Positions 1-64,000 of a stretch of 64,000 bases of DNA are shown here, in pieces. Position numbers and translations under genes: made by a program. Source of the stretch: Oribacterium sp. NK2B42 (GTDB lineage Bacteria > Bacillota > Clostridia > Lachnospirales > Lachnospiraceae). The notes under the pieces are model-generated. The model ran no database searches. It was not told the origin of the DNA and was given only the letters and a program-made list of their open reading frames with translations. How positions within the stretch are numbered: position 1 is the stretch's first letter; each line of letters begins with the position of its first letter. Where the stretch lies: positions 62,001 to 126,000 of the forward strand of contig NZ_AUJX01000005.1 in NCBI RefSeq assembly GCF_000424445.1, written 5' to 3'.

Positions 1-194
1 TGAGCGTTCTCGGAATCAAGACAGTGGTTGCAAAGGACGATCTCGATTCAGAGGTTGAGAAGCTCATTGAAGAGCGTCAGGCAGCACGTAAGGCAAAGGA
101 TTTTGCAAAGGCAGACGAAATAAGAGACAAGCTTCTCGAAATGGGCATCGTTCTCAAGGATACCCGTGAAGGCGTGAAGTGGAGCAGAGCATGA
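1..194 (+). CDS. cysS: Cysteinyl-tRNA synthetase, C-terminal end (partial)
   Basis: The reading frame is open from base 3 to a TGA at 192-194 and gives the last 63 residues of the enzyme that charges tRNA-Cys. The tail contains RQAARKAKDFAKADEIRD followed by GIVLKDTREGVKW, the highly characteristic C-terminal helical anticodon-stem-binding segment of bacterial CysRS. The catalytic domain lies outside the window to the left. The stop codon overlaps the start of the next gene (ATGA), so the two are translationally coupled; cysS followed by the Mini-RNase III gene is the usual order in Firmicutes. Confidence 0.93.
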   Translation, partial: SVLGIKTVVAKDDLDSEVEKLIEERQAARKAKDFAKADEIRDKLLEMGIVLKDTREGVKWSRA

Positions 195-841
195 TGCCCA
201 TGACAGAATCCTTTATCAAACTTTACAAAGAAAAACTTGATCTTAAGGCGGTGGATGTCCAGACAACATCCCCGCTTATTCTTGCGTATATCGGGGACTG
301 CATCTATGATTTTGCAGTCAGGGAGTATGTGGTCACCCATTTCCCCGGTTCCATCAATGCCATTAACCGGAAGAAAACCGAATTTGTATGTGCCCATGCC
401 CAGTCGGAGATCATGGGGTATATGATCGCACAGGAAATGCTGACACCTGAAGAAATGTCTGTCTACAGACGGGGCCGTAACCAGAAGTCCGTGACCCACA
501 GCAAAAACAGCTCCATACAGGAGTACCGCCGTGCCACAGGCTTTGAGGCCCTTATAGGATATCTGTACCTGACAGAGCAGTATGAGCGCCTTCTGGAGAT
601 AGAAGCCCTGGGAATACATCATCTCAGGGAATTGCATGACAAATACGGAAAGATAATACATTCTGAGAAGCCGGAGCTTCCTGATTCCGATTATGCTTCT
701 GTCACTGAAAGTCCGATTTCCGTTGATGCTTCAGCGTCTGAGAATACGGCTTCCGATATTGTTCCCGCCCCTGAGGATCCTGATTCAGGTGATGTTTCAA
801 CACCTGCGGATACGGCTTCAGTTAATGATTCAGCCACCTGA
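191..841 (+). CDS. mrnC: Mini-ribonuclease III
   Basis: Dimeric RNase III-like nuclease without a dsRNA-binding domain, known in Bacillus for maturing 23S rRNA ends. The RNase III core covers roughly residues 15-140, with LAYIGDCIYDFAVREYV (signature region with acidic residues) and GFEALIGYLYL (second conserved block with the catalytic Glu). I place the start at ATG 191 with GGAG at 181-184; an in-frame GTG at 179 would put the site inside the gene. After the core there is an unusual 60-residue acidic Ser/Asp/Thr/Pro-rich tail (about residues 155-216), absent from typical 130-140 residue homologues and probably disordered. It overlaps the cysS stop and precedes the rRNA methyltransferase rlmB, so the three form an RNA-metabolism operon. 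Confidence 0.9.
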   Translation: MMPMTESFIKLYKEKLDLKAVDVQTTSPLILAYIGDCIYDFAVREYVVTHFPGSINAINRKKTEFVCAHAQSEIMGYMIAQEMLTPEEMSVYRRGRNQKSVTHSKNSSIQEYRRATGFEALIGYLYLTEQYERLLEIEALGIHHLRELHDKYGKIIHSEKPELPDSDYASVTESPISVDASASENTASDIVPAPEDPDSGDVSTPADTASVNDSAT

Positions 842-959
842 TAATATGGCTTCCATTAATGTTTCAGCCCTATGAGGAATAGGTTTCCGTCGAATCTCAG
901 GAAATCTCCTCACAGGATTTTCAATGTCAATATAATCAACTTTTTTGAAAGGTCTATAT

Positions 960-1703
960 ATGAGAGACGAACAATTTACCATCATCGGACGTAATCCTGT
1001 TATAGAAGCCTTCCGTGCAGGAAAGGCAGTTGACCGCCTGTTTCTTCAGGACGGTGTGCATGACGGTCCTGTTTCCACCATCATAAGAGAAGCAAAGAAG
1101 GCCGGTATCAAGCCGGAATTCGTCAAAAAGGAAAGACTGGATGAAATCGCCGGTCAGGGTTCGCACCAGGGTGCTATAGCATATCTTGCTGCTTTCCATT
1201 ACAGCACGGTCGAAGAGATTCTGGACTATGCCAGGGAGAAAAATGAGAGCCCGTTTCTTTTTATCCTGGACGGCATAGAAGATCCTCACAATCTCGGTGC
1301 CATGATACGTACTGCGAATCTTGCAGGAGCTCACGGTGTTATCATTCGCGAAAGACGTGCTGTGGGGCTCACTTCAACAGTTGCCAAGACTTCAGCCGGT
1401 GCCCTGGAGTACACAAAGGTTGCCAAGGTCACAAATATCGGTCAGACCATCGAGGATCTAAAAAAGGAAGGACTTTGGTTCGTTTGTGCCGACATGGATG
1501 GCGAGCAGATGTATAAGCTGAATCTGAAGGGTGCCATCGGTCTCGTTATCGGAAATGAAGGCGAGGGCGTTTCACGACTCGTAAAGGAGAAGTGTGATAT
1601 GATTGCTTCCATTCCAATGTTCGGAAACATTGATTCACTCAATGCTTCTGTGGCCTGCGGAGTTCTCGCTTATGAGATAGTGCGCCAGAGACTTAACGGA
1701 TAA
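960..1703 (+). CDS. rlmB: 23S rRNA (guanosine-2'-O-)-methyltransferase, SpoU/TrmH family
   Basis: SAM-dependent 2'-O-ribose methyltransferase of 247 residues. An N-terminal substrate-binding domain (residues 1-75, with IIGRNPVIEAFRAGK) precedes the knotted SPOUT domain. The SPOUT motifs are visible: LDGIEDPHNLGAMIRTANLAG (motif 1, N and R catalytic), IGLVIGNEGEGVSRL (motif 2) and IPMFGNIDSLNASVACGVLAYE (motif 3). I chose ATG 960, which has GAAAGG at 947-952 with 7-bp spacing, over an upstream TTG. It follows cysS-mrnC, a conserved neighbourhood in Firmicutes, and ends at a strong terminator. Confidence 0.92.
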   Translation: MRDEQFTIIGRNPVIEAFRAGKAVDRLFLQDGVHDGPVSTIIREAKKAGIKPEFVKKERLDEIAGQGSHQGAIAYLAAFHYSTVEEILDYAREKNESPFLFILDGIEDPHNLGAMIRTANLAGAHGVIIRERRAVGLTSTVAKTSAGALEYTKVAKVTNIGQTIEDLKKEGLWFVCADMDGEQMYKLNLKGAIGLVIGNEGEGVSRLVKEKCDMIASIPMFGNIDSLNASVACGVLAYEIVRQRLNG

Positions 1704-1734
1704 GGTATAAGATACCAAGCATAATAGGAGCTAT

Positions 1735-1766
1735 AAAAGCCGGGTATGTTTCCCGGCTTTTATTTT
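1735..1766 (+). terminator. Rho-independent terminator after rlmB
   Basis: A 10-bp perfect stem (AAAAGCCGGG / CCCGGCTTTT, arms 1735-1744 and 1752-1761) with a 7-nt loop runs into TATTTT. It closes the cysS-mrnC-rlmB unit. Confidence 0.85.
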
Positions 1767-1859
1767 GCGAAAAAAAAGGGTATTCTAGGGGAGACATTTA
1801 TTTTATTCTGGAGAATTTACGGAAACTCTCCGGAAGTTAACAGCGGAAAGTGATTTATC

Positions 1860-2747
1860 ATGGAAATATCAGGTAAAACCAAAATGATCTGCCTTCTGGG
1901 CAGCCCCGTATCACACAGCCTTTCACCTGCCATGCACAACGAAGGCTTCAAGCAGCTTGACCTTGACTACTGTTACCTTGCCTTTGACGTAAAAGAGGGG
2001 GAGCTTCGCGGTGTCCTTGACAGCTTCAAAAAGATGGGAGTAAGAGGCTTTAATCTCACCATGCCACTTAAAACAGAAGCTGTAGCCCTTTGTGACAAAC
2101 TGAGTCCCGCCGCAAAGATTGCTGAAAGCGTAAATACCGTGGTTATCGAGGATGACGGAACCGTCACAGGACACACCACCGACGGAATCGGATTTACGGA
2201 ATCGGCACGACAGGCCGGGGTACATTACATCGGAAAAAAGATCACCATCCTCGGAACAGGAGGTGCCGGAATAGCTGTGCTTACCCAGCTGGCACTGGAT
2301 GGCGCAAAGGAGATTTCCGTTTTTGAACGATCCGGAAGCAGGTTTAAGGAAAGAACTGCTGCAACCATTAAAAAGATACATGATGCAACATCCTGCAAGG
2401 TCTCTGTTTTTGATTACGACGATGAGGTAATGAAGCGAGAAATCTCCGAATCCGTTCTTCTCATCAATGCCACAAACGTTGGCATGGCACCAAACCCGGA
2501 GGGAAATCTCATAAAGGACGCTTCGTGGCTTACTGAAAGAGCCGCCGGAATGAACGAGAAACTGACAGTTTCCGATGTCATTTACAATCCGCGAAAAACA
2601 AAGCTTCTTGAAATGGCAGAAGAGTGCGGACTCAATGCCTTTAATGGTATGTATATGCTGCTTTATCAGGGGGCTGCTGCCTTCGAGCTCTGGACCGGAC
2701 AGAAGATGCCGGTGGAGATCGTAAAAGAAAAATACTTTGATATATGA
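1860..2747 (+). CDS. aroE: Shikimate dehydrogenase (NADP+)
   Basis: Reduces 3-dehydroshikimate to shikimate in aromatic amino acid synthesis. 295 residues, a usual length. The substrate site is seen as LGSPVSHSLSPAMHN near residues 13-27 and MPLKTEA (catalytic Lys) near 68; the dinucleotide fold has GTGGAGIAV near 138; the C-terminal helix reads NGMYMLLYQGAAAFELWTG. GGAAAG upstream of ATG 1860 serves as the ribosome site. aroK lies 236 bp downstream on the same strand, so two steps of the shikimate pathway are adjacent, though the intergenic space and a strong separate ribosome site for aroK suggest it may have its own promoter. Confidence 0.95.
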   Translation: MEISGKTKMICLLGSPVSHSLSPAMHNEGFKQLDLDYCYLAFDVKEGELRGVLDSFKKMGVRGFNLTMPLKTEAVALCDKLSPAAKIAESVNTVVIEDDGTVTGHTTDGIGFTESARQAGVHYIGKKITILGTGGAGIAVLTQLALDGAKEISVFERSGSRFKERTAATIKKIHDATSCKVSVFDYDDEVMKREISESVLLINATNVGMAPNPEGNLIKDASWLTERAAGMNEKLTVSDVIYNPRKTKLLEMAEECGLNAFNGMYMLLYQGAAAFELWTGQKMPVEIVKEKYFDI

Positions 2748-2983
2748 CTTAGGCGAGGGAAACTATTAGTAACAGCTCCACCAAGGCATGACTATAATAT
2801 TGTTGCCTTAGGATTGATTGCATTCTCGAAAAACAGCAAAGGAAGTCAACCGGAGAAACGGGATCATCTTTAAAATCTAAATAAACTTTGATTTTTATTA
2901 AATATGTTGATTGAACGATTACAACTTTTACACTAATTATTCTTCATTAAGCATGATTTTATCTAAAACAGGAGGAAACCAAA

Positions 2984-3526
2984 GTGACAAACCCTCAGAC
3001 CCTCGAAAAACTGAAGAAAAAGAACATTGCCCTCATCGGCTTTATGGGAGCAGGAAAATCCACTGTTTCCTCTTGCCTTAAAGACATGCTTGGAATGACA
3101 GAAGTGGACACTGATGCCGAAATTGTACGTCGTGAAGGCATGCCCATAAATGAAATCTTCGAAAAGCACGGTGAAGACTATTTCAGAAAATGCGAGAGCG
3201 AGGTCATCCTTGACCTCCAGAAATCAAGCGGCATCATCATTTCCTGCGGAGGCGGAGCGGTTCTTCGTGAAGAAAACGTCACAAACCTGAAAAAAGGAAG
3301 CATCATAGTTCTTCTTACCGCAACCCCCGAAACCACCCTCGAAAGAGTTAAGGATTCCGATGTGCGCCCCATCCTTAACGGCAACATGAATGTTGAATTC
3401 ATCCGAAGCCTCCAGGAGAAGAGAAACGCGAAATACGAGGCTGCTGCGGATATCATCATCGCAACCGACGGAAAGACCGTTCAGGAAATCTGTGAAGAAC
3501 TGGTGCAGGCAGTTGTGAATTCCTGA
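2984..3526 (+). CDS. aroK: Shikimate kinase
   Basis: Phosphorylates shikimate at the 3-position using ATP. 180 residues with the P-loop GFMGAGKST near residue 20, shikimate-binding VDTDAEI (Asp) near 43, CGGGAVLR near 88 and an R in the lid (VRPIL). The start is GTG at 2984, dictated by a perfect AGGAGG at 2970-2975. A shadow of the common PP-loop kinase fold gluconokinase was considered but the shikimate-pathway motifs and aroE neighbour settle it. A hairpin ending in CTCTTTTCC follows the stop. Confidence 0.94.
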   Translation: MTNPQTLEKLKKKNIALIGFMGAGKSTVSSCLKDMLGMTEVDTDAEIVRREGMPINEIFEKHGEDYFRKCESEVILDLQKSSGIIISCGGGAVLREENVTNLKKGSIIVLLTATPETTLERVKDSDVRPILNGNMNVEFIRSLQEKRNAKYEAAADIIIATDGKTVQEICEELVQAVVNS

Positions 3527-3531
3527 CGATT

Positions 3532-3575
3532 CAGCCGGCATGGTTCGTGAAGACCGTGGTCGGCTCTTTTCCCCA
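3532..3575 (+). terminator. Probable terminator after aroK
   Basis: Arms AGCCGGCATGGT and ACCGTGGTCGGCT pair with one bulge around an 8-nt loop and run into CTTTTCC. Imperfect but placed just after the aroK stop. Confidence 0.55.
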
Positions 3576-3630
3576 TAATCCGGAGTTATTGGAACCACTG
3601 ATTGACCTTAAAACTCAGAATTCAGAATAT

Positions 3631-3842
3631 AAGTCAATGTAACCTGCCATTCAGGATGACCTAAATCCTGATTGCCTGAAATTGAGTCATTGTAACCTGC
3701 CATTCAGAATGACCCAAATCCTGATTACCTGAAATTAAGTCATTATAACCTGCCATTCAGGATGACTCAAATCCTGATTACCTGAAATTAAGTCATTATA
3801 ACCTGCCATTCAGGATGACTCAAATGCTGGTAACCGGAATAT
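3631..3842 (+). repeat. Four-unit 53-bp tandem repeat with nested inverted repeats
   Basis: Units begin at 3631, 3684, 3737 and 3790 with exactly 53-bp spacing; a fifth partial copy starts at 3843. Each unit contains AACCTGCCATTCAGGATGAC and a nested dyad (TTCAGGAT, 7-nt loop, ATCCTG, then CCTGAA), so each could fold as a hairpin. Units differ by a few substitutions. There are no unique spacers, so it is not a CRISPR array. It lies between aroK and tRNA-Thr(GGU), and no gene is visible in 3527-3938. Confidence 0.9.
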
Positions 3843-3938
3843 GGGTCAATGTAATGCCTTGTTCACTGCGAAAATAAGGCATACCGGCTGAACTGCTTCG
3901 GCCCACTGCCTGAATTTTATCAATTTTTCAACTGTATA

Positions 3939-3967
3939 TTGACATTGGTATGTCCATATGCTAAATT
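3939..3967 (+). promoter_or_regulatory. Sigma-A promoter of tRNA-Thr(GGU)
   Basis: TTGACA at 3939-3944 and TAAATT at 3962-3967 with a 17-bp spacer, 28 bp upstream of the mature tRNA end. Confidence 0.75.
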
Positions 3968-3995
3968 TAGTAGGTTCTCACTTGAGAGAGCAAAT

Positions 3996-4068
3996 GCTGG
4001 TATAGCACAGTCGGTAGTGCGTCGCATTGGTAGTGCGGAGGTCACCGGTCCGATTCCGGTTACCAGCT
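3996..4068 (+). tRNA. tRNA-Thr (anticodon GGU)
   Basis: Complete 73-nt cloverleaf: acceptor GCTGGTA/TACCAGC, D stem GCAC/GTGC, anticodon stem TCGCA/TGCGG, 7-nt loop TTGGTAG with anticodon GGT at 4029-4031, five-nt variable loop, T stem ACCGG/CCGGT with loop TCCGATT. The discriminator is T and CCA is not encoded. It sits at the left border of the restriction-modification island. Confidence 0.93.
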
Positions 4069-4080
4069 TTTTTATTGCAT

Positions 4081-4120
4081 AAAGCCCGATCGCAAACCAA
4101 ATGCGACCGGGCTTTTGTAT
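4081..4120 (+). terminator. Terminator after tRNA-Thr(GGU)
   Basis: Stem AAAGCCCGATCGCA / TGCGACCGGGCTTT with one mismatch and a short loop, followed by TTGTATTTATTT. The 4121-4383 stretch that follows has no recognisable gene. Confidence 0.75.
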
Positions 4121-4383
4121 TTATTTCTACGATACTCATCCGAAAAATCACTTTTCCAAGGCCTTCTCGTCCCATACCGGGACATCTACCCCTACTACAG
4201 CTGAGGTAAACTGTGTACCATCCTTCGCTTTGAAGTGTTCCTAGGCCTTTTTTATGAAGTATTATTTTGTATGCAAATGATCTAAATCTCAACACGTTCC
4301 TTAAAATCCCATAGAAACCCACTATTTAAACCGTTATAATCATATATGGCATTGCCTAAAATTAACGAAAGAGAGCTTTACCA

Positions 4384-6975
4384 ATGAATAAACAACAACT
4401 TGCAGCAAAAATATGGGCATCCGCAAATGAAATGCGTTCAAAAATAGAAGCCAATGAATATAAGGACTATATTCTTGGCTTTATCTTTTATAAATACCTT
4501 TCGGACAAAGAAGAACAGTGGCTCTACGAAAGAGGCTATGATACTGATAGCATTAAAGATTATGTAAATGAAGAAGCTGAAGATCAGTATTCCAGCAAAT
4601 CCAGTGCACAACAAAGCCTCGGTTACTTTATAGCTTACAAGGATCTTTTCTCAACCTGGATACATATGGGATCGGATTTCTCTGTTGATAATGTCAGGAC
4701 CGGTCTTTCATCATTTAACCGTCTGATCTCACCATCCCACAAGAAGGTTTTCGAGGGAATATTCAACACTTTGGAAACCGGTCTGTCAAAGCTCGGTGAA
4801 AATACAAAGTCCCAGACTAAATCGGTCAGTGACCTGATTCAGCTTATAAACGACATCCCTATGAACGGTAAACAGGACTATGACGTTCTTGGCTTCATAT
4901 ACGAGTATCTTATTTCAAACTTCGCAGCAAACGCCGGCAAAAAAGCCGGAGAGTTCTATACTCCCCACGAAGTTTCTCTTTTGATGTCTGAAATTATTGC
5001 AGATTACCTGAAGGGCAGAACTGAAATCAAGATTTATGACCCCACGTCAGGTTCAGGAAGCCTCTTGATCAACATCGGTAAGACCGCATCAAAGTATATC
5101 GAGGATCCAAATCGAATAAGATATTACGCTCAGGAGTTGAAGGCCAATACTTATAACCTTACAAGAATGAACCTCGTTATGCGGGGTATCCTTCCTGACA
5201 ACATTGTCACAAGAAACGGTGACACTTTGGAAGAAGACTGGCCTTACTTCGACGAATCTGATCCCCAGGGAACTTATGAACCACTTTATGTTGATGCAGT
5301 GGTCTCAAATCCTCCATACTCTCAAAGGTGGGATCCTTCAGGAAAAGAAAACGATGCCAGATATGCAAGATACGGTGTTGCGCCTAAATCCAAAGCAGAC
5401 TATGCTTTCCTGCTTCACGACCTGTATCACCTTCAGCCGGATGGAATCATGACCATCGTTCTTCCTCACGGTGTTCTTTTCCGAGGCGGTGAAGAAGGTG
5501 CTATAAGAAAGAATCTGATAGAGCAGAATAACATTGACGCTATCATCGGACTTCCTGCCAATATCTTCTTCGGAACCGGAATACCTACCATTATCATGGT
5601 TCTCAGGCAGAAGAGAGAACACACAGACGTTCTCATCATTGATGCTTCGAAGAACTTTACAAAGGAAGGTAAAAACAACAAGCTTAGGGCTTCCGATATA
5701 AGAAGGATCGTTGATGCAGTAAAGGAACGTAAGTCCATCGATAAATATTCCAAAATGGTAAGCCGTGAAGAGATCCGTGCCAATGACTATAACCTGAACA
5801 TCCCTCGTTATGTCGATTCTTCTGAGGCTGCCGAAAGCTATGATATTTATGCATCCATGTTTGGTGGGATTCCGGAAAAGGAGCTGGAAGAGTTTGAGGC
5901 TTACTGGAAAGTTTTCCCATCTTTGAAGGCTGAGCTCTTCTCAGGCGAAAACGGATATCTTGATTTAAAGGCAGATGATATAAAATCTGCCATCAGAAAT
6001 AATGCAGAAGTTAAACAGTTCCTTGATGCCTATGCAGAAGCATTTGCAGATTTTGGAAAGTATATGGATGAAGCTCTGATTGATGATGCAGAGACATTAT
6101 CAATAGCTAAAACTGAAGAGCTGGTCGCTTCAAATATCTTCAAGCGCTTTGAAGATGTTGCGCTCCTTGATCCTTATTCCGCTTATGAGCTTTTTGAAGC
6201 AAAGTTTACTGAGATTTCAGGAGACCTTGAAATCATTCAGACCGAAGGAATGTCAGCGGTAAAGATCGTTGATCCGAACATGGTTATAAAGAAAAAGAAT
6301 GGCAAGGATGCCGAAGTGCAGGAAGGCTGGAAGGGTCATGTTCTTCCATTTGAACTCGTTCAAAACATATGCTTACCGGAGCAGAAGGCAGAGCTTAAGA
6401 ACATGCAGGAAAAGCTTGCCGAAATCCCATCGTCATATGACGAACTTCTTGAGTCATTAAGCGAAGAAGATAAAGAGACTGTATCTGATGCACTGAATGA
6501 GACAAATGATGCTTTTGTGATAAAGAACATAAAGGGAATGATCAAAATTCTGAAAGCTGATGCATCAACGGACACTCGTCTCATTGAAATCCTTCGTAAG
6601 GCAGAAGAACTGAACACAACAGAAAAGAATCTGAAAGTAAAAATCAAAGAGAATGATGAAGTACTGCATCTTGAGACTAAACGGGTAATAGAAAACCTCT
6701 CGGATGAGCAAGTTTATATGCTTCTTCATGAGAAATGGACAAGTCCTGTAATCACCGGAATCATGAAACTGTCCAGTGAAATGCTGGATGAATTCACCAA
6801 GAATATAGAGAATCTTTCTTCCAAGTACGCTATCACCATGAGCGATCTCGAAAAAGAGATCCACGAAACCGAAATATCTCTTTCAAAAATGCTTTCAGAA
6901 TTAACCGGTTCTGCTGCTGATATGAAGGGAATCGAAGAACTGCAACTGTTACTGGGAGGAGCAGTCAATGAATGA
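4384..6975 (+). CDS. hsdM: Type I restriction-modification system, DNA methyltransferase subunit
   Basis: N6-adenine methyltransferase subunit that with HsdS methylates the host target sequence and with HsdR forms the restriction complex. Residues 1-120 are the HsdM N-terminal helical domain; the catalytic domain has GEFYTPHEVSLLMSEI near 188, SAM-binding YDPTSGSGSLLINIG near 218 and the NPPY amino-methylase motif near 305. The protein is 863 residues, about 350 longer than the classic form; the extra C-terminal part (about 500-863) is charged and helical, predicted coiled coil, as in some Clostridial HsdM. A -10-like TATAAT is at 4335-4340. The stop overlaps hsdS by 8 bases. hsdM-hsdS-hsdR-integrase forms a compact island. 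Confidence 0.93.
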   Translation: MNKQQLAAKIWASANEMRSKIEANEYKDYILGFIFYKYLSDKEEQWLYERGYDTDSIKDYVNEEAEDQYSSKSSAQQSLGYFIAYKDLFSTWIHMGSDFSVDNVRTGLSSFNRLISPSHKKVFEGIFNTLETGLSKLGENTKSQTKSVSDLIQLINDIPMNGKQDYDVLGFIYEYLISNFAANAGKKAGEFYTPHEVSLLMSEIIADYLKGRTEIKIYDPTSGSGSLLINIGKTASKYIEDPNRIRYYAQELKANTYNLTRMNLVMRGILPDNIVTRNGDTLEEDWPYFDESDPQGTYEPLYVDAVVSNPPYSQRWDPSGKENDARYARYGVAPKSKADYAFLLHDLYHLQPDGIMTIVLPHGVLFRGGEEGAIRKNLIEQNNIDAIIGLPANIFFGTGIPTIIMVLRQKREHTDVLIIDASKNFTKEGKNNKLRASDIRRIVDAVKERKSIDKYSKMVSREEIRANDYNLNIPRYVDSSEAAESYDIYASMFGGIPEKELEEFEAYWKVFPSLKAELFSGENGYLDLKADDIKSAIRNNAEVKQFLDAYAEAFADFGKYMDEALIDDAETLSIAKTEELVASNIFKRFEDVALLDPYSAYELFEAKFTEISGDLEIIQTEGMSAVKIVDPNMVIKKKNGKDAEVQEGWKGHVLPFELVQNICLPEQKAELKNMQEKLAEIPSSYDELLESLSEEDKETVSDALNETNDAFVIKNIKGMIKILKADASTDTRLIEILRKAEELNTTEKNLKVKIKENDEVLHLETKRVIENLSDEQVYMLLHEKWTSPVITGIMKLSSEMLDEFTKNIENLSSKYAITMSDLEKEIHETEISLSKMLSELTGSAADMKGIEELQLLLGGAVNE

Positions 6976-7594
6976 AAGAAAAATTCCGAAAATAAGATTC
7001 AAAGGGTTTAGCGATGATTGGGAACAGCGTAAGTTGGGAGAGATTTGTGAGCGAGTAACCCGTAAGAATAAAAACGGTGAATCGGATTTGCCGCTAACAA
7101 TAGCATCCCAGCACGGACTGATTGACCAGCGAGACTTCTTTAATAAGGTCGTAGCAGCAAAGGATATGTCTAATTATTATCTTCTTAAGAAGGGAGAATT
7201 TGCATACAACAAAAGTTATTCAAACGGATTCGATTATGGTTCCGTAAAACGGCTTAATGCCTATGAACAGGGCTGCTTATCAACACTTTACATTTGCTTT
7301 GGTATTACTTCTGATGACGTGGAATCTGATTATCTGGAGTGCTATTTCGATACGCTTAAGTGGTATGGAGATGTGTCTCAGATATGTGCAGAAGGAGCAA
7401 GAAATCATGGTCTTTTGAATGTAGATACGAAAGCTTTTTTTGAAGAAGTGACTATAGAAATGCCATCTTCGAAAGAAGAACAGCGGAAGATTTCTGCATA
7501 TTTGAATAACCTTGATAACCTTATCACCCTTCATCAGGAAAAGTATGTTTTCATCTATAGAATTATGAAAAACCTTATCATACTATGTCTTTAG
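6968..7594 (+). CDS. hsdS: Type I restriction specificity subunit, half-length (one TRD)
   Basis: Specificity subunit, but only 208 residues. It starts with the usual PKIRFKGFSDDWEQRKLGEI lead-in, has a single target-recognition domain (about residues 20-165) and the central conserved helix SSKEEQRKISAYLNNLDNLI (about 167-188), then loses similarity and ends with YRIMKNLIILCL. Normal HsdS has two target-recognition domains and about 400 residues, so the second half is missing. A half subunit could dimerise to give a palindromic target, as engineered truncations do, or it may be dead. It overlaps hsdM, so translation is coupled. The 110-bp AT-rich gap behind it holds no gene. Confidence 0.85.
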   Translation: MNERKIPKIRFKGFSDDWEQRKLGEICERVTRKNKNGESDLPLTIASQHGLIDQRDFFNKVVAAKDMSNYYLLKKGEFAYNKSYSNGFDYGSVKRLNAYEQGCLSTLYICFGITSDDVESDYLECYFDTLKWYGDVSQICAEGARNHGLLNVDTKAFFEEVTIEMPSSKEEQRKISAYLNNLDNLITLHQEKYVFIYRIMKNLIILCL

Positions 7595-7704
7595 ACGAGC
7601 GTAAGTTACAATCACTCAAATCATACACGATTTGAACCACATATTATATTTGAGCGAAATATTATAGATATAAGTTTTGAACTACATAAAGGAGCATAAA
7701 TATC

Positions 7705-9195
7705 ATGTTTAATCCCGACAGATTAGAAGATTTGCAATTCAGCACAGAAAAACAGATTATGGATCGGAAATCTGCAAGAATTAAAGCCATTAATTTAGCT
7801 GAACCTATTGTAGCAATGGCAAATGCAGATGGCGGATATCTTGCTATAGGCATTGAAGATAATGGTGATATAACAGGCATAGATGACTATGAGGAAAATA
7901 TCAATGAGTTACTAACGGTTCCGTTTGACTACTGCAAACCAAGCGTTAAAGTTGATGTAAAAACAATAGATGTAGTTGATTGCAACGGAAAAGCCAATCA
8001 TATTCTCAGAATGCAGGTATTCCCAAGCGACAAAGTTATCGCAAATCAGTCCGATGTAGTTTTTCTTCGTGTTGGCGATAAAAGCAAAAAATTGAATTTT
8101 GAACAACGATTACAGCTCGTTTACGCTAAAGGGGTAAAGTTCTTTGAAAATCAGCCTGTAACAGGTGCTTCCATTGATGACATAGACTTAAAATATGTAA
8201 CCAACTACTGTCAGAGAATCGGTTATGAAAAGGGTGATGCAGAACATTATCTGAGGCACAACCATGACTTTATCACTACTCAGGGCGATGAAGATTTGGT
8301 GAGTGGATCGGCTATCCTTTTGTTTGGAAAAAATCCGCAGCGTTTCTTTCCACGTGCACGGATCCGGTTTATACGATATGAAGGAAAGACTGCAGAAGTT
8401 GGAGACAGGATGAATGTAATCAAGGATAAAAAATTTGATGGAAGAATCCTTGACCAGTTAAATGACGCGATTGCTTTTGTTAAAACACAGATAAGAGAAT
8501 ACACTAAGCTTGGTAAGGGCGCTAAGTTTCAGACTATCCCTGAATTCCCTTAGTTCTGCTGGACAGAGTTGATTGTCAATGCTGCCGCACATCGCGATTA
8601 TAGTATCGGCGGAACCGATATTCAGATTAAAATGTTTGATGATCATTTTACTGTGGAAAGTCCCGGGATCCTTCCCGGCGTTGTGCGAATCAATAATATC
8701 CGCGAGTTCCACTACTCACGTAATCCTATGATTGTGGAATTGCTTAATGAGTATGATATGGTTAAGGAATTCGGAGAGGGTGTTGATCGTATATACAGAG
8801 ACATGGCTGAAGCAGGACTTCCGGAACCTGAATACAAGCAATCAGAGTTTATGCTTTATGCAACTCTTAAAAATAAAAACTGGGGCAAGACCGATGCATC
8901 ATGGGTGGTGACCACGCATGATGGGGTACATGACAGGGGACATGATGAGGGACATGATGGGGGACATGATGAGGGACATGATGCGGCTCATGATAAAATA
9001 GAAAACTTGATTATCTTTTGTGAAAAACCGAAAACAAGACAGGAAATCATGAATCATCTCGGATTATCAAGCAGAGGCCAATTTCTCGAAAGGTATCTAA
9101 AGCCTTTACTTGAATCAGGTCGTCTGAAAATGACTATTCCGGACAAGCCCCAAAGTAAGAATCAGAAATATGTGAGCAGTAAAGTCCAAAATTAA
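7705..9195 (+). pseudogene. AlbA/Schlafen-like ATP-binding protein interrupted by an in-frame TAG
   Basis: Two stretches in one frame (7705-8553 and 8554-9195) make a 496-codon protein interrupted only by TAG at 8551-8553. The first part carries an AlbA_2 domain (STEKQIMDRKSARI, ANADGGYLAIGIEDNG), the second the GHKL-like ATP-binding part (NAAAHRDYSIGGTDI, SRNPMIVELL, EFGEGVDRIY), a His-Asp-Gly repeat (near 8926-8992) and a C-terminal winged helix. Homologues read through the break with a Glu (PEFCW-like), so a single GAG to TAG change is the likely cause. Such genes often sit inside type I restriction islands, where their role is unknown. A TAGTTC context offers no obvious readthrough signal. 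Confidence 0.85.
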
Positions 9196-9209
9196 CAGGA
9201 GCAATATTC

Positions 9210-12200
9210 ATGGATTATTTCAAAAAAGAAATGGATTTTGAAAAAGCACTTATCACCGCACTTCAGAGTTATGGCTGGGAGAAGAAGGTGATTTACAATC
9301 CTACGGAAAAGGATCTGATACAGAACTGGGCTGATATCCTGTTTGAGAACAACAGAGATATTGACCGCCTTAATGACTGCCCCCTGATTCCGGAGGAAAT
9401 GGATGAACTGCTTGAGCAGATCAGAGAAAAGAGAACACCTCTTGCCCTTAATGGATTTATAAACGGTAAAACTGTTGCCATCACCAGAAAGAATCCTGAT
9501 GACAAGCTCCACTATGGGAAAGAAGTAAGCCTGAAAATATATGACCGCATGGAGATTGCAGCAGGTCAGAGCAGATATCAGATTGCCGAACAGCCACAGT
9601 TTCCACGTCACGATAAGGTTCTTCAGGACAGAAGAGGAGATCTGATGCTTCTGATAAACGGTATGCCCGTTTTTCATATCGAGCTAAAACGTTCAGGAGT
9701 GCATGTAAATGAAGCAGTAAATCAGATTGAAAAGTATGCCCACGAAAACATCTTCACCGGTCTGTTCTCGCTGGTTCAGGTTTTTGTCGCTATGAACCCG
9801 GATGAGACCTTGTACTTTGCAAACCCGGGACCGGATGGGAAATTCAATCCTGATTTCTACTTTCATTGGGCGGACATGAACAATGACCCTATAAATAATT
9901 GGAAAATAGTTGTTGAGCGCCTTCTATCCATCCCTATGGCACATCAGCTCATAGGGTTCTACACTGTCGCAGATGATGCTGACGGTGTCCTAAAGGTAAT
10001 GAGAAGCTATCAATACTATGCCGCAAACAAGATTTCTGATCGCGTAGCAAAAAACGACTGGAATGCAGGCAATCAGCTTGGGAGATACGTTTGGCACACA
10101 ACCGGCTCCGGAAAGACCATGACTTCCTTTAAGTCAGCGCAGCTTATTGCAAATTCAAAGGATGCAGATAAGGTTGTATTCCTTATGGACAGAATCGAAC
10201 TTGGCACTCAGTCCCTTAAAGAGTATCGCGCTTTCGCAGATAATGCTGACGATGTGCAGGAAACTGAAGATACAATAACTCTTATTTCCAAGCTCAAAAG
10301 CACAGACCCTAAGAATACGTTGATAGTATCCTCTATTCAAAAAATGAGTAATATCAAAGAAGATGCTGTAAGCAAGATGCGTGCAAAGGATCTTGAGGAC
10401 ATGAAGAGTAAGCGATTAGTTTTCATCATAGATGAGTGCCATCGTTCAACCTTCGGAGAGATGTTATCAACCATAAAAGAAACATTTCCCAATGCTCTTT
10501 TCTTCGGATTTACCGGAACTCCGGTATTTAAAGAAAATGAGCAGGCTTTAAGCACCACATCAGATATCTTCGGAAGCGAGCTTCATCGATACAGTATTGC
10601 CGATGGAATAAGGGATAGGAATGTTCTGGGATTTGATCCTACCATGGTGTCTGTATACCGTGACAAAGACCTTAGAAAGAGGGTTGCTATTCGGGAATCG
10701 GGTGCTTCATCCGAGGTAGAAGCAATCTCTGACCCGGTAATGAGCAAAAAATATTATAAATTTATGTCCTCATCAGAAGTGCCCATGGCAGGAAAGATTC
10801 TGCCTGATGGCAGTTATCGAAAGGGAATAGAGGATTATATAGAGAAAGAAGCATGGCAAACAGATGAGTATCAGTATGCAGTTATCGACGATATGATGGA
10901 AAACTGGCCTACATTAAGCAGAAACAATAAGTTCCATGCCATATTTGCAACTGCAAGCATCCCGGAAGCCATACGTTACTACCGTAAATTCCGTGACAGA
11001 TATCCTGATTTAAAGATCACCGGTTTATTTGATCCGACCATCGATAATCAAGGTGGCAGCAAGTCACTTGAAAAGGAAGATGGATTAAAGGAAATGCTGG
11101 AAGACTACAATAGTATTTACGGTCAAAACTTTGATATCGGTGGTTATGCGAAGTTTAAAAAGGATGTTTCTTCAAGACTTGCTCACAAGCGCCCTTATGA
11201 GCGCCTGAAGCCGGAACAACAGTTGGATCTTTTGATCGTTGTAAACCAGATGCTTACAGGTTTTGATTCAAAATGGATAAATACTCTGTACCTTGACAAA
11301 GTGCTTACTTATCAAAACCTTATCCAGGCCTTTTCAAGAACAAACCGTCTTTTCAATATAAATGAAAAGCCTTTTGGTTCCATAAGATATTACAGGCTTC
11401 CTCATACAATGAAAAGAAATGTGGATGATGCCGTTAAACTTTATTCCGGTGACAAACCGCAGGGACTCTTTGCAGATCATCTTCCTGCAAATGTAGCGCA
11501 TATGAACATATCATTTAAGGATATGGTGGATATTTTCAAACAATCCGGCATTCCCGATATGGACCGACTGCCGGATGATACTCCTTCAAGGGCTAAGTTT
11601 GCAAAGCTTTTCCGTGAATTTTCTACATATCTTCAGGCAGCAAGGATTCAGGGCTTTAGCTGGAATAAGAAAGAGTATCCGGTAAAAACGGAGAGTGATG
11701 ATGTGGAGGGCGAAAACATTATACTGATCCCAACTGAAGAACAGTATCAGATTCTTTCCCAAAGATATAAAGAGCTTCGAAGACCCGGTAGTGTAAATGG
11801 CGATTTTGAAGAAATTACTTTTCCCATTGACCCGTATCTTTCTGAGCAGAACACCGGTATCATCGATAATGACTACATGAATTCACGCTTTGAAAAGTGG
11901 AAGAAGCAGTTGGAAGACCCAGAAGCTGATCCGAAAGAGATTGAATCAACTTTAGAAGAACTGCATAAGTCATTTGCTTTCCTGTCTCAAGATGAGCAGA
12001 AATATGCAAATCTTTTCCTTCATGATGTTCAGTCCGGAGATGCCAAATTTTATGTAGATTATACGCTGCGTGACTATATCATTGAATACGCTCAGAACAC
12101 AAAAACCGAGCAGATACGAATACTGGTCAAATATCTGGGTGTGTCAGAGCCTAAACTTAAAGATATGATGAATGCTCACGTTTCTCAAACAAAGCTTAAC

Positions 12201-12389
12201 GAGTACGGACGTTTTGATGCTTTGAAAGCCACTGTGGTTCGTGAAAAAGCACAGGAATACTTTTCCAGAGTTGATGGGAAAAAGCTACCGCCATTTCTTG
12301 TAAGTAATCGTGTAGACAAGCTTCTGACTAAGTTTATCCTTGAAGATGGGTTCGATATCCCGGATCCTGACAAGACAGAAAACAATTAA
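9210..12389 (+). CDS. hsdR: Type I restriction endonuclease subunit R
   Basis: Motor and nuclease subunit of the type I system, 1059 residues, full length. The PD-(D/E)xK nuclease core is near residues 135-165 (PVFHIELKRSG), the helicase Walker A TTGSGKTMTS near 297, Walker B IIDECHRS near 409, GFTGTP near 433 and a late helicase motif QAFSRTNRLF near 710. Nothing in it looks damaged, in contrast to its neighbours hsdS and the AlbA gene. It starts 15 bp after the AlbA gene with an AGGAG site (9198-9202) and is followed by a recombinase gene. Confidence 0.94.
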   Translation: MDYFKKEMDFEKALITALQSYGWEKKVIYNPTEKDLIQNWADILFENNRDIDRLNDCPLIPEEMDELLEQIREKRTPLALNGFINGKTVAITRKNPDDKLHYGKEVSLKIYDRMEIAAGQSRYQIAEQPQFPRHDKVLQDRRGDLMLLINGMPVFHIELKRSGVHVNEAVNQIEKYAHENIFTGLFSLVQVFVAMNPDETLYFANPGPDGKFNPDFYFHWADMNNDPINNWKIVVERLLSIPMAHQLIGFYTVADDADGVLKVMRSYQYYAANKISDRVAKNDWNAGNQLGRYVWHTTGSGKTMTSFKSAQLIANSKDADKVVFLMDRIELGTQSLKEYRAFADNADDVQETEDTITLISKLKSTDPKNTLIVSSIQKMSNIKEDAVSKMRAKDLEDMKSKRLVFIIDECHRSTFGEMLSTIKETFPNALFFGFTGTPVFKENEQALSTTSDIFGSELHRYSIADGIRDRNVLGFDPTMVSVYRDKDLRKRVAIRESGASSEVEAISDPVMSKKYYKFMSSSEVPMAGKILPDGSYRKGIEDYIEKEAWQTDEYQYAVIDDMMENWPTLSRNNKFHAIFATASIPEAIRYYRKFRDRYPDLKITGLFDPTIDNQGGSKSLEKEDGLKEMLEDYNSIYGQNFDIGGYAKFKKDVSSRLAHKRPYERLKPEQQLDLLIVVNQMLTGFDSKWINTLYLDKVLTYQNLIQAFSRTNRLFNINEKPFGSIRYYRLPHTMKRNVDDAVKLYSGDKPQGLFADHLPANVAHMNISFKDMVDIFKQSGIPDMDRLPDDTPSRAKFAKLFREFSTYLQAARIQGFSWNKKEYPVKTESDDVEGENIILIPTEEQYQILSQRYKELRRPGSVNGDFEEITFPIDPYLSEQNTGIIDNDYMNSRFEKWKKQLEDPEADPKEIESTLEELHKSFAFLSQDEQKYANLFLHDVQSGDAKFYVDYTLRDYIIEYAQNTKTEQIRILVKYLGVSEPKLKDMMNAHVSQTKLNEYGRFDALKATVVREKAQEYFSRVDGKKLPPFLVSNRVDKLLTKFILEDGFDIPDPDKTENN

Positions 12390-12402
12390 ATAGCTTTAAA
12401 GT

Positions 12403-12415
12403 CCTTCATCGGCGT
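12403..12415 (+). repeat. Left arm of 13-bp inverted repeat flanking the recombinase
   Basis: CCTTCATCGGCGT, perfectly inverted as ACGCCGATGAAGG at 13375-13387. The pair brackets the recombinase gene 12431-13360 almost exactly and could be its recombination sites. Confidence 0.7.
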
Positions 12416-12430
12416 AGGAAGGAGACAAAA

Positions 12431-13360
12431 ATGCCGAATGATTTTCAACCGACCGACATGTTGAAGGACTACTATGAGAAGTGGATTTCAGTATACAAAG
12501 AGGGAGCAATCAGGGATGTCACTCTGGCAAAGTATCAAATGAGCCACATGTGGATCACCAGGCTTGCACCTGAACTCAGACTTTGTGATGTTACACGTGT
12601 TGCATACCAACAAATCATAAATGAATATGCAAAGGAGCATGAGAGACAAACAACCATGGACTTTCATCATCAGCTGAAAGGGGCAGTACTGGATGCTGTT
12701 GATGAGGGTCTTGTGCCCAGAGACCCCACAAGGAAGGTCATAATAAAAGGAAAAACTCCGTCTACAAAGAAGACAAAATATCTAAACCAATTTGAATTAC
12801 ATACCCTTCTTAAAAGCTTGAAGCTTGATGACACAATTAACTGGGATTGGTTTATCTTACTTGTTGCCAAAACCGGAATGCGTTTTTCAGAGGCACTCGC
12901 TGTTACGCCTAATGACTTTGATTTTGCTCATCAGGCATTATCCGTAAACAAGACCTGGAACTATAAAGCAGGCGGCGGTTTCTCCCCAACGAAGAATAAG
13001 TCTTCTGTCAGAAAAATCCAGATAGACTGGCAGCTTGTAATGCAGTTTGCAACCTTGGTCAAAGGGCTACCTTTAGATAAACCTATCTTTGCCACCAAAG
13101 AGAAGGTATATAACTCTACCGTTAATGACATCCTGACAAGATACTGCACTAAGCTGAACATTCCTGTGATATCTGTTCATGGTCTTCGTCATACACATGC
13201 CTCCATACTTCTCTATGCAGGAGTATCTATAGCGAGCGTTGCGAGAAGACTTGGGCATGCAAGTATGACAACAACACAGAAGACATCCCTTCATGTTATC
13301 CAGGAACTTGAGAACCAGGACATTGACCTTGTTATGAGATCTCTGTCAAATCTGACGTAA
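12431..13360 (+). CDS. Tyrosine recombinase/integrase lacking the catalytic tyrosine
   Basis: 309 residues: a SAM-like DNA-binding N-terminus (about 5-110) and a phage-integrase catalytic domain (about 115-300). The first Arg is in KTGMRFSEAL near 150, HGLRHTHAS gives the His-x-x-Arg pair near 246, and LGHASMTTTQKTSLHV supplies the last His but has Ser at residue 286 (TCC, 13286-13288) where relatives have the nucleophilic Tyr (KTYLH). One A to C change explains it. Recombinases of this type next to hsdS genes switch specificity by DNA inversion, so this copy is probably locked. Expression would use AAGGAG at 12418-12423. Confidence 0.88.
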   Translation: MPNDFQPTDMLKDYYEKWISVYKEGAIRDVTLAKYQMSHMWITRLAPELRLCDVTRVAYQQIINEYAKEHERQTTMDFHHQLKGAVLDAVDEGLVPRDPTRKVIIKGKTPSTKKTKYLNQFELHTLLKSLKLDDTINWDWFILLVAKTGMRFSEALAVTPNDFDFAHQALSVNKTWNYKAGGGFSPTKNKSSVRKIQIDWQLVMQFATLVKGLPLDKPIFATKEKVYNSTVNDILTRYCTKLNIPVISVHGLRHTHASILLYAGVSIASVARRLGHASMTTTQKTSLHVIQELENQDIDLVMRSLSNLT

Positions 13361-13374
13361 TCGTAAAAAAACTA

Positions 13375-13387
13375 ACGCCGATGAAGG
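13375..13387 (-). repeat. Right arm of 13-bp inverted repeat flanking the recombinase
   Basis: Perfect inverted partner of 12403-12415, lying between the convergent ends of the recombinase gene and mgtE. Confidence 0.7.
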
Positions 13388-13400
13388 TGTCTGCCTTTTT

Positions 13401-14753
13401 TCACAGCTTCAAAATCATCGTCGCAAACCTGAAATACACCAGTAGCGAGAGAGCATCCACGATGGTGGTGATGAACGGACTTGCCATAACTGCAGGGTCA
13501 AAACCCAGGCGCTTTGCACCTACGGGAAGCACACAGCCTATGAGCATGGCCATCAGAACCGCTGCAATAAGCGTCAGACATACAGTTATGGCTACAGGCA
13601 CAGCCACATGATCAAAGATGAGAAGCTTTGCAAAATTGGCTGCTGCAAGAGTCAGTCCGCAGAAAACAGCGACTCTGATTTCCTTCCAGATAACTCCCGG
13701 AACATCGGAATATTCAATCTCACCGAGAGACAATCCACGGATAACCGTAACGGACGCCTGGCCGCCGGCATTACCGCCTGTGTCCATGAGCATGGGAATA
13801 TAAGCCACAAGAACCGCGCACACGCTGAGGGCATCCTCAAAGGATTTAATGATGGCACCGGTAAAGGTAGCACTCACCATGAGAAGCAGAAGCCAGGGAA
13901 TCCTCTTTTTATAGGTCTCAAACACGCTGGTCTTCATGTAGGTCTTGTCGGAAGGAAGGATAGCCGCCATCTTTTCCATATCCTCTGTGGCCTCTTCTTC
14001 CAGGATATCCACGATATCATCGACTGTAACGATACCCACAAGCCTGTTTTCATTATCTACTACCGGCATGGTGGTAAAGTCGTACTTCTTGAACTGTCTC
14101 GCAACTTCCTCCTGATCCATCATGGTGTTAAGGGCAATGACATTTTCATGCATTATGTCCCCGATTATCTCATCATCCTTTGAGAGCAGGAGATATCTCA
14201 AGGCAACGGTTCCAAGCAGATGTCTGCCGCTGTCCAGAACATAACACACATCGATGGTCTCGGAATCAACACCCACCTTGCGGATACGTTCGATGGCTTC
14301 CCTGACAGTAGAGCTTTCCTTGAGATCCACAAACTCCACCGTCATTATGCTTCCGGCACTGTCATCCGGATAGCGCAGAAGCTGATTTATCTCACGTCTC
14401 GTATCGGCATTGGCATTGGCCAGGATTCTCGTAACGATGTTTGCCGGCATCTCATCCATCAGGTCCGCAGCATCATCCGCCATCAGGTTATCAATGATCC
14501 CTGCCGCTTCTTTTTCGGACATGGCGCTGATTATCTTTTGCTGGAGATCCACATCGAGATATGAGAAAACGTCCGCAGCCTGATTCTTGGTCAGGATACG
14601 GAATATCTTAAGCATTCGCTCCTCATCGAGTTCCTCTATCCATGCTGCGATATCCGCATCATTATGCTCGGACAGCGCCTCACGGAGCTTCAGGTACTCC
14701 TTGTTTTCAAACATGGTGAGAAGCCCGTCAAAAACATTATTCTTTTCTTCCAT
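13401..14753 (-). CDS. mgtE: Magnesium transporter MgtE
   Basis: Mg2+-gated Mg2+ channel of the inner membrane, 450 residues. Order of domains: N-terminal helical superhelix (residues about 20-125, with LMADDAADLMDEMP), tandem CBS domains (about 125-250, TMPVVDNENRLVGIVTVDD) and five transmembrane helices (about 275-445), including the conserved DTGGNAGGQASVTVIRGLS that lines the pore. I chose ATG 14753 because AGGAG sits 7 bp before it on this strand; the frame extends 12 codons further upstream without a site. The roughly 230 bases upstream do not contain a recognisable M-box riboswitch. Confidence 0.94.
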   Translation of the reverse strand: MEEKNNVFDGLLTMFENKEYLKLREALSEHNDADIAAWIEELDEERMLKIFRILTKNQAADVFSYLDVDLQQKIISAMSEKEAAGIIDNLMADDAADLMDEMPANIVTRILANANADTRREINQLLRYPDDSAGSIMTVEFVDLKESSTVREAIERIRKVGVDSETIDVCYVLDSGRHLLGTVALRYLLLSKDDEIIGDIMHENVIALNTMMDQEEVARQFKKYDFTTMPVVDNENRLVGIVTVDDIVDILEEEATEDMEKMAAILPSDKTYMKTSVFETYKKRIPWLLLLMVSATFTGAIIKSFEDALSVCAVLVAYIPMLMDTGGNAGGQASVTVIRGLSLGEIEYSDVPGVIWKEIRVAVFCGLTLAAANFAKLLIFDHVAVPVAITVCLTLIAAVLMAMLIGCVLPVGAKRLGFDPAVMASPFITTIVDALSLLVYFRFATMILKL

Positions 14754-15078
14754 CTTATATCTCCTTTTATACGGCAAAATAAGCCGCACACAGGAAGATA
14801 CTCTTTAAAGGGAATTCCGGGTGTTGCAGCAGAAGATTGCCGTGATCATATTATGTGTACTTCGGGGAACAGTATCTGAACTTCGACTGTCACTTGACAT
14901 ATGACCACCACCCTTCAAAAGAATTTAAAATCAAGAATGATTTTTGATTTAATTCTATGTTTGGAAAATATCAAAGTCAAGGCTTTTAACTCATTAAAAA
15001 AGTTCCGCACATCTCAAAACTATGATACAATCATTCGAGCCATAATTGTACGCTTTAAGCACACTTATATTTAAGGTC

Positions 15079-15124
15079 CTGATGAAACACTCACCAACCC
15101 CGTGTTTCATCAGAATATTTTTTA
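15079..15124 (+). terminator. Strong hairpin with U-run ahead of the glycosyltransferase
   Basis: A perfect 12-bp stem (CTGATGAAACAC / GTGTTTCATCAG, arms 15079-15090 and 15102-15113) with an 11-nt loop is followed by AATATTTTTT. It lies 40 bp before the glycosyltransferase start, with a possible -10 (TACAAT near 15027) upstream, so it may act as an attenuator rather than a terminator of mgtE, which is on the other strand. The rest of 14754-15078 shows no gene. Confidence 0.7.
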
Positions 15125-15163
15125 GCGTCAAAAGATATTTCGGCTAAAGGAAAACGTTTTAAA

Positions 15164-16198
15164 ATGCAAAAGCTTCTTTCAGTGGCAATCCCTTGCTACA
15201 ATTCTCAGGAATACGTCCGCCATGCGATAGATAGTCTGCTGCCGGGCAAGGATAAGATAGAGATAATCGTTGTTAATGACGGTTCAACGGATGATACACA
15301 AAAAATAGCAGAAGAGTACGCCGGAAGATACCCCGGCACAGTTAAGGTTGTAAACAAAGAAAACGGCGGTCACGGGGATGCTGTTATGGCAGGTCTTCGG
15401 GAAGCTACCGGACTTTACTTCAGAGTCCTGGACTCAGACGACTGGCTCGACGAAAACGCTCTTTATATATTCCTGGGAACTCTCAAAAAAATGAAGGACA
15501 GCGATGATCCTGTGGATCTGATCATTACCAACTATGTTCATGAGAACGTTCTGGAAAAGAGGAGCTGCAGCATCAACTATCACGAGAATCTTCCCATAAA
15601 CCGCCGCTTCACCTGGAATGAGGTGAAGGAATTTAAAATGGGTTCCTATTTTCTCATGCATGCCACCACCTTCAGGACTGATCTCCTCGTAAGCTGCAAT
15701 ATGGAGCTTCCGAAACACACCTTCTATGTGGATCACCTGTTTGTTTCATATCCACTTGTGCACGTTGAAAGCATGTTTTATCTGGATGTGGATCTTTACC
15801 GTTACTTTATCGGGCGGGCTGATCAGTCTGTTAATGTAAAGATAATGCTTCAAAGGATCGATATGCAGATCGAAGTAAACCGCCATATGATCTACGATCT
15901 GGACATCAAAAATATCAGCAGCGCTTCAAAAAGAGATTATATGTACTATTATATAGAACTGATTTCTCTTGTAACCATCACCCTGCTTCTTCATTCAGGA
16001 ACAAAAGAAAACGAGGAACTGATGGAATCGTTCCTCGATGAGATAAAAGATAAAAAACCTGATGTTTATGACCGGATGATGCGGAAACCTATATACAGAC
16101 ATCCCATCCGCCCCATTCGCATCCTTCCGCATTTTATATGCTATCCGGTCTACCGGCTTGCCTTCCGGATCGGACGCCGGGTATTGGCGCTCAACTGA
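15164..16198 (+). CDS. Glycosyltransferase family 2
   Basis: GT-A fold sugar transferase, 344 residues, probably acting on cell-surface glycans or glycolipids. N-terminal LSVAIPCYNSQEYV (residues 5-18), IIVVNDGSTDDT (near 35, nucleotide binding) and YFRVLDSDDWLDE (DxD-type metal site near 88) are all clear. The C-terminal 150 residues have no transmembrane helix, and a basic tail RLAFRIGRRVLALN ends the protein. It converges with and overlaps the end of the opposite-strand flippase-like gene by 49 bp. Confidence 0.88.
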   Translation: MQKLLSVAIPCYNSQEYVRHAIDSLLPGKDKIEIIVVNDGSTDDTQKIAEEYAGRYPGTVKVVNKENGGHGDAVMAGLREATGLYFRVLDSDDWLDENALYIFLGTLKKMKDSDDPVDLIITNYVHENVLEKRSCSINYHENLPINRRFTWNEVKEFKMGSYFLMHATTFRTDLLVSCNMELPKHTFYVDHLFVSYPLVHVESMFYLDVDLYRYFIGRADQSVNVKIMLQRIDMQIEVNRHMIYDLDIKNISSASKRDYMYYYIELISLVTITLLLHSGTKENEELMESFLDEIKDKKPDVYDRMMRKPIYRHPIRPIRILPHFICYPVYRLAFRIGRRVLALN

Positions 16199-17187
16199 AG
16201 AAGCAGAAGCTGGGAGCCGCTCACTATAAGCGGGAACAGGAAACTGCAGAAACGTGACAGGATCATGGTACTTCCCATGAGATGCTTCGGTATGAGATCC
16301 GCAAAAAACAGAGCGAAACCGTACTCCGTAACTCCTGCAGCTCCCGGAAGAGGAAGAGAGGAAACAGAAAGGAACAACGCTCCCTGGGTGCAGACTCCCG
16401 TGAACCAGCCGAAACTGTCACAGCCCAAAGCCCTGGCACAGAGATACGGCACGGAATGGAAGAGTGACATCTGAACAAACGAGGTCAGAAGTATCTTCAC
16501 GAATACTCTCTTGTTACTGTTCATTAAACCGGCAGCTTTACGATATCTTGCGAAAAAACGCATTATTTCGTTCTTGCTGCCGGGGTTTTTGTTTTTACGG
16601 TTAAACCTTAAGGCTATATACGCAAACATTATGGTCATCCTTCTGGAAAAAAGGATGGAGATAAGGATGGCTATAGTCACGAGGTTTATGGCAAAGCCTA
16701 TGGGAAATACGTAGGAAAACTTTCCTCCCAGACTCATGATCCCCTTAGGTGTAAATATCAATCCGATGATTCCCCAGACAACCGCCATTATCTGATAACT
16801 CAGAAAGGCACATAGAAGAGAAAATGTTCCATGAGACAACTTAATCTTGTCCCTGTACATAAAGTACAGCTGCCCCGGCTGTCCTCCCGAGGAAGAAGGG
16901 GTGATGGAGCTGAAGAAGAAGCCTGCGAAGGCATATTTCATCATCTGAGGTATGCTTACCTCATATCCCGTAAGCCTTAAGCACCTTCTGATGTTAAGAC
17001 CGTCAGCAATGGAATAGAGTATCATTGCTGCCACTGCAGCCGTCACCCAGCGTGGATCCGCATGCCTTAAAGTACCTGCTATATCGTTTCCGTTCAATTC
17101 CTTATATATGATAAAAAGTGTTGCTCCCCCAAGTACCAAAAGGAGAAGCGCACCAAACCAGACAGATTTTTTCTTCAATAAGTTCAT
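16150..17187 (-). CDS. Flippase-like membrane protein (LPG synthase TM / UPF0104 family)
   Basis: Polytopic inner-membrane protein of 345 residues with about eight hydrophobic helices, of the family that contains the membrane domain of lysyl-phosphatidylglycerol synthase (MprF). Family signature region FFFSSITPSSSGGQPGQLYF is near residue 88 and LPLPGAAGVTEYG near 280. No soluble aminoacyl-transferase domain is present, so lipid or glycolipid translocation is the family-based guess. ATG 17187 is chosen because GGAGG precedes it at 8-bp spacing (17194-17198). It overlaps the 3' end of the glycosyltransferase gene on the other strand, a possible functional partner in envelope synthesis. Confidence 0.82.
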   Translation of the reverse strand: MNLLKKKSVWFGALLLLVLGGATLFIIYKELNGNDIAGTLRHADPRWVTAAVAAMILYSIADGLNIRRCLRLTGYEVSIPQMMKYAFAGFFFSSITPSSSGGQPGQLYFMYRDKIKLSHGTFSLLCAFLSYQIMAVVWGIIGLIFTPKGIMSLGGKFSYVFPIGFAINLVTIAILISILFSRRMTIMFAYIALRFNRKNKNPGSKNEIMRFFARYRKAAGLMNSNKRVFVKILLTSFVQMSLFHSVPYLCARALGCDSFGWFTGVCTQGALFLSVSSLPLPGAAGVTEYGFALFFADLIPKHLMGSTMILSRFCSFLFPLIVSGSQLLLLQLSANTRRPIRKASR

Positions 17188-17350
17188 CAATAACCTCCGG
17201 GGACGTTTCCGTCGTTCACTCAATAGAGTGTATCACAACACATCATAAAAATGGAAGAATATACAAGATATCGTAAACAAGCAGTCCGTAGCTGATCTTA
17301 CAGATCGGTCATTCGTTCTGCTTCTCGGAAAAGCAGGAAGTTATGATGCC

Positions 17351-17857
17351 ATGTACTATGCGGAAAGAAGTCAGGATCTTGAGCTTCTCCTTTATCACAT
17401 AAATAACGTAAAGGCAATGACCTCCGGCATGAGCGACAGAGAAAAATCCGTGTTCATCAATAACTACATCTGTGACAGCTTTTCCTTCCGGCGCCATACC
17501 GGTTCATCCTCCAGTGCGGTGGAGGGCTTTAAAAGTGGCATCACCAACTGCAGGGGATACACAGCAAGCTTCTACATCATCGGCATGAACTGCGGTCTTA
17601 ATGTTAAGGCAGAATGTGCACACAACAGCACCGGCAGCCATACCTACAATATTGTAAACATCGGCGGAGAAGACTATGTGGTAGATACTTCTGCCAATGA
17701 TCTCTACGGAACTGATGATTATCTGCTCATTCCCTATGCCGCCTATATGGCAGGGACCAACAGTGTGAAGGTAAGGGATTCTCTGGCGGATCTTGACAGC
17801 GGAATTGTTCAAAAGCAGGTTACAATAGATGATTTATTCAAGGCAAAAGGGATATAA
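17351..17857 (+). CDS. Transglutaminase-like protein, probably 5'-truncated
   Basis: 168 residues with the Cys-His-Asp triad of the transglutaminase-like superfamily: NCRGYTASF (Cys), GSHTYNIV (His) and YVVDTSAND (Asp). The first ATG (17351) has only a weak AGGAAG upstream, while plausible protein sequence (DLTDRSFVLLLGKAGSYDA) continues in frame back to a stop at 17246 without any start codon. There is no signal peptide, although relatives are usually secreted. I infer a gene remnant that lost its 5' end. It lies 21 bp upstream of the secreted metallopeptidase. Confidence 0.6.
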   Translation: MYYAERSQDLELLLYHINNVKAMTSGMSDREKSVFINNYICDSFSFRRHTGSSSSAVEGFKSGITNCRGYTASFYIIGMNCGLNVKAECAHNSTGSHTYNIVNIGGEDYVVDTSANDLYGTDDYLLIPYAAYMAGTNSVKVRDSLADLDSGIVQKQVTIDDLFKAKGI

Positions 17858-17878
17858 TTACTTATCAAAGGAGCGGCA

Positions 17879-20800
17879 ATGAGAATCACAAACAGGGACA
17901 ACTATAAACTGATGAAGCTACGGACTTTCAGGAGGCGCATAGCAGCGGCCTCTATGGCTGCAGCTATACTTTCGGCTTTAGTACCTGTGGAGGCTCTGGC
18001 GGCTCCTGATAGTGTCAGTGCAGCCTCGGCAGCTCAGGCAAATCTCGCATATGAACAGCGGCTGGCACAGGCTGCTTCTGAAAACGCAGCTGTCCCTCAG
18101 ACCATCAAGGATCTTTTCAATCCTTTCTTTTATGCTCTTCAGTATCCCGATGCAGCTCTTGAAGCAGGAACAGATATTGAAAGCTTATATCAGCATTTTC
18201 TGACGAAGGGTATCTATAACGGATACCGGTGTAATTCCTATTTCGATATAAAAAAATACCGGGATGACCATCCTGAGCTTGCCTCATACCTTGGAGATGA
18301 CTGGGATATGTGGGTGGCTTATTTCTTTATGGGACAGAATGCGCCTGGCAGTCTCAGGGCATCCTTTGACCCGGTGTTTTATGCTGCAGCATATCCTGAT
18401 GCCGCGCTGCAGTGCGGAAATGATCCTGAAGCGCTGTACCATCATTACATCACCTTCGGTCTAAATATGGGTTATGCGGGTAATGCCTACTTTAACCTTT
18501 ATAAATACCGTGCCGCACATCCGGCATTTGGGAGCCTCTACGGAAATGACTGGGAAGCCTGGCTGAGAGGCTTTTATACAACAGGGCTTACCGGGGGAGG
18601 AAAGCCTGATTACAAGAGAAATGATGAGCTTAAGGCATTAACCGAAGCCCGTGGCTACGATTCCTCTGACAGCAGCGATTCCTTCGACGGAAACAGTATC
18701 TCAGACGGCAACGGTAATGTCCTCATACCTGTATCTGAGATCGGACGCTACCTTACTCTCGATGAATTGAGGGAAAGGTGCGGTGACAGCCTCATACTGG
18801 TTACCGATGCAGAGGGCTATGTGACCTTCGTTGGCGGTCACTTTACCGATGTTCAGGTCTCCGATGACCACGACTCAGAGAAGGCTATAGAGTGTATGCT
18901 GAAGCTCATCGGATTCCCTGAGGGACAGATACTGAAATTCAGCAGATCCGTAACCAACAGCATGGGCCACGTTTATTATCAGTTTACGGAAGCAGATCAG
19001 GGCGGCACCCGGAATAACTACTTAAGTGTGATCTCCCTCGGAACAGATGACAGCGGCAAGGTCATAAGCTTAAGCAGCAACTGCAATGCAAAGCTTTCGG
19101 AAGAGGATAAGGCTGAAGCTAAGGTTATCATGGATGATATCCTTAAGAAACTGGAAAAGAACAATGAAACTCTGCTCACAACCGGATTCGAAACCGTTTC
19201 TATCCCTTATCAGAATGCTTACTGTAAGGTTTTTTACGGTAAAGACAAGAACGGGCATGTGTCTAAATATATAATAAATCCGGGCGGGAACTACATATAT
19301 AACATAGGAAAATACTCGGACATCCCTACTGAAGAAAATGGTTTGTACGCCTATGATTATCTCTTCGCCGATGCTGTTGAGACAGAAGCGATCAGATTTA
19401 AGGACTATTTTAACAATGATGTGACGCTTTCTGTGGCCACCATGAAGAAAGGAGAAAAGACTTACTACTATCTTGTGGATAAAGACAGAAGGATAGCGGC
19501 TAATCTCAAGGAAGCCCATGAAAACGACGATCTCACCAAGGGCTTTGACAGCCTCGATGATATCCATAGCTATTATGTCCAAAGCTTTGTTACCATACAG
19601 AAATCCTATGATTACTATAAAAAGCTGGGATTTTTTGATGACGATAAAGTAACACCTATCATAGTGCGCTTCGATGAGGATGATACTTCAGATAACGCAT
19701 TCTGCTGCCATTATGGGGACTATATTGAGGTAGACATCTCCAACAATACGGGAAATGCAGCATTTGATGGCGTATCACATGAGCTTGGACACGGTATACT
19801 ATTTGGGATGGCTCCGGTAACCAATTATGTTAAAGACGGTTCCTTCCATGAGGGTTACGCTGATATAAGCGGCAATATCCTTGAGATGCTTTTGTTCCTT
19901 GCGGGGGATCCCACCACGGGACAGACTGTTGATCTCGATAAATGGAGCATCGAAGAAAGCGTTGGTGTTGATACGACAATACGATCCATGGGTGACCCTG
20001 AAAGCATGGAAGGTGCCTCCAAGGTGGGAGGAAAAAACTATCTGGTAACCCACCGGGATGGTGAGAACTGTCATGCCCATGCCACCATTTACGGAAATAT
20101 CTGCTACAGGATGAAGAAGGAGCTGGACATCCCTCTTGATGATCTTTTAAGGATCTGGTATGATGCGCTGCCCAATATCACCGGCAGCAGTACCTACAAG
20201 GATATACAGAGCTTTGTGGCTTATTCAACCAGGCTCCATGGATATGAAGAGCTTGCTGATGATGTATCAAAGCTTTTTGATGATGCCAATGCAGACGGAT
20301 ACAGTGATAAGTGGACAGAGCTTAAGGCAGCTGACGATTATGTAACTGACATTCCTGTCATCATAGATGATTATGGGGATATATTCGGTGACTATTTTAA
20401 ATCTACCTACAATAACATATACCTATCCATAGCCGGTGTGGAAAACGGTACGGAGGCTAGTGTAGATAAGTACGGAAACCTTGGAGCTATTCTTGAGAAA
20501 GGAAGCAGCCTGCCTCAATATGACCGTCTGAATATTTATTACAATGAAAATATCTATTCATATCCATTTAAAGTGCCAACTGACAGTCAGGTGCATATCG
20601 ACTCAAAGGATGTCATATCGGCATTAAACAGTATGTGCGAGCTGGAGTACTCAGTTGATGGATTGTCGGAGCTGGATTATGACCTTGAACTGTCAACCGA
20701 TGACTACTGTGATTACTATATTTACCGAGTTGATGATGAGAATAAGGATTATGTTCCAATCTATATTCCCTTAAAAGCATATCCTGAACATACGCCTCTA

Positions 20801-21574
20801 AAGCTGCGCAGTGATTCAAGGTACGAATTATGCAAATATAACTATGAAAACGAAAAAGTCATAGTAGGCTCTATCGATACGGCGGATATCAGAGATAAAA
20901 GCAATGCCAAAATCACATTGTCTGTGGATGAAACAAAGGATTCAGGGGTTGATGTGACTTTGGAATTTTCAGATACTGATAATGCTGAGAACGTGCAAAA
21001 CCCGGCAGAGCCGGATCATAATACAGGCAGAGCTTTGGCAGCCAGGGCAAATGTCTCCGTAGAAAGGTCGAAGGCTGCCGTGACTGAGGGTGATGCTGAG
21101 ACTGCTGCTAATAGTGAAGTGGTAGTTGACGATAGCAATGATGTTAATACGAATACTGTTGGAGAAACAACTATTGCCGTAAGTGAAGTTAATGATGATA
21201 CCGATATTGTTGACTCCGGTGATGATGATGTTTCTGATGTCAATAAGAATGCTGTTGGAGAGACGACGATTGCCGAAAGTAATGTTAATGATGATACCGA
21301 TATTGTTGACTCCGGTGATGATGATGTTTCTGATGTCAATGAGGGCGCTGTTGGAGATACTACAGTTGACAGTAGTGTGGAAAATGCCGGAAATGATGAC
21401 ATGATCAATGATGTCAGGGATGAAAAGGATTCCGGTATTGCCGTTAATGATGACGTCGTAAATGAAGAAGCCGTTGGCGGTAAAGATGAGGTTGCCTGCG
21501 ATGTTGATGGCACTGTCAATAGTGGTGATGAGACCGCCGTATTCGATGATTCCCTGACGGATCTTGACAGCTGA
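17879..21574 (+). CDS. Secreted thermolysin-like (M4-type) metallopeptidase with surface repeats and acidic tail
   Basis: 1231 residues. A signal peptide (about 1-42, ending VEALAAPDS) is followed by two copies of a 72-residue module (FNPFFYALQYPDAAL and FDPVFYAAAYPDAAL, each ending in a Trp-rich DDWxxW block), seen on many Lachnospiraceae surface proteins. The peptidase domain has zinc motif HELGH near residue 634, a glutamate helix HEGYADISGN near 658 and HAHATIYGNICY near 733, fitting a divergent thermolysin fold. The last 220 residues are Asp/Val/Thr-rich with 2.5 copies of a 32-residue repeat encoded by a 96-bp DNA repeat (from 21188 and 21284). No LPXTG or lipobox, so it is probably released. 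AGGAG precedes ATG 17879. Confidence 0.82.
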   Translation: MRITNRDNYKLMKLRTFRRRIAAASMAAAILSALVPVEALAAPDSVSAASAAQANLAYEQRLAQAASENAAVPQTIKDLFNPFFYALQYPDAALEAGTDIESLYQHFLTKGIYNGYRCNSYFDIKKYRDDHPELASYLGDDWDMWVAYFFMGQNAPGSLRASFDPVFYAAAYPDAALQCGNDPEALYHHYITFGLNMGYAGNAYFNLYKYRAAHPAFGSLYGNDWEAWLRGFYTTGLTGGGKPDYKRNDELKALTEARGYDSSDSSDSFDGNSISDGNGNVLIPVSEIGRYLTLDELRERCGDSLILVTDAEGYVTFVGGHFTDVQVSDDHDSEKAIECMLKLIGFPEGQILKFSRSVTNSMGHVYYQFTEADQGGTRNNYLSVISLGTDDSGKVISLSSNCNAKLSEEDKAEAKVIMDDILKKLEKNNETLLTTGFETVSIPYQNAYCKVFYGKDKNGHVSKYIINPGGNYIYNIGKYSDIPTEENGLYAYDYLFADAVETEAIRFKDYFNNDVTLSVATMKKGEKTYYYLVDKDRRIAANLKEAHENDDLTKGFDSLDDIHSYYVQSFVTIQKSYDYYKKLGFFDDDKVTPIIVRFDEDDTSDNAFCCHYGDYIEVDISNNTGNAAFDGVSHELGHGILFGMAPVTNYVKDGSFHEGYADISGNILEMLLFLAGDPTTGQTVDLDKWSIEESVGVDTTIRSMGDPESMEGASKVGGKNYLVTHRDGENCHAHATIYGNICYRMKKELDIPLDDLLRIWYDALPNITGSSTYKDIQSFVAYSTRLHGYEELADDVSKLFDDANADGYSDKWTELKAADDYVTDIPVIIDDYGDIFGDYFKSTYNNIYLSIAGVENGTEASVDKYGNLGAILEKGSSLPQYDRLNIYYNENIYSYPFKVPTDSQVHIDSKDVISALNSMCELEYSVDGLSELDYDLELSTDDYCDYYIYRVDDENKDYVPIYIPLKAYPEHTPLKLRSDSRYELCKYNYENEKVIVGSIDTADIRDKSNAKITLSVDETKDSGVDVTLEFSDTDNAENVQNPAEPDHNTGRALAARANVSVERSKAAVTEGDAETAANSEVVVDDSNDVNTNTVGETTIAVSEVNDDTDIVDSGDDDVSDVNKNAVGETTIAESNVNDDTDIVDSGDDDVSDVNEGAVGDTTVDSSVENAGNDDMINDVRDEKDSGIAVNDDVVNEEAVGGKDEVACDVDGTVNSGDETAVFDDSLTDLDS
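21188..21360 (+). repeat. 96-bp coding tandem repeat in the peptidase tail
   Basis: GTTAATGATGATACCGATAT recurs at 21188 and 21284, exactly 96 bp (32 codons) apart, with neighbouring blocks nearly identical. Copy number could vary by slippage without shifting the frame. Confidence 0.85.
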
Positions 21575-21596
21575 ATCGTATAGCTTTCGAAATGTA

Positions 21597-21648
21597 AAAA
21601 ACGGTATCCCATACAGCATTTTCTGCTTTGGGATACCGTTTTTTTGTT
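21597..21648 (+). terminator. Terminator after the metallopeptidase, overlapping an iteron-like site
   Basis: Arms AACGGTATCCCA / TGGGATACCGTT with a loop of about 16 nt run into TTTTTGTTATAAC. The descending arm plus T-run spells CCGTTTTTTTGTTATA (21636-21651), a match to the iterons of the 47-kb origin. Confidence 0.85.
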
Positions 21649-21715
21649 ATAACTTTACAGGGAAGCCGTCATAACTTATATGTATATTTTTTGTGACGTA
21701 AATCTTACGAAATTC

Positions 21716-21744
21716 TTGCAAAAGAACCTACGATAATCTATACT
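21716..21744 (+). promoter_or_regulatory. Sigma-A promoter of the pyrC transcript
   Basis: TTGCAA at 21716-21721 and TATACT at 21739-21744 with a 17-bp spacer; the start point would be near 21751, about 165 nt upstream of pyrC. Confidence 0.7.
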
Positions 21745-21787
21745 AAATCCATACAAAGATTCTACGAAAAGTAGGAGGTAGGTATCA

Positions 21788-21808
21788 ATGAAACCTACAA
21801 CAATATAG
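21788..21808 (+). CDS. Candidate six-residue leader peptide (MKPTTI)
   Basis: ATG 21788 follows AGGAGG (21773-21778) at 9-bp spacing, a far better ribosome site than a random ORF should have, and ends at TAG 21806-21808 inside the terminator stem that follows. Its position between the pyrC promoter and an intrinsic terminator suggests transcription attenuation controlled by translation. Its own codons overlap a hairpin (GTAGGT 21778-21783 with ACCTAC 21793-21798). Confidence 0.5.
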   Translation: MKPTTI

Positions 21809-21845
21809 AGGTAAGTGACCAATACAATGGCTTACCTCTTTTTTG
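21807..21845 (+). promoter_or_regulatory. pyrC attenuator hairpin with conserved apical motif
   Basis: Nine-bp stem AGAGGTAAG / CTTACCTCT (21807-21815, 21831-21839) followed by TTTTTT, an intrinsic terminator inside the pyrC leader. The apex is TGACCAATACAATGG (21816-21830), which recurs in the leader at 26632-26646. GAGGTA at 21775-21780 could pair with TACCTC 21833-21838 instead and act as antiterminator. Confidence 0.7.
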
Positions 21846-21914
21846 TTGCGCAAAAAACGTATAAAATATGTTCTGAAAGCTCAATACATAGTACTTATGC
21901 ATCCGGAGGACAAC

Positions 21915-23186
21915 ATGATACTGATCAAAAACGGAAGAGTTATAGATCCCGCAAACAACCTTGATACCATAACAGATGTGGTGACAGACGACAACGGAAA
22001 GATAAAGCTTGTAGGTGCCGGAGATCCGTTACTTAACTATGACACTGTGATCGATGCAGAAAACCTGGTAGTGGCTCCCGGCTTCATAGACGTTCATGTA
22101 CATTTCCGTGATCCCGGACTAACCTACAAGGAGGACATCGTGACCGGCGCTGCTGCGGCTGCTGCCGGGGGCTACACCACAGTCATCTGCATGGCAAACA
22201 CCAAACCGACTGTTGATTCGGTAGAAACATTGGCGGAGCTTTCCTCAAGGGAAAAACAGCTTCCCATCCATGTCCTTCAGGCTGCCAATGTTACCGTCGG
22301 GATGCAGGGAAAAGAGCTTACCGATATGGAGGCGCTGCTTGCTGCAGGGGCTGCAGGCTTCACCGATGACGGAGTTCCAATAGCAGATGAGAAGCTGCTG
22401 CTTCAGGCCCTTAAGAAATGTAAAGAGCTCGACGTTCCCATATCTCTTCATGAAGAGGATCCGGCGCTGATGTTCAGTGCAGGAGTTAACAAGGGTGTGG
22501 TTTCGGACAAGCTTGGCCTGGGAGGTGCCCCGGAGGAAGCAGAGTACGTGCTTGCTGCAAGGGACGTGATGCTGAATCGAAAGATCGGAGCAAAGCTGGA
22601 CATACAGCATATCTCCAGCGGTGTAACTGTAGATATACTCAGAGCCGCAAAGAAAATGGGAATAAAAGTATACGGAGAGGTTACCCCTCAGCATCTTGCT
22701 GCCACAGAAGAACTGGTTCTCGAAAAGGGCTCCCTTGCAAGAGTAAATCCTCCGCTAAGAACAGAGAAGGATCGTCAGGCGCTAATAGAAGGTCTCCGTG
22801 ACGGCACCATAGACATGATAGCCACGGATCACGCGCCTCACAGCATAGAAGAGAAGTCGAAGCCTATCGCATCGGCACCAAGCGGCATGATAGGTCTGGA
22901 AACAGCCCTCAGCCTCGTCCTGACAAGTGTCGTCCGCACCGGTCATGTGTCCCTGAACAGAGTCATCGAAGCCCTTACCATAAATCCCGCAAGGCTTTAT
23001 AAGCTTCCGGCAGGCACCCTGTCAGAAGGAGCTGATGCCGACCTCGTGATCTTTGATCCCGAAGAAAAGTGGACTGTGGGCGACAGCTTCCGTTCAAAAG
23101 CCTCAAACTCCCCCTTCATCGGTTGGGAGCTCTACGGAAAAGTAAAGACCACCATCTGCGGCGGTAAGATAGTTTTCCGGGATTAA
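21915..23186 (+). CDS. pyrC: Dihydroorotase
   Basis: Class I zinc amidohydrolase closing carbamoyl-aspartate to dihydroorotate in pyrimidine synthesis; 423 residues. Metal-binding DVHVHFRDPG near residue 58, the strand with MANTKP near 93, HEEDPAL near 178, the histidine of QHISSG near 231 and DHAPH near 306 are all present, and the C-terminal amidohydrolase barrel closes with NPARLYKL. The start ATG 21915 has CCGGAGGA eight bases before; an in-frame ATG-less extension back to 21843 lies across the terminator and is not used. Expression is probably attenuated by the leader hairpin, as expected for a pyrimidine gene. The stop codon abuts an aguB fragment on the other strand. Confidence 0.93.
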   Translation: MILIKNGRVIDPANNLDTITDVVTDDNGKIKLVGAGDPLLNYDTVIDAENLVVAPGFIDVHVHFRDPGLTYKEDIVTGAAAAAAGGYTTVICMANTKPTVDSVETLAELSSREKQLPIHVLQAANVTVGMQGKELTDMEALLAAGAAGFTDDGVPIADEKLLLQALKKCKELDVPISLHEEDPALMFSAGVNKGVVSDKLGLGGAPEEAEYVLAARDVMLNRKIGAKLDIQHISSGVTVDILRAAKKMGIKVYGEVTPQHLAATEELVLEKGSLARVNPPLRTEKDRQALIEGLRDGTIDMIATDHAPHSIEEKSKPIASAPSGMIGLETALSLVLTSVVRTGHVSLNRVIEALTINPARLYKLPAGTLSEGADADLVIFDPEEKWTVGDSFRSKASNSPFIGWELYGKVKTTICGGKIVFRD

Positions 23187-23359
23187 AGTCTTGATGGTTC
23201 GCTTCCTATTGCGGTAGGATAGAGCAGTATATCCGCCCCCATCAGAGCCATGCATCTTGCGGTCTCGGGAAACCACTGATCCCAGCATATCCCGACGCCA
23301 ACATTACCATATCTGGTATTCCAGACCTTAAAGCCTGTATCCCCCGGGGTGAAACAAGA
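23183..23359 (-). pseudogene. Remnant of N-carbamoylputrescine amidase (aguB-like)
   Basis: About 58 codons on the minus strand match a central block of nitrilase-superfamily N-carbamoylputrescine amidases: CFTPGDTGFKVWNTRYGN, then VGICWDQWFPETARCMA with the catalytic Cys, then LLYPTAIGSEP. Nothing before or after continues the protein: the 5' side runs into a terminator hairpin and the 3' side stops at the pyrC stop codon. The sequence is otherwise well preserved, so the deletion seems recent. Confidence 0.8.
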
Positions 23360-23403
23360 GCCGTCAGGCATCCGATTATAAGGATGTCTGACGGCTCTTT
23401 TGA
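23349..23403 (+). terminator. Terminator after pyrC (bidirectional hairpin)
   Basis: AAGAGCCGTCAGGCATCC / GGATGTCTGACGGCTCTT pair with one mismatch around an 8-nt loop, followed by TTTT. It partly overlaps the 5' border of the aguB remnant. Confidence 0.8.
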
Positions 23404-23466
23404 ATGATGTCAACAGCAATTTATAATAAGTGTATTAAGTGATATTGTGTGATTGGAATTGTCGTA

Positions 23467-23495
23467 TTGACTGAGAAAATCAGCGATGTTAATAT
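23467..23495 (+). promoter_or_regulatory. Promoter of orphan antitoxin RNA
   Basis: TTGACT at 23467-23472, 17-bp spacer, TAATAT at 23490-23495; start expected near 23502. Confidence 0.7.
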
Positions 23496-23501
23496 ATTAA
23501 T

Positions 23502-23594
23502 TGAAAAGAAGTGCTACCGGTAGACGGTTAGCCCTTGAACTTTATGTTATGAAAAATAACCGTTCAGTTGGTGGCTGGGGCGGTTATTTTTTTG
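23502..23594 (+). ncRNA. Orphan type I antitoxin RNA
   Basis: Homologous, in sense and order, to the antitoxin RNA of the complete locus at 36444-36540: both contain GAAG(G)TGCT..CCG.TAGACGGTTAGCCCTT, then ATAACCGTTCAGTTG, then GGCTGGGGCGGTTATTTTTTT as terminator. It has an intact promoter. Of the toxin on the opposite strand only the last codons (FVYKITKK, stop near 23586-23588) remain; upstream is replaced by the end of the isochorismatase gene. A surviving antitoxin without its toxin is inferred. Confidence 0.65.
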
Positions 23595-23637
23595 TTATCT
23601 TATAAACAAAAAGATTCAGATTATAGTGTCAGCCTCT

Positions 23638-24162
23638 CTAAGATCTGACATAAATCTGGCATGAACGCATAGTTTCAAGGGCGGCTTCATGTTTTTCGGG
23701 AGTGACACCGGCACAGCACAGAGGGTCTACCGAGATAGGAACCTCCGGCATTGAAGCTTTCAGGAGCAAAGCATTGGAAACCACACAGATATCTGTACAA
23801 AGCCCGACAAGCTCGATCTCTATGTCTTCCTTTTCACTGATTGCTTTGATAGTGTCCGCCAGAACGGTAGAACCGAAGGTAGGTTTGTTAATAAAAGTTG
23901 CACCTTCAACCACCTGTGAGACTCTTTCATCAAGCTGCCACCCGTCAGTGCCTTCCACACAATGCACCACCGGAAGGTTCTTGCCCTCTTGGGTCTCCAT
24001 ATAGTTAGGCTGGTGAGTGTCGCGTGTAACAAAAACATCCTTGATGGAATAGGACTTAATCTTTTCCACAACAGCAGGAACTATAGCCACAGCATCCTTC
24101 GACCCCAGAGCCCCATCTACAAAATCCTTCTGCATATCTACAACAACAAGTATTTTCCTCAT
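23638..24162 (-). CDS. Isochorismatase-family cysteine hydrolase (nicotinamidase-like)
   Basis: 174-residue alpha/beta hydrolase. Catalytic Asp in VVVDMQKDFVDGALG near residue 8, a Lys in FINKPTFGST near 103, and Cys in LVGLCTDICVVSNALLLK near 133; the TDICV pattern is that of small cysteine hydrolases such as nicotinamidase. The exact amide substrate cannot be read from sequence; PncA-type nicotinamide deamidation is the closest match. ATG 24162 has AGGAGGG upstream. It is a single gene facing the antitoxin RNA remnant and divergent from the chemoreceptor. Confidence 0.85.
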   Translation of the reverse strand: MRKILVVVDMQKDFVDGALGSKDAVAIVPAVVEKIKSYSIKDVFVTRDTHQPNYMETQEGKNLPVVHCVEGTDGWQLDERVSQVVEGATFINKPTFGSTVLADTIKAISEKEDIEIELVGLCTDICVVSNALLLKASMPEVPISVDPLCCAGVTPEKHEAALETMRSCQIYVRS

Positions 24163-24320
24163 AACTCCCTCCTTTATCACAACTACTATATTTAATATAC
24201 GACAAATATTATATCAAAAAAGAAATTTCGTTATAAAATCGTAAAATTTGCCGAAGTTATCTTTAGTCTACAAATGAACGTGTAATTATTTGGCAAAATT
24301 TTTATGAATTGGAGAGTAAC

Positions 24321-26327
24321 ATGAAGACATTTACAGAAAGATTCCAGAGTAACTCCGGTCAGGGACCAAAGAAGCGCATCAGTTCAACACTTCTTTTTAT
24401 CCTCGTACCCATCATCGTTGTGAGTATCATTTTTATCATTATGTTCCTGAGTAATCAGGCAGAAAGTCAGATAAAATCACTCTCGGCAAACGTGCTCCAG
24501 GCAGAATCTAACTACAACGCAGAGAAGTTTGGTGCAAGAGTGCAGAACGTTGTTGCCAGAGGCGAAGCCTTTGCAAAATCTGCAGAATCCACAGATTTCG
24601 CAAATAAGAAAGAATATCAGGATTTCATGAGCAACTCAAACAATATGGGTGACCTCAAGAATCAGGGCATCTACACCGGATTTGAAGACGGTGGTATGTT
24701 CTATGCAGATTATTCAGAGGTTCCGGCTGATTACGATCCGAGGTCCAGAGGCTGGTATAAGGATGCTCTCAGTCAGAATATGACTTCCTTCACCATAACA
24801 GCGCCTTACGTTGATGCCATGACCAACGCTCTCTGTGTATCCTTCATAAGAAAGATGAACTTAAAGAGCGGTGAGACCGGTGTTGCCGGAATAGACATTT
24901 TCCTTGACGAGCTTGCATCTGAAACTGCAGCTATGAAGCCTATGCAGACCGGAATATCTGCAATCATTGCTGATGGCATGATTCTCGGTAATCCGGATCC
25001 TTCCGTTAACGGCAAGCTTGTTTCCGAATCCGGAGATGCTCTTCTTGCTCAGGCAGTAGAGAAGGTTAAGCCTAATCAGCCGATTTCACTTAAAAACGGC
25101 AAGAGTGTATACTACGTAGCGGCTTCCGAAGTTCCAAATACAAACTGGGTTCTCTATTCAGCAGTTCCTGAGGCAGATGTTCTTGCATCACTCAGAGGAT
25201 TCCAGAGAGTCTGCATCATTATCATGGTTATCATCATAGCTGTCATCATCTTTGTACTTCTTACAGTTATCAGCACAGTTATCACTGTTCCTCTTCGTAA
25301 GGTTACAACTGCAGCTGTAAAGATTTCTGAAGGCGACTTCGATGTTGACCTTCCTACAGAGTCTCAGAACGAAATCGGTCAGCTTGCCGTTGCTTTCAGC
25401 AAGACAACAGAACAGCTTAAGAATTATCAGGGCTACATCGATGAAATCTCCGGAGCCCTCTCAGAAGTCTCCGAGGGCAATCTTAATATTGAATTAAAGC
25501 GCGAATACGTTGGTCAGTTTGCTAAGCTCAAGACCAACATGGATAAGCTTGTTTCAAATCTCAGAACCATCGTAGGCTCCATTATGGATTCCGCAAAACA
25601 GGTGGACAGCGGAGCTGTTCAGATTTCCGATGGTGCCCAGGGTCTTGCCCAGGGTGCTACAGAGCAAGCAAGCTCTATTGAAGAGCTGTCAGCCGAGATT
25701 TCACAGATCAATGATGAGACCATGCACATGGCAGACAATGCCCGTATTGCACAGCAGCAGATTCATAGCGCCGAGGAGCAGATCAATACAAGCAATACCC
25801 AGATGATCGATCTCCGTAAGGCAATGGAAGATATCACAGATAAGTCACAGCGTATTTCAACCATCATCAAGACCATAGATGATATCGCCTTCCAGACCAA
25901 TATCCTTGCACTTAACGCCGCTGTAGAGGCTGCAAGAGCAGGTGCGGCAGGCAAGGGCTTTGCGGTTGTTGCTGACGAGGTTCGTAACCTTGCGGGTAAG
26001 TCATCAACTGCTGCCCTTGATACCTCCAACCTCATCACAGAGACTATCGCTGCAGTCCAGACCGGTGACAAGCTCACCATCCAGACTGCAGAGTATCTCA
26101 GGAGTACTCAGGAATCTACCAAGAAGGCTGTTGAGCTCATTGCAGAGATCACCGGTGCAACGGATCACCAGAAGCGCTCCCTCAATGATATCAAGCAGGG
26201 CATCGATCAGATTTCCAGCGTTGTTCAGACCAATGCTGCTACCGCTGAGGAAAGTGCAGCAGCCAGCCAGGAGCTTACCAGACAGGCCAATGTCCTTTCT
26301 GACGAAGTTCATAAGTTCACACTTTGA
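24321..26327 (+). CDS. Methyl-accepting chemotaxis protein
   Basis: Transmembrane chemoreceptor of 668 residues. Topology: short basic N-terminus, TM1 about 24-48, extracellular dCache-type sensor about 49-290 (with [20 protein letters not shown] typical of Cache_1), TM2 about 297-325, HAMP about 326-378 and a long cytoplasmic coiled coil. The hairpin tip reads [20 protein letters not shown] with [15 protein letters not shown], the CheW/CheA contact region. Start ATG 24321 follows GGAG at 24311-24314. The Cache domain suggests small-molecule (amino acid or organic acid) sensing. No chemotaxis genes adjoin it. Confidence 0.95.
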
Positions 26328-26342
26328 CAGTGCTGTAAACCG

Positions 26343-26372
26343 GGAAGGAGGGGAAATCCCCTCCTTCTTGTA
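26343..26372 (+). terminator. Terminator after the chemoreceptor
   Basis: AAGGAGGGG / CCCCTCCTT with AAAT loop, followed by CTTGTATTTT. Confidence 0.7.
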
Positions 26373-26379
26373 TTTTGAT

Positions 26380-26443
26380 CCACCAGGGAGCCAAGAGGGA
26401 CGGTTCTCGCCGGCGAGAACCGTCCCTCTTGGCTCCCTGGTGG
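26380..26443. repeat. Perfect 64-bp palindrome with GGGACGG core
   Basis: Two 32-bp arms meet with no spacer at CGCC|GGCG and are perfectly complementary; each arm carries GAGGGACGGTTCTC. Related GGGACGG inverted repeats lie at 39351 and 49951. No U-run follows. Confidence 0.95.
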
Positions 26444-26595
26444 TTCTTGAAATTTTTTTGATTTTTTTCGCTTTAGGGGGTAATATTCCGAACTTATCTG
26501 TCGATATATTTAACGTAAAGTAAAATTTTTGTAAGTTTTTTAAATAAAACGCAAAAATCTTCATATTTGTGACACTTTTGTGATTAACCCTCTGA

Positions 26596-26711
26596 TACAA
26601 TAGCGTCATATATTTAAAACAGTAATTGATGTGACCAATCCAATGGCATCAGTTCGAAATACAAGAGTCCGTCAAGTTTGTCCTCCCTTTATCTTACTTG
26701 TCGGACTTTTG
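26596..26711 (+). ncRNA. Short leader RNA: extended -10, conserved hairpin, terminator
   Basis: TGATACAAT (extended -10, hexamer 26596-26601) would start an RNA near 26608. A hairpin at 26624-26654 (AATTGATG / CATCAGTT, one G-T pair) carries apex TGACCAATCCAATGG, the same apex as the pyrC attenuator. A terminator follows (AGTCCGTCAAGT / ACTTGTCGGACT, 26666-26677 and 26696-26707, then TTTTG). The HAD phosphatase starts 243 bp later, so this may be its regulated leader or a separate small RNA. The remaining 26712-26953 contains one further stem (GCTGTGGGTG / CATCCACAGC). Confidence 0.55.
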
Positions 26712-26953
26712 TGTACTGTAAAACCGCGAAGAAACTTTATCGTAGTTATCATTATGTGTTTAAGGCAGGCCTTTGCGTGTAGGAATGTGTGGGCGCTGCG
26801 CAATGGCTGTGGGTGGCAGACGAGTTTGGCATCCACAGCTGCTATATTTTTATCTTTGTTCTTTATTATTTCGCCTTTGTTCCTTATAATCTGAGGAGCA
26901 AGAGCGTTTTTTATTGCACTTCAAAACATTTATCTTTAAAACAGGATTTTATT

Positions 26954-27799
26954 ATGAAAGCATTATTCTTTGATGTAGACGGCACTTTACTGGATGAAAA
27001 GACAAGAAGTATACCGGAAAGCGCCCTTACTGCCATTAAACAAACAAGAGAACTTGGAAACAAAGTTTTTATAAATTCCGGACGCACCATCGGTATGCTG
27101 AAAGCTGTGCAGAAGCTGGTGGAAGTGGACGGATTCCTGTGCGGCTGCGGCACTGAACTCATATATGAAGGTGCCTCTGTTTACTATTACAAAGTATCAA
27201 AGGATGTGAAGGCCCGTGTTATTGAGGCCTCCGATAAATACGGCATCCTGGTTTTACTGGAGGGCAGAGCCGGATGGCACAGCAGCCCCTCAGAGTCCCT
27301 GCTAAAGGATCACCCGAGTTTTAAGGCTCACTACGACAGGTTTTACAACGCACTGTCCGGTGATGATGCCCTGGATCCCACACCCTTTGACGGTGACTAT
27401 GAGATCTCAAAGTTCTGTATCCAGACTGACGACGGTCAGGGAAACGGAAAGGGTCCGGATTTCGCAAGTCACAAAGCATCCGATATGGAGGGCTTCCGTC
27501 AGGAATTTGCCGGACTTTTCCATATCATTGACCGTGGCAAGGGCTTTTTCGAAATGGTTCCAAAGGGTCACGGAAAGGGTAATGCCGTTGACCGTATGTT
27601 AAAGTACCTTGGCCTCACCCCTGAGGATGCCTACAGCTTCGGTGACAGCACCAATGATATCGAGATGTTTAAGGCCTGCGGCAACAATATCGCCATGGGT
27701 GTTCACGCAAAGGAGCTTGAAGCCTTCGACCCCTTCATCACAAAAAATGTAGATGAGGATGGTGTGGCATATGCTATGAAAGAGCTGAATCTGATTTAA
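26954..27799 (+). CDS. Cof-type HAD-IIB sugar-phosphate phosphatase
   Basis: 281-residue cytoplasmic haloacid-dehalogenase hydrolase. Motif I FFDVDGTLLDE at residue 5, motif II SGRTIGM (N-S-G-R) near 40, the C2B cap between about 80 and 190, motif III Lys in GHGKGNAV near 205 and motif IV YSFGDSTNDIEMF near 230. Members remove phosphate from sugar phosphates or flavin/PLP cofactors; the substrate cannot be told. ATG 26954 (MKALFFDVDG) is the family-like start although its ribosome site is weak (AGGA); an upstream GTG frame is not supported. Its 350-nt leader carries a terminator and a hairpin shared with pyrC. Confidence 0.88.
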   Translation: MKALFFDVDGTLLDEKTRSIPESALTAIKQTRELGNKVFINSGRTIGMLKAVQKLVEVDGFLCGCGTELIYEGASVYYYKVSKDVKARVIEASDKYGILVLLEGRAGWHSSPSESLLKDHPSFKAHYDRFYNALSGDDALDPTPFDGDYEISKFCIQTDDGQGNGKGPDFASHKASDMEGFRQEFAGLFHIIDRGKGFFEMVPKGHGKGNAVDRMLKYLGLTPEDAYSFGDSTNDIEMFKACGNNIAMGVHAKELEAFDPFITKNVDEDGVAYAMKELNLI

Positions 27800-27869
27800 C
27801 CTTACCGGAGCCGGAGCGAACCGTTTTTTCAGGTTGTCCTTCTGCTTCGGCTGAACTGTTACGCGGCAG

Positions 27870-27930
27870 ATTCTTTTCTCCCGAAAGTCTGCATTATCTT
27901 AATGCAAGCTTTCGGCTTTTTTGTTATAAT
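27870..27930 (+). promoter_or_regulatory. Terminator of the HAD gene fused to the next promoter
   Basis: CCGAAAG...GCATT / AATGC...CTTTCGG forms a bulged stem (about 27882-27916) ending in CTTTTTTG; the T-run continues directly into TATAAT (27925-27930), 26 bp before the next start codon. Termination and initiation signals share bases. Confidence 0.55.
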
Positions 27931-27956
27931 ACTATTTCATGTGAGTGAGGTTAAGG

Positions 27957-28232
27957 ATGACCGGAGATTTATATAATAAAAAAAAGCTTGAACTTGAAAC
28001 TTTGCGAAGACAGGCCGGAGCACTGCAGCTTGAGTACATCAGACTGGGCAGGACCGAAGGCAAAAGAGAACAAAAGCGCTGGTGGATAACAAAGGGCAAC
28101 TTTAGAAAGTACGTAAATCTGATTCACAGGGTACAGATGTTGGATGAGGTTCTATTACCTTATGAGATAGAGAACGGAATCCGCAAAATAAATCTACAGG
28201 AGCATATGAAATGGCATTATTTGACTTTTTAA
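27957..28232 (+). CDS. Small basic helical protein of unknown function
   Basis: 91 residues, strongly basic with RRQ, KREQKRWW and KGNFRKY blocks and a predicted N-terminal helix (YNKKKLELETLRRQAGALQLE). No family recognised. Start ATG 27957 follows GAGG at 27947-27950; GTG 27945 is an alternative. The last 22 bases overlap the SseB-like gene, which points to coupled translation and a common role. Its TATAAT promoter lies just upstream. Confidence 0.65.
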   Translation: MTGDLYNKKKLELETLRRQAGALQLEYIRLGRTEGKREQKRWWITKGNFRKYVNLIHRVQMLDEVLLPYEIENGIRKINLQEHMKWHYLTF

Positions 28233-29695
28233 ACGGTAATAAGAAAAAGGCTGAGGCCGAGCAGAAGATAGAAGAACAGAAGCAGGAACAGCATGATCAG
28301 GCGGTTCAGAAACAGGAGGAAGAGCATAAGGATCTTAAATGGCCGGGGCTCATGCCATTAAACCTTTTTGTCCGTAAGCCTGAAGAAAAGCCTCATCTTA
28401 CGGTTGTTAACGGTGGGGAGAATGCTTCTGCCGAAACCGAAGAGGCTCAGGATACGAAAGCTTCGACAGCAGAAGCTGAAGCACAGGCAGCAGCTCAGGA
28501 CATGCCGAAGGCAACAGTCCAGATTGATGATCCTCTCACAAATGAGCGTAAGGATGAGATAGGAAGACTCATTTATGAGCCGGAACTCACACCTGATATG
28601 CTTAAGGATCTGAGTCTTCAGGAAATCCTTTTCCTTGAAGTAGCTATGGTAACCGCCAACAGAATGAAGGCTCTTGAGAATTACGAGCAGAATCACCAGA
28701 AGATCCGTAACCAGTTCCTCAACATGGTTCGTGCCGCAGAGAAGCTTTACATTATTTATGATGCAAGAACCGGCTACCCACTTCTGGACGGAGGCTACGT
28801 TCAGATGTACCTCGACGAGGAGCATGCAAACATTGCCGCAAAGCTCTACGACGAGCAGCTTCGTAAGACACGTGTCATCGCAGTTCCGGGAATGTCAGCA
28901 AAAACTGAGCTGATCCAGGGAAAGGAACAGCTCAAGATATTTGACTTCATGTACTTCCTCGGTTTTGAGAATGTTATCGTCGATAACGGCTGGTACAAGG
29001 GCTTCCTCCGCAGAAGCGAGATTTCAGCGCCATTCTACATTAACGAAGAGCCCGATAAGATTCCTCCATACAATCCGGCTTTAAGCTTTGCCCTTATCGA
29101 TTATGTGGCTGAGGTTAAGTGGCCTGTAAACTATGGAAAGCGCCAGGATATACTTAAGGCAAAGTTCAACCGCATCATGCAGCTGGTACCAAAGTCAAAC
29201 TTTATCGTACCGCTCCGTGCATTGGAAGATGGTTCGGATGATGCTCCCGATATGAACGTTGATGAAAGCGAAGCAAAGCAGGCCGATGTTCCTGTAAACA
29301 CAGCGGCCGCTCAGCAGTCTACAGAGGATGCCGATACAGCAACTGCCGAGGCGCGGAAGAAGAATCACCGCATTCAGCTGCCGGTAGTCCAGATAAACGG
29401 CAAGAATATGCTTCCTGTATACACAGATATCTTCGAGTATTCAAAGGAGTTTGGTAAGTCAAACTTCAGGCCTATCCGCGCTGACTTTAAGGGTATCAAC
29501 AGATTTATAGCAAACTACAACGGTATGGTCATCAATCCTCAGGGTGCCGGCATGGTCATCGAACGTCGTCCTTCAGCTCAGGCTCCTAACGGTCAGCCTG
29601 CTGCAAAGGCTCCCGCTGCGAAGGCAGCCGCAAAGCCGAAGTCTGATTCCGGAAATGTGATTGACCTTAGTTCAAGAAGAAATAACAACAAATAA
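28211..29695 (+). CDS. SseB-family protein with charged N-terminal extension
   Basis: 494 residues. Residues 1-110 are low-complexity and charged (E/K/Q-rich coiled coil then Ala/Glu-rich linker). The middle (about 130-340) contains SseB-like folds with QEILFLEVAMVTANRMK and EQLKIFDFMYFLGFENVIV, and the C-terminal domain has LPVVQINGKNMLPVYTDIFEYSKEF... and VINPQGAGMVI, the signature of the SseB N-terminal domain. An Ala/Lys-rich tail ends the protein. SseB was named for serine sensitivity in E. coli; the biochemical function is unknown. It overlaps the small basic protein gene upstream. A GC-rich hairpin follows at 29731. Confidence 0.75.
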   Translation: MALFDFLNGNKKKAEAEQKIEEQKQEQHDQAVQKQEEEHKDLKWPGLMPLNLFVRKPEEKPHLTVVNGGENASAETEEAQDTKASTAEAEAQAAAQDMPKATVQIDDPLTNERKDEIGRLIYEPELTPDMLKDLSLQEILFLEVAMVTANRMKALENYEQNHQKIRNQFLNMVRAAEKLYIIYDARTGYPLLDGGYVQMYLDEEHANIAAKLYDEQLRKTRVIAVPGMSAKTELIQGKEQLKIFDFMYFLGFENVIVDNGWYKGFLRRSEISAPFYINEEPDKIPPYNPALSFALIDYVAEVKWPVNYGKRQDILKAKFNRIMQLVPKSNFIVPLRALEDGSDDAPDMNVDESEAKQADVPVNTAAAQQSTEDADTATAEARKKNHRIQLPVVQINGKNMLPVYTDIFEYSKEFGKSNFRPIRADFKGINRFIANYNGMVINPQGAGMVIERRPSAQAPNGQPAAKAPAAKAAAKPKSDSGNVIDLSSRRNNNK

Positions 29696-29730
29696 ACAGT
29701 TCCAGTTCGACTGAGAATGCGTTTTAAACA

Positions 29731-29776
29731 GAGCCGGAGAGCATCCCATTTCTGACGGGATGCCCTCCGGCTCTTC
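29731..29776 (+). terminator. Hairpin after the SseB-like gene
   Basis: GAGCCGGAGAGCATCCC / GGGATGCCCTCCGGCTC forms a long stem with one mismatch and a short loop. Only TTC follows, so termination would be weak or factor-dependent. Confidence 0.55.
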
Positions 29777-29836
29777 ACACCCAAGTTTATAAATGCTAAA
29801 ATAAATAAATTACCTTTACGAATCCGGAGGTGTTAT

Positions 29837-30637
29837 TTGGACAAGGAAACCCTGGACTATCAGGCATTGGAAACCGAGAACTTAAAGCTTGTGGAACGCA
29901 TTCAGAAAAACCTTGATAAAAAGGATGCCGAAGCAGAGCTTTGCGAGAAAAACAAAGGGCTCATCCTGCAGATAGTCCGTAACTACGTGAATCTATCCAA
30001 CCATACACTTAGCCATGAGGATCTGGAAAGCGTGGGTAAGATCGGTCTAATAAAAGCTTCCCAAAGCTATGACCCTTCCTACGGAGCAAAATTTTCCACC
30101 TATGCGGTTTACTGGATCCGAGACAGTATCGTAAAAGAGATCTACAATGCCGGATTCGGCATCCGTCTCTCAAACCATCAGCTGGAACGCATTTTCAAGG
30201 TTCAGAGCATTATGCGTAAACGTGATCTTGAGCACCTTGAGGGTGATGACATGATCCATGCCATCATGGAGGACTCCGGTTTTTCCGAAGAAGAGGTCCG
30301 CAAATGTCTCCGGCTTAACAACGTGGTCCTGGGAGCAACCTCTCTTAACAAAAAAATCGGAAAAGAGGATGACGAAACCTCTGAGCTCGGGGAGTTGACC
30401 ATCTCACCGGATAATGTTGAAGAGATCGTTATGGAGCACGAGCTCCATCAGGAGCTGTACCAGTCACTGAATACACTTTCCGATGATGAACGTGACACTT
30501 TGGTACTGAGATACGGTCTTTATGACGGAAAGCAGCACACCCTGAAGGAAATTGCAGCTCTTTCCAATGTCTCCATCGAAGCCATAAGACAGAGGGAACA
30601 GAGAGCTATAAGAAAGCTCCGAAAGGAGCTGGACTAA
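29837..30637 (+). CDS. Sigma-70 family RNA polymerase sigma factor (regions 2-4)
   Basis: 266 residues, soluble, binding core RNA polymerase. Region 2 spans about 40-115 (LESVGKIGLIKASQSYDPSYGAKFSTYAVYWIRDSI), region 3 about 120-180 and region 4 about 200-262 (LSDDERDTLVLRYGLYDG with HTH IAALSNVSIEAIRQREQRAIRKL). Region 1.1 is absent and the -10 recognition helix differs from housekeeping factors, so this is an alternative sigma factor. The start is TTG at 29837, set by GGAGG at 29826-29830. A second, RpoD-like sigma gene lies at 43649. No anti-sigma gene is adjacent. Confidence 0.88.
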   Translation: MDKETLDYQALETENLKLVERIQKNLDKKDAEAELCEKNKGLILQIVRNYVNLSNHTLSHEDLESVGKIGLIKASQSYDPSYGAKFSTYAVYWIRDSIVKEIYNAGFGIRLSNHQLERIFKVQSIMRKRDLEHLEGDDMIHAIMEDSGFSEEEVRKCLRLNNVVLGATSLNKKIGKEDDETSELGELTISPDNVEEIVMEHELHQELYQSLNTLSDDERDTLVLRYGLYDGKQHTLKEIAALSNVSIEAIRQREQRAIRKLRKELD

Positions 30638-30726
30638 GCCGGATTCCTGCTGCGATATACCCTTTGATCGGAAACAGCCAAAGATTTGATCCATATCCAC
30701 ACCTGATACCGGGATATTACATTACA

Positions 30727-31758
30727 ATGCTGAAAATTGACCTGATAACCGGATTCCTTGGTTCCGGTAAAACCAGTTTTATAAAAAAATATGCGAAATA
30801 CCTGATAGAGCAGGGCGAGAGAGTCTGCATTCTGGAGAATGATTACGGCGCCATAAACATTGACATGGTTCTGCTTAAGGATCTCCTTGGTCCAAACTGC
30901 GAGCTTGAAATGGTTGTGGGCGGCGACGGGGCAGAAGCTCACAAGAGACGCTTCCGCACGAAGCTCATAAGCATCCGGATGCTGGGATTCACCCGTGTCA
31001 TCGTTGAGCCAAGCGGCATCTATGATGTGGATGAGTTCTTCGACACCCTTTACGAAAGTCCCCTGGACGAATGGTATGAGGCAGGATCCGTTATCACGAT
31101 TATGGATCCGGTCACAGCCACCGCCATGTCCGAGGAATCCCGCTACCTTCTTATGTCCGAAGCTGCAAGAGCCGGAAAGATCCTGATCAGTAAGCTGGAT
31201 GAAACATCTAACATAATTACGGTAACCCGGGATGCGGTAAATTATCTTAATGCTTCCATGGAGCACTTTGAGTGTAAGAGGCGCTTCATCGGCCAAAAGG
31301 ATATAATTGCAAAACCCTGGGAGGAGCTTACGGATCAGGATTTTGAAAACATTAAAAATGCAGGCTTCGTGAATGCCTCGCATGTAAAGCTGTCTCCGGA
31401 GGATGATCATTATCAGTCACTGTTTTATCTTTACTACAGGACGACGGAAGCGGAGCTTCGGGAGAAGATTTCAAAACTGTTCGAAGACAGCGAAGCCGGA
31501 AATATCTTCAGAATCAAGGGGGTTATCACCGACACCGGGACAGCAGCTGCTACGGACAGGCCCGGTGAATCCGGTATGGATGCCCGGAACAAGGATATCA
31601 CGAATGGAGACCCCCTTTCTCTGGAGGTCAATGCCACGGTCGAAAACATTGAAATAAAGCCTGTAACGGGTGAGACTCAGGATGTCCTCATCGTAATAGG
31701 CGAAAATCTTAACAAAGAACGGATTTCCGGATATTTCCCGGGAGCAGTCACGGTATAA
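30727..31758 (+). CDS. CobW/COG0523-family GTPase lacking the metal-binding CxCC motif
   Basis: 343 residues. P-loop TGFLGSGKTSF near residue 9, an ENDYG switch-like motif near 38, EPSGIYDVDEF near 98 and a guanine-specificity SKLDE near 155; the CobW C-terminal domain follows. Family members are metallochaperones for Zn or Co and normally carry a C-x-C-C loop after the second strand; here that site reads MVVGGDGAEAHKRRF, with no cysteine. A different metal or no metal is inferred. ATG 30727 gives the family start, with poor ribosome site; an in-frame ATG at 30664 would add 21 residues. Helicase gene helD follows after 85 bp. Confidence 0.8.
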   Translation: MLKIDLITGFLGSGKTSFIKKYAKYLIEQGERVCILENDYGAINIDMVLLKDLLGPNCELEMVVGGDGAEAHKRRFRTKLISIRMLGFTRVIVEPSGIYDVDEFFDTLYESPLDEWYEAGSVITIMDPVTATAMSEESRYLLMSEAARAGKILISKLDETSNIITVTRDAVNYLNASMEHFECKRRFIGQKDIIAKPWEELTDQDFENIKNAGFVNASHVKLSPEDDHYQSLFYLYYRTTEAELREKISKLFEDSEAGNIFRIKGVITDTGTAAATDRPGESGMDARNKDITNGDPLSLEVNATVENIEIKPVTGETQDVLIVIGENLNKERISGYFPGAVTV

Positions 31759-31843
31759 ACCGCCGGAGCGAGCATCCCCTTATGCGCCCGGTTTTGCCCA
31801 AAGATACATTACAGTCAACATACATTTTTCAGGAAAGAAATAG

Positions 31844-33886
31844 ATGCAGGACGATATTTTTAAAGAAGAACAGAATCATTTGACAGAGCTTTATAACAAG
31901 CTTACGAACATGAAGGCTCAGATGGAGGCAGAACTCATCGATCTCCAAAACCAGGCCACAGAAGAGAAAAACACAGTAAGTGACGACCTTCAGTATGACT
32001 TTGTGGGTATAGAAGAGGCTCAGGAAACTCTTATCGAATTTGAGACCATGAGCCGCGCTGTTGAAGAGCTGAATATCAGCAGCCGTACTGTAAGCACAGC
32101 CCTTTCAAAGGTCAACAGGCTTTTGCCAAGACCCTACTTTGCCCGTATCAATGTCCGTTTCCCGGAGGAAACCGAAGATGAGTCCTACTATATCGGCACT
32201 ACCTCTGTGTCCAATGAAGATCATGAGCCCGTGGTCATTGACTGGAGAAGCCCTATAGCGGAGGTTTACTATAATCAGCAGATGGGAGAGACCTTCTATT
32301 CAGTTGACGACAGAAAGATCCCTGTGGATCTGAAGCTCAGAAGGCAGTTTGACATTGAACAGAACCTTCTGAAGGCCTACTTTGACACAAAGATCGCCCT
32401 GGAGGATCCGCTGCTTATACATTCCCTCACAAGAAAAAGAACGGATAAGATGCAGTCCATCACCGAAACCATCCAGAAGGAGCAGAATGCCATCATCCGT
32501 CACCCGGATGTCCCGGTTTTACTGGTCCAGGGTATCGCAGGAAGCGGCAAGACCTCTGTACTCCTTCAGCGAATAGCCTATCTTTTTTACAGAAGGCGTA
32601 AAAATCTGCGCCCGAACCAGGTATGTCTCATAACTCTGAACCCGGTTTTCCAGCAGTACATCGATAACGTTCTGCCTGAAATGGGCGAGGCTAACCCCAA
32701 CACCATGACCTGGTCACTGTTCCTGGATACCATCGGTGTTAAGAGTCTCGGAGAAGCGGATATCACGGAGGCAGATTCCCTCCGGCAGATTGATGAAGGA
32801 CTTAAGGGCTTTAAGATCGACGAGCGTTTCATCCATGGCATCAATCTTAAACACGCAAAGGTTCTTGATAAAAAGCAGATCGCCGGGGTTCTTCGTAAGT
32901 ACAGAAGCTCCAGCTCCACAGCCTGGATCATCCAGACAGCAATAGAAGATCTCCAGGAGCTGGCAAAGAAAAATGCCAAAAAGATCGAAAACAAGAACAA
33001 AGAGCTGGATCTCGACAACATCAGTTTTGACGATTTTGATCCGGACGAGAATCAGTTCGGAGGAGTTCAGGAAAAAATCCAGAATCTCAGCTGGCTTGAC
33101 ATCGAAGGCATCGGTAAGAAAATCCTGGGTAAGGATGATCTGACACCTGCGGAGTTTACTTATCTCAAGATGTCACTTATCGGCTACAGCGACCATAACA
33201 CCCGCTATGTAATCGTGGATGAAGTTCAGGATTATACGGAAGCACAGCTTATGGTCATGACGAAGTATTTCAGGAATGCACATTTCATGATGCTGGGGGA
33301 TGAGTTCCAGTCCATACACAGCGGAACAGCCCGGTTCGAAGACATTAGCAGGATGTTTACTTCACAGGGAAAAGAAGTCACCCATATGTCACTGATGACC
33401 AGCTACCGTTCTTCACCGGAGATAACCTCTCTGTTTACGGGGCTCCTTCCAAAGGAGATAAGTGTACAGACAAATTCTGTTCAAAGAGAGGGCATCGAGC
33501 CGGAGATCCTTGCCTTTGGAAATCATGAGGAGTACGTTGAAAAACTTAAATCCGTCATAGCCGAAAACACCCGGACAGAAGGGCTCACAGCCATCATTTG
33601 TCAGGACAGGTCGGGCATCAACATGATGACCAGGGATCTCGGTGAAGAGCTGCCTCATGTGGTGAAAAATTACGAGAAGCTCCCGAAAAGCGGCATTATC
33701 CTTATGGAACTTAAGCTTGCCAAGGGACTGGAGTTCGATACCGTTATCCTTCCGGATGTGAACATAAGGGAATACCCGGACAGGGAACTTTTCAGGCACA
33801 GACTCTATACCGCCATGTCCAGAGCGACGGAAAAGCTTATCATAATGTCAGACGGCGAGATTTCACCGCTGATGAAAAGTGAATAA
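31844..33886 (+). CDS. helD: HelD-like superfamily 1 ATPase (RNA polymerase recycling)
   Basis: 680 residues. The N-terminal 70-residue coiled coil (IFKEEQNHLTELYNKL...) is the arm HelD pushes into the polymerase secondary channel. Walker A QGIAGSGKTSVLLQR is near 228, Walker B YVIVDEVQDYTEAQL near 456, MLGDEFQSIHSG near 480 and the late motif AMSRATEKLIIMSD near 657. The conserved VIDWRSPIAEVYY block near 130 is HelD-specific. HelD uses ATP to strip RNA polymerase from stalled complexes. AGGAAAG precedes the ATG. A UvrD-type helicase follows. Confidence 0.88.
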   Translation: MQDDIFKEEQNHLTELYNKLTNMKAQMEAELIDLQNQATEEKNTVSDDLQYDFVGIEEAQETLIEFETMSRAVEELNISSRTVSTALSKVNRLLPRPYFARINVRFPEETEDESYYIGTTSVSNEDHEPVVIDWRSPIAEVYYNQQMGETFYSVDDRKIPVDLKLRRQFDIEQNLLKAYFDTKIALEDPLLIHSLTRKRTDKMQSITETIQKEQNAIIRHPDVPVLLVQGIAGSGKTSVLLQRIAYLFYRRRKNLRPNQVCLITLNPVFQQYIDNVLPEMGEANPNTMTWSLFLDTIGVKSLGEADITEADSLRQIDEGLKGFKIDERFIHGINLKHAKVLDKKQIAGVLRKYRSSSSTAWIIQTAIEDLQELAKKNAKKIENKNKELDLDNISFDDFDPDENQFGGVQEKIQNLSWLDIEGIGKKILGKDDLTPAEFTYLKMSLIGYSDHNTRYVIVDEVQDYTEAQLMVMTKYFRNAHFMMLGDEFQSIHSGTARFEDISRMFTSQGKEVTHMSLMTSYRSSPEITSLFTGLLPKEISVQTNSVQREGIEPEILAFGNHEEYVEKLKSVIAENTRTEGLTAIICQDRSGINMMTRDLGEELPHVVKNYEKLPKSGIILMELKLAKGLEFDTVILPDVNIREYPDRELFRHRLYTAMSRATEKLIIMSDGEISPLMKSE

Positions 33887-33898
33887 GTGCTGATCCTT

Positions 33899-34054
33899 GC
33901 CCGCTCATGGTCATGCGGAGCCCACGATCATAGAGGACAGAACCAAAGACCGGGCAGACCTTGGGATTCCATCCCTGCCCGCTCATGCTCATGCGGAACC
34001 CACGATCATAGAAGACAGAACCAAAAACCGGGCAGACCTTGGGATCCCATCCCT
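33899..34054 (+). repeat. Two-copy 78-bp direct repeat between helD and the UvrD helicase
   Basis: GCCCGCTCATG starts copies at 33899 and 33977, exactly 78 bp apart; copies differ at only a few bases. Each ends with a GC-rich dyad (CGGGCAG ... CTGCCCG). The period equals 26 codons and the stretch is open in the frame of the next gene. Confidence 0.85.
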
Positions 34055-34088
34055 GCCCGGGAATTTATATCGGAGATTATTACTATTT

Positions 34089-36245
34089 ATGGAAGATGTA
34101 CTTGTAGGATTAAATGAAGCCCAGACTGAAGCCGTCACCACGACAGAAGGCTTCGTGCGGGTTATAGCAGGCGCCGGCTCGGGAAAGACCAGGGCGCTGA
34201 CTCACAGATTTGCTTATCTTGTAAATGATCTGGGCGTCCTCCCCGGCAATATCCTTTGCGTGACCTTCACCAATAAGGCCGCCAATGAAATGCGCCAGCG
34301 TATTCACCAGCTTACCGGAGATAATGACACCGGCTACATCAACACCTTCCACGGTTTCTGTGTCAACATCCTCCAGGAGGACAGTCATGCCATCAGTTAT
34401 CCCAAAAGCTTCATGGTGCTTGATAACGGTGATATTGACGAGATGCTGAAGATCATTTATGAGGAGAGGGGCCTTACACTCCGGGATAAAACCTACGGAA
34501 ACGCAAGGGACATGTTTGAGATACGTAAGTGTCTGTCTGAACCGGAGTACTATCTTGATATGATACAACTTCCCATTGATAAGCTGTATCAAAAGTACAT
34601 GGAGGCTGAAAAGGTGGATGATATCCTTTTCTACGGCTATCTCTATCAGCAGCGTAAAACCTTTGCGGTGGATTACAATGACCTCATTATCCTCAGTCTC
34701 TATATCTTCCGGGAAAATCCCGACATCGCCCTCAAGTGGCAGAAAAGACTGGAGTACATCGAAATAGACGAGTTCCAGGACATTGACCCCCTGCAGTATA
34801 AGCTTATGGAGGTGCTTTGCGGCTACCACAAAAACCTCTTCATCGTGGGAGATCCTGACCAGACCATTTACACCTGGAGAGGTGCCAATGTTAAGTACCT
34901 GCTGGATTTTGATAAACATTATCCGGGAACGAAGACCATAATGATGCTGGAGAACTATCGCTCCACCCCTCAGATACTGAAGGTATGCAACTCCCTCATC
35001 AGTAAAAACAAGCAGCGTATGTCCAAGGATCTTGTCCCGGTTCTTCAGGACGGCGTACCCGTTGTGTGCCATCTGGCTGAGAATGCGGAGGGGGAAGCCA
35101 AATGGATAGTCAAAAACATTGAAACCCTGCATCAGATGGGGGTTGATTACAAGGATATGACCTGCCTCTACAGGGCTCACTATGTGACCAGGACTCTGGA
35201 GGAGGTTTTTCTCAAATCTCAGATTCCTTACACCATTTACTCCGGCGTCCAGTTTTTCGGCCGCATGGAGATAAAGGACGCCCTGTGTTATCTCAGGATG
35301 ATCGTTTTCAAGGACGACCTTTCCTTCAGACGCATCGCCAATGTTCCAAAGCGTAACCTTGGAGTTCGCCGCATGAAATTTCTGGAGGATTATACAAAAG
35401 AGCACGGATGCAGTCTGTATGAAGCACTTGTGAAGAATATCGAGGATGATATCTTTAAGGGAACTGAGGCCGCACGTTTTATAGCCATGATTGAGAAATA
35501 TGCGGCCACTTATGAAGATAAAACCATCTCAGAGGTTCTCGGATCCATCCTTAATGAATCCGGCTATGAGCGAATGCTCCGGACCGAAGGCTCTCAGGAG
35601 AGGCTTGATAATCTGGCGGAGCTGAAGCAGTCCGTATTTGAATTTGAGACCAGCGCAGGAGAGGAGACTGACCTTTCCGGCTATCTCAAAAATGTTGCCA
35701 TGTTCTCAAATATGGATAAAGCGGATGCCACAGACAGAGTTAAGCTTATGACGGTACACACTGCCAAGGGGCTTGAGTTCCCTTATGTTTTTCTGTGCAG
35801 TCTGTCGGAAGGCATTTTCCCTTCCAAAAAGACCAATACTCTGGAAGGAATGGAAGAAGAGCGGCGACTTGCATTTGTCGCCATGTCCCGTGCGGAAAAG
35901 GGGCTTTATCTTTCAGAGGCTGCAGGAAAAAACTTTGACGGATCCCCCCGGTACCCCTCAAGATTTATCCTTGATATAGATCCGGATCTTCTCAGCTTTA
36001 CAGAAGCTCCCAAGGCAGGGCTTATATCCGAAACCCAAAGCTACATTAACCTGGTAAACTCCCGCTTAAGGAAACCTGACGATTCCGAACTTTTCAGTAT
36101 CGGAGACAGGATAGCCCACAAAGCCTTCGGTCTCGGCACTATAAAAGATGTGAATATGGATAAAAATGCCTACACTATCCAGTTTGACGATATGCCTACA
36201 GAAAGACAGATCTCATTCAGGGTGAAAATGCAGAAATGCAAATGA
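34089..36245 (+). CDS. UvrD/PcrA-family ATP-dependent DNA helicase
   Basis: 718-residue superfamily 1A helicase. Motifs: Q-motif LNEAQTEAV near 8, Walker A AGAGSGKTRAL near 28, FTNKAANEMRQR (Ia), IDEFQDIDPLQY (II) near 225, VGDPDQTIYTWRGA (III) near 252, ENYRSTPQIL (IV), TVHTAKGLEFPYV (V) near 556 and VAMSRAEKGLYLS (VI) near 597. A Tudor-like C-terminal domain (IGDRIAHKAFGLGTIKDV) is the PcrA RNA-polymerase-binding module. Start ATG 34089 is where PcrA proteins begin; its ribosome site is distant (GGAG 34072-34075), and an in-frame TTG at 33897 would add 64 repeat-encoded residues. HelD just upstream suggests shared duty at polymerase-DNA conflicts. Confidence 0.9.
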   Translation: MEDVLVGLNEAQTEAVTTTEGFVRVIAGAGSGKTRALTHRFAYLVNDLGVLPGNILCVTFTNKAANEMRQRIHQLTGDNDTGYINTFHGFCVNILQEDSHAISYPKSFMVLDNGDIDEMLKIIYEERGLTLRDKTYGNARDMFEIRKCLSEPEYYLDMIQLPIDKLYQKYMEAEKVDDILFYGYLYQQRKTFAVDYNDLIILSLYIFRENPDIALKWQKRLEYIEIDEFQDIDPLQYKLMEVLCGYHKNLFIVGDPDQTIYTWRGANVKYLLDFDKHYPGTKTIMMLENYRSTPQILKVCNSLISKNKQRMSKDLVPVLQDGVPVVCHLAENAEGEAKWIVKNIETLHQMGVDYKDMTCLYRAHYVTRTLEEVFLKSQIPYTIYSGVQFFGRMEIKDALCYLRMIVFKDDLSFRRIANVPKRNLGVRRMKFLEDYTKEHGCSLYEALVKNIEDDIFKGTEAARFIAMIEKYAATYEDKTISEVLGSILNESGYERMLRTEGSQERLDNLAELKQSVFEFETSAGEETDLSGYLKNVAMFSNMDKADATDRVKLMTVHTAKGLEFPYVFLCSLSEGIFPSKKTNTLEGMEEERRLAFVAMSRAEKGLYLSEAAGKNFDGSPRYPSRFILDIDPDLLSFTEAPKAGLISETQSYINLVNSRLRKPDDSELFSIGDRIAHKAFGLGTIKDVNMDKNAYTIQFDDMPTERQISFRVKMQKCK

Positions 36246-36253
36246 CTGTGATT

Positions 36254-36295
36254 GGAATCTGCATATAGTCCGAAATCAGACTATATGCAGATTCC
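36254..36295 (+). terminator. Hairpin after the UvrD helicase gene
   Basis: Perfect 17-bp stem (arms 36254-36270 and 36279-36295) with an 8-nt loop, followed by ATTGTTT. Confidence 0.7.
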
Positions 36296-36369
36296 ATTGT
36301 TTATGTTACAATTCCGTAATGTGCTTGCCAATGCGGTAGGCGGTTAACCCCTCCGGAAAGGAGGGTACT

Positions 36370-36453
36370 ATGGTTACTTATTCTGATTTATTCCAATTTG
36401 GGATTTTGATAGTAGCAATCATCGGTCTTGTTTATAAGATTGTAAAAAAATAA
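36370..36453 (+). CDS. Holin-like type I toxin (Hol-Tox family)
   Basis: 27 residues: MVTYSDLFQFGILIVAIIGL followed by VYKIVKK. One transmembrane helix with a lysine-rich end, exactly the pattern of the small membrane toxins of type I systems in Clostridia. AAGGAGG at 36357-36363 is a strong ribosome site; an extended -10 (TGTTACAAT, hexamer 36306-36311) lies upstream. The 3' end overlaps an antisense RNA. The flanks carry inverted repeats (GTGCTTGCC...GGTTAACCC at 36321-36351 and its inverse at 36507-36532), so the 5' ends of toxin mRNA and antitoxin RNA are alike. Too short for standard gene callers. Confidence 0.82.
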   Translation: MVTYSDLFQFGILIVAIIGLVYKIVKK

Positions 36454-36540
36454 CCGCCCCAGCCTGCACAACTGAACGGTTATTTTTTTCTTAACTATTT
36501 AGTGAAGGGCTAACCGTCTATCGGCAAGCACCTTCTTTAC
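36444..36540 (-). ncRNA. Antisense antitoxin RNA of the Hol-Tox locus
   Basis: On the minus strand, TTGACG (36570-36575) and TATTAT (36547-36552) stand 17 bp apart, giving a start near 36540. The RNA crosses the 3' end of the toxin gene and ends at the hairpin ATAACCG / CGGTTAT followed by T7 (36444-36483), which terminates both strands. About 40 nt overlap the toxin transcript. A second copy of this RNA without toxin is at 23502. Confidence 0.72.
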
Positions 36541-36589
36541 AAACCAATAATAACATTATGATTATATTACGTCAAATAAAAATTTGTGG

Positions 36590-36618
36590 TTGACAGACAT
36601 GAACCGATTTGATAGTAT
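36590..36618 (+). promoter_or_regulatory. Sigma-A promoter of tRNA-Thr(UGU)
   Basis: TTGACA 36590-36595, 17-bp spacer, TAGTAT 36613-36618; 20 bp upstream of the mature tRNA. Confidence 0.85.
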
Positions 36619-36638
36619 ATCTGAACAATAAGTTTTGC

Positions 36639-36711
36639 GCCGGTATAGCTCAGTTGGTAGAGCAACTGATTTGTAATCAGTAGGTCTTCGGTTCGAGTCC
36701 GAATCCCGGCT
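36639..36711 (+). tRNA. tRNA-Thr (anticodon UGU)
   Basis: 73-nt cloverleaf: D stem GCTC/GAGC, anticodon stem ACTGA/TCAGT, loop TTTGTAA with anticodon TGT, T stem TTCGG/CCGAA, discriminator T, no encoded CCA. The acceptor stem GCCGGTA / TCCCGGC has a U-C mismatch at the sixth pair, where relatives have G-C. Terminator CCCTGAGA / TCTCAGGG with TTTTT follows (36726-36752). Confidence 0.92.
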
Positions 36712-36725
36712 TCAACCCTTGGGAG

Positions 36726-36752
36726 CCCTGAGAGAAATCTCAGGGTTTTTCT
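36726..36752 (+). terminator. Terminator after tRNA-Thr(UGU)
   Basis: CCCTGAGA, GAAA loop, TCTCAGGG, then TTTTTCTTTT. Confidence 0.85.
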
Positions 36753-36781
36753 TTTACATAAAAATAAGCCATGAGCATATA

Positions 36782-36970
36782 TCAGCGAAATGCAAACTGC
36801 AGAATCACTGTTGCTACCGCAAATGTCACAAAGCTGTATATCATAGTTCTCCGGGAGATATCTATGAGCTCTACTTTATTTTTGAAAAGTGCAAATCCGA
36901 AAATCACAAAAGATGTTACAAAAACAAGCATGACTCCGCATAATAAGAAACCGATAACATTAGTTAACAT
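36782..36970 (-). CDS. Small two-helix membrane protein, unknown function
   Basis: 62 residues with two hydrophobic helices (about 5-28, VIGFLLCGVMLVFVTSFVIF, and 42-60, MIYSFVTFAVATVILQFAF) joined by a charged turn KNKVELIDISRRT. Not recognised. GGAGG is placed 7 bp before the ATG on this strand, which makes it a real gene. It lies between tRNA-Thr and the glutaredoxin-like gene, divergent from the latter, and an iteron-like site (36994-37009) sits in its upstream region. Confidence 0.65.
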   Translation of the reverse strand: MLTNVIGFLLCGVMLVFVTSFVIFGFALFKNKVELIDISRRTMIYSFVTFAVATVILQFAFR

Positions 36971-37028
36971 AGGAAATCCTCCGTGTATTTCACCGTATAT
37001 TTGTTATGAGTACATATAAAAGCAATAT

Positions 37029-37057
37029 TTGATGCCGAAATCAGGGCATGCTACAAT
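37029..37057 (+). promoter_or_regulatory. Promoter producing a probably leaderless mRNA
   Basis: TTGATG 37029-37034, 17-bp spacer, TACAAT 37052-37057. Transcription should start at or within a base or two of the A of ATG 37064, and no Shine-Dalgarno is present. Confidence 0.65.
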
Positions 37058-37063
37058 ATCCAC

Positions 37064-37303
37064 ATGAATAAAGAACTTAAATTATTAACAACATTTAACT
37101 GCCCAAAATGCAAGCAGGTAAAAAAAGAACTGGATTCAATGGGTATCACCTACATTGAGTGTCCGGCAGACAAAAAATCGGGAATTGATTTGGTTGTAAA
37201 ATACCGGGTTATGACCGCCCCAACATTATTTATTCCGGAAACTGATGATAATTACAGGTATATCACTGATTTTCAGGAGATAATGGATTATATCCGAAGC
37301 TGA
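37064..37303 (+). CDS. Glutaredoxin/thioredoxin-like protein
   Basis: 79-residue cytoplasmic thioredoxin-fold protein. The redox site is FNCPKCKQVKKEL (CPKC) at residue 13, and the cis-proline loop appears as VMTAPTLFIPE near residue 49. Members reduce disulfides or glutathionylated proteins; partners are unknown. The gene is monocistronic with a promoter whose start coincides with the start codon. Confidence 0.8.
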   Translation: MNKELKLLTTFNCPKCKQVKKELDSMGITYIECPADKKSGIDLVVKYRVMTAPTLFIPETDDNYRYITDFQEIMDYIRS

Positions 37304-37370
37304 TTAGTGGGATTTCGGCATAGTCGCTGTGTCCTGAAGGTGAATCAGCATTTCGACAAAGCAACCGGTA

Positions 37371-37937
37371 TCAAAAGTGTTTTGAATCTCTGGCGGCGGT
37401 GATCTCTTCAGCTGTCATATGATCAAGCATCCCATATTCCATGTTGTAGGTCACAAATTCATCGTAATCATACATATCTTCAAAAGTGGTCATTCGGAAT
37501 TCCGGGTCCTGTTCATCCTTTTCACCATCCTCGAGATATTCAGCCTTAAGGATAGATATAACATATTTACGGTCTTCTGAAGGCATGTTTTTGGCAGGAC
37601 TCTTTCCGCTGTCTTCACAGGAATGGATATAGCTCTGAATAACCGCATGCAATGCATATTCTTCGTAGATGTTGGGGATGAAATCATCCTTTGATTTAAC
37701 CCCCTTAAGAAGAGATATATATGCTGAAGCGGCGTCGAGCTTTGAGTAATGATCCGGGAAATAGTACTTAATATTCTCCTGAAACTCCGTATCATCGGAA
37801 TTCACCTTGAGATAGCTTTTTCCGGATGCATTTTCCATATAATTTATGAGAAGAGACATGATACGGTTATTAATGAACTCGGAGATGCATGCATTGGCTT
37901 TCTGATCTCTTGTGAATTGTGTTGTGATCTTTAACAT
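37371..37937 (-). CDS. Conserved-looking hypothetical protein, acidic C-terminus
   Basis: 188 residues, soluble, helical, with an acidic C-terminal third (EYLEDGEKDEQDPEFRMTTF, then FEDMYDYDEFVTYNMEYGML). No family recognised. AAGGA precedes the ATG at 7 bp, coding-like base use. It is transcribed alone, convergent with the glutaredoxin-like gene. An iteron-like site (38030-38045) lies in its upstream region. Confidence 0.6.
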   Translation of the reverse strand: MLKITTQFTRDQKANACISEFINNRIMSLLINYMENASGKSYLKVNSDDTEFQENIKYYFPDHYSKLDAASAYISLLKGVKSKDDFIPNIYEEYALHAVIQSYIHSCEDSGKSPAKNMPSEDRKYVISILKAEYLEDGEKDEQDPEFRMTTFEDMYDYDEFVTYNMEYGMLDHMTAEEITAARDSKHF

Positions 37938-38029
37938 TTTTTGTCCTTATATATAATGATTCGAAAGTGTGGCGTTTCAAAGTCTGTTTTTGACTTTATC
38001 AGGTTAATCATGTTACGCCCACATAAAAG

Positions 38030-38045
38030 TATAACAAATTAACGG
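38030..38045 (-). repeat. Dispersed iteron-like site
   Basis: Minus strand reads CCGTTAATTTGTTATA, matching the origin iteron consensus at every conserved position, 9 kb from the origin. Confidence 0.7.
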
Positions 38046-38116
38046 TACGTGCAAAAGAGCCCATTGTTGTCAGCGGTCTGAGATCAACTATAGTTTCACG
38101 TACATTGGAGACATTT

Positions 38117-38740
38117 ATGATAAACAGAGAAGATATGCTTGAACTTACCCGGCGCATGACCCTTAGCAGAAACTGCTTTTACCGGGTGGCGGGTGCTTAT
38201 ATGGATCCGGAGGGTTATATTGATAACACTTTTAATGCAAACTTCCGGAACATGGGAACACACGATAAAAATGTGAATCTGGAGCTTGCCAAAACCATAC
38301 CTTTTTCAAAGACAAACAAGCAGCTCCGAAGCTATGAATTTCCAAAAGGTGATATGGCTTATGACAGTATCCATAAACTGGTTATGGCATTGTCAGAGTA
38401 TGGTCTGAAGGATGATCTTTTGGTGCAGACCCTTTGTGAGCAGCTGGCCGAAGCTGTCCATATCCCGCAGGAGTACGGAATCTTCATCTATCACGGGCTT
38501 TATGATGTTCCCAGAAAGGGCTCTGACAATGAGGAGCAGGGTGAATCTGAGGAGGTATTCCAATTCATTATCTGTGCGGTTGCAAGAGTAGATAAGGATT
38601 ACAATGCCGTAAAACCGGAATTAGGCTTTCTGTTCCCGGCTTTTGAAAACAGATCAAGCGATCCGAGCCGCATAGATATTTACAGCCTGGATCCTGATAA
38701 CCCGGATATGGTATTTGTAAATAAAATTCTTGGGAAATAA
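38117..38740 (+). CDS. DUF4317-like protein
   Basis: 207 residues. The pattern LTRRMTLSRNCFYRVAGAYMD...YIDNTFNANFRNM and later YGIFIYHGLYDVPRKGSDN...FQFIICAVARV resembles DUF4317 proteins of Clostridia, whose function is unknown. Start ATG 38117 follows GGAG at 6-bp spacing; TTG 38105 is less likely. It is followed after 57 bp by a HAD-like gene with its own GGAGG, possibly the same unit. Confidence 0.62.
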   Translation: MINREDMLELTRRMTLSRNCFYRVAGAYMDPEGYIDNTFNANFRNMGTHDKNVNLELAKTIPFSKTNKQLRSYEFPKGDMAYDSIHKLVMALSEYGLKDDLLVQTLCEQLAEAVHIPQEYGIFIYHGLYDVPRKGSDNEEQGESEEVFQFIICAVARVDKDYNAVKPELGFLFPAFENRSSDPSRIDIYSLDPDNPDMVFVNKILGK

Positions 38741-38797
38741 GAATTCCACCGGAGACGATTCCCGGAAAACAGCAAAAATATTTTTGGAGGTCAGATT

Positions 38798-39322
38798 ATG
38801 TTTGATGAAAACTACAGGCTTGGACTTGATACAGACTATATGATAAGAAAAGATCTGGTACGTTTTTTCGATATAGACGGTGTGCTGGCGATCTACGGAT
38901 ATGGTTCCGACGGCATAAATGTTTGCAGTGATGAAGAATTTGACACTTTTGTGGAAGAGCACGATATCTACGAGACTGCCGTGGGGGCTGAGATCATGAA
39001 GCAGTATATAAGTCGCTTCACAGATCCTAACCGTAATTTTGTTATAAGCTTATCCGGTTCCGGTACACAGGATGCCCAGAAGGTAAAATTCATAAATAGG
39101 GTTTATCCCGGTTTATTCCCACCGGAAAACATCCTTTTCACCAGAGGTTCCGACAAATCCCCCATTGTGAAAGAGACTCTTGAAAAAAGATTCCGGGGCT
39201 TGGAAACTCCGCATCTCTTCATTGATGATGATATAAGGATCCTTGACAAGCTCCAGTGCGCCGGCATCACTGCCATGCACATATCGAGCCTTTTGCTTCT
39301 GGCCGATATAAAATCAATTTAG
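38798..39322 (+). CDS. HAD-like hydrolase, small
   Basis: 174 residues. VRFFDIDGVLAIYGY near residue 21 is a HAD motif I (DxDGV), FVISLSGSGTQDAQKVKFI near 81 is a motif II candidate, and ETPHLFIDDDIRILDKL near 145 is motif IV. The cap is short, so a protein or nucleotide phosphatase role is possible but not determinable. TTGGAGG precedes the ATG. Confidence 0.68.
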   Translation: MFDENYRLGLDTDYMIRKDLVRFFDIDGVLAIYGYGSDGINVCSDEEFDTFVEEHDIYETAVGAEIMKQYISRFTDPNRNFVISLSGSGTQDAQKVKFINRVYPGLFPPENILFTRGSDKSPIVKETLEKRFRGLETPHLFIDDDIRILDKLQCAGITAMHISSLLLLADIKSI

Positions 39323-39350
39323 AATTGCTGCCTGCTTTCAACAGCTTCCG

Positions 39351-39423
39351 GATGGACCTGGGGGACGGGGTTAGTGGGTCATTTTAATAAAATGACCCAC
39401 TAACCCCGTCCCCCAGGTCCATC
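39351..39423. repeat. 73-bp perfect palindrome with GGGGGACGGGG core
   Basis: Two 36-bp arms around a single base (39387), perfectly complementary. Core GGGGACGGGGTTAGTGGGTC and CATTTTA centre. It shares the GGGACGGGGTT.GTGG...CATTTT plan with 49951-50029. Confidence 0.95.
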
Positions 39424-39551
39424 TCTCGGATCAGGACACATTTTCTTGACATTTTCATCACAAAATCTCCACCAAATCAACAAAAACAAGTCACACTTTT
39501 TCCTTACTATACAACCATCAAAATCAATTTACCTTAACAACGGAGGTTATT

Positions 39552-40919
39552 ATGTATAGAAACAATTTAGGAAAAAATGTAGCCGCTATCGTTCTTAGCG
39601 CTTTAGTTTTTGGTTCAGTATCAGGTCTTGCCATGGTGGGGGTAACCAAAGCTTCTGAGTCTATGGAGGCTCATACAGAGGCGGCTGCCGATGCTGCCGC
39701 GTCCGGTACATTTGCCCAAAACAACGGTGCTGATGCAATGACTGCAGGGCAGGAGAACAACATCATAAGTAACGCACTTTTCTCAGGTAATGATGATAAT
39801 GCCACCGTCCGGACAACATCCACCACAGGCGCAGTAAAATCTGTCACCGAAATAGCACAGGATGCCATGCCTCAGGTTGTTTCCATAACAAATACCATAA
39901 GATATAAGCAGTACGGTTATTCAATATTCGGAAACGGCGGTGAGACAGAGGCTGCTGCCAGCGGCTCGGGTGTCATTGTCGGAAAGACAGATTCCGAGCT
40001 TCTCATCGTAACTAACCATCATGTTATAGAGGATTCAACCGAACTCAGTGTCCAGTTTGTGGATGGCGAGTCAGTAGCAGCAGAGATCAAGGGAGAAGAT
40101 TCTTCGGCAGATCTGGCTGTTATCGCAGTAAAGCTCTCCGATATGTCGAAAGACACCCTTTCTGCCATAGAAATTGCCGAGTTTGGTGACTCCGATGCTA
40201 TACAGGTAGGAGACCAGGTAGTGGCCATTGGTAATGCCCTCGGATACGGCCAGTCCGTTACAACAGGAATCATTTCCGCTAAAAACAGAGACGTTGAAAC
40301 TGGTGAAGGTACAGAATCCGGACTTCTTCAGACAGATGCCGCAATTAATCCCGGTAACTCCGGCGGTGCCCTTCTCAATATGGAAGGACAGCTCATCGGT
40401 ATCAATGTTGCCAAGTATTCAAGCACAGATGTTGAGGGTATGGGCTATTCCATCCCAAGCAACACTGCTAAAGAGGTTATCAATACACTGGCTCTTAAGG
40501 AAACCAGAGCCAAAGTATCAGAAGAAAACAGAGGATATCTTGGTATTCAGGCAAAGACCATAGATTCAGCAACTGCGGAAGCCTATGGCATGGTAGAGGG
40601 CGTATATGTTTATAAGATCGTAGAAGGCTCTGCCGCAGCAAACTCAGAGCTTCAGGAGAAGGACATCATCGTTAAATTTGATGACCAGAGTGTCACAAGT
40701 CTCGATGACATGCAGGAGCTTCTCAACAGATATGCAGCGGGTGAGACCATTAACCTTACTGTAAAGCGTCCTTATGGAAGTAACTATGAAGATGTTACGG
40801 TCTCCATCACACTGACAACCGATCCGGACAAGGCAGCTGACAGAAGACAGAATGCAGCGGACAATGCCGAGAACTTCCGTAACTTCGTACAGGGACTTCC
40901 GCAGTACTTCGCAAACTAA
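39552..40919 (+). CDS. HtrA/DegP-type serine protease with PDZ domain
   Basis: 455 residues, membrane-anchored or secreted quality-control protease. An N-terminal hydrophobic segment (about 8-30) is followed by an Ala/Thr-rich linker, the trypsin-like domain (about 105-320) with His in TNHHVIED near 156, Asp in SSADLAVIAV near 186 and Ser in NPGNSGGALLN near 269, and one PDZ domain (about 325-425, GYLGIQAKTI, VVEGSAA-like). AACGGAGG precedes the ATG. Targets are presumably misfolded envelope proteins. Two AAGAATCC-type hairpins follow. Confidence 0.93.
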   Translation: MYRNNLGKNVAAIVLSALVFGSVSGLAMVGVTKASESMEAHTEAAADAAASGTFAQNNGADAMTAGQENNIISNALFSGNDDNATVRTTSTTGAVKSVTEIAQDAMPQVVSITNTIRYKQYGYSIFGNGGETEAAASGSGVIVGKTDSELLIVTNHHVIEDSTELSVQFVDGESVAAEIKGEDSSADLAVIAVKLSDMSKDTLSAIEIAEFGDSDAIQVGDQVVAIGNALGYGQSVTTGIISAKNRDVETGEGTESGLLQTDAAINPGNSGGALLNMEGQLIGINVAKYSSTDVEGMGYSIPSNTAKEVINTLALKETRAKVSEENRGYLGIQAKTIDSATAEAYGMVEGVYVYKIVEGSAAANSELQEKDIIVKFDDQSVTSLDDMQELLNRYAAGETINLTVKRPYGSNYEDVTVSITLTTDPDKAADRRQNAADNAENFRNFVQGLPQYFAN

Positions 40920-41027
40920 AGTTCAGCCGTTAATATGTAGGTCAGAGCCTGATGGCATCACTCCGGAAACGGATCGCTTCGTCGGAAAATTCTAAAATCG
41001 GACCCCTGAGAGGCAGTAGGCCATCGC

Positions 41028-41058
41028 AAAGAAAGAATCCTTATGGATTCTTTTTTTG
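41028..41058 (+). terminator. Terminator after htrA-like gene
   Basis: AAAGAATCC, TTAT, GGATTCTTT followed by TTTTGCGTTTTT. A second weaker copy (AAAGAATC...GGATTCTTTT) is at 41097-41120 and a dyad CCCGCGATC / GATCGTGGG at 41146-41166; 40920-41186 holds no gene. Confidence 0.75.
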
Positions 41059-41186
41059 CGTTTTTATGCTTATACTATTGTTTAAAGGCCACAAAGAAAG
41101 AATCACCACGGATTCTTTTGAACCGCTCAAAGCTGCGCGGCTCCCGCGATCAGAGATCGTGGGCAGTTAAGAAAGGATTTTGATTA

Positions 41187-42665
41187 ATGCGAGACCCTTA
41201 TAGACATTATGACTATACAGACCCATATAATGAGACAACGCCTCATCCCAGGAAAAAGGTACAACGTCGCAGCTCCGGTGGAGGATGTTTCCCTGTTTTT
41301 CTCTGCATTTTTCTTTTGACTGCAGCTCTCTTTATCGGACTAGGAAAGTATTATAACGAGTCACCTCTGACCATTGTTAATTATATTGTTTCTTATTATT
41401 CGGAGAAACTCAGCGTCGATAAGCTGATTTCTTCATTGCCTGAGCCGGTTAAAACTCTTTTGGAAGAAAACGGATTAATACCCGGGGAGTCCGAAGCTCC
41501 TGACCTTCCCACCGAGAATGAAACCACCGAAGCTTCAGCCGCTTCCGTGGAAACCGGTGCATCGGAAGAAAGTACAGAAAAAACAGAACCCTCCAAAGAA
41601 CTCATTAAGGATCTCCAGGAAAGTCTGGATGCGAGATTCGGAGATACCGGCGACATCACTGACGAAAGCCAGGCAGGTTACTACTGTTATAATCTTCTGA
41701 ATGAAAAGGGAAAAACCGTTTACCGGGAAATCCTTGATTCTGTCACTAACAGGAAAGAGAGGTCCGTATCAACTCTTGATTCCGATGAGCTTAATACCGT
41801 CTACAATTACGTTATGGCAGACCATCCGGAAATTTTCTACACAAGTGGGATACATTATTCCGTGGAATCCATAAACGGTGTTGTCACCTCCATAACCGTG
41901 AAAGGTCAGTACACCATGTCGGAAGAGGAGGTTTCCTCCTACGAAGCCTCTCTTAACGAGGTTATCGGAACAGTGCTTGCAGGAGTTCCCGGCTTCAGGG
42001 ACGGAACCACAACTGATGATTATACAAAGATCAAGTACCTGTACGATCAAATTGTCAGCACTACAGACTACGAAGAAGGATCCGATGAGAACCAGAATAT
42101 CATTTCGGTTCTTCTTTTCCATCGCTCAGTATGTAACGGTTACGCAAAGACTCTCCAGTATCTTTCACAGCTCATGGGGATCCCGGCTATACTGGTTACA
42201 GGTACTGCAGAAGGCGGTCCTCATGCCTGGAATGTGATCCTTATGGACGGAGGCTGGTACCAGATAGATGTTACCTTCGGAGAATCCACGGTATCCTCTC
42301 AGGATTCAACAACCTCCTTCATAAACTATTCCTACTTCGGACTTACGGATGCCGAAATGTATGTAAATCACACCCCTGATGCAAACATTCCGGTTCCCAC
42401 CTGCTACTCCTACAATGATAATTACTACATTTACACCGGCAACTACTTTACATTTCCGGATATTGAAACGATCGGTTCAAAGATCAGCTCCGCCCAGAAC
42501 AGCGGCAAAAACCTTGTCCAGTTCAGGACTGATAATGCTGACACCATGTCCGAAATCACAGACCGGCTGTTTACGGAACACGAGATTTACGACTACCTTG
42601 AAAACGTCCGTTCCTGCTCCTATGTTTTGAATGCTCACAAAGATACCATCGTAATTATCTTTTAA
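41187..42665 (+). CDS. Membrane-anchored transglutaminase-like protein
   Basis: 492 residues. A short basic cytoplasmic start, one transmembrane helix (about 34-56, FPVFLCIFLLTAALFIGLG) and an extracellular part. After a Ser/Glu-rich linker, the transglutaminase-like domain has Cys in SVCNGYAKTLQYL near 312, His in GPHAWNVILMD near 347 and Asp in WYQIDVTFGES near 363. Such domains are used as proteases or cross-linkers on the cell surface; which is unknown. GGATTTTG gives only a modest ribosome site. Confidence 0.82.
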   Translation: MRDPYRHYDYTDPYNETTPHPRKKVQRRSSGGGCFPVFLCIFLLTAALFIGLGKYYNESPLTIVNYIVSYYSEKLSVDKLISSLPEPVKTLLEENGLIPGESEAPDLPTENETTEASAASVETGASEESTEKTEPSKELIKDLQESLDARFGDTGDITDESQAGYYCYNLLNEKGKTVYREILDSVTNRKERSVSTLDSDELNTVYNYVMADHPEIFYTSGIHYSVESINGVVTSITVKGQYTMSEEEVSSYEASLNEVIGTVLAGVPGFRDGTTTDDYTKIKYLYDQIVSTTDYEEGSDENQNIISVLLFHRSVCNGYAKTLQYLSQLMGIPAILVTGTAEGGPHAWNVILMDGGWYQIDVTFGESTVSSQDSTTSFINYSYFGLTDAEMYVNHTPDANIPVPTCYSYNDNYYIYTGNYFTFPDIETIGSKISSAQNSGKNLVQFRTDNADTMSEITDRLFTEHEIYDYLENVRSCSYVLNAHKDTIVIIF

Positions 42666-42684
42666 GTGTACTATAATCTTTTTT

Positions 42685-43302
42685 ATGGAAAACACTAATG
42701 CTAAGCCAACCCGTAAATGGGTGCCCTTTGTTACATACTATCTTATAGCTCTTAATGTGATAATGTTTATCGCGGAAGAAATGCTGGTGGGAAGTGAAGA
42801 TATCGAAACTTCCCTCGCTTTTGGTGCCTTCTACACACCTTATATTATTGTGGATGGTCAGCTGTACAGATTTATCACCTCCATGTTTATTCACTTCGGA
42901 GTGGAACATCTGGGCAGCAATATGATTTCCCTTTTTGCTCTGGGTCCCTATGTAGAACACTATTATGGACACTTTCTGTATCTTGTCCTTTACATTTTTT
43001 CCGGAATCTCCGGAAATATGCTGACCTTGCTTTATGAGGGAATATCAAACGAATTTGTGGTTTCAGCCGGCGCCAGCGGAGCGATCTTCGGCCTTCTCTC
43101 GGTATTTATACTGTTTGCCATGAATCCCCGCCTGAGAAAGCTGTTTCCCATAAAGAGAGTACTGATTTCCGTTATTCTTTCACTGGCTGCAGGATATATG
43201 GATCCTTCCATAAACTTTATGGCTCATGTGGGAGGCTTCGGAGGCGGTCTCGTCCTCGCTTTTATAATGCAGGAGATACTGCGGTACAACTCAAAAAGAT
43301 AG
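42685..43302 (+). CDS. Rhomboid-family intramembrane serine protease
   Basis: 205 residues, six predicted transmembrane helices. HFGVEHLGSNMISLFALG (conserved helix 2), catalytic Ser in SAGASGAIFGLLS near residue 132 and His in INFMAHVGGFGGG near 180 form the dyad. It cleaves membrane proteins within the bilayer; substrates unknown. TATAAT at 42672-42677 is only 7 bases before the ATG and there is no ribosome site, so the mRNA is likely leaderless. A G-rich interval follows with a terminator at 43481. Confidence 0.9.
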   Translation: MENTNAKPTRKWVPFVTYYLIALNVIMFIAEEMLVGSEDIETSLAFGAFYTPYIIVDGQLYRFITSMFIHFGVEHLGSNMISLFALGPYVEHYYGHFLYLVLYIFSGISGNMLTLLYEGISNEFVVSAGASGAIFGLLSVFILFAMNPRLRKLFPIKRVLISVILSLAAGYMDPSINFMAHVGGFGGGLVLAFIMQEILRYNSKR

Positions 43303-43480
43303 TGGATGGACCCTACAATAATTCTTAATGTCCGTCTTAAGAATTTCATAATCAGAGATTTCGTTTTTCTTCAATCACTATTTTCAGGGATTGTGTATAT
43401 TAGAATCAAGTTAAGAAAAGAAACGAAATAAATGCACAATCCTTTTTTTACAAATTTCAAATTATAATCCTTTTATAAAA

Positions 43481-43510
43481 AATCCCGGGACGCCTACCGG
43501 GATTTTTTGT
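43481..43510 (+). terminator. Terminator upstream of the RpoD-type gene
   Basis: AATCCCGG / CCGGGATT with short loop and TTTTTT. A dyad ATTCTTAA / TTAAGAAT also occurs near 43322-43345. No gene is visible in 43303-43648. Confidence 0.8.
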
Positions 43511-43648
43511 GCACAAATTTATATGTGTTATAAATAAGATTTATGTATTATTTTCCTAAATATCCCCCTTATGTCTTGCAATATATTTGTTTTCAAAATA
43601 AAATAGCAAGGCTGTTTAGAAGAAAAAGATAGGGATATAGGAAGTTTT

Positions 43649-44752
43649 ATGATACATAGTGATAGAGAGCTTCTGGAGGAAAAGCACACCATATTCATCG
43701 ATTCAGATGATTATAATGTTACTTCTCCGGAAGACAATGTTTTTAGTGAGTTTGATGACAACTCTGATGTCATCAAAAATATTAAGGAGTCTTCACTGAC
43801 AGGCATCAACCCGGAAAGAGACGATTTTTCTGACGAGGAAATATCCGAAGAAGAGCTTTCTGAAGAAGATAAGGAAGTCAGAGCCCTTGACATGGAGGCT
43901 CTCACAAATCTTGAAAATGTTTCCGCCGACGATCCGGTACGTATATACCTTAAAGAGATCGGAAGCTATCCGCTCCTTACTCCGGAGCGCGAACATGATC
44001 TTGCAGTTCGCTGCAAAAACGGAGATATGGCAGCGAAACAGGAACTGGTGGAATGTAACCTGAGACTTGTGGTTTCCATCGCAAAGCGCTATACCGGTCG
44101 TGGCATGAATTTCCTGGATCTGATACAGGAGGGAAACATTGGCCTCATGCGTGGGGTAGAGAAATTTGAACCGGACAGAGGTTTTAAGCTTTCTACCTAT
44201 GCAACCTGGTGGATCCGTCAGTCAATAGCAAGAGCCCTTGCCGATCAGTCAAGAACCATCAGAGTGCCTGTTCACATGGTGGAACTCATAAATAAGATCA
44301 AGAAAACCTCTCGTCAGCTTGCCTTAGAGCTTGGACATGAGCCTACGACTTTTGATCTTAGTGAAGCCCTCAATATTCCGGAGGAACGCATTCAGGAGGT
44401 TATCAACTACGATGCCGGTCCTGCGTCCCTTGACAGCAAGGTGGGAGAGGATGAGGATTCAGATCTTGGTTCATTCATAGCAGATGATAAGATCACTTCA
44501 CCGGAGCAGAACATTAATAATGTAATGATGAAGCAGCAGCTTGAAAAGATTCTGGTAAACCTCAGTGAACGTGAACGCGAAGTCATTGAGATGAGATATG
44601 GTCTTGTGGATGGCCGCGAAAGAACTCTTGAGGAAATCGGAACCATGTACCACGTTACCCGTGAGCGTATCCGTCAGATCGAGAATAAAGCATTGCATAA
44701 ACTTCAGAATCCGAAGTATAAGCGTGAGCTTGACGGATTCCTTGAAAACTGA
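43649..44752 (+). CDS. RpoD-type (group 1/2) sigma-70 factor
   Basis: 367 residues. The N-terminal 85 residues are acidic and low complexity, replacing a normal region 1.1. Region 1.2 has [22 protein letters not shown], region 2 [20 protein letters not shown]...[20 protein letters not shown], region 3 about 235-290 and region 4 [15 protein letters not shown] plus [26 protein letters not shown]. The region 2.4 and 4.2 residues fit recognition of standard TATAAT/TTGACA promoters. It is not next to dnaG, so it may be the housekeeping factor or a close paralogue. No ribosome site clearer than AGGAAG at 43640 is seen. Confidence 0.88.
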
Positions 44753-44837
44753 TATTTAAAAATCTTTGAAAACCGTCAGTAACCTCTGATTAATCCGGTA
44801 TTTTCAAAGAACTTGTTACATAGGTTATATTTACACA

Positions 44838-44966
44838 GGGCTTTCTGTTATAATCACAGAAAGCTCTTGTTTTTTTCGCGATAAGGCTGTCACATGTGCT
44901 TGTACAAAAGCACATGTGACAGCCAACGTGGAATCGAGTAGGGCGTTTTTCCCTACTCGATTTTAT
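44838..44966 (+). terminator. Three consecutive hairpins after the RpoD-type gene
   Basis: GGGCTTTCTG / CAGAAAGCTC with TTGTTTTTTT (44838-44877), then a perfect 17-bp stem GGCTGTCACATGTGCTT / AAGCACATGTGACAGCC (44886-44925), then AATCGAGTAGGG / CCCTACTCGATT ending in TTAT (44933-44965). The first and third resemble intrinsic terminators; the second lacks a U-run. Confidence 0.75.
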
Positions 44967-44970
44967 AACT

Positions 44971-44986
44971 TATAACAGATTTACGG
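44971..44986 (-). repeat. Dispersed iteron, perfect consensus copy
   Basis: Minus strand CCGTAAATCTGTTATA, identical to the origin consensus, 56 bp upstream of the gene at 45042 and 2 kb from the array. Confidence 0.75.
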
Positions 44987-45041
44987 CATTAAACCACCCG
45001 GGCGGATACACCGCTCACACACAGGATTTCCGAGGTGACCA

Positions 45042-45371
45042 ATGAATAATAAAAAACCACGTTCATTTAACAAATCAAAAAACAATAATTCTCACGGGAC
45101 CGGCAAAAGCAGCCAGCGTCCGTTTTTTAACACAAAGCTTAAAGGCAAGTCCGGCGCTCAGCAGGGAGACTACATAGTCATTTCCGACGGAAAAAAGAAA
45201 GTAACCACCCGTATCAACCTTCCCAGCCATCCTTTCGCAAAGAAAGAGGTTGGTGAGATGGTAACCATTAAGGGCGTAGAGTGGTATCTCATAAAGATCC
45301 TTCATCAGGGAACCGCCGCCTATAAAAAGGTATACGACGAAGATACACAGCGTGAGCATTACGGATACTGA
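45042..45371 (+). CDS. Small basic hypothetical protein
   Basis: 109 residues with a basic Asn/Lys/Ser-rich N-terminus (residues 1-40) and a small beta-rich core (QGDYIVISDGKKKVTTRIN..., VTIKGVEWYLIKILHQGTAA). Nucleic-acid binding is conceivable from charge but not shown. GAGG is 6 bp before the ATG. The next gene follows after 18 bp, so they are probably co-transcribed. An iteron copy lies just upstream. Confidence 0.6.
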   Translation: MNNKKPRSFNKSKNNNSHGTGKSSQRPFFNTKLKGKSGAQQGDYIVISDGKKKVTTRINLPSHPFAKKEVGEMVTIKGVEWYLIKILHQGTAAYKKVYDEDTQREHYGY

Positions 45372-45389
45372 TATCGGAGGCAGCATTTA

Positions 45390-46871
45390 ATGTCAAATTC
45401 AATATATGAATCAATCTGTGATAACCTGAGACCGGACGACACTTTGCCGGACGACTTCCGCATATCAAAAGCTGCTTCTTCAGGAAAGCTTGGCATCCGC
45501 CTTGTAGAAGGTGCCCTGGACGGCATGTACCTTTACCACGATATGCAGGCTGACAGCGATGAAGAAGCTCTTATCGATGTTATAAATGAAGCCTCCGGGC
45601 ATGATTTTGACTCGGCAGAATATGATCTCGAATCCTTCTTCTCAGCCCCCGAAGTCCGTATGCTTCCGCTGGTTGAGAAACTTGAGAGGTGGGTCAATGA
45701 TAACGCCGGAAGCATCGATGCCGAAGCAGTGTTTCAGTTTGCGGCCAATGTTATCATCAAAACCGATAACCCGGAAGCTCTCAAGTTTGCCCTCGTGCTT
45801 TTTGAGATGATGGACACCGATGATAATGAAGCTGTAAAGGATGTTGTTAAAGCACTTTCCAGATCCGAAGAGCTTACACTTTTTTCAATAATGGTTGCAG
45901 AAACCTGGAAGGACGGAAATGATGCTATCCTTGATTTTGCAAAACACACAAAGGGCTGGGGCCGCATTCATTGTGTTGAACATATAGAGGCCTCATCCGG
46001 AAAGATCAAGGACTGGCTGTTCCGCGAAGGTGTACGGAACAATGTCGGTGCCGCATATTCTGCACGCACCGTGGCAGAGAAGATAAACCTTGGTAAGGTA
46101 TTCCTGAATCCGGCCTTCAATGACGACGATTACCTTTTAGCCCGTCCCATTATTGCCGGACTTCTGGATGAAGGAACGCTTCAGGGCATTTCTTTAATGT
46201 CAGACCGCACGGAAATTCTTTCAGGCTTCATAAAACAGTCTGAACACAGGGTGAAGACCACTGAGGCCCTCAATACCTTACTTGATATCAGGGATTACCT
46301 TAACCAGAATATATTTAATGAAAGCGGAAAGCTTGGCGAAAAACTTGAACACCTCCTTAACTCAAAGGAATTGAAAGACTTCGCTTCAAAGCTTGTGACC
46401 GAAAAGAAAGACTTCCGCCTTGCAAAGCGTATGGATATAGACTGCACCGAAGAGGTTCTTGCTGCCATGGAAGAGGATTTTGCTGCCAATGCCTCCCTCG
46501 TAGACATTCTTCCCAAAAACAGTGAAACACTTTCCAAAGTTTTCTCCATTTTCAGAAAGAAGCTGCCTCTTGATATGATGGCTTCGGGACCAAAGGATAA
46601 TCTCGGAATAGGAGAAGAGTACAGACCTTTCCATCAGCTTAGTTTCCTGGTACAGAATCTTTCGGATTCGGCGGGAGAAGGAGAGGATTTTATAGTTGCT
46701 TCCCTTAATTCTCCTGTAAACGGTACGAGACAGATGGCTCTCAGTGTCCTTGAAGAGTGGCTTAAGGATAATTACGTTCCTTCCAATGCTGTAAAATATG
46801 CTGTATGGCATCTTAAGGAGGCTGAGCCTTCCGGGGATATCAGGGCACTGTTAGAAAAGATTGATATCTGA
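45390..46871 (+). CDS. Large helical hypothetical protein (HEAT-like)
   Basis: 493 residues, acidic, almost entirely predicted helix, with repeated helical hairpins such as LKFALVLFEMMDTDDNEAVK and VKDVVKALSRSEELTLFSIM that look HEAT-like. No catalytic motif or membrane segment. GGAGG precedes the ATG. It is the last gene before the iteron array and its function is not known to me. Confidence 0.6.
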   Translation: MSNSIYESICDNLRPDDTLPDDFRISKAASSGKLGIRLVEGALDGMYLYHDMQADSDEEALIDVINEASGHDFDSAEYDLESFFSAPEVRMLPLVEKLERWVNDNAGSIDAEAVFQFAANVIIKTDNPEALKFALVLFEMMDTDDNEAVKDVVKALSRSEELTLFSIMVAETWKDGNDAILDFAKHTKGWGRIHCVEHIEASSGKIKDWLFREGVRNNVGAAYSARTVAEKINLGKVFLNPAFNDDDYLLARPIIAGLLDEGTLQGISLMSDRTEILSGFIKQSEHRVKTTEALNTLLDIRDYLNQNIFNESGKLGEKLEHLLNSKELKDFASKLVTEKKDFRLAKRMDIDCTEEVLAAMEEDFAANASLVDILPKNSETLSKVFSIFRKKLPLDMMASGPKDNLGIGEEYRPFHQLSFLVQNLSDSAGEGEDFIVASLNSPVNGTRQMALSVLEEWLKDNYVPSNAVKYAVWHLKEAEPSGDIRALLEKIDI

Positions 46872-46920
46872 ACCCGGGCGGATCCCTAAGAGGCCCCGGG
46901 ACATAAACATATTTACAACC

Positions 46921-47765
46921 TATAACATGATTACGGTAGAGTTTCCGGATCTTATAACATATTTACGGTAGAAGCTTATATAAAATGACGGTATCCTTCA
47001 TTTTTGAAGGATACCGTTTATTTGTTATAATCCGTCCCCCCCGGCTCCCCGACTGAACCGTTACAACCTGTGTTTTTTCGCCGTATATTTGTTATATGTT
47101 CGTATTCACTTATTCATCATTTGATTGTCCGGATATAAAATCACCGTAAATCTGTTATAAAGTCTGTCGAAAAGCAGACTCCGGGAAAACCTGTAACAAA
47201 TTTACGGCTTAAATATTTCTTACGATTGACCGTAAATCTGTTATATGCTTTGTATATAGACCGTCTTATAACAGATTTACGGTTTAATTTGTTCCTTACG
47301 CTTCTACCGTAATCCTGTTATAGGTTTACACTTATTACCGTCATTGTGTTATCTATCTCTACAGATCACCGTAATTTTGTTATAAGACGATTTTTACAAA
47401 AATTTCTTCATCCTTTAGTGCTATTTGACCATCACCGTTTATTTGTTATCTTTTGCCGTTATTTTGTTAGGGGTCACCGTTAATCTGTTATGCCTTACCG
47501 TGTTTTTGTTATTTCTGTGGATAAATAATGACGCAATTCTGCGGTGATCCGGCATTAAATAATATAAATATATATAATATTAAATATATAAAATAAAAAA
47601 CCAAAACATAAAAAAATACAATCCTGTGCGCGTGGGAAGCGAGTCAGAAAAGCATAATAACCGGTCTTTCATATGCCTGATCTGGGATTAATAAGCCAGT
47701 ATAATGCAATTATTTTTGCCTTTTTCGGAAATCCGGGTCAGAATAGAGATATAACAAAATTACGG
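46921..47765 (+). other. Iteron-type replication origin (array, DnaA box, AT-rich tract)
   Basis: Sixteen sites match CCGTNNNNNTGTTAT(A) with at most one mismatch: plus strand at 47014, 47081, 47144, 47230, 47307, 47338, 47369, 47435, 47456, 47477 and 47498; minus strand at 46921, 46953, 47192, 47267 and 47750. Spacing is exactly 31 bp in 47307/47338/47369 and exactly 21 bp in 47435-47498, i.e. three and two helical turns. A DnaA box TGTGGATAA (inverse of TTATCCACA) is at 47516-47524, and 47554-47620 is an almost pure A/T tract. The Rep_3 gene starts 65 bp after the last site. Confidence 0.85.
46986..47024 (+). terminator. Terminator containing an iteron
   Basis: ACGGTATCCTTC / GAAGGATACCGT with 6-nt loop followed by TTATTTG. 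As at 21597 the descending arm and T-run make an iteron (47014-47029). Confidence 0.7.
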
Positions 47766-47768
47766 TGA

Positions 47769-47797
47769 TTGATTTTTCAGGTTAAGAGTTTTACTAT
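47769..47797 (+). promoter_or_regulatory. Promoter of the Rep gene next to an iteron
   Basis: TTGATT 47769-47774, 17-bp spacer, TACTAT 47792-47797. The iteron at 47750-47765 ends 3 bp before the -35, an ideal place for autoregulation by the initiator. Confidence 0.7.
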
Positions 47798-47829
47798 ATT
47801 GACATGCGAGAGAAACGGAGTTCTTAAAA

Positions 47830-48681
47830 ATGTCAGCATATAAAACGCAAAAAGAAAAAGTTGAGGATCAACGTACATATCTTGTTGTTAAAGACAACGC
47901 ACTCATACAAAAAGCCAAGTACAATCTTACAGCCAATGAGCAGAAGCTTGTAAACTTTGTTATCACTTTAATAAAACCCGGTGAGGAAGAGTTTAAAAAG
48001 TATGAGATCCGTGCACTTGATTTTGCTAGACTTTGCGGAATTGATCCGAAGAATGTTTATCGTGATTTCAGAAATATGATCGATTCCATCGATGAAAAGG
48101 CATTCTGGGTAAACATCGATAACAGAGTCATAAAACTCAGATGGTTCAATGAGCCCGAGTATAATGAGCGCAAAGGAACCATAAGTCTCCTTCTTGACAG
48201 CCGTATAAAAACCTATCTTCTTGGCCTTCAAAACAATTTTACGGAATATGAGCTTTACAATATCCTTTCCATGACAAGCAAGTATTCACCGAGATTGTAT
48301 GAGCTTGCAAAGTCTTATGCTTATAAAGGACATGTTGATATTCCTATCGATACATTGAGAGAGAACCTCATGGCAGATGTTTACAGTGCTTTCGGAAATT
48401 TCAAGCAGAGAGTTCTGTCACCGGCCATAAAGGAGATCAATGAATATACCGATATCACAGTTACCTATGACTGCATTACGGATAAGGGTGAACTTGTTAA
48501 AGGAAGACTTCAGGGAAAAAGGATAACACACATCAGACTTTATATAGAAAACAAGGATACTCTTGATCGTTTTGCTACATATAACAAGACTGTAGGCAAG
48601 ATAGAAAAGAGAAATCTTCAGTTCAAAGGTCAGTTAAGTCTCAATTTCGATGACTCGGGAAGGCTTGTTGATATAGCATAA
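47830..48681 (+). CDS. Rep_3-family replication initiator (RepB/RepA-like)
   Basis: 283 residues with the two winged-helix domains of plasmid initiators: LVVKDNALIQKAKYNLTANEQKLVNFVIT (residues about 18-46) begins the first, and ILSMTSKYSPRLYELAKSYA with VDIPIDTLRENL...FGNFKQRVLSPAIKEINEYTDI (about 150-215) the second, the part that reads iterons. It is full length and undamaged. The array, DnaA box and AT tract upstream make it the likely initiator of this origin. CGGAG is 13 bp before the ATG. A strong terminator follows (48750-48781). It sits among chromosomal genes, with no parA/parB, mob or relaxase nearby. Confidence 0.87.
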   Translation: MSAYKTQKEKVEDQRTYLVVKDNALIQKAKYNLTANEQKLVNFVITLIKPGEEEFKKYEIRALDFARLCGIDPKNVYRDFRNMIDSIDEKAFWVNIDNRVIKLRWFNEPEYNERKGTISLLLDSRIKTYLLGLQNNFTEYELYNILSMTSKYSPRLYELAKSYAYKGHVDIPIDTLRENLMADVYSAFGNFKQRVLSPAIKEINEYTDITVTYDCITDKGELVKGRLQGKRITHIRLYIENKDTLDRFATYNKTVGKIEKRNLQFKGQLSLNFDDSGRLVDIA

Positions 48682-48749
48682 GATTATTTTATGATAGTAT
48701 CCTGAAGCCTTAAAAATTCTTATAGCAACACAATTTCGATTATTTTTTA

Positions 48750-48781
48750 AGTGGACGCCTCAAAAGGCGCCCACTTTTTTT
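48750..48781 (+). terminator. Terminator after the Rep gene
   Basis: AAGTGGACGCCT / AGGCGCCCACTT with one mismatch and a 4-nt loop, then TTTTTTT. Confidence 0.85.
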
Positions 48782-48800
48782 GCAAAATCACGCAAAAAGC

Positions 48801-48828
48801 TAGACATGGAAAAAAAACACGCTATAAT
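48801..48828 (+). promoter_or_regulatory. Promoter of the stand-alone rpoA
   Basis: TAGACA 48801-48806, 16-bp spacer, TATAAT 48823-48828, about 108 bp before the start codon. Confidence 0.7.
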
Positions 48829-48935
48829 AGAATAGCTTGATTCTAAAAAATAGAGATAGTATGTTCTTTGACAGAAACTTTTTATGATCATGCGAAGATA
48901 TTTGTTTCAATGATTTTATATAAAGAGGTGGGCTA

Positions 48936-49886
48936 ATGGCAGTAGAAATCAAACCGGTTCTCGAAGTTGAGGAAATCACAGATGATAAGAAGTTCGGACG
49001 TTTTGTATGTGCTCCGCTTGCTAAGGGCGAAGGTACAGTCATCGGTAATTCATTAAGACGTATCCTTCTTTCCTCTATGCCTGGTGCTGCAGTAAGTGAG
49101 GTAAAGTTCGAGGGAGTTTATCATGAATTTTCATCAATTCCCGGAGTAAAGGAAGATGTAAGTGATATCATCCTCAATTTAAAGAAGCTTGCTATAAAAA
49201 ATACATCATCCAGCGATGATCCTGTTATGGCATACATCGATTATGCCGGTGAAGGAGTTGTTCGCGGTTCTGATATCAAAGTTTCTTCTGAAGTAGAGAT
49301 CATTAACAAAGATCAGGTTATCGCTACACTTTCAGGAAAGGAAGCAAGACTCTATATCGAGATAAAGATAACAAAGGGTCGTGGATATGACGGTGCAAAC
49401 ACACGTGACCGCAGCGATCTGGCCATCGGTGTTATCGCAGTGGATTCTATTTACTGTCCTGTAGTAAAGGTTAACATCGTTATAGATCCTATCGAAGGCA
49501 CAAACGAAGAGAAGCTTACTCTTGATGTAACTACAAACGGAACCATGGCTCCGGATGATGCCGTATCACTTTCAGCACGTATTCTTGATTCACATCTTAA
49601 GCTTTTTGCTGATATGGATGTTGATACAGATAACGAAGTTAAGGTTGAGGATGCAGGCAGCAGTGATTCCAATGACCTTATGAATATGAACATCGATGAG
49701 CTTGAGCTTAGTGTTCGTTCATATAACTGTCTCAAGAGAGCCGGCATCAACACTGTCGGAGATCTTTGCAACAAGAATCTTGAAGATCTTTCAAAGGTTC
49801 GTAACATGGGTCGTAAGTCCATCGATGAGATTCTCGGAAAGCTTGATTCTATGGGACTTGCCCTTAGCAGCAGAGATGCAGAATAA
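48936..49886 (+). CDS. rpoA: RNA polymerase alpha subunit, stand-alone and divergent
   Basis: 316 residues. The N-terminal domain (1-225) has GNSLRRILLSSMPGAAVSEV with the assembly Arg, EFSSIPGVKEDVSDIILNL and IGVIAVDSIYCPVVKVN; the block that normally reads VENTRVGQxTDYDKL is replaced by the shorter IDPIEGTNEEKL. A linker leads to the C-terminal domain (about 245-310: ELSVRSYNCLKRAGINTVGDL, VRNMGRKSIDEIL) with the DNA-contacting Arg and Asn-Cys-Leu-Lys intact. rpoA is normally in the rpsM-rpsK-rpsD-rpoA-rplQ operon; here it is alone with its own promoter and terminator (49909-49938), so it is either a relocated gene or a second alpha. AGAGG precedes the ATG. Confidence 0.88.
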   Translation: MAVEIKPVLEVEEITDDKKFGRFVCAPLAKGEGTVIGNSLRRILLSSMPGAAVSEVKFEGVYHEFSSIPGVKEDVSDIILNLKKLAIKNTSSSDDPVMAYIDYAGEGVVRGSDIKVSSEVEIINKDQVIATLSGKEARLYIEIKITKGRGYDGANTRDRSDLAIGVIAVDSIYCPVVKVNIVIDPIEGTNEEKLTLDVTTNGTMAPDDAVSLSARILDSHLKLFADMDVDTDNEVKVEDAGSSDSNDLMNMNIDELELSVRSYNCLKRAGINTVGDLCNKNLEDLSKVRNMGRKSIDEILGKLDSMGLALSSRDAE

Positions 49887-49908
49887 ATAAATATATGAAA
49901 TTACAAAA

Positions 49909-49938
49909 GCGGTTTTCCTAAAGGGAAGGCCGTTTTTT
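49909..49938 (+). terminator. Terminator after rpoA
   Basis: CGGTTTTCC / GGGAAGGCCG stem with G-T pairs, then TTTTTTTG. CCGTTTTTTTGTTACA here is a near-iteron. Confidence 0.75.
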
Positions 49939-49950
49939 TGTTACAGCTCC

Positions 49951-50029
49951 GCCTGTGAACCATGGGGACGGGGTTGGTGGCCCATTTTCCTAAAATGAAC
50001 CACCAACCCCGTCCCCATGGTCCACAGGC
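49951..50029. repeat. 79-bp imperfect palindrome, GGGGACGGGG family
   Basis: Arms from GCCTGTGAACCATGGGG and its complement, with a few mismatches, meet around CATTTTCCTAAAATG. The inner part parallels 39351-39423. Confidence 0.85.
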
Positions 50030-50164
50030 TGTATTTTCACTTTTTTATGATGATACAGACATTCAATTCGTTAAAACTGAGACAGGCGGAGATATATTTG
50101 GTATGATTAGTATCATTAGGGAAGATTCTTTCGGAATTTTGGGAAATGTAAAAACGGAGGGGAA

Positions 50165-50650
50165 ATGGCTATACTCACAACTCTTTGCTATATAGAAAAA
50201 GATGATAAATACCTCATGCTTCACCGAACTAAGAAGCAGAACGATCTTAACCACGCCAGGTGGATCGGAGTAGGAGGAAAATTTGAAAAGGATGAGAGTC
50301 CTGAGGAGTGTCTTGTTAGGGAGGTTAAGGAAGAAACGGGATATATATTAACCTCATGGGAATACCGGGGGATAGTAACCTTTATCTCAGGCAGGGCAGA
50401 GTCGGAATATATGCATCTTTTCACAGCTGATGGTTTTACCGGGGAACAGATGGAATGTGATGAAGGAGAGCTTAAATGGGTGAACAAAAGTGAGGTGCCA
50501 AAGCTCAATGTGTGGCCGGGAGACCGCATTTTCCTGAAGCTTCTTCTGGAGAGAGAAAGCTTTTTTTCACTGAAACTTATATATGATAAAGAGGATCGTC
50601 TGATGGAAGCAAAGCTTGACGGAAAGCCATATAACGAAATTTCTGAATGA
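50165..50650 (+). CDS. Nudix hydrolase (8-oxo-dGTP diphosphatase-like)
   Basis: 161 residues. The Nudix box is complete: GVGGKFEKDESPEECLVRE and VKEETGY (residues about 37-61). The start MAILTTLCYIEKDDKYLMLHRT is typical of MutT/YtkD-type enzymes that clean nucleotide pools or cleave NDP-X. The tail after 115 is family-like. GGAGGGGAA directly precedes the ATG. It stands alone between the palindrome and the WYL regulator. Confidence 0.85.
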   Translation: MAILTTLCYIEKDDKYLMLHRTKKQNDLNHARWIGVGGKFEKDESPEECLVREVKEETGYILTSWEYRGIVTFISGRAESEYMHLFTADGFTGEQMECDEGELKWVNKSEVPKLNVWPGDRIFLKLLLERESFFSLKLIYDKEDRLMEAKLDGKPYNEISE

Positions 50651-50729
50651 CAGATGGATTTCGGTGTTCCAGCGATAACAGTGCTCAGAAGTTATATATT
50701 GTTTGAGAGGCAGACAATCATATATATTG

Positions 50730-50756
50730 ATATCGATTAAAGGAAAAAATCGATAT
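50730..50756. promoter_or_regulatory. Dyad ahead of the WYL regulator (possible operator)
   Basis: ATATCGATT (50730-50738) and AATCGATAT (50748-50756) are perfect inverted arms 9 bp apart, 21 bp before ATG 50777. Position fits an autoregulatory site. Confidence 0.5.
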
Positions 50757-50776
50757 ATAAAAAATCGGGAGTAAAT

Positions 50777-51775
50777 ATGTACGAGGGCAGAGGCAATAAA
50801 AAAATGCTTAATATGCTGATCCTTGAGATATTGGAAAAATATACGGACGAGGATCACAGGCTTACACAGCAGGAGATATTAAAGCTGCTTAAAGATAATT
50901 ACGGTATTGAATGTGACAGGCGTTCTGTCAGAAACAATGCGGAGTATCTGATAGATCTGGGTTATGACATCAGCATTGATGACGGCTATTGTCTTCTTTC
51001 AAGGGAATTTGACGATGCGGAGCTCCAGCTCCTGATAAATTCGGTTATCTTTTCAAAGGGTGTTACCAGGGCGCAGTCCGTGGCACTTATTGAAAAGCTC
51101 AAAAGTAAGGGCAATAAGTATTTTTCCCCGCATTTATCCTATATCGAAAATTATACCGATCTTCAGCATACCGAAAACAAGCAGGTGATGATAAACCTGG
51201 ATATCATTGATGATGCCATGACTCAAAAGCGGAAGATTTCTTTTATTTATAATGTCTACGGCACGGATTTCAAGATGCATCCCACGAGGCAGGAGCCCTT
51301 CGTTTTTAATCCCTATCAGGTGGTCATGTCCAACGGTCACTATTATCTCGTGGGAAATTACGATAAGTATGACACTATATCTCATTTTCGTATCGACAGG
51401 ATGACTGAGATGAAGCTTCTGGAGGAGCCCATAAAGGATACCAGGCTTATAAAGGGTATGGAAAACGGGCTTAATCTTCCCAAGCATATGGCTGAGCATG
51501 TTTATATGTTTTCCGGCAATTCTGTGAGCGTGCTTCTGAAGACCGATGCTAAGTTCATGAATGATCTTGTGGACTGGTTTGGAAAAGATTTTCAGATAAT
51601 GAAAAAGTACACGGAAGATGGCGTGGATATGATGGAGATTCATGTTTACTGTAATGAGCAGGCAATGGAGTACTGGGCGCTGCAGTATGGGAAGAGGGTT
51701 ACTGTCCTGGAGCCGGAAAGCCTGAGGGAGAAAATCCGCGAGGATATCGAGGGTATGAGTAAGAGATACCGGTAG
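50777..51775 (+). CDS. WYL-domain transcriptional regulator
   Basis: 332 residues. An N-terminal winged helix (about 8-75: LTQQEILKLLKDNYGIECDRRSVRNNAEYLID) is followed by the WYL domain (about 140-225: KISFIYNVYGTDFKMHPTRQEPFVFNPYQVV...HYYLVGNYDKY, FRIDRM) and a WCX C-terminal module. WYL proteins bind nucleotide-like or nucleic-acid ligands and often control defence or DNA-repair genes; the target here is unknown. GGGAG precedes the ATG. Confidence 0.88.
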   Translation: MYEGRGNKKMLNMLILEILEKYTDEDHRLTQQEILKLLKDNYGIECDRRSVRNNAEYLIDLGYDISIDDGYCLLSREFDDAELQLLINSVIFSKGVTRAQSVALIEKLKSKGNKYFSPHLSYIENYTDLQHTENKQVMINLDIIDDAMTQKRKISFIYNVYGTDFKMHPTRQEPFVFNPYQVVMSNGHYYLVGNYDKYDTISHFRIDRMTEMKLLEEPIKDTRLIKGMENGLNLPKHMAEHVYMFSGNSVSVLLKTDAKFMNDLVDWFGKDFQIMKKYTEDGVDMMEIHVYCNEQAMEYWALQYGKRVTVLEPESLREKIREDIEGMSKRYR

Positions 51776-51790
51776 GTGTTGAAATAGTAC

Positions 51791-51946
51791 AGAAAATGGA
51801 AGGGACGGGCGACGGCTCACGAAGTTGAAAGTACATCCCACTCAGCATGTTCGCCCCAGCTGCACTGACGTGCATCTGGTTCGTACATGCTGAGCGGGAT
51901 GTGCTTTCAGTTCGCAAGCCTAGCCGCCCATCCCTTCCATTTTCTT
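51791..51946. repeat. Long imperfect inverted repeat (about 155 bp)
   Basis: Outer arms AGAAAATGGAAGGGACGGGC and its complement ending at 51946; inner arms GTACATCCCACTCAGCATGT (51831-51850) and ACATGCTGAGCGGGATGTGC (51885-51904). It fills the space between the WYL gene and cbiD, and as RNA would form one long hairpin with interior loops. It does not look like a cobalamin riboswitch. Confidence 0.8.
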
Positions 51947-51995
51947 CACGTTTGCTTTTTTATTTACAAAATAGTACTAAAGAGTATCGTTTAAT

Positions 51996-53234
51996 ATGAA
52001 AGAGTATATATACAAAAACCAAAAGCAAATGAGACGTGGGTTGACTACGGGGACTTGTGCGGCGGCGTGTACGAGGGCTGCAATGGAGAGGCTTATGACC
52101 GGTAACGTTGCAGAGGAGGTAAATGTAGTACTGCCGGGGGGAGAAATAGTAACACTAAGTGTGTATCCTGTGGGGGAGTCGGAGTTTTATACGATCAAGG
52201 ATTCCGGGGATGATCCGGATGTGACTAATGGGACAGAAGTGCATGTTAAAGCAGAGAGAGTTACTGCCGGTGAGGTTCCGGAAAATGCCTTCATCTGTGA
52301 AGATAACCCAAGGCTGTTTCTAACCGGTGGAAAGGGTGTGGGTACTGTTACAAAACCCGGACTTCAGCAGGAGGTCGGGCAGAGTGCCATTAACCCTGTG
52401 CCCAGAGAGATGATATTCAGAACGGCATTGGATGTGTTGGAATTGTGCCAGTCCGAAGATGATAAGTGTTTTCTCATCACAGTTTCTGTTCCGGAGGGGG
52501 AGGAGCTTGCGAAGAAGACTTTTAATCCGAGGCTGGGAATCGAGGGTGGAATATCGATTCTTGGAACCACCGGGATAGTGGAGCCTATGTCGGAAGCCTC
52601 GATAGTTGCAACTATAGAGACGGAGATAAAGCAGAAGCTGTATATTCAGCGTAAGAAAATCGATCCGGTATCAAATGACGATACAGCTGGTGCGGAAAGT
52701 GATTTGATTAAAAAAGATCAAAGAACCGGGGTTCTTGAAGAGAGAAATGATAGAACACTAAGCATCATCGCGGTTCCGGGGAATTACGGGCAGCGCTACG
52801 TTGAGAAGCTTGGGCTTGATACAGGGCGTATTGTTACGGTTTCAAATTATATAGGAGATGCCATTGACCTTGCGATTTCTTATGGATGCCGGGAGTTTTT
52901 GCTGGTGGGAAATATAGGAAAGCTTTGTAAGCTGGCAGCAGGGATCATGAATACCTACAGTAAAGTAGCGGATGGAAGGTGGGAGATATTTGCGGCACAT
53001 CTGGCGCTTTGCGGCGGAAATGCATCTCAGGTGAGGGATATAAAAGAGGCTGCTACCACAGAGGAAATGCTCACTTTGCTTGAAGAAATCGGGCTGAGAG
53101 AAAATGTTATGGCTTCCATCATGAAGGAAATTGAGTTTCATATGGAGCAGCGGATAAAGGGTCAGATGAAGTTCGGTGTAATAGTCTATTCAGAGCGTTT
53201 TGGGATGGTCGGAAAAGCCGGAGAGGTTGATTAA
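51996..53234 (+). CDS. cbiD: Cobalt-precorrin-5B C1-methyltransferase
   Basis: Methylates C1 in the anaerobic (early cobalt insertion) corrin pathway. 412 residues with the diagnostic MRRGLTTGTCAAACTRAA near residue 12, ITVSVPEGEELAKKTFNPRLGI near 160, GGISILGTTGIVEPMS near 184 and the C-terminal VSNYIGDAIDLAISYGC. The insert around residues 225-255 is polar and poorly conserved. It is directly joined to cbiF (stop TAA immediately followed by ATG). The cluster uses SAM-dependent steps and belongs to cytoplasmic B12 synthesis. Confidence 0.93.
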   Translation: MKEYIYKNQKQMRRGLTTGTCAAACTRAAMERLMTGNVAEEVNVVLPGGEIVTLSVYPVGESEFYTIKDSGDDPDVTNGTEVHVKAERVTAGEVPENAFICEDNPRLFLTGGKGVGTVTKPGLQQEVGQSAINPVPREMIFRTALDVLELCQSEDDKCFLITVSVPEGEELAKKTFNPRLGIEGGISILGTTGIVEPMSEASIVATIETEIKQKLYIQRKKIDPVSNDDTAGAESDLIKKDQRTGVLEERNDRTLSIIAVPGNYGQRYVEKLGLDTGRIVTVSNYIGDAIDLAISYGCREFLLVGNIGKLCKLAAGIMNTYSKVADGRWEIFAAHLALCGGNASQVRDIKEAATTEEMLTLLEEIGLRENVMASIMKEIEFHMEQRIKGQMKFGVIVYSERFGMVGKAGEVD

Positions 53235-54008
53235 ATGGTTCATTTTGTTGGTGCGGGTCCGGGGGATCCGGAACTTATCACTGTAAAAGGATTAAAGCTT
53301 ATTAAAGAAGCGGATATCGTGATATATGCGGGATCTCTGGTTAATGCTGAGCTCCTTAAAGTTTGCAAAAGTGAGGCAGAGATCTACGATTCCAAGGATA
53401 TGAATCTTCAGGAGGTGCTGAAGGTTTTCGAGGAAGCGAAGGAAGCAGGGAAAACTGTGGTGAGACTGCACACCGGAGATCCGTCTCTGTATGGTGCAAT
53501 TCGGGAGCAGATGGACTGGTTAAAGGAGAAGGGAATTGAATATGACATCTGTCCCGGAGTCAGCTCCTTTTCCGGGGCGGCAGCAGCCATCAGAAAAGAA
53601 TACACACTTCCCGGAGTAACACAGACAGTTATCATTACCAGAGCTGAGGGAAGAACTCCGGTTCCGGATAAGGAAAAGCTTAGTGTTCTGGCGGCTCATC
53701 AGGCCACCATGGTACTGTTTTTGTCAGCCACACTTTCAGAAAAGATCCGGGAGGAGCTGATAGCAGGAGGTTATCCTGTGGATACTCCTGCAGCTGTGGT
53801 ATTCAGGGCTACCTGGCCGGATGAAGAGGTGGTTTGGACAACTTTGGACAAAATTCCTGAGGCATTTCAGAGAGAAGAAGCAAGAAGAGCCGACGGAAAT
53901 ATGAAACAGGCTCTGATAATAGTAGGACGGGCAATTGATGACAAAACGGTCTATGAATATTCAAAGCTTTATGACCGTGAATTTGTTACATGTTATAGAG
54001 CCAGATAG
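53235..54008 (+). CDS. cbiF: Cobalt-precorrin-4 C11-methyltransferase
   Basis: 257-residue SAM-dependent tetrapyrrole methylase. VGAGPGDPELITVKGLKLI near residue 4 (glycine-rich loop), YAGSLVN near 32, VRLHTGDPSLYGAIREQMDWL near 76, and CPGVSSFSGAAAAI near 105 identify CbiF/CobM. It follows cbiD without any gap. A 229-bp interval with a partial repeat of the following leader separates it from cbiG. Confidence 0.93.
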   Translation: MVHFVGAGPGDPELITVKGLKLIKEADIVIYAGSLVNAELLKVCKSEAEIYDSKDMNLQEVLKVFEEAKEAGKTVVRLHTGDPSLYGAIREQMDWLKEKGIEYDICPGVSSFSGAAAAIRKEYTLPGVTQTVIITRAEGRTPVPDKEKLSVLAAHQATMVLFLSATLSEKIREELIAGGYPVDTPAAVVFRATWPDEEVVWTTLDKIPEAFQREEARRADGNMKQALIIVGRAIDDKTVYEYSKLYDREFVTCYRAR

Positions 54009-54025
54009 ATGTGCCTCTATGTGTC

Positions 54026-54054
54026 AGATATTAAGGCTCAAAAACTGCGTTAAT
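54026..54054 (+). repeat. 29-bp leader repeat, copy 1 (before cbiG)
   Basis: AGATATTAAGGCTCAAAAAC then TGCGTTAAT. Copy 2 at 55388-55416 differs at one base and lies before the lipoprotein gene, so the two copies flank cbiG. Confidence 0.75.
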
Positions 54055-54235
54055 GGATGAGAAAAGATAACCAAAGAATGACTTAAATGAAAATGTGAGT
54101 TTTTCAAGTTACGGTCAGAACATCAATCGATGAGTTTGTATACAGGGAAGTTAGTGATTATAGGAAGCCAATTAGATCTGCATCTGTATGTCAGAGATAA
54201 ACGGCGAAAAACATGCGTTTATAGAGGAGGAGCAG

Positions 54236-55369
54236 GTGAAGGTTCAGGTAATAGCATTTACTGAAAAAGGATACAGGCTTTCAGAGGAGTTAAAGAACCG
54301 CTGGATGGAAGCGGAGAAGGAAGGACAGGGACTTTTCAGAAGAACCGGGACTTGGAGAGCAGAGAAAGGGGATAAAACGGAGGTTTGCCTTCACGCAAAG
54401 ACAAATGCTTTACCGGAGATTTCTGACGCAAGGGATCTGAATGAAATAGTGGCCGCATGGTTTTCGGAGAATACCGATGCCATCATTTTCGTCGGTTCCA
54501 CCGGCATTGCAGTTCGTGCGATATCACCATTTTTAGCCCACAAGTCGGAGGATCCTGCGGTACTTGTTATAGATGAAGCCGGGCATTTTGTCATATCCCT
54601 TCTCAGCGGACATCTGGGAGGTGCCAATGAGCTTACGTCTTTCGTTTCAGAACTTATTGAGGCTCAGCCTGTGATAACCACTGCGTCAGATCTGGAAGGT
54701 GCTTTTTCTGTTGATGTTTTTGCAAAGGAGAATGGCCTTATCATCACTGATTTCGGGGCAGCAAAGGAGGCTTCGGCTAAGGTACTGAGAGGTGAGAAGC
54801 TGCGTATATACAGTGACATTGGCATGGAGCATCTGAACATGAGACCCGGTATCGGTGAATATGAGCCGGTGGGGATAAATGACATTGACAAAGCAGATAT
54901 CATCATAAGCTATCAGAGTAAACTCCTTGATAAGGCTGATCCGGTGGTGAGACCCTTTAATGCCATAGGTCTCAAGCTTATCGCAAAGCGTGTATATGTA
55001 GGAATCGGTGCCCGAAAGGGCGTTTCCGAGGAAGATGTTGCGAAGGCATATGATAACTGCCTTAAGTCAGCGGGAATATCCGGAGAAGCAGTCGATGCCC
55101 TGGTAAGCATTGACCTGAAAAAAAATGAACAGGGGATACTGACCTTCAGCTATAAGCGGGAGATTCCCTTTGTGACTTATACGGCGGCTGAGCTTAAATC
55201 CATGGATGGGGACTTTGCGGCTAGCAGCTTTGTGGAAAGTGTAACAGGGGTGTCCAATGTCTGCGAACGGTCGGCTGCTTATGCCGCGTCGCAAAACGGA
55301 CAGGAGCGGGTTCTCGTGCACAAGCAGATATACGGAAGTGTGACATTGGCAGTTGCGGTGTCTGTATAA
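54236..55369 (+). CDS. cbiG: Cobalt-precorrin-5A hydrolase
   Basis: 377 residues, opens the lactone ring releasing acetaldehyde. FVGSTGIAVRAISPFLAHKSEDPAV and VISLLSGHLGGANELTSFV (about 85-140) are CbiG signatures, and the C-terminal domain has GIGARKGVSEEDVAKAYD near 262. The start is GTG 54236, set by GAGGAGG at 54224-54230 and giving the family-like MKVQVIAFTEKGYRL; ATG 54188 would add 16 unrelated residues. It carries the C-terminal CbiG fold without fusion to CbiH. Confidence 0.88.
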   Translation: MKVQVIAFTEKGYRLSEELKNRWMEAEKEGQGLFRRTGTWRAEKGDKTEVCLHAKTNALPEISDARDLNEIVAAWFSENTDAIIFVGSTGIAVRAISPFLAHKSEDPAVLVIDEAGHFVISLLSGHLGGANELTSFVSELIEAQPVITTASDLEGAFSVDVFAKENGLIITDFGAAKEASAKVLRGEKLRIYSDIGMEHLNMRPGIGEYEPVGINDIDKADIIISYQSKLLDKADPVVRPFNAIGLKLIAKRVYVGIGARKGVSEEDVAKAYDNCLKSAGISGEAVDALVSIDLKKNEQGILTFSYKREIPFVTYTAAELKSMDGDFAASSFVESVTGVSNVCERSAAYAASQNGQERVLVHKQIYGSVTLAVAVSV

Positions 55370-55387
55370 TTTATTTAAACTATTATT

Positions 55388-55416
55388 AGATATTAAGGCT
55401 CAAAAACAGCGTTAAT
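55388..55416 (+). repeat. 29-bp leader repeat, copy 2 (before the lipoprotein)
   Basis: 28 of 29 bases identical to 54026-54054; followed by GAGAGGAG and the ATG at 55436. Confidence 0.75.
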
Positions 55417-55435
55417 AGAAGAGAGGAGAAATATT

Positions 55436-56620
55436 ATGAGAAAGAAAGCAGCATTGGCAGCAGCATTTTGTGTTTTTGCCTTTGGAATGGTCGGATGTCA
55501 GAAGCCGGCAACAAATGTTAATACAAATGAGGCTACAACGGCAGCAGTGGAAGAATCCACTACGGCAGCTCCTCAGGAAACTGAAGAGACTTCTCAAGAA
55601 ACCACAGAAGCTGCGAAGGAAGAGGAAACAACTGCTTCGGAGCCTGATTATCCGACATTGCCCCTTCCGGAATATCATTACAACGGTCCTGAGGACTGGG
55701 CAGAGTATGCAGACGGAGTAAGCCATTTCCTTGTTGAAAACAGTTTTGGAGACGTAGCACCGGATTTAACCATATGCGTTCCTATCGTTCTAAAAGCTGA
55801 TGACAGCGATCCTAAAGACGTGAAGTTATGGGGTGAATTCTATGTAGAAGGTTTCAACCTTGTAAAGACTTCCCTTCTGAATGTAAATGGAGGATCCTTC
55901 GGAGGCGTTGCGTATCTTGATACAACAAAAGGAGATCCCATAGTTACAGATTTCGATTTTCTTCAGGATGGTGCCGGCTTTGAGGCTTCTTTGGATGAAC
56001 TTTTCGGTAAAGAAGGTCTGAAGGATGCATATCTTGAAGCCTCAAATGAACGTGACAAGTATCTGGCAGAAGCATTGGCAAACTATATCAACACTAACGG
56101 GCTGTACATCACCCAGTATCAGGAGTACGGATGGGCACCGGTTCCGGTTCTTAACGCACCTCCGACAAAGGATGAAGATCAGATCGTTGATTACGAAGGA
56201 AGCTACGATTATACAGCAAAGTACGATATGCGTGAAATCTGCTCCTATGAAACCGGTGAGTCGGATATGTTCTGTAATGTTGACAGCAAGGAATGGAATG
56301 AATTCCTGATCGTAGTTTATAAAGCGGAGAGTAAAGACATTGACAGTGCCATAACAGAGCTTCGCGCCGGTCTTGCAGACGAGAATGTGGATCTGGAGAG
56401 AACAGAAGACGTAACCTTCAAAGATATGGAGGGCTGCACAGTACTAATGACTAAGGGTCCATATAAGGAAGGTGACGCGGTTTATGTAGCTTATTTTGTT
56501 CCGAGGGGAGATGATCTCCTTGTAATAAAGATCTCATCTACATACAGTGAAGATGAAAAAATCCAGATGTCTACAGATGCTATCATCGAGGACTTCCTTG
56601 GAAATATGGAGCTAAAGTGA
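55436..56620 (+). CDS. Lipoprotein of unknown function within the cbi cluster
   Basis: 394 residues. A signal peptide with lipobox GMVGC (Cys 21) is followed by a Thr/Glu-rich linker (about 25-70) and a globular acidic domain. The C-terminal half has SAITELRAGLADENVDLERTEDVTF and VYVAYFVPRGDDLLVIKISS, a small beta-rich fold. No known domain is recognised. Its place between cbiG and cbiH is odd: either corrin or cobalt capture at the cell surface, or a gene inserted by leader duplication. A long terminator follows (56649-56711), so it ends the first cbi transcript. Confidence 0.75.
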   Translation: MRKKAALAAAFCVFAFGMVGCQKPATNVNTNEATTAAVEESTTAAPQETEETSQETTEAAKEEETTASEPDYPTLPLPEYHYNGPEDWAEYADGVSHFLVENSFGDVAPDLTICVPIVLKADDSDPKDVKLWGEFYVEGFNLVKTSLLNVNGGSFGGVAYLDTTKGDPIVTDFDFLQDGAGFEASLDELFGKEGLKDAYLEASNERDKYLAEALANYINTNGLYITQYQEYGWAPVPVLNAPPTKDEDQIVDYEGSYDYTAKYDMREICSYETGESDMFCNVDSKEWNEFLIVVYKAESKDIDSAITELRAGLADENVDLERTEDVTFKDMEGCTVLMTKGPYKEGDAVYVAYFVPRGDDLLVIKISSTYSEDEKIQMSTDAIIEDFLGNMELK

Positions 56621-56648
56621 TATAAAACTGTACTGCAAATCAAGATAT

Positions 56649-56711
56649 ACCCCCTTCCGGATAGACAGGCTAAACTACAAAAAGCCTGCTGTCCGGAAGG
56701 GGGCATTTTTC
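56649..56711 (+). terminator. Long terminator between the lipoprotein gene and cbiH
   Basis: CCCCCTTCCGGA...ACAGGCT / AGCCTG...TCCGGAAGGGGG with an internal bulge, then CATTTTT. It divides the cobalamin cluster in two. Confidence 0.85.
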
Positions 56712-56829
56712 TTGAAGACCGTCACTTCCGGTTTCGATAAAGCTGCCGCAAGGGTGTGTAGGGGTTTTTTTGCGGGCCGGATTAGGATAAAATTATAAAA
56801 TATGAATGATTTGGTTCACGGAGGGTGAA

Positions 56830-57588
56830 ATGGGAACGGTATATGCTGTGGGATTCGGACCCGGAGATGTAAAGTATGAGACATTGGAAGCAAGGGAAGT
56901 GCTTTCCGGTGTGGATGTGATAGTAGGGTATAAAACTTATGCGGATATAGTGAGTAAACAGTATCCTGAAAAGGAATTCGTGGTTTCCGGGATGCATGAG
57001 GAAGAGGAACGCTGTAAAAAGGCTCTGGAGCTTGCAGTGTCCGGGAAGAATGTTGCCGTTATCTCCTCAGGTGACGCCGAGGTTTACGGTATGGCGGGAC
57101 TTTTGTACGAGCTGTCGGAAAAGGAAAGCTACTGTGGGGTTCAGGTGAAGAACGTACCGGGTCTTTCTGCAGTTCTCAGTGGAGGAGCAGTTCTGGGAGC
57201 TCCTGTCGGGCATGATTTTTGTGTCATCAGTCTTTCGGATCTGTTGACGCCTTGGGAAACCATAGAAAAGAGGCTTAGGGCAGCAGCAGAAGGTGACTTT
57301 GTCATAGTGCTTTATAACCCGGTGAGCCACAAGAGGCTGGAGACTTTTAAGAAAGCCTGCGGGATACTCTGCGAAGGGATTCCTTCCGACAGAGTCTGCG
57401 GATATGTCAGAAACATAGGAAGGGATGGAATGAAAAGCCGGATCTTTTTGCTGTGCGAACTGGAGAAGCTTGGCGAGGAATCCGAGATTGATATGCTGAC
57501 TACGGTTTTTATAGGAAATTCAGAAACAAAGATCGTGGAAACACCGGATGGATCCAGGATGGTTACTCCCAGGGGATATAAAGGATAA
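56830..57588 (+). CDS. cbiH: Precorrin-3B (cobalt-precorrin-3) C17-methyltransferase
   Basis: 252-residue tetrapyrrole methylase that also contracts the ring. Starts MGTVYAVGFGPGDVKYETLEA, with VIVGYKTYADIV near 38, VISSGDAEVYGMAGLLYEL near 76, NVPGLSAVLSGGAVLGAPVGHDF near 108 and VIVLYNPVSHKR near 158. ATG 56830 follows GGAGGGTGAA; the eight codons before it are not needed. Followed by cbiJ after 3 bp. Confidence 0.9.
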   Translation: MGTVYAVGFGPGDVKYETLEAREVLSGVDVIVGYKTYADIVSKQYPEKEFVVSGMHEEEERCKKALELAVSGKNVAVISSGDAEVYGMAGLLYELSEKESYCGVQVKNVPGLSAVLSGGAVLGAPVGHDFCVISLSDLLTPWETIEKRLRAAAEGDFVIVLYNPVSHKRLETFKKACGILCEGIPSDRVCGYVRNIGRDGMKSRIFLLCELEKLGEESEIDMLTTVFIGNSETKIVETPDGSRMVTPRGYKG

Positions 57589-57591
57589 GAA

Positions 57592-58476
57592 ATGCATATA
57601 TTTTTATTTGGCGGAACTACCGAGGGACGGAAGATAGCGGAGCATATCGCAGAAGAGAACAGAAAGAGAGAGATTGAGGGGAGAAAAGATTTTCTTGAGA
57701 CGGAGATTTTTGTTACTACGGACTACGGAGCAGGTCTTCTTCCAAAGGAAAAACATATCACTGTTAATGTAGGAAGATTGAATGCAGAGGAAATGGATGA
57801 GCGTTTTGGAACTGCGAAAAGAGCCTACAGGTACCCGATTAGGCCAAAAGTCGGAACAGATAATAATGAACAGATTGTAATTAATGAATTTTCAATAGAA
57901 GGGGTTATGAGAGAGATACCGGAAGATAAAGCCGATGGTATTTTAGTGATAGATGCGACTCACCCCTATGCTGCCGTAGCGACAGAAAATATTAACAAAG
58001 CCTGCAAGGCCTCCGGAGTCAGATGTATCAGGATAAATAGGCCGAATGCAGACTCAGGTACGGAAAGTTCTGACTTTCTATATTTCGAAAATATAAAAAA
58101 TGCCGTACGATGGCTCAACTCAACTTTCAAAAATTTTCCGGAGAAACGAAAGCATATATTCATAACAACAGGTTCAAAAGAAATTCAGGAATACACTTCA
58201 ATACCGGATTATGAGGAGTACTGTTATGTAAGAGCATTACCTACATTTGAGGTTATTGATAAATGCATGAAACTCGGGTTCAGAAGAGACCGGCTGATAT
58301 TGATGCAGGGTCCCTTCGACGTTGATATGAATCTTGCCCAGCTGAGATATGCCTCTGCCGGATACATTGTTACAAAGGATTCGGGGAAAATAGGAGGATT
58401 TTCCGAGAAGTGCGATGCAGCTATAGAATTGGGAGTAAAGGTTCTTGTTATAGGACGACCAAAAGATTTTGATTGA
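57592..58476 (+). CDS. cbiJ: Precorrin-6A reductase
   Basis: 294-residue NADPH-dependent reductase of cobalt-precorrin-6A. FLFGGTTEGRKIAEHI at residue 4 (dinucleotide-binding start), VIDATHPYAAVATENINKAC near 120, ITTGSKEI near 185, MQGPFDVDMN near 238 and TKDSGKIGGFSEKCDAAIELG near 263 are the CbiJ/CobK signatures. AAGGATAAG ahead of the ATG is its ribosome site, three bases after cbiH. Confidence 0.9.
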   Translation: MHIFLFGGTTEGRKIAEHIAEENRKREIEGRKDFLETEIFVTTDYGAGLLPKEKHITVNVGRLNAEEMDERFGTAKRAYRYPIRPKVGTDNNEQIVINEFSIEGVMREIPEDKADGILVIDATHPYAAVATENINKACKASGVRCIRINRPNADSGTESSDFLYFENIKNAVRWLNSTFKNFPEKRKHIFITTGSKEIQEYTSIPDYEEYCYVRALPTFEVIDKCMKLGFRRDRLILMQGPFDVDMNLAQLRYASAGYIVTKDSGKIGGFSEKCDAAIELGVKVLVIGRPKDFD

Positions 58477-58601
58477 GTCGAGTTATTGACTTGATGACAG
58501 TGCATGATTAATAATTTTTGTACAGTTATGTTTTATTCAAATGTAACTGTATAAAATTCAATTTAAAAGAAAGATTAAGAATCGTTTGCGAGGTTAAAAA
58601 T

Positions 58602-59924
58602 ATGAGAATTGTAAACTTAATCGGTGTTGGTCCGGGAAGTCCGGAGATGATGACAACTCAGGCAATTAAGGCAATAAAAGAGTCTGAGGTTCTGATGGGT
58701 GCGGCGAGAGCCCTTAAGACAGCAAAAGACGCGGTTCCTGAGCTGGATATAGAAATCTGTGAGGCTGTGAAAACAGATGATATGGTGGCTTACATAAAGG
58801 GTCATCCCGAGAAGAAGGTGATCTCCTGCGTATTTACCGGAGATACCAGCGTTTACAGCGGTGCCATACCACTGAAGAAAGCATTGGAACAAAATATGGG
58901 ACCGGACGGTGGTGATGACTCAGAGGATGAGGACAGAGCCGAAAACTTCGAGATCAGGAATTTTGCAGGAGTTTCCAGCATCCAGTATTTCCTGAGCAAG
59001 CGCTCTGTAAGCATGGCCAATGTTAAGCTGGTAAGTCTTCACGGACGCCATAAGGACATGATTCCGTTGATCCGGGAAAACAAGTACGTGTGTGCACTTC
59101 TGGGCAGTGAAGATACGGTTTCAAAGATTTCCCAGGAGCTTGCCCGTTTTGGTTTCGGCTCTGTGAAGATCATAGTCGGAGAGAGGCTGAGCTACCCGGA
59201 TGAGTGTTTTACCGTTGGAAAGCCCAGGGACATGAAGGGTAAGATGTTTGACCGTCTTGCCATCGCGCTTTTTGAAAATGACAATGCAGAAACTCCTGTC
59301 CGTTCCTATGGTATCGGAGACGATCATTTTGAAAGGGCTGATGCAGTACCTCTTACAAAACGTGACGTGAGAGCCCTGAGTCTCTGCCGTCTGGCCATAA
59401 AAGAGGACAGCATCATCTATGATATCGGTGCGGGTTCCGGCTCGATGTCCATCGAGGCAGGTCTTGCATGTCCGGAGGGAAAGGTTATCGCCGTTGAACT
59501 GAATCAGGAAGCCATAGATACCATCGAAAGAAACAGATATCAGTTCAAGGTTGACAACATCCGTGTAATCCGCGGCAAGGCTCCAGAATGCTTTGAAGAG
59601 TTTGAGATGCAGAAGCCGGGAGAGAGAAAGAATGTAGCAGATGAGGGATTGCTGCCTATTCCCGACCGTGTTTTCATCGGAGGCAGCAAGGGAAATCTCC
59701 AGAAGATCATAGATTGGGCTGTGAAGGTGAATCCTGATGTAGTCATTGTCATAAATACGGTCACTCTTGAATCGGTTTCAGAGGTTCTGGAGGTCGAGAG
59801 AAGACTCACGGATTATAACTTTGAGATGGTGGAGATACAGTCAACCGGTCTTGAAAGACGCGGAAGCTACCACATGCACAGAGCGGAAAATCCTATAACT
59901 ATTACAAGAATTTCCAGGAGATAA
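58602..59924 (+). CDS. cbiET: Precorrin-6Y C5,15-methyltransferase, CbiE-CbiT fusion
   Basis: 440 residues. CbiE half (1-240): LIGVGPGSPEMMTTQAIKAI, VFTGDTSVYSGAIPL, FAGVSSIQYFLSKR; it methylates C5. CbiT half (about 250-440): LTKRDVRALSLCRLAIKEDS, SAM motif YDIGAGSGSMSIEAGLAC and AVELNQEAIDTIERN; it methylates C15 and decarboxylates C12. The order matches CobL. ATG 58602 (MRIVNLIGVG) follows GAGG; an upstream in-frame ATG at 58518 adds an unlikely segment. It is the last corrin gene in the window; cbiL, cbiC and cobalt chelatase must be elsewhere. Confidence 0.92.
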   Translation: MRIVNLIGVGPGSPEMMTTQAIKAIKESEVLMGAARALKTAKDAVPELDIEICEAVKTDDMVAYIKGHPEKKVISCVFTGDTSVYSGAIPLKKALEQNMGPDGGDDSEDEDRAENFEIRNFAGVSSIQYFLSKRSVSMANVKLVSLHGRHKDMIPLIRENKYVCALLGSEDTVSKISQELARFGFGSVKIIVGERLSYPDECFTVGKPRDMKGKMFDRLAIALFENDNAETPVRSYGIGDDHFERADAVPLTKRDVRALSLCRLAIKEDSIIYDIGAGSGSMSIEAGLACPEGKVIAVELNQEAIDTIERNRYQFKVDNIRVIRGKAPECFEEFEMQKPGERKNVADEGLLPIPDRVFIGGSKGNLQKIIDWAVKVNPDVVIVINTVTLESVSEVLEVERRLTDYNFEMVEIQSTGLERRGSYHMHRAENPITITRISRR

Positions 59925-60083
59925 GATCCGACGTGCAGAATTTGCTGACTGATAAGAGTTATCAAACATAGCGGAATATTATAACGGGGTGATCCAAATA
60001 TGAAGCAGTAGCCATTTTCTCTGCCAATTGGTTTACAACGTTAATGAGGTGTTTGAAAAAATAAAAGGGGATAGGAGCTTGGT

Positions 60084-62423
60084 ATGAAGAGGGGATGTTT
60101 TCATAAAGGTGATTTTTTGAAGAATCCGGTTCGTTTCTTGTTGGCAATAGTTTTTCTTTTGACATGTGTGTTTGCAGTAAGCTCATTTGCAGCAGAAGAT
60201 ACGGGGATCTCCGGGCAAACCGGGACAGGTGTTGCTGACTGGCGAAGCTACAACGGAAAACGTATCGGGGTTCTCACCGGAACCCTGTTGGAGGATGTGG
60301 CAAAGGAATTTTTTCCTGACAGTGAATATGTTTATATCGACAGTTATCCGGACTGCGGTGCTGCGCTGCTTTCGGGTAAGATAGATGCATTTCTTGCAGA
60401 TGAGCCCAATGTAAAGACCATGCACTTTGAAGAGCCTGATATCGATTATATTCACGACAGGATAAGAGAGCAGGATGTAAGTTTTGCTTTCCGAAAGAAT
60501 GATCCCGAAAGCGAAAAGCTGTGTGAAGAGTTCAATGCCTATCTCGCCAGGATAAGGACCAATGGGGTTTTGCAGCTCATGGATGACATCTGGATGGGAG
60601 TGGATGAGTACAGAAAAACTGTAGACATGTCAGCACTTACCGGAAAAAACGGGACTATCAGGGTGGTGACCACTGCTACCGATATGCCCTGGTCATACAT
60701 TAAGGATGGAAAAAATGTAGGTTATGATATCGATCTTCTCGCTCATTTCTGTATGGACAGAGGTTACACTCTGGAAATCGAGGATGTGAGCTTTGCTGCC
60801 CGTATTCCTGCACTTCAATCAGGAAGAGGGGTTCTCACTACCGGGATGAATGTCACTCCCGAACGTCAGGAGGAGGTGCTTTTCTGCGATGCGACCTTTA
60901 AAAATGGAATCGTACTTGCGGTTCCCTCGGCTGATTTAAAGGGCATAAATCAGGACAAAAAGGATACTTCCACCGGCAAAGAGCCGGAGTTCAGGACATT
61001 TGATGAGCTGAAGGGAAGAACTATCTCTATGATCACAGGAGCTCCCTTTGAAAATATGATCCTTTCAAAGGTATCAGATGTCAAGGAGTTCACCTATTTC
61101 ACCACCATGCCGGATATGATGCTTGCCATAAGGACCGGAAAGACGGATGCCGGGCTTATGAACAATGCAGTTGCGGAGCTTGCTGCCAATAAGGACCCTG
61201 AGCTCTGCGTTTTCCCCGAGTCTCTGGGTGATACAGCCTTTGGTCTCGGATTTAAAAAGGGAGATCCGAGACGGGATGAGTGGCAGGCGGCATTTGACAG
61301 GATCCCTGCGGAAACCAGGGATGCACTCTGGAAAAAATGGACCGGAGCGGATGACAGCCAAAAAACAGTTCCGGCTCAGGATTGGCCGGGGACGAACGGC
61401 ACCGTAAATGTAGCCTGCTGTGATGCCCTGGAGCCTATGAGCTATATGGGAGAGGGAGGCGAATGTCTCGGACTCGACATCGAGACCATCCTTCTCATAG
61501 CGAAGGAGCTGGATGTTCATGTGGAGTTTACACCCATGGACTTTTCTGCAGTTCTGTCTTCGATCGGCGCAGGCAAGGCGGATATCGGATGCGGATCCAT
61601 AGTTATTACGGCTGAGCGTAAAGAATCCATGGATTTTTTGGAGTATGCACCGGCGGCGTTTGTTTTCATAGTGAGAACCGCAACCCATGAAGCTCCCGTA
61701 AATAATTTCATTGACCGAATCAAAGCTAGCTTTGAAAAGACCTTTGTAAGAGAGAATCGTTACGAACTGTTCATTTCCGGAATTATCACCACCATTCTGA
61801 TTACGGTTCTGTCGATTATATTCGGAACCGCTTTCGGCTTCCTTGTATATATGGGAACCAGAAATGGCAGCAAAGCGGCCAATGCCCTGGCCGGAGCTTT
61901 TGTGTGGCTCATTCAGGGCATGCCTGTTGTGGTTCTTCTTATGATCCTCTACTACATCATTTTTGCCAAGGCCAAGGTTTCGGGAACGGTTGTTGCGGTG
62001 ATAGCATTTACACTTGTGTTCGGCGCAGGGGTTTTCGGAATGCTGAAAATGGGTGTCGGAGCTGTGGACAAGGGACAATCCGAAGCTGCTCTTTCCTTAG
62101 GTTACGGGGATATAAAGGCATTTTTCAGAGTCATTTTCCCACAGGCCATACCACATTTCCTTCCTACCTATAAGGGCGAAGTGGTTGCCCTTGTAAAGGC
62201 AACCGCCATCGTAGGTTACATTGCCGTTCAGGATCTGACAAAGATGGGAGACATAGTGAGAGGCCGTACCTACGAGGCATTTTTCCCGCTTATCGCAGTG
62301 GCGGTTATCTATTTCATTCTGGGGGCAATGCTTACAGCGGTGGTTGATAAGCTGGAGGTAAACATTAATCCAAAGCTTCGTAAGAAGGAAGATATACTTT
62401 CGGGGGTGAAAACTGATGATTGA
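60084..62423 (+). CDS. Amino-acid ABC transporter, binding domains fused to permease
   Basis: 779 residues. A signal/anchor helix (about 12-35) is followed by substrate-binding (SBP_bac_3) lobes: lobe-II-like segment about 45-175, a complete two-lobe domain about 185-420, then a single lobe-I segment about 425-540 that runs into a His/Gln-type permease domain (five or six helices, about 545-755) with EAALSLGYGDIKAFFRVIFPQA, the EAA loop. The ATP-binding subunit overlaps it (62416). Import of an amino acid is the likely role. AGGAGC sits before ATG 60084. Confidence 0.85.
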   Translation: MKRGCFHKGDFLKNPVRFLLAIVFLLTCVFAVSSFAAEDTGISGQTGTGVADWRSYNGKRIGVLTGTLLEDVAKEFFPDSEYVYIDSYPDCGAALLSGKIDAFLADEPNVKTMHFEEPDIDYIHDRIREQDVSFAFRKNDPESEKLCEEFNAYLARIRTNGVLQLMDDIWMGVDEYRKTVDMSALTGKNGTIRVVTTATDMPWSYIKDGKNVGYDIDLLAHFCMDRGYTLEIEDVSFAARIPALQSGRGVLTTGMNVTPERQEEVLFCDATFKNGIVLAVPSADLKGINQDKKDTSTGKEPEFRTFDELKGRTISMITGAPFENMILSKVSDVKEFTYFTTMPDMMLAIRTGKTDAGLMNNAVAELAANKDPELCVFPESLGDTAFGLGFKKGDPRRDEWQAAFDRIPAETRDALWKKWTGADDSQKTVPAQDWPGTNGTVNVACCDALEPMSYMGEGGECLGLDIETILLIAKELDVHVEFTPMDFSAVLSSIGAGKADIGCGSIVITAERKESMDFLEYAPAAFVFIVRTATHEAPVNNFIDRIKASFEKTFVRENRYELFISGIITTILITVLSIIFGTAFGFLVYMGTRNGSKAANALAGAFVWLIQGMPVVVLLMILYYIIFAKAKVSGTVVAVIAFTLVFGAGVFGMLKMGVGAVDKGQSEAALSLGYGDIKAFFRVIFPQAIPHFLPTYKGEVVALVKATAIVGYIAVQDLTKMGDIVRGRTYEAFFPLIAVAVIYFILGAMLTAVVDKLEVNINPKLRKKEDILSGVKTDD

Positions 62424-63510
62424 AGTAAGGAATCTTAAAAAGGAATATGACTCAGTTACTCCTGTGAATGACGTGAGTTTCGATATCAATGACGGGGACG
62501 TGATCGCTGTCATCGGACCTTCCGGTACAGGAAAGTCCACACTTATACGATGCATAAATCTTCTGGAGAAGCCGACGGGCGGGAAGATAATATTTAACGG
62601 TGAGGACATCACTGCTCCGGGATGTGACGTCAAAAAAGCCAGACAGAAGATAGGGATGGTTTTTCAGTCCTTCAATCTTTTCGGACACCTTACCGTGATC
62701 GAGAACCTGATGCTGGCGCCCATGGATCTTCTGGGAAAGAGCAAACAGGAGGCCTACGATAAGGGCATGGAGCTTCTCAGGCGAGTGGGGCTCGGAGACA
62801 AGGCTCTGAGCTATCCGGATGAGCTGTCAGGCGGACAGAAACAGCGAGTGGCCATCGCGAGAACTCTGTGTATGGATCCTGAGGTGATACTTCTGGACGA
62901 GCCCACCAGTGCCCTGGATCCGACCATGGTATCGGAGGTTCAGTCGGTTATCAGAGACCTTTCCAAGAGCGGAAAGACCATGATGATAGTTACCCATGAG
63001 ATGAACTTTGCCAGGGCGATATCCAACAGGGTTTTCTATATGGATGAGGGAGGCATTTACGAAGAAGGTACTCCGGAAGAGATTTTTGAGAATCCAAAGA
63101 AGGAGCTCACCAGAAGATTCATCAGGAGACTCAAGGTTTTCGAGGCTGAGATCGACAGCAGAAACTATGATTTTATAGGTTTCGGAGCGGAGCTTGACAG
63201 ATATCTCCTGCAGAATGATGTGAAGTCTTCTGATACGTACCGAATACGCCTCGTGATAGAGGAGGCAGTGCAGCAGATACTGATTCCGAAATATACTGAA
63301 CCCGACATCCATGTGACAGTGGAGCATTCCATGCAGGACGGCGGTACTGAAATAACTATCTGCTACAGTGGCGAGAGATTTGACCTGAGAGATACCGACA
63401 ATAAGCTTTCCCTGTCAATGGTTGAAAACACAGCAGAGAAGATAGAATACAGCTTCCGTGAAGGAGAGCCACGACCGAATGAAGTGAAGATCAGGGTCAA
63501 GAAGGATTGA
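62416..63510 (+). CDS. Amino-acid ABC transporter ATPase with C-terminal GHKL-like domain
   Basis: 364 residues. The first 240 are a GlnQ/HisP-type ATPase: Walker A GPSGTGKSTLIRC near 34, Q-loop, signature ELSGGQKQRVAIARTL near 135, Walker B EVILLDEPTSALDP near 156 and VTHEM near 193. The last 120 (about 245-364) resemble anti-sigma/RsbW-type HATPase: helix FGAELDRYLLQND, N-box-like LVIEEAVQQIL and TEITICYSGERFDLRD. In the N-box the Asn is replaced by Gln, so ATP binding is doubtful. It overlaps the permease gene by 8 bp. Confidence 0.85.
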   Translation: MIEVRNLKKEYDSVTPVNDVSFDINDGDVIAVIGPSGTGKSTLIRCINLLEKPTGGKIIFNGEDITAPGCDVKKARQKIGMVFQSFNLFGHLTVIENLMLAPMDLLGKSKQEAYDKGMELLRRVGLGDKALSYPDELSGGQKQRVAIARTLCMDPEVILLDEPTSALDPTMVSEVQSVIRDLSKSGKTMMIVTHEMNFARAISNRVFYMDEGGIYEEGTPEEIFENPKKELTRRFIRRLKVFEAEIDSRNYDFIGFGAELDRYLLQNDVKSSDTYRIRLVIEEAVQQILIPKYTEPDIHVTVEHSMQDGGTEITICYSGERFDLRDTDNKLSLSMVENTAEKIEYSFREGEPRPNEVKIRVKKD

Positions 63511-63676
63511 TGGTGAAGGAAATTCGAGAAAACAATGAACCATAAGCATTATGATGTTGATATAGTCAAACACACAATGACAGAAGAAAATTGAATTTGC
63601 TCATAATTGAGGAGATAGCTGAAGAAACTACTTCTGAGTAGATATCACTTAAAAGATTATAGGGACAATAATTATC

Positions 63677-64000
63677 ATGAACGGAAATACTTTATCAAAA
63701 ATCAAACTAAAACTTAATGCCGAGGGACTAAGCTACAAAAAGGCATCTGATTTTCAAGGGGTGTTATTTACACAGATAGACCCTGAATATGCAGATTATC
63801 TGCATAAGGAACAGCTACATCCTTATAGTCAGTATATATACAATAATGATGGTGTATGGAATTGGTGTATCAGCACCTTAAGTTCCGATGCATATGCTCA
63901 CATAATTGAGCCTATACTAAAGCCTGATTTTCAGCATTTCAAAATAATAAATGGCAACATAGATGTCGACATTAAAGATACTCCTATTGGAAGACTTGTT
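63677..64000 (+). CDS. cas6: Probable Cas6 endoribonuclease (partial, cut by window end)
   Basis: 108 residues visible. The start MNGNTLSKIKLKLNAEG and the block GVLFTQIDPEYADYLHKEQ then LHPYSQYIYNNDGVWNW and CISTLSSDAYAHIIEPIL match the N-terminal RAMP ferredoxin fold of Cas6 proteins that cut pre-crRNA, as found before type I-B or III-A loci in Clostridia. The gene runs off the end, so the C-terminal glycine-rich loop cannot be checked. AGGGA (63661-63665) stands 11 bp before ATG. The 166 bp upstream show no gene and no repeat. Confidence 0.72.
   Translation, partial: MNGNTLSKIKLKLNAEGLSYKKASDFQGVLFTQIDPEYADYLHKEQLHPYSQYIYNNDGVWNWCISTLSSDAYAHIIEPILKPDFQHFKIINGNIDVDIKDTPIGRLV

What the first reader, a model, noticed from the sequence alone, without database searches (positions are those of the whole stretch)
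46921..48681. Complete iteron-type origin with Rep_3 initiator inside a housekeeping-gene region
Sixteen iterons, two exactly phased runs (31 bp and 21 bp, three and two helical turns), a DnaA box, an AT-rich tract and an intact Rep_3 gene are together all parts of a plasmid theta origin. Yet no plasmid genes (par, mob, relaxase) are near, and the flanks hold sigma factor, rpoA, aro, pyr and cobalamin genes. Either a plasmid is integrated, this replicon is a chromid, or the chromosome has a second origin.
Basis: partly seen in the sequence, partly recalled or inferred. Interest (0 to 1): 0.85.

Follow-up and report, generated by a model that had tools for sequence, protein, structure and literature searches.

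The report
Active plasmid-type origin inside core chromosome
Rumen Oribacterium bacteria carry a complete plasmid-style replication start site among essential genes, and the DNA on either side bears the mutational trace of replication forks leaving it in both directions, so it looks like a working second origin rather than a relic.

Summary
Observation confirmed: 16 iterons, two exactly phased runs, a DnaA box, an AT-rich tract and an intact Rep_3 gene. The same Rep (91-100% identity) is in 10 of 17 genus genomes; dN/dS against nine named relatives is 0.013-0.036 in the 6 pairs where it could be computed.

It is unlikely to be a relic. Fourfold-site GC skew of + strand genes changes from lagging type (-0.33) to leading type (+0.07) about 2-3 kb from the iterons. 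The lagging-type left arm recurs in five relatives. Gene direction does not change there, unlike at dnaA-oriC. So the origin seems to have entered an existing replichore and reversed fork direction on its left arm.

Overlapping contigs of C9, JC7 and WCC10 join it to glnS, rpoD, polA, leuS and alaS; the window genome's contig C7 carries on to the ancestral terminus, about 0.3 Mb away in all. No ParB was found nearby. Best reading: a second, plasmid-derived origin on the main chromosome. A separate second chromosome made by fission is not excluded: no contig reaches dnaA.

New: single iterons are scattered around the origin; three inside genes sit on invariant synonymous codons. A crtS-like trans reading was rejected.

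The parts
46923..47765 (.). iteron cluster, 16 copies of CCGTN5TGTTA (11 on +, 5 on -)
47306..47383 (+). three iterons in exact 31-bp register
47434..47512 (+). four iterons in exact 21-bp register beside the AT-rich tract; strict four-copy run in 7 of 9 relatives
47516..47524 (-). DnaA box TTATCCACA (same in 4 of 10 aligned sequences, TTGTCCACA in 5, neither in 1)
47555..47616 (.). AT-rich tract, probable unwinding element, conserved in the alignment of 10 sequences
47750..47766 (-). inverted single iteron just before rep, probable autoregulatory operator (inferred)
47830..48681 (+). rep, Rep_3 initiator (WH1 + WH2), 283 aa
48936..49886 (+). second rpoA (164 of 312 residues identical to the copy on C3), beside rep also in KHPX15, C9 and JC7
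49411..50407 (.). best change point of fourfold-site GC skew (between gene centres C4:111411 and 112407)
43649..44752 (+). rpoD-like sigma factor, 58% identical to the rpoD copy on C26; below the RpoD_Cterm cut-off, which the C26 copy passes
21636..21649 (+). dispersed single iteron, intergenic upstream of pyrC (also in KHPX15)
36993..37006 (+). dispersed single iteron, intergenic
37559..37572 (-). dispersed single iteron inside ORF 37371-37937 (same in KHPX15, RUI013)
38032..38045 (-). dispersed single iteron, intergenic
39031..39044 (+). dispersed single iteron inside ORF 38798-39322 (same in KHPX15, RUI013)
44973..44986 (-). dispersed single iteron between the rpoD-like gene and ORF 45042 (also in KHPX15, RUI013)
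49930..49943 (+). dispersed single iteron after rpoA
53975..53988 (+). dispersed single iteron inside cbiF; 5 of 5 testable codons invariant in 7 genomes; also in JC7's cbiF

Best explanation
This is a plasmid-derived Rep_3/iteron origin that entered the main chromosome of the ancestor of the rumen Oribacterium clade, about 0.3 Mb before the terminus on one replichore, and has been kept as a working second origin beside dnaA-oriC. Rep binds the phased iterons next to the AT-rich tract, opens it (with DnaA and HU-type help, by analogy with iteron plasmids) and loads the replisome in both directions. The right fork runs with the genes to the terminus. The left fork runs against the ancestral gene direction until it meets the fork from oriC. 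Rep probably represses itself through the inverted iteron before its gene. Single iterons scattered mostly within about 50 kb of the origin, with a few farther out, probably hold or titrate Rep and so limit firing. Shown: the parts, their conservation, the strand-composition switch and contig linkage to core genes. Inferred: Rep binding, titration, the insertion history, and that oriC lies on the same DNA molecule.
For: Parts and conservation. Rep in 10 of 17 genus genomes at 91-100% identity; dN/dS 0.013-0.036 in the 6 of 9 comparisons where dS was computable. Active origin: fourfold-site skew of + genes is -0.33 left and +0.067 right; change point beside rep, likelihood gain 158, reached by 0 of 2000 permutations; G>C in 4 of 73 left genes against 30 of 45 right genes, Fisher p about 1e-67 on base counts. 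Relatives' left arms are lagging-type in WCC10, KHPX15, JC7, C9 and P6A1; right arm +0.07 in C9. Gene direction is the same on both sides, 72+/6- against 45+/4-, p = 1, while dnaA-oriC has divergent genes and skew. Core-gene replicon: one contig each in C9 and JC7 joins rep to asnB, C9's holds glnS and JC7's the rpoD; WCC10 C15 overlaps these collinearly and goes on to polA, leuS and alaS orthologs of C7. The terminus of the rep-less relative G178, inferred from skew and gene strand, maps to the end of C7. No ParB hit on C4 (174,976 bases), nor by tblastn on C9 C65 (155,948), JC7 C2 (186,460) and WCC10 C15:1-192,000.
Against: No contig seen joins the Rep_3 region to dnaA (C38, 28.6 kb), so one molecule is not shown. 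Linkage to the polA/leuS/terminus block is a composite of genomes, not one contig of the window's genome. 23S rRNA genes lie head-on to the inferred left fork about 12-14 kb from the origin in P6A1 and WCC10, which should be costly. Left-arm intergenic skew is 0.00, not negative. rep and rpoA, though right of the iterons, still read lagging-type (-0.43 and -0.66, on 28 and 29 sites). Two KHPX15 stretches are weaker: -0.21 (44-60k) and -0.11 (1-20k, which spans the origin). Composition records past, not present, firing.
Confidence: 0.58

Rival explanations
1. The chromosome split (or a plasmid captured a large chromosomal piece): the Rep_3 origin is the only origin of a separate second chromosome that carries rpoD, polA, leuS, alaS and the ancestral terminus, while oriC drives the rest.
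For: No contig seen links the region to dnaA. Arm lengths would be reasonable (about 0.3 Mb to the terminus). Related Lachnospiraceae (Butyrivibrio) have chromids (PMC5716241, PMC6249431, passages seen). Of genomes at least 90% complete, 6 of 7 with Rep are 3.6-4.0 Mb (G406 is 2.3) and 5 of 6 without it are 2.5-2.7 Mb (G411 is 4.0).
Against: No ParB found near the origin, whereas the B. fibrisolvens chromid is reported with parB by its origin. Gene direction runs unbroken through the origin.
Confidence: 0.34
2. Relic: an integrated plasmid whose origin no longer fires.
For: No plasmid mobility or partition genes among the window genes that I scanned.
Against: dN/dS at or below 0.036 where computable, iteron phasing conserved in most relatives, composition switch at the origin in several genomes.
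Confidence: 0.04
3. Rep is a transcription regulator with a dispersed regulon; replication has ceased.
For: Dispersed single sites, some upstream of genes (pyrC), some under synonymous constraint.
Against: Does not explain divergent leading strands at the cluster. Several conserved sites lie inside coding sequence. RctB, a studied parallel, appeared to regulate only its own transcription, with a weak effect at one other gene (PMC11711613 section 6).
Confidence: 0.03
4. The conserved site in the AEC-transporter gene is a trans-acting trigger like crtS, timing a separate Rep_3 chromid.
For: Identical 16-mer in 8 of 8 rep-bearing genomes with an ortholog of at least 60% identity, broken in rep-less G409.
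Against: Contig overlap puts the AEC gene on the same replicon as the Rep_3 origin, so it is not in trans.
Confidence: 0.04

Closest known systems
Rep_3 (PF01051) iteron theta replicons of plasmids
   Same: Same initiator family, phased iterons, DnaA box, AT-rich tract, inverted iteron before rep.
   Different: The 20 best-listed plasmid hits are 32.5-41% identical (5000 records counted, all under 60%). Here it sits among core genes, with no par or mob found nearby, and is shared across a clade.
Natural single-chromosome Vibrio cholerae NSCV1/NSCV2 with ori1 and ori2 (PMC6284228)
   Same: A DnaA origin and a plasmid-type iteron origin; in NSCV1 both fire on one chromosome (abstract passage and discussion passages).
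   Different: Those are fusions of two chromosomes in single strains. Here the origin sits inside one unbroken gene-direction block, is shared by a clade, and the composition has adapted to it.
Butyrivibrio chromids (BPc2, BhuII, pINBov266)
   Same: Lachnospiraceae replicons with plasmid-type replication genes and core or niche genes (PMC5716241, PMC6249431, passages).
   Different: Those are separate replicons of 91-267 kb; pINBov266 has parB at its origin. No Oribacterium case appeared in the listings.
Vibrio crtS / RctB dispersed sites
   Same: A chromosome-2 initiator that also binds isolated sites elsewhere (PMC11711613 section 6).
   Different: crtS lies on the other chromosome and shares no similarity with the iteron or 39m motifs; here the sites match the iteron and map to the same replicon.

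Membership tests
Rep_3 iteron replicon | Rep_3 initiator with WH1 and WH2 domains, full length | tested here: met
   Rep3_N 1.5e-34, Rep3_C 2.1e-14
Rep_3 iteron replicon | Directly repeated iterons in helical phase upstream of rep | tested here: met
   16 sites, 31- and 21-bp registers; strict 21-bp run in 7 of 9 relatives
Rep_3 iteron replicon | AT-rich unwinding tract and DnaA box beside iterons | tested here: met
   the box alone is not beyond chance and is missing in UBA6992
Rep_3 iteron replicon | Autonomous replication | not testable with these tools
   needs cloning
Second active origin on a chromosome | Leading strand switches at the locus | tested here: met
Second active origin on a chromosome | A separate dnaA-oriC exists | tested here: met
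   single Bac_DnaA_C hit in the genome, TIGR00362 match, DnaA boxes, divergent skew on C38
Second active origin on a chromosome | Both origins on one DNA molecule | tested here: inconclusive
   joined to glnS, rpoD, polA, leuS, alaS and terminus by overlapping contigs, not to dnaA
Second active origin on a chromosome | Measured firing (marker frequency) | not testable with these tools
   no reads
Chromid | Separate replicon, smaller than the chromosome | tested here: inconclusive
   no exact end overlap (16-200 bases) in C4; none (16-300 bases) in five relatives' contigs, C9 C65 held whole, the other four compared by end stretches
Chromid | Own plasmid-type partition system near the origin | tested here: not met
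   no ParB on C4, C9 C65, JC7 C2, WCC10 C15:1-192k; farther DNA not tested
Chromid | Carries core genes | tested here: met
crtS-type trigger | Initiator-binding site on another replicon | tested here: not met
   AEC and asnB sites map to the same replicon by contig overlap

The most novel reading that the evidence does not exclude
A whole bacterial clade replicates its main chromosome from two unrelated origins, DnaA-oriC and a domesticated Rep_3 iteron origin near the terminus, with its own set of dispersed Rep sites that regulate it. One replichore segment has been replicated backwards for long enough to re-equilibrate its composition while keeping head-on gene order.
Probability: 0.5. Interest if true: 0.92.

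Novelty: new variant of a known kind. Interest (0 to 1): 0.82.

Why it matters
One origin per chromosome is the bacterial rule. Gao 2015 (PMC4403523, first of two parts read) stated there was no evidence of two functional origins used on one bacterial chromosome; the natural exception that my searches found is fused Vibrio strains. A clade-wide plasmid-type second origin would show how such a chromosome is kept stable. It would let one test how two initiators are coordinated, what dispersed initiator sites do, and how cells tolerate a long head-on arm with rRNA genes. If it proves to be a separate chromosome instead, it would be a chromosome-fission case carrying rpoD and polA, also worth knowing.

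Tried and rejected
1) crtS-like trigger in trans. The exact site TACCGTTTATTTGTTATATG inside an AEC transporter gene is unchanged in 8 of 8 rep-bearing genomes that have an ortholog of at least 60% identity. Rows left out of that codon test, 4 of the 12 hits: G409 and G411 (no rep found), G403 (48% identity, no site) and G403's second paralogue. G405 has rep but no AEC hit. I held this reading until contigs of C9 and JC7 put C26 genes on the Rep_3 contig, which places the AEC gene in cis.

2) Chromid because C4 looked plasmid-like. Weakened by linkage to rpoD/polA/leuS and by absence of ParB nearby.

3) Circular contigs: no exact overlap of 16-200 bases at the ends of C4, none of 16-300 bases for five relatives' contigs.

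4) dif site at the terminus block: nothing convincing with a recalled B. subtilis consensus.

5) asnB site as a general feature: present in 5 genomes but absent from the asnB of C9 and JC7, so weaker than the AEC and cbiF sites.

6) C9 contig coverage (648 in its name): no other contig of C9 to compare, so not used.

7) Oral-type relative G178 looked as if it had two origins by skew. It seems mis-scaffolded (dnaA at 1.111 Mb, dnaN at contig start, N gaps at 379 kb and 1.112 Mb). With that joint put right its replichores come to about 1.20 and 1.25 Mb (my arithmetic; I held 39 stretches of 20 kb of its 2.45 Mb, so other gaps may exist).

Full report
WHAT IS THERE. Sixteen copies of CCGTN5TGTTA lie between 46923 and 47765, three in a 31-bp and four in a 21-bp register, with a DnaA box (47516-47524), an AT-rich tract (about 47555-47616), an inverted iteron and an intact Rep_3 gene. 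The window is C4:62001-126000 of a 3.79-Mb draft in 95 contigs. Named relatives found with a close Rep are rumen-type Oribacterium and Lachnospiraceae records (KHPX15, WCC10, C9, JC7, P6A1 and four MAGs; 9 of the 12 loci, the other 3 being 29-31% identical hits in Neolewinella and Saprospiraceae). In those 9 loci Rep is 91-99% identical and an inverted iteron precedes it; the strict four-copy 21-bp run is in 7 of 9. In a search of 17 genus genomes, 10 have this Rep and 7 show no match. In a family sample of 397 genomes, which held only one other member of the genus, 8 match at E 1e-10, the window's own included, the other 7 at 25-35% identity. dN/dS of Rep against the 9 named relatives is 0.013-0.036 in the 6 pairs where dS could be computed. 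The 20 listed plasmid Reps are 32.5-41% identical.

IT IS AN ACTIVE ORIGIN (composition). On contig C4, 72 of 78 genes left of the cluster and 45 of 49 right of it are on the + strand. Fourfold-site GC skew of + genes is -0.33 left and +0.067 right. For comparison, + (leading) and - (lagging) genes on C7 give -0.08 and -0.41. In rep-less G178, leading genes give -0.10 to +0.25 over 21 stretches; lagging genes give mostly -0.10 to -0.43, but three stretches with only 2-3 such genes give -0.01 to +0.23. The best single change point over 119 genes lies between rpoA and the NUDIX gene, about 2-3 kb right of the iterons; 0 of 2000 permutations reached it. By gene, G exceeds C in 4 of 73 left and 30 of 45 right genes. 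Left-arm genes of the rep strand in relatives: -0.32 to -0.42 in three WCC10 stretches, -0.40 in JC7, -0.38 and -0.39 in C9, -0.40 in P6A1, -0.48 and a weaker -0.21 in two KHPX15 stretches; a KHPX15 stretch that spans the origin gives -0.11. The right arm is +0.07 in C9, and WCC10 C15 gives -0.03. Against: left-arm intergenic skew is 0.00, not negative, and rep and rpoA, right of the iterons, still read -0.43 and -0.66 on few sites.

WHY IT LOOKS INSERTED. dnaA-oriC (C38) has divergent genes and a skew switch. The Rep_3 origin has no change of gene direction (Fisher p = 1). A recent inversion would leave genes head-on but with leading-type codons; here the codons are lagging-type, so the fork direction has been stable for long (inference). 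The left arm carries htpG, purF, purH-type, purD, purL, glmS, rnfC and V-ATPase A and B genes, tRNAs and, in P6A1 and WCC10, the 3' part of a 23S rRNA gene on the rep strand at a contig end about 12-14 kb from rep (KHPX15 has one at the far end of its contig). All are head-on to the inferred left fork.

WHERE IT SITS. C9 C65 and JC7 C2 each carry rep, the C4 right arm and asnB on one contig. C9 C65 also holds a glnS (TIGR00440, over its cut-off), and JC7 C2 holds the rpoD that passes the RpoD_Cterm cut-off, like its C26 ortholog and unlike the copy in the window. Of 65 C9 genes from 70 to 156 kb, 48 match JC7 in order, and WCC10 C15 overlaps both with 7 of 8 genes at its start and continues to rpoD, the AEC gene, and the polA, leuS and alaS orthologs of C7 (I held 192 of its 343.5 kb). 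KHPX15 C68 also joins asnB and AEC. In rep-less G178 gene strand and skew flip between orthologs of C7:115258 and C7:117451, the terminus once the scaffold is put in order, and C7 flips strand at the same place. C7 itself also carries mutS and mutL. Adding distances from different genomes (rep to asnB 98-114 kb, asnB to AEC 87-110 kb, AEC to the flip about 101 kb) gives about 0.29-0.32 Mb from the Rep_3 origin to the terminus. No ParB was found on C4, C9 C65, JC7 C2 or WCC10 C15:1-192k. No contig seen reaches dnaA, so a second chromosome made by fission stays open.

DISPERSED SITES. The iteron motif occurs singly around the origin: 10 sites in 174 kb of C4 outside the cluster against 0.58 simulated, maximum 4 in 100; 9 of the 10 lie within 50 kb of rep and one at -91 kb. 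Rep-bearing genomes have 9-28 strict matches, those without a Rep hit 0-5 (G410, 87% complete, has 5). In the C9 and JC7 contigs sites lie from -12 kb (the contigs' left ends) to +36 and +41 kb of rep, and none beyond to the far ends. Three coding sites were tested for synonymous constraint. AEC: 5 of 5 invariant codons in 8 genomes against 4 of 127 elsewhere in the gene, and broken in rep-less G409 with the same amino acids. cbiF: 5 of 5 in 7 genomes against 22 of 157; loci L046, L048 and L049, without a usable ortholog inside them, were left out. JC7's cbiF, farther from rep, also has the site. asnB: 5 of 5 in 5 genomes against 84 of 330, but the asnB genes of C9 and JC7 lack the site. The AEC and cbiF sites look selected. 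Titration or restraint of Rep is my inference; in V. cholerae mutation of three prominent isolated RctB sites had minimal effect (PMC11711613 section 6).

WHAT IS KNOWN. Butyrivibrio chromids are described (PMC5716241, PMC6249431: passages). crtS is described for Vibrio, and a 2026 survey names the finding of such timers in further systems as future work (PMC13342612: passages). Two active origins on one natural bacterial chromosome were shown in a fused V. cholerae strain (PMC6284228: passages). Searches listed no paper on an Oribacterium origin or chromid. Their listings were capped, few of the listed papers were opened, and most subscription journals are not held.

VERDICT. Parts real; function as an origin very likely (my estimate about 0.9); on the same molecule as oriC more likely than not. 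Interest is high because a closed genome plus marker-frequency data would settle it.

Noticed in passing
window 43649-44752, 48936-49886, 29837-30637, 31844-33886: A second rpoD-like gene, a second rpoA (53% to the C3 copy), a further sigma-like gene and a HelD-like gene lie within about 18 kb of the origin: a possible alternative RNA polymerase set.
   Followed up: partly
C4:1-108800 (left of window and window 1-46800): About 109 kb with 72 of 78 genes head-on to the inferred fork, including purine, V-ATPase and Rnf genes.
   Followed up: yes
L154 (WCC10 C23), L156 (P6A1 C12): 23S rRNA fragment head-on about 12-14 kb from the Rep_3 origin; the contigs break there.
   Followed up: partly
G000 C7:13318 (L037): AEC-transporter gene with a 16-bp iteron invariant at synonymous sites in 8 rep-bearing genomes, broken in a rep-less one.
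   Followed up: yes
G000 C11:28491-28943 (L002, L041): A second, more distant Rep_3 gene, perhaps a plasmid; not examined.
   Followed up: no
G178 C1: The 2.45-Mb scaffold seems wrongly ordered: dnaA and dnaN are 1.1 Mb apart, with N gaps at 379 kb and 1.112 Mb.
   Followed up: yes
window 3630-3829, 21139-21357, 33893-34059, 8917-8994: Tandem repeats of 53, 96, 78 and 12 bp.
   Followed up: no
window 4384-13360: Type I restriction genes hsdM and hsdR with a tyrosine recombinase, perhaps a phase-variable system.
   Followed up: no
G410 C9:230 and 267, C245: A genome without a Rep hit has a close inverted pair of iteron motifs and two more; rep may lie in an assembly gap.
   Followed up: no
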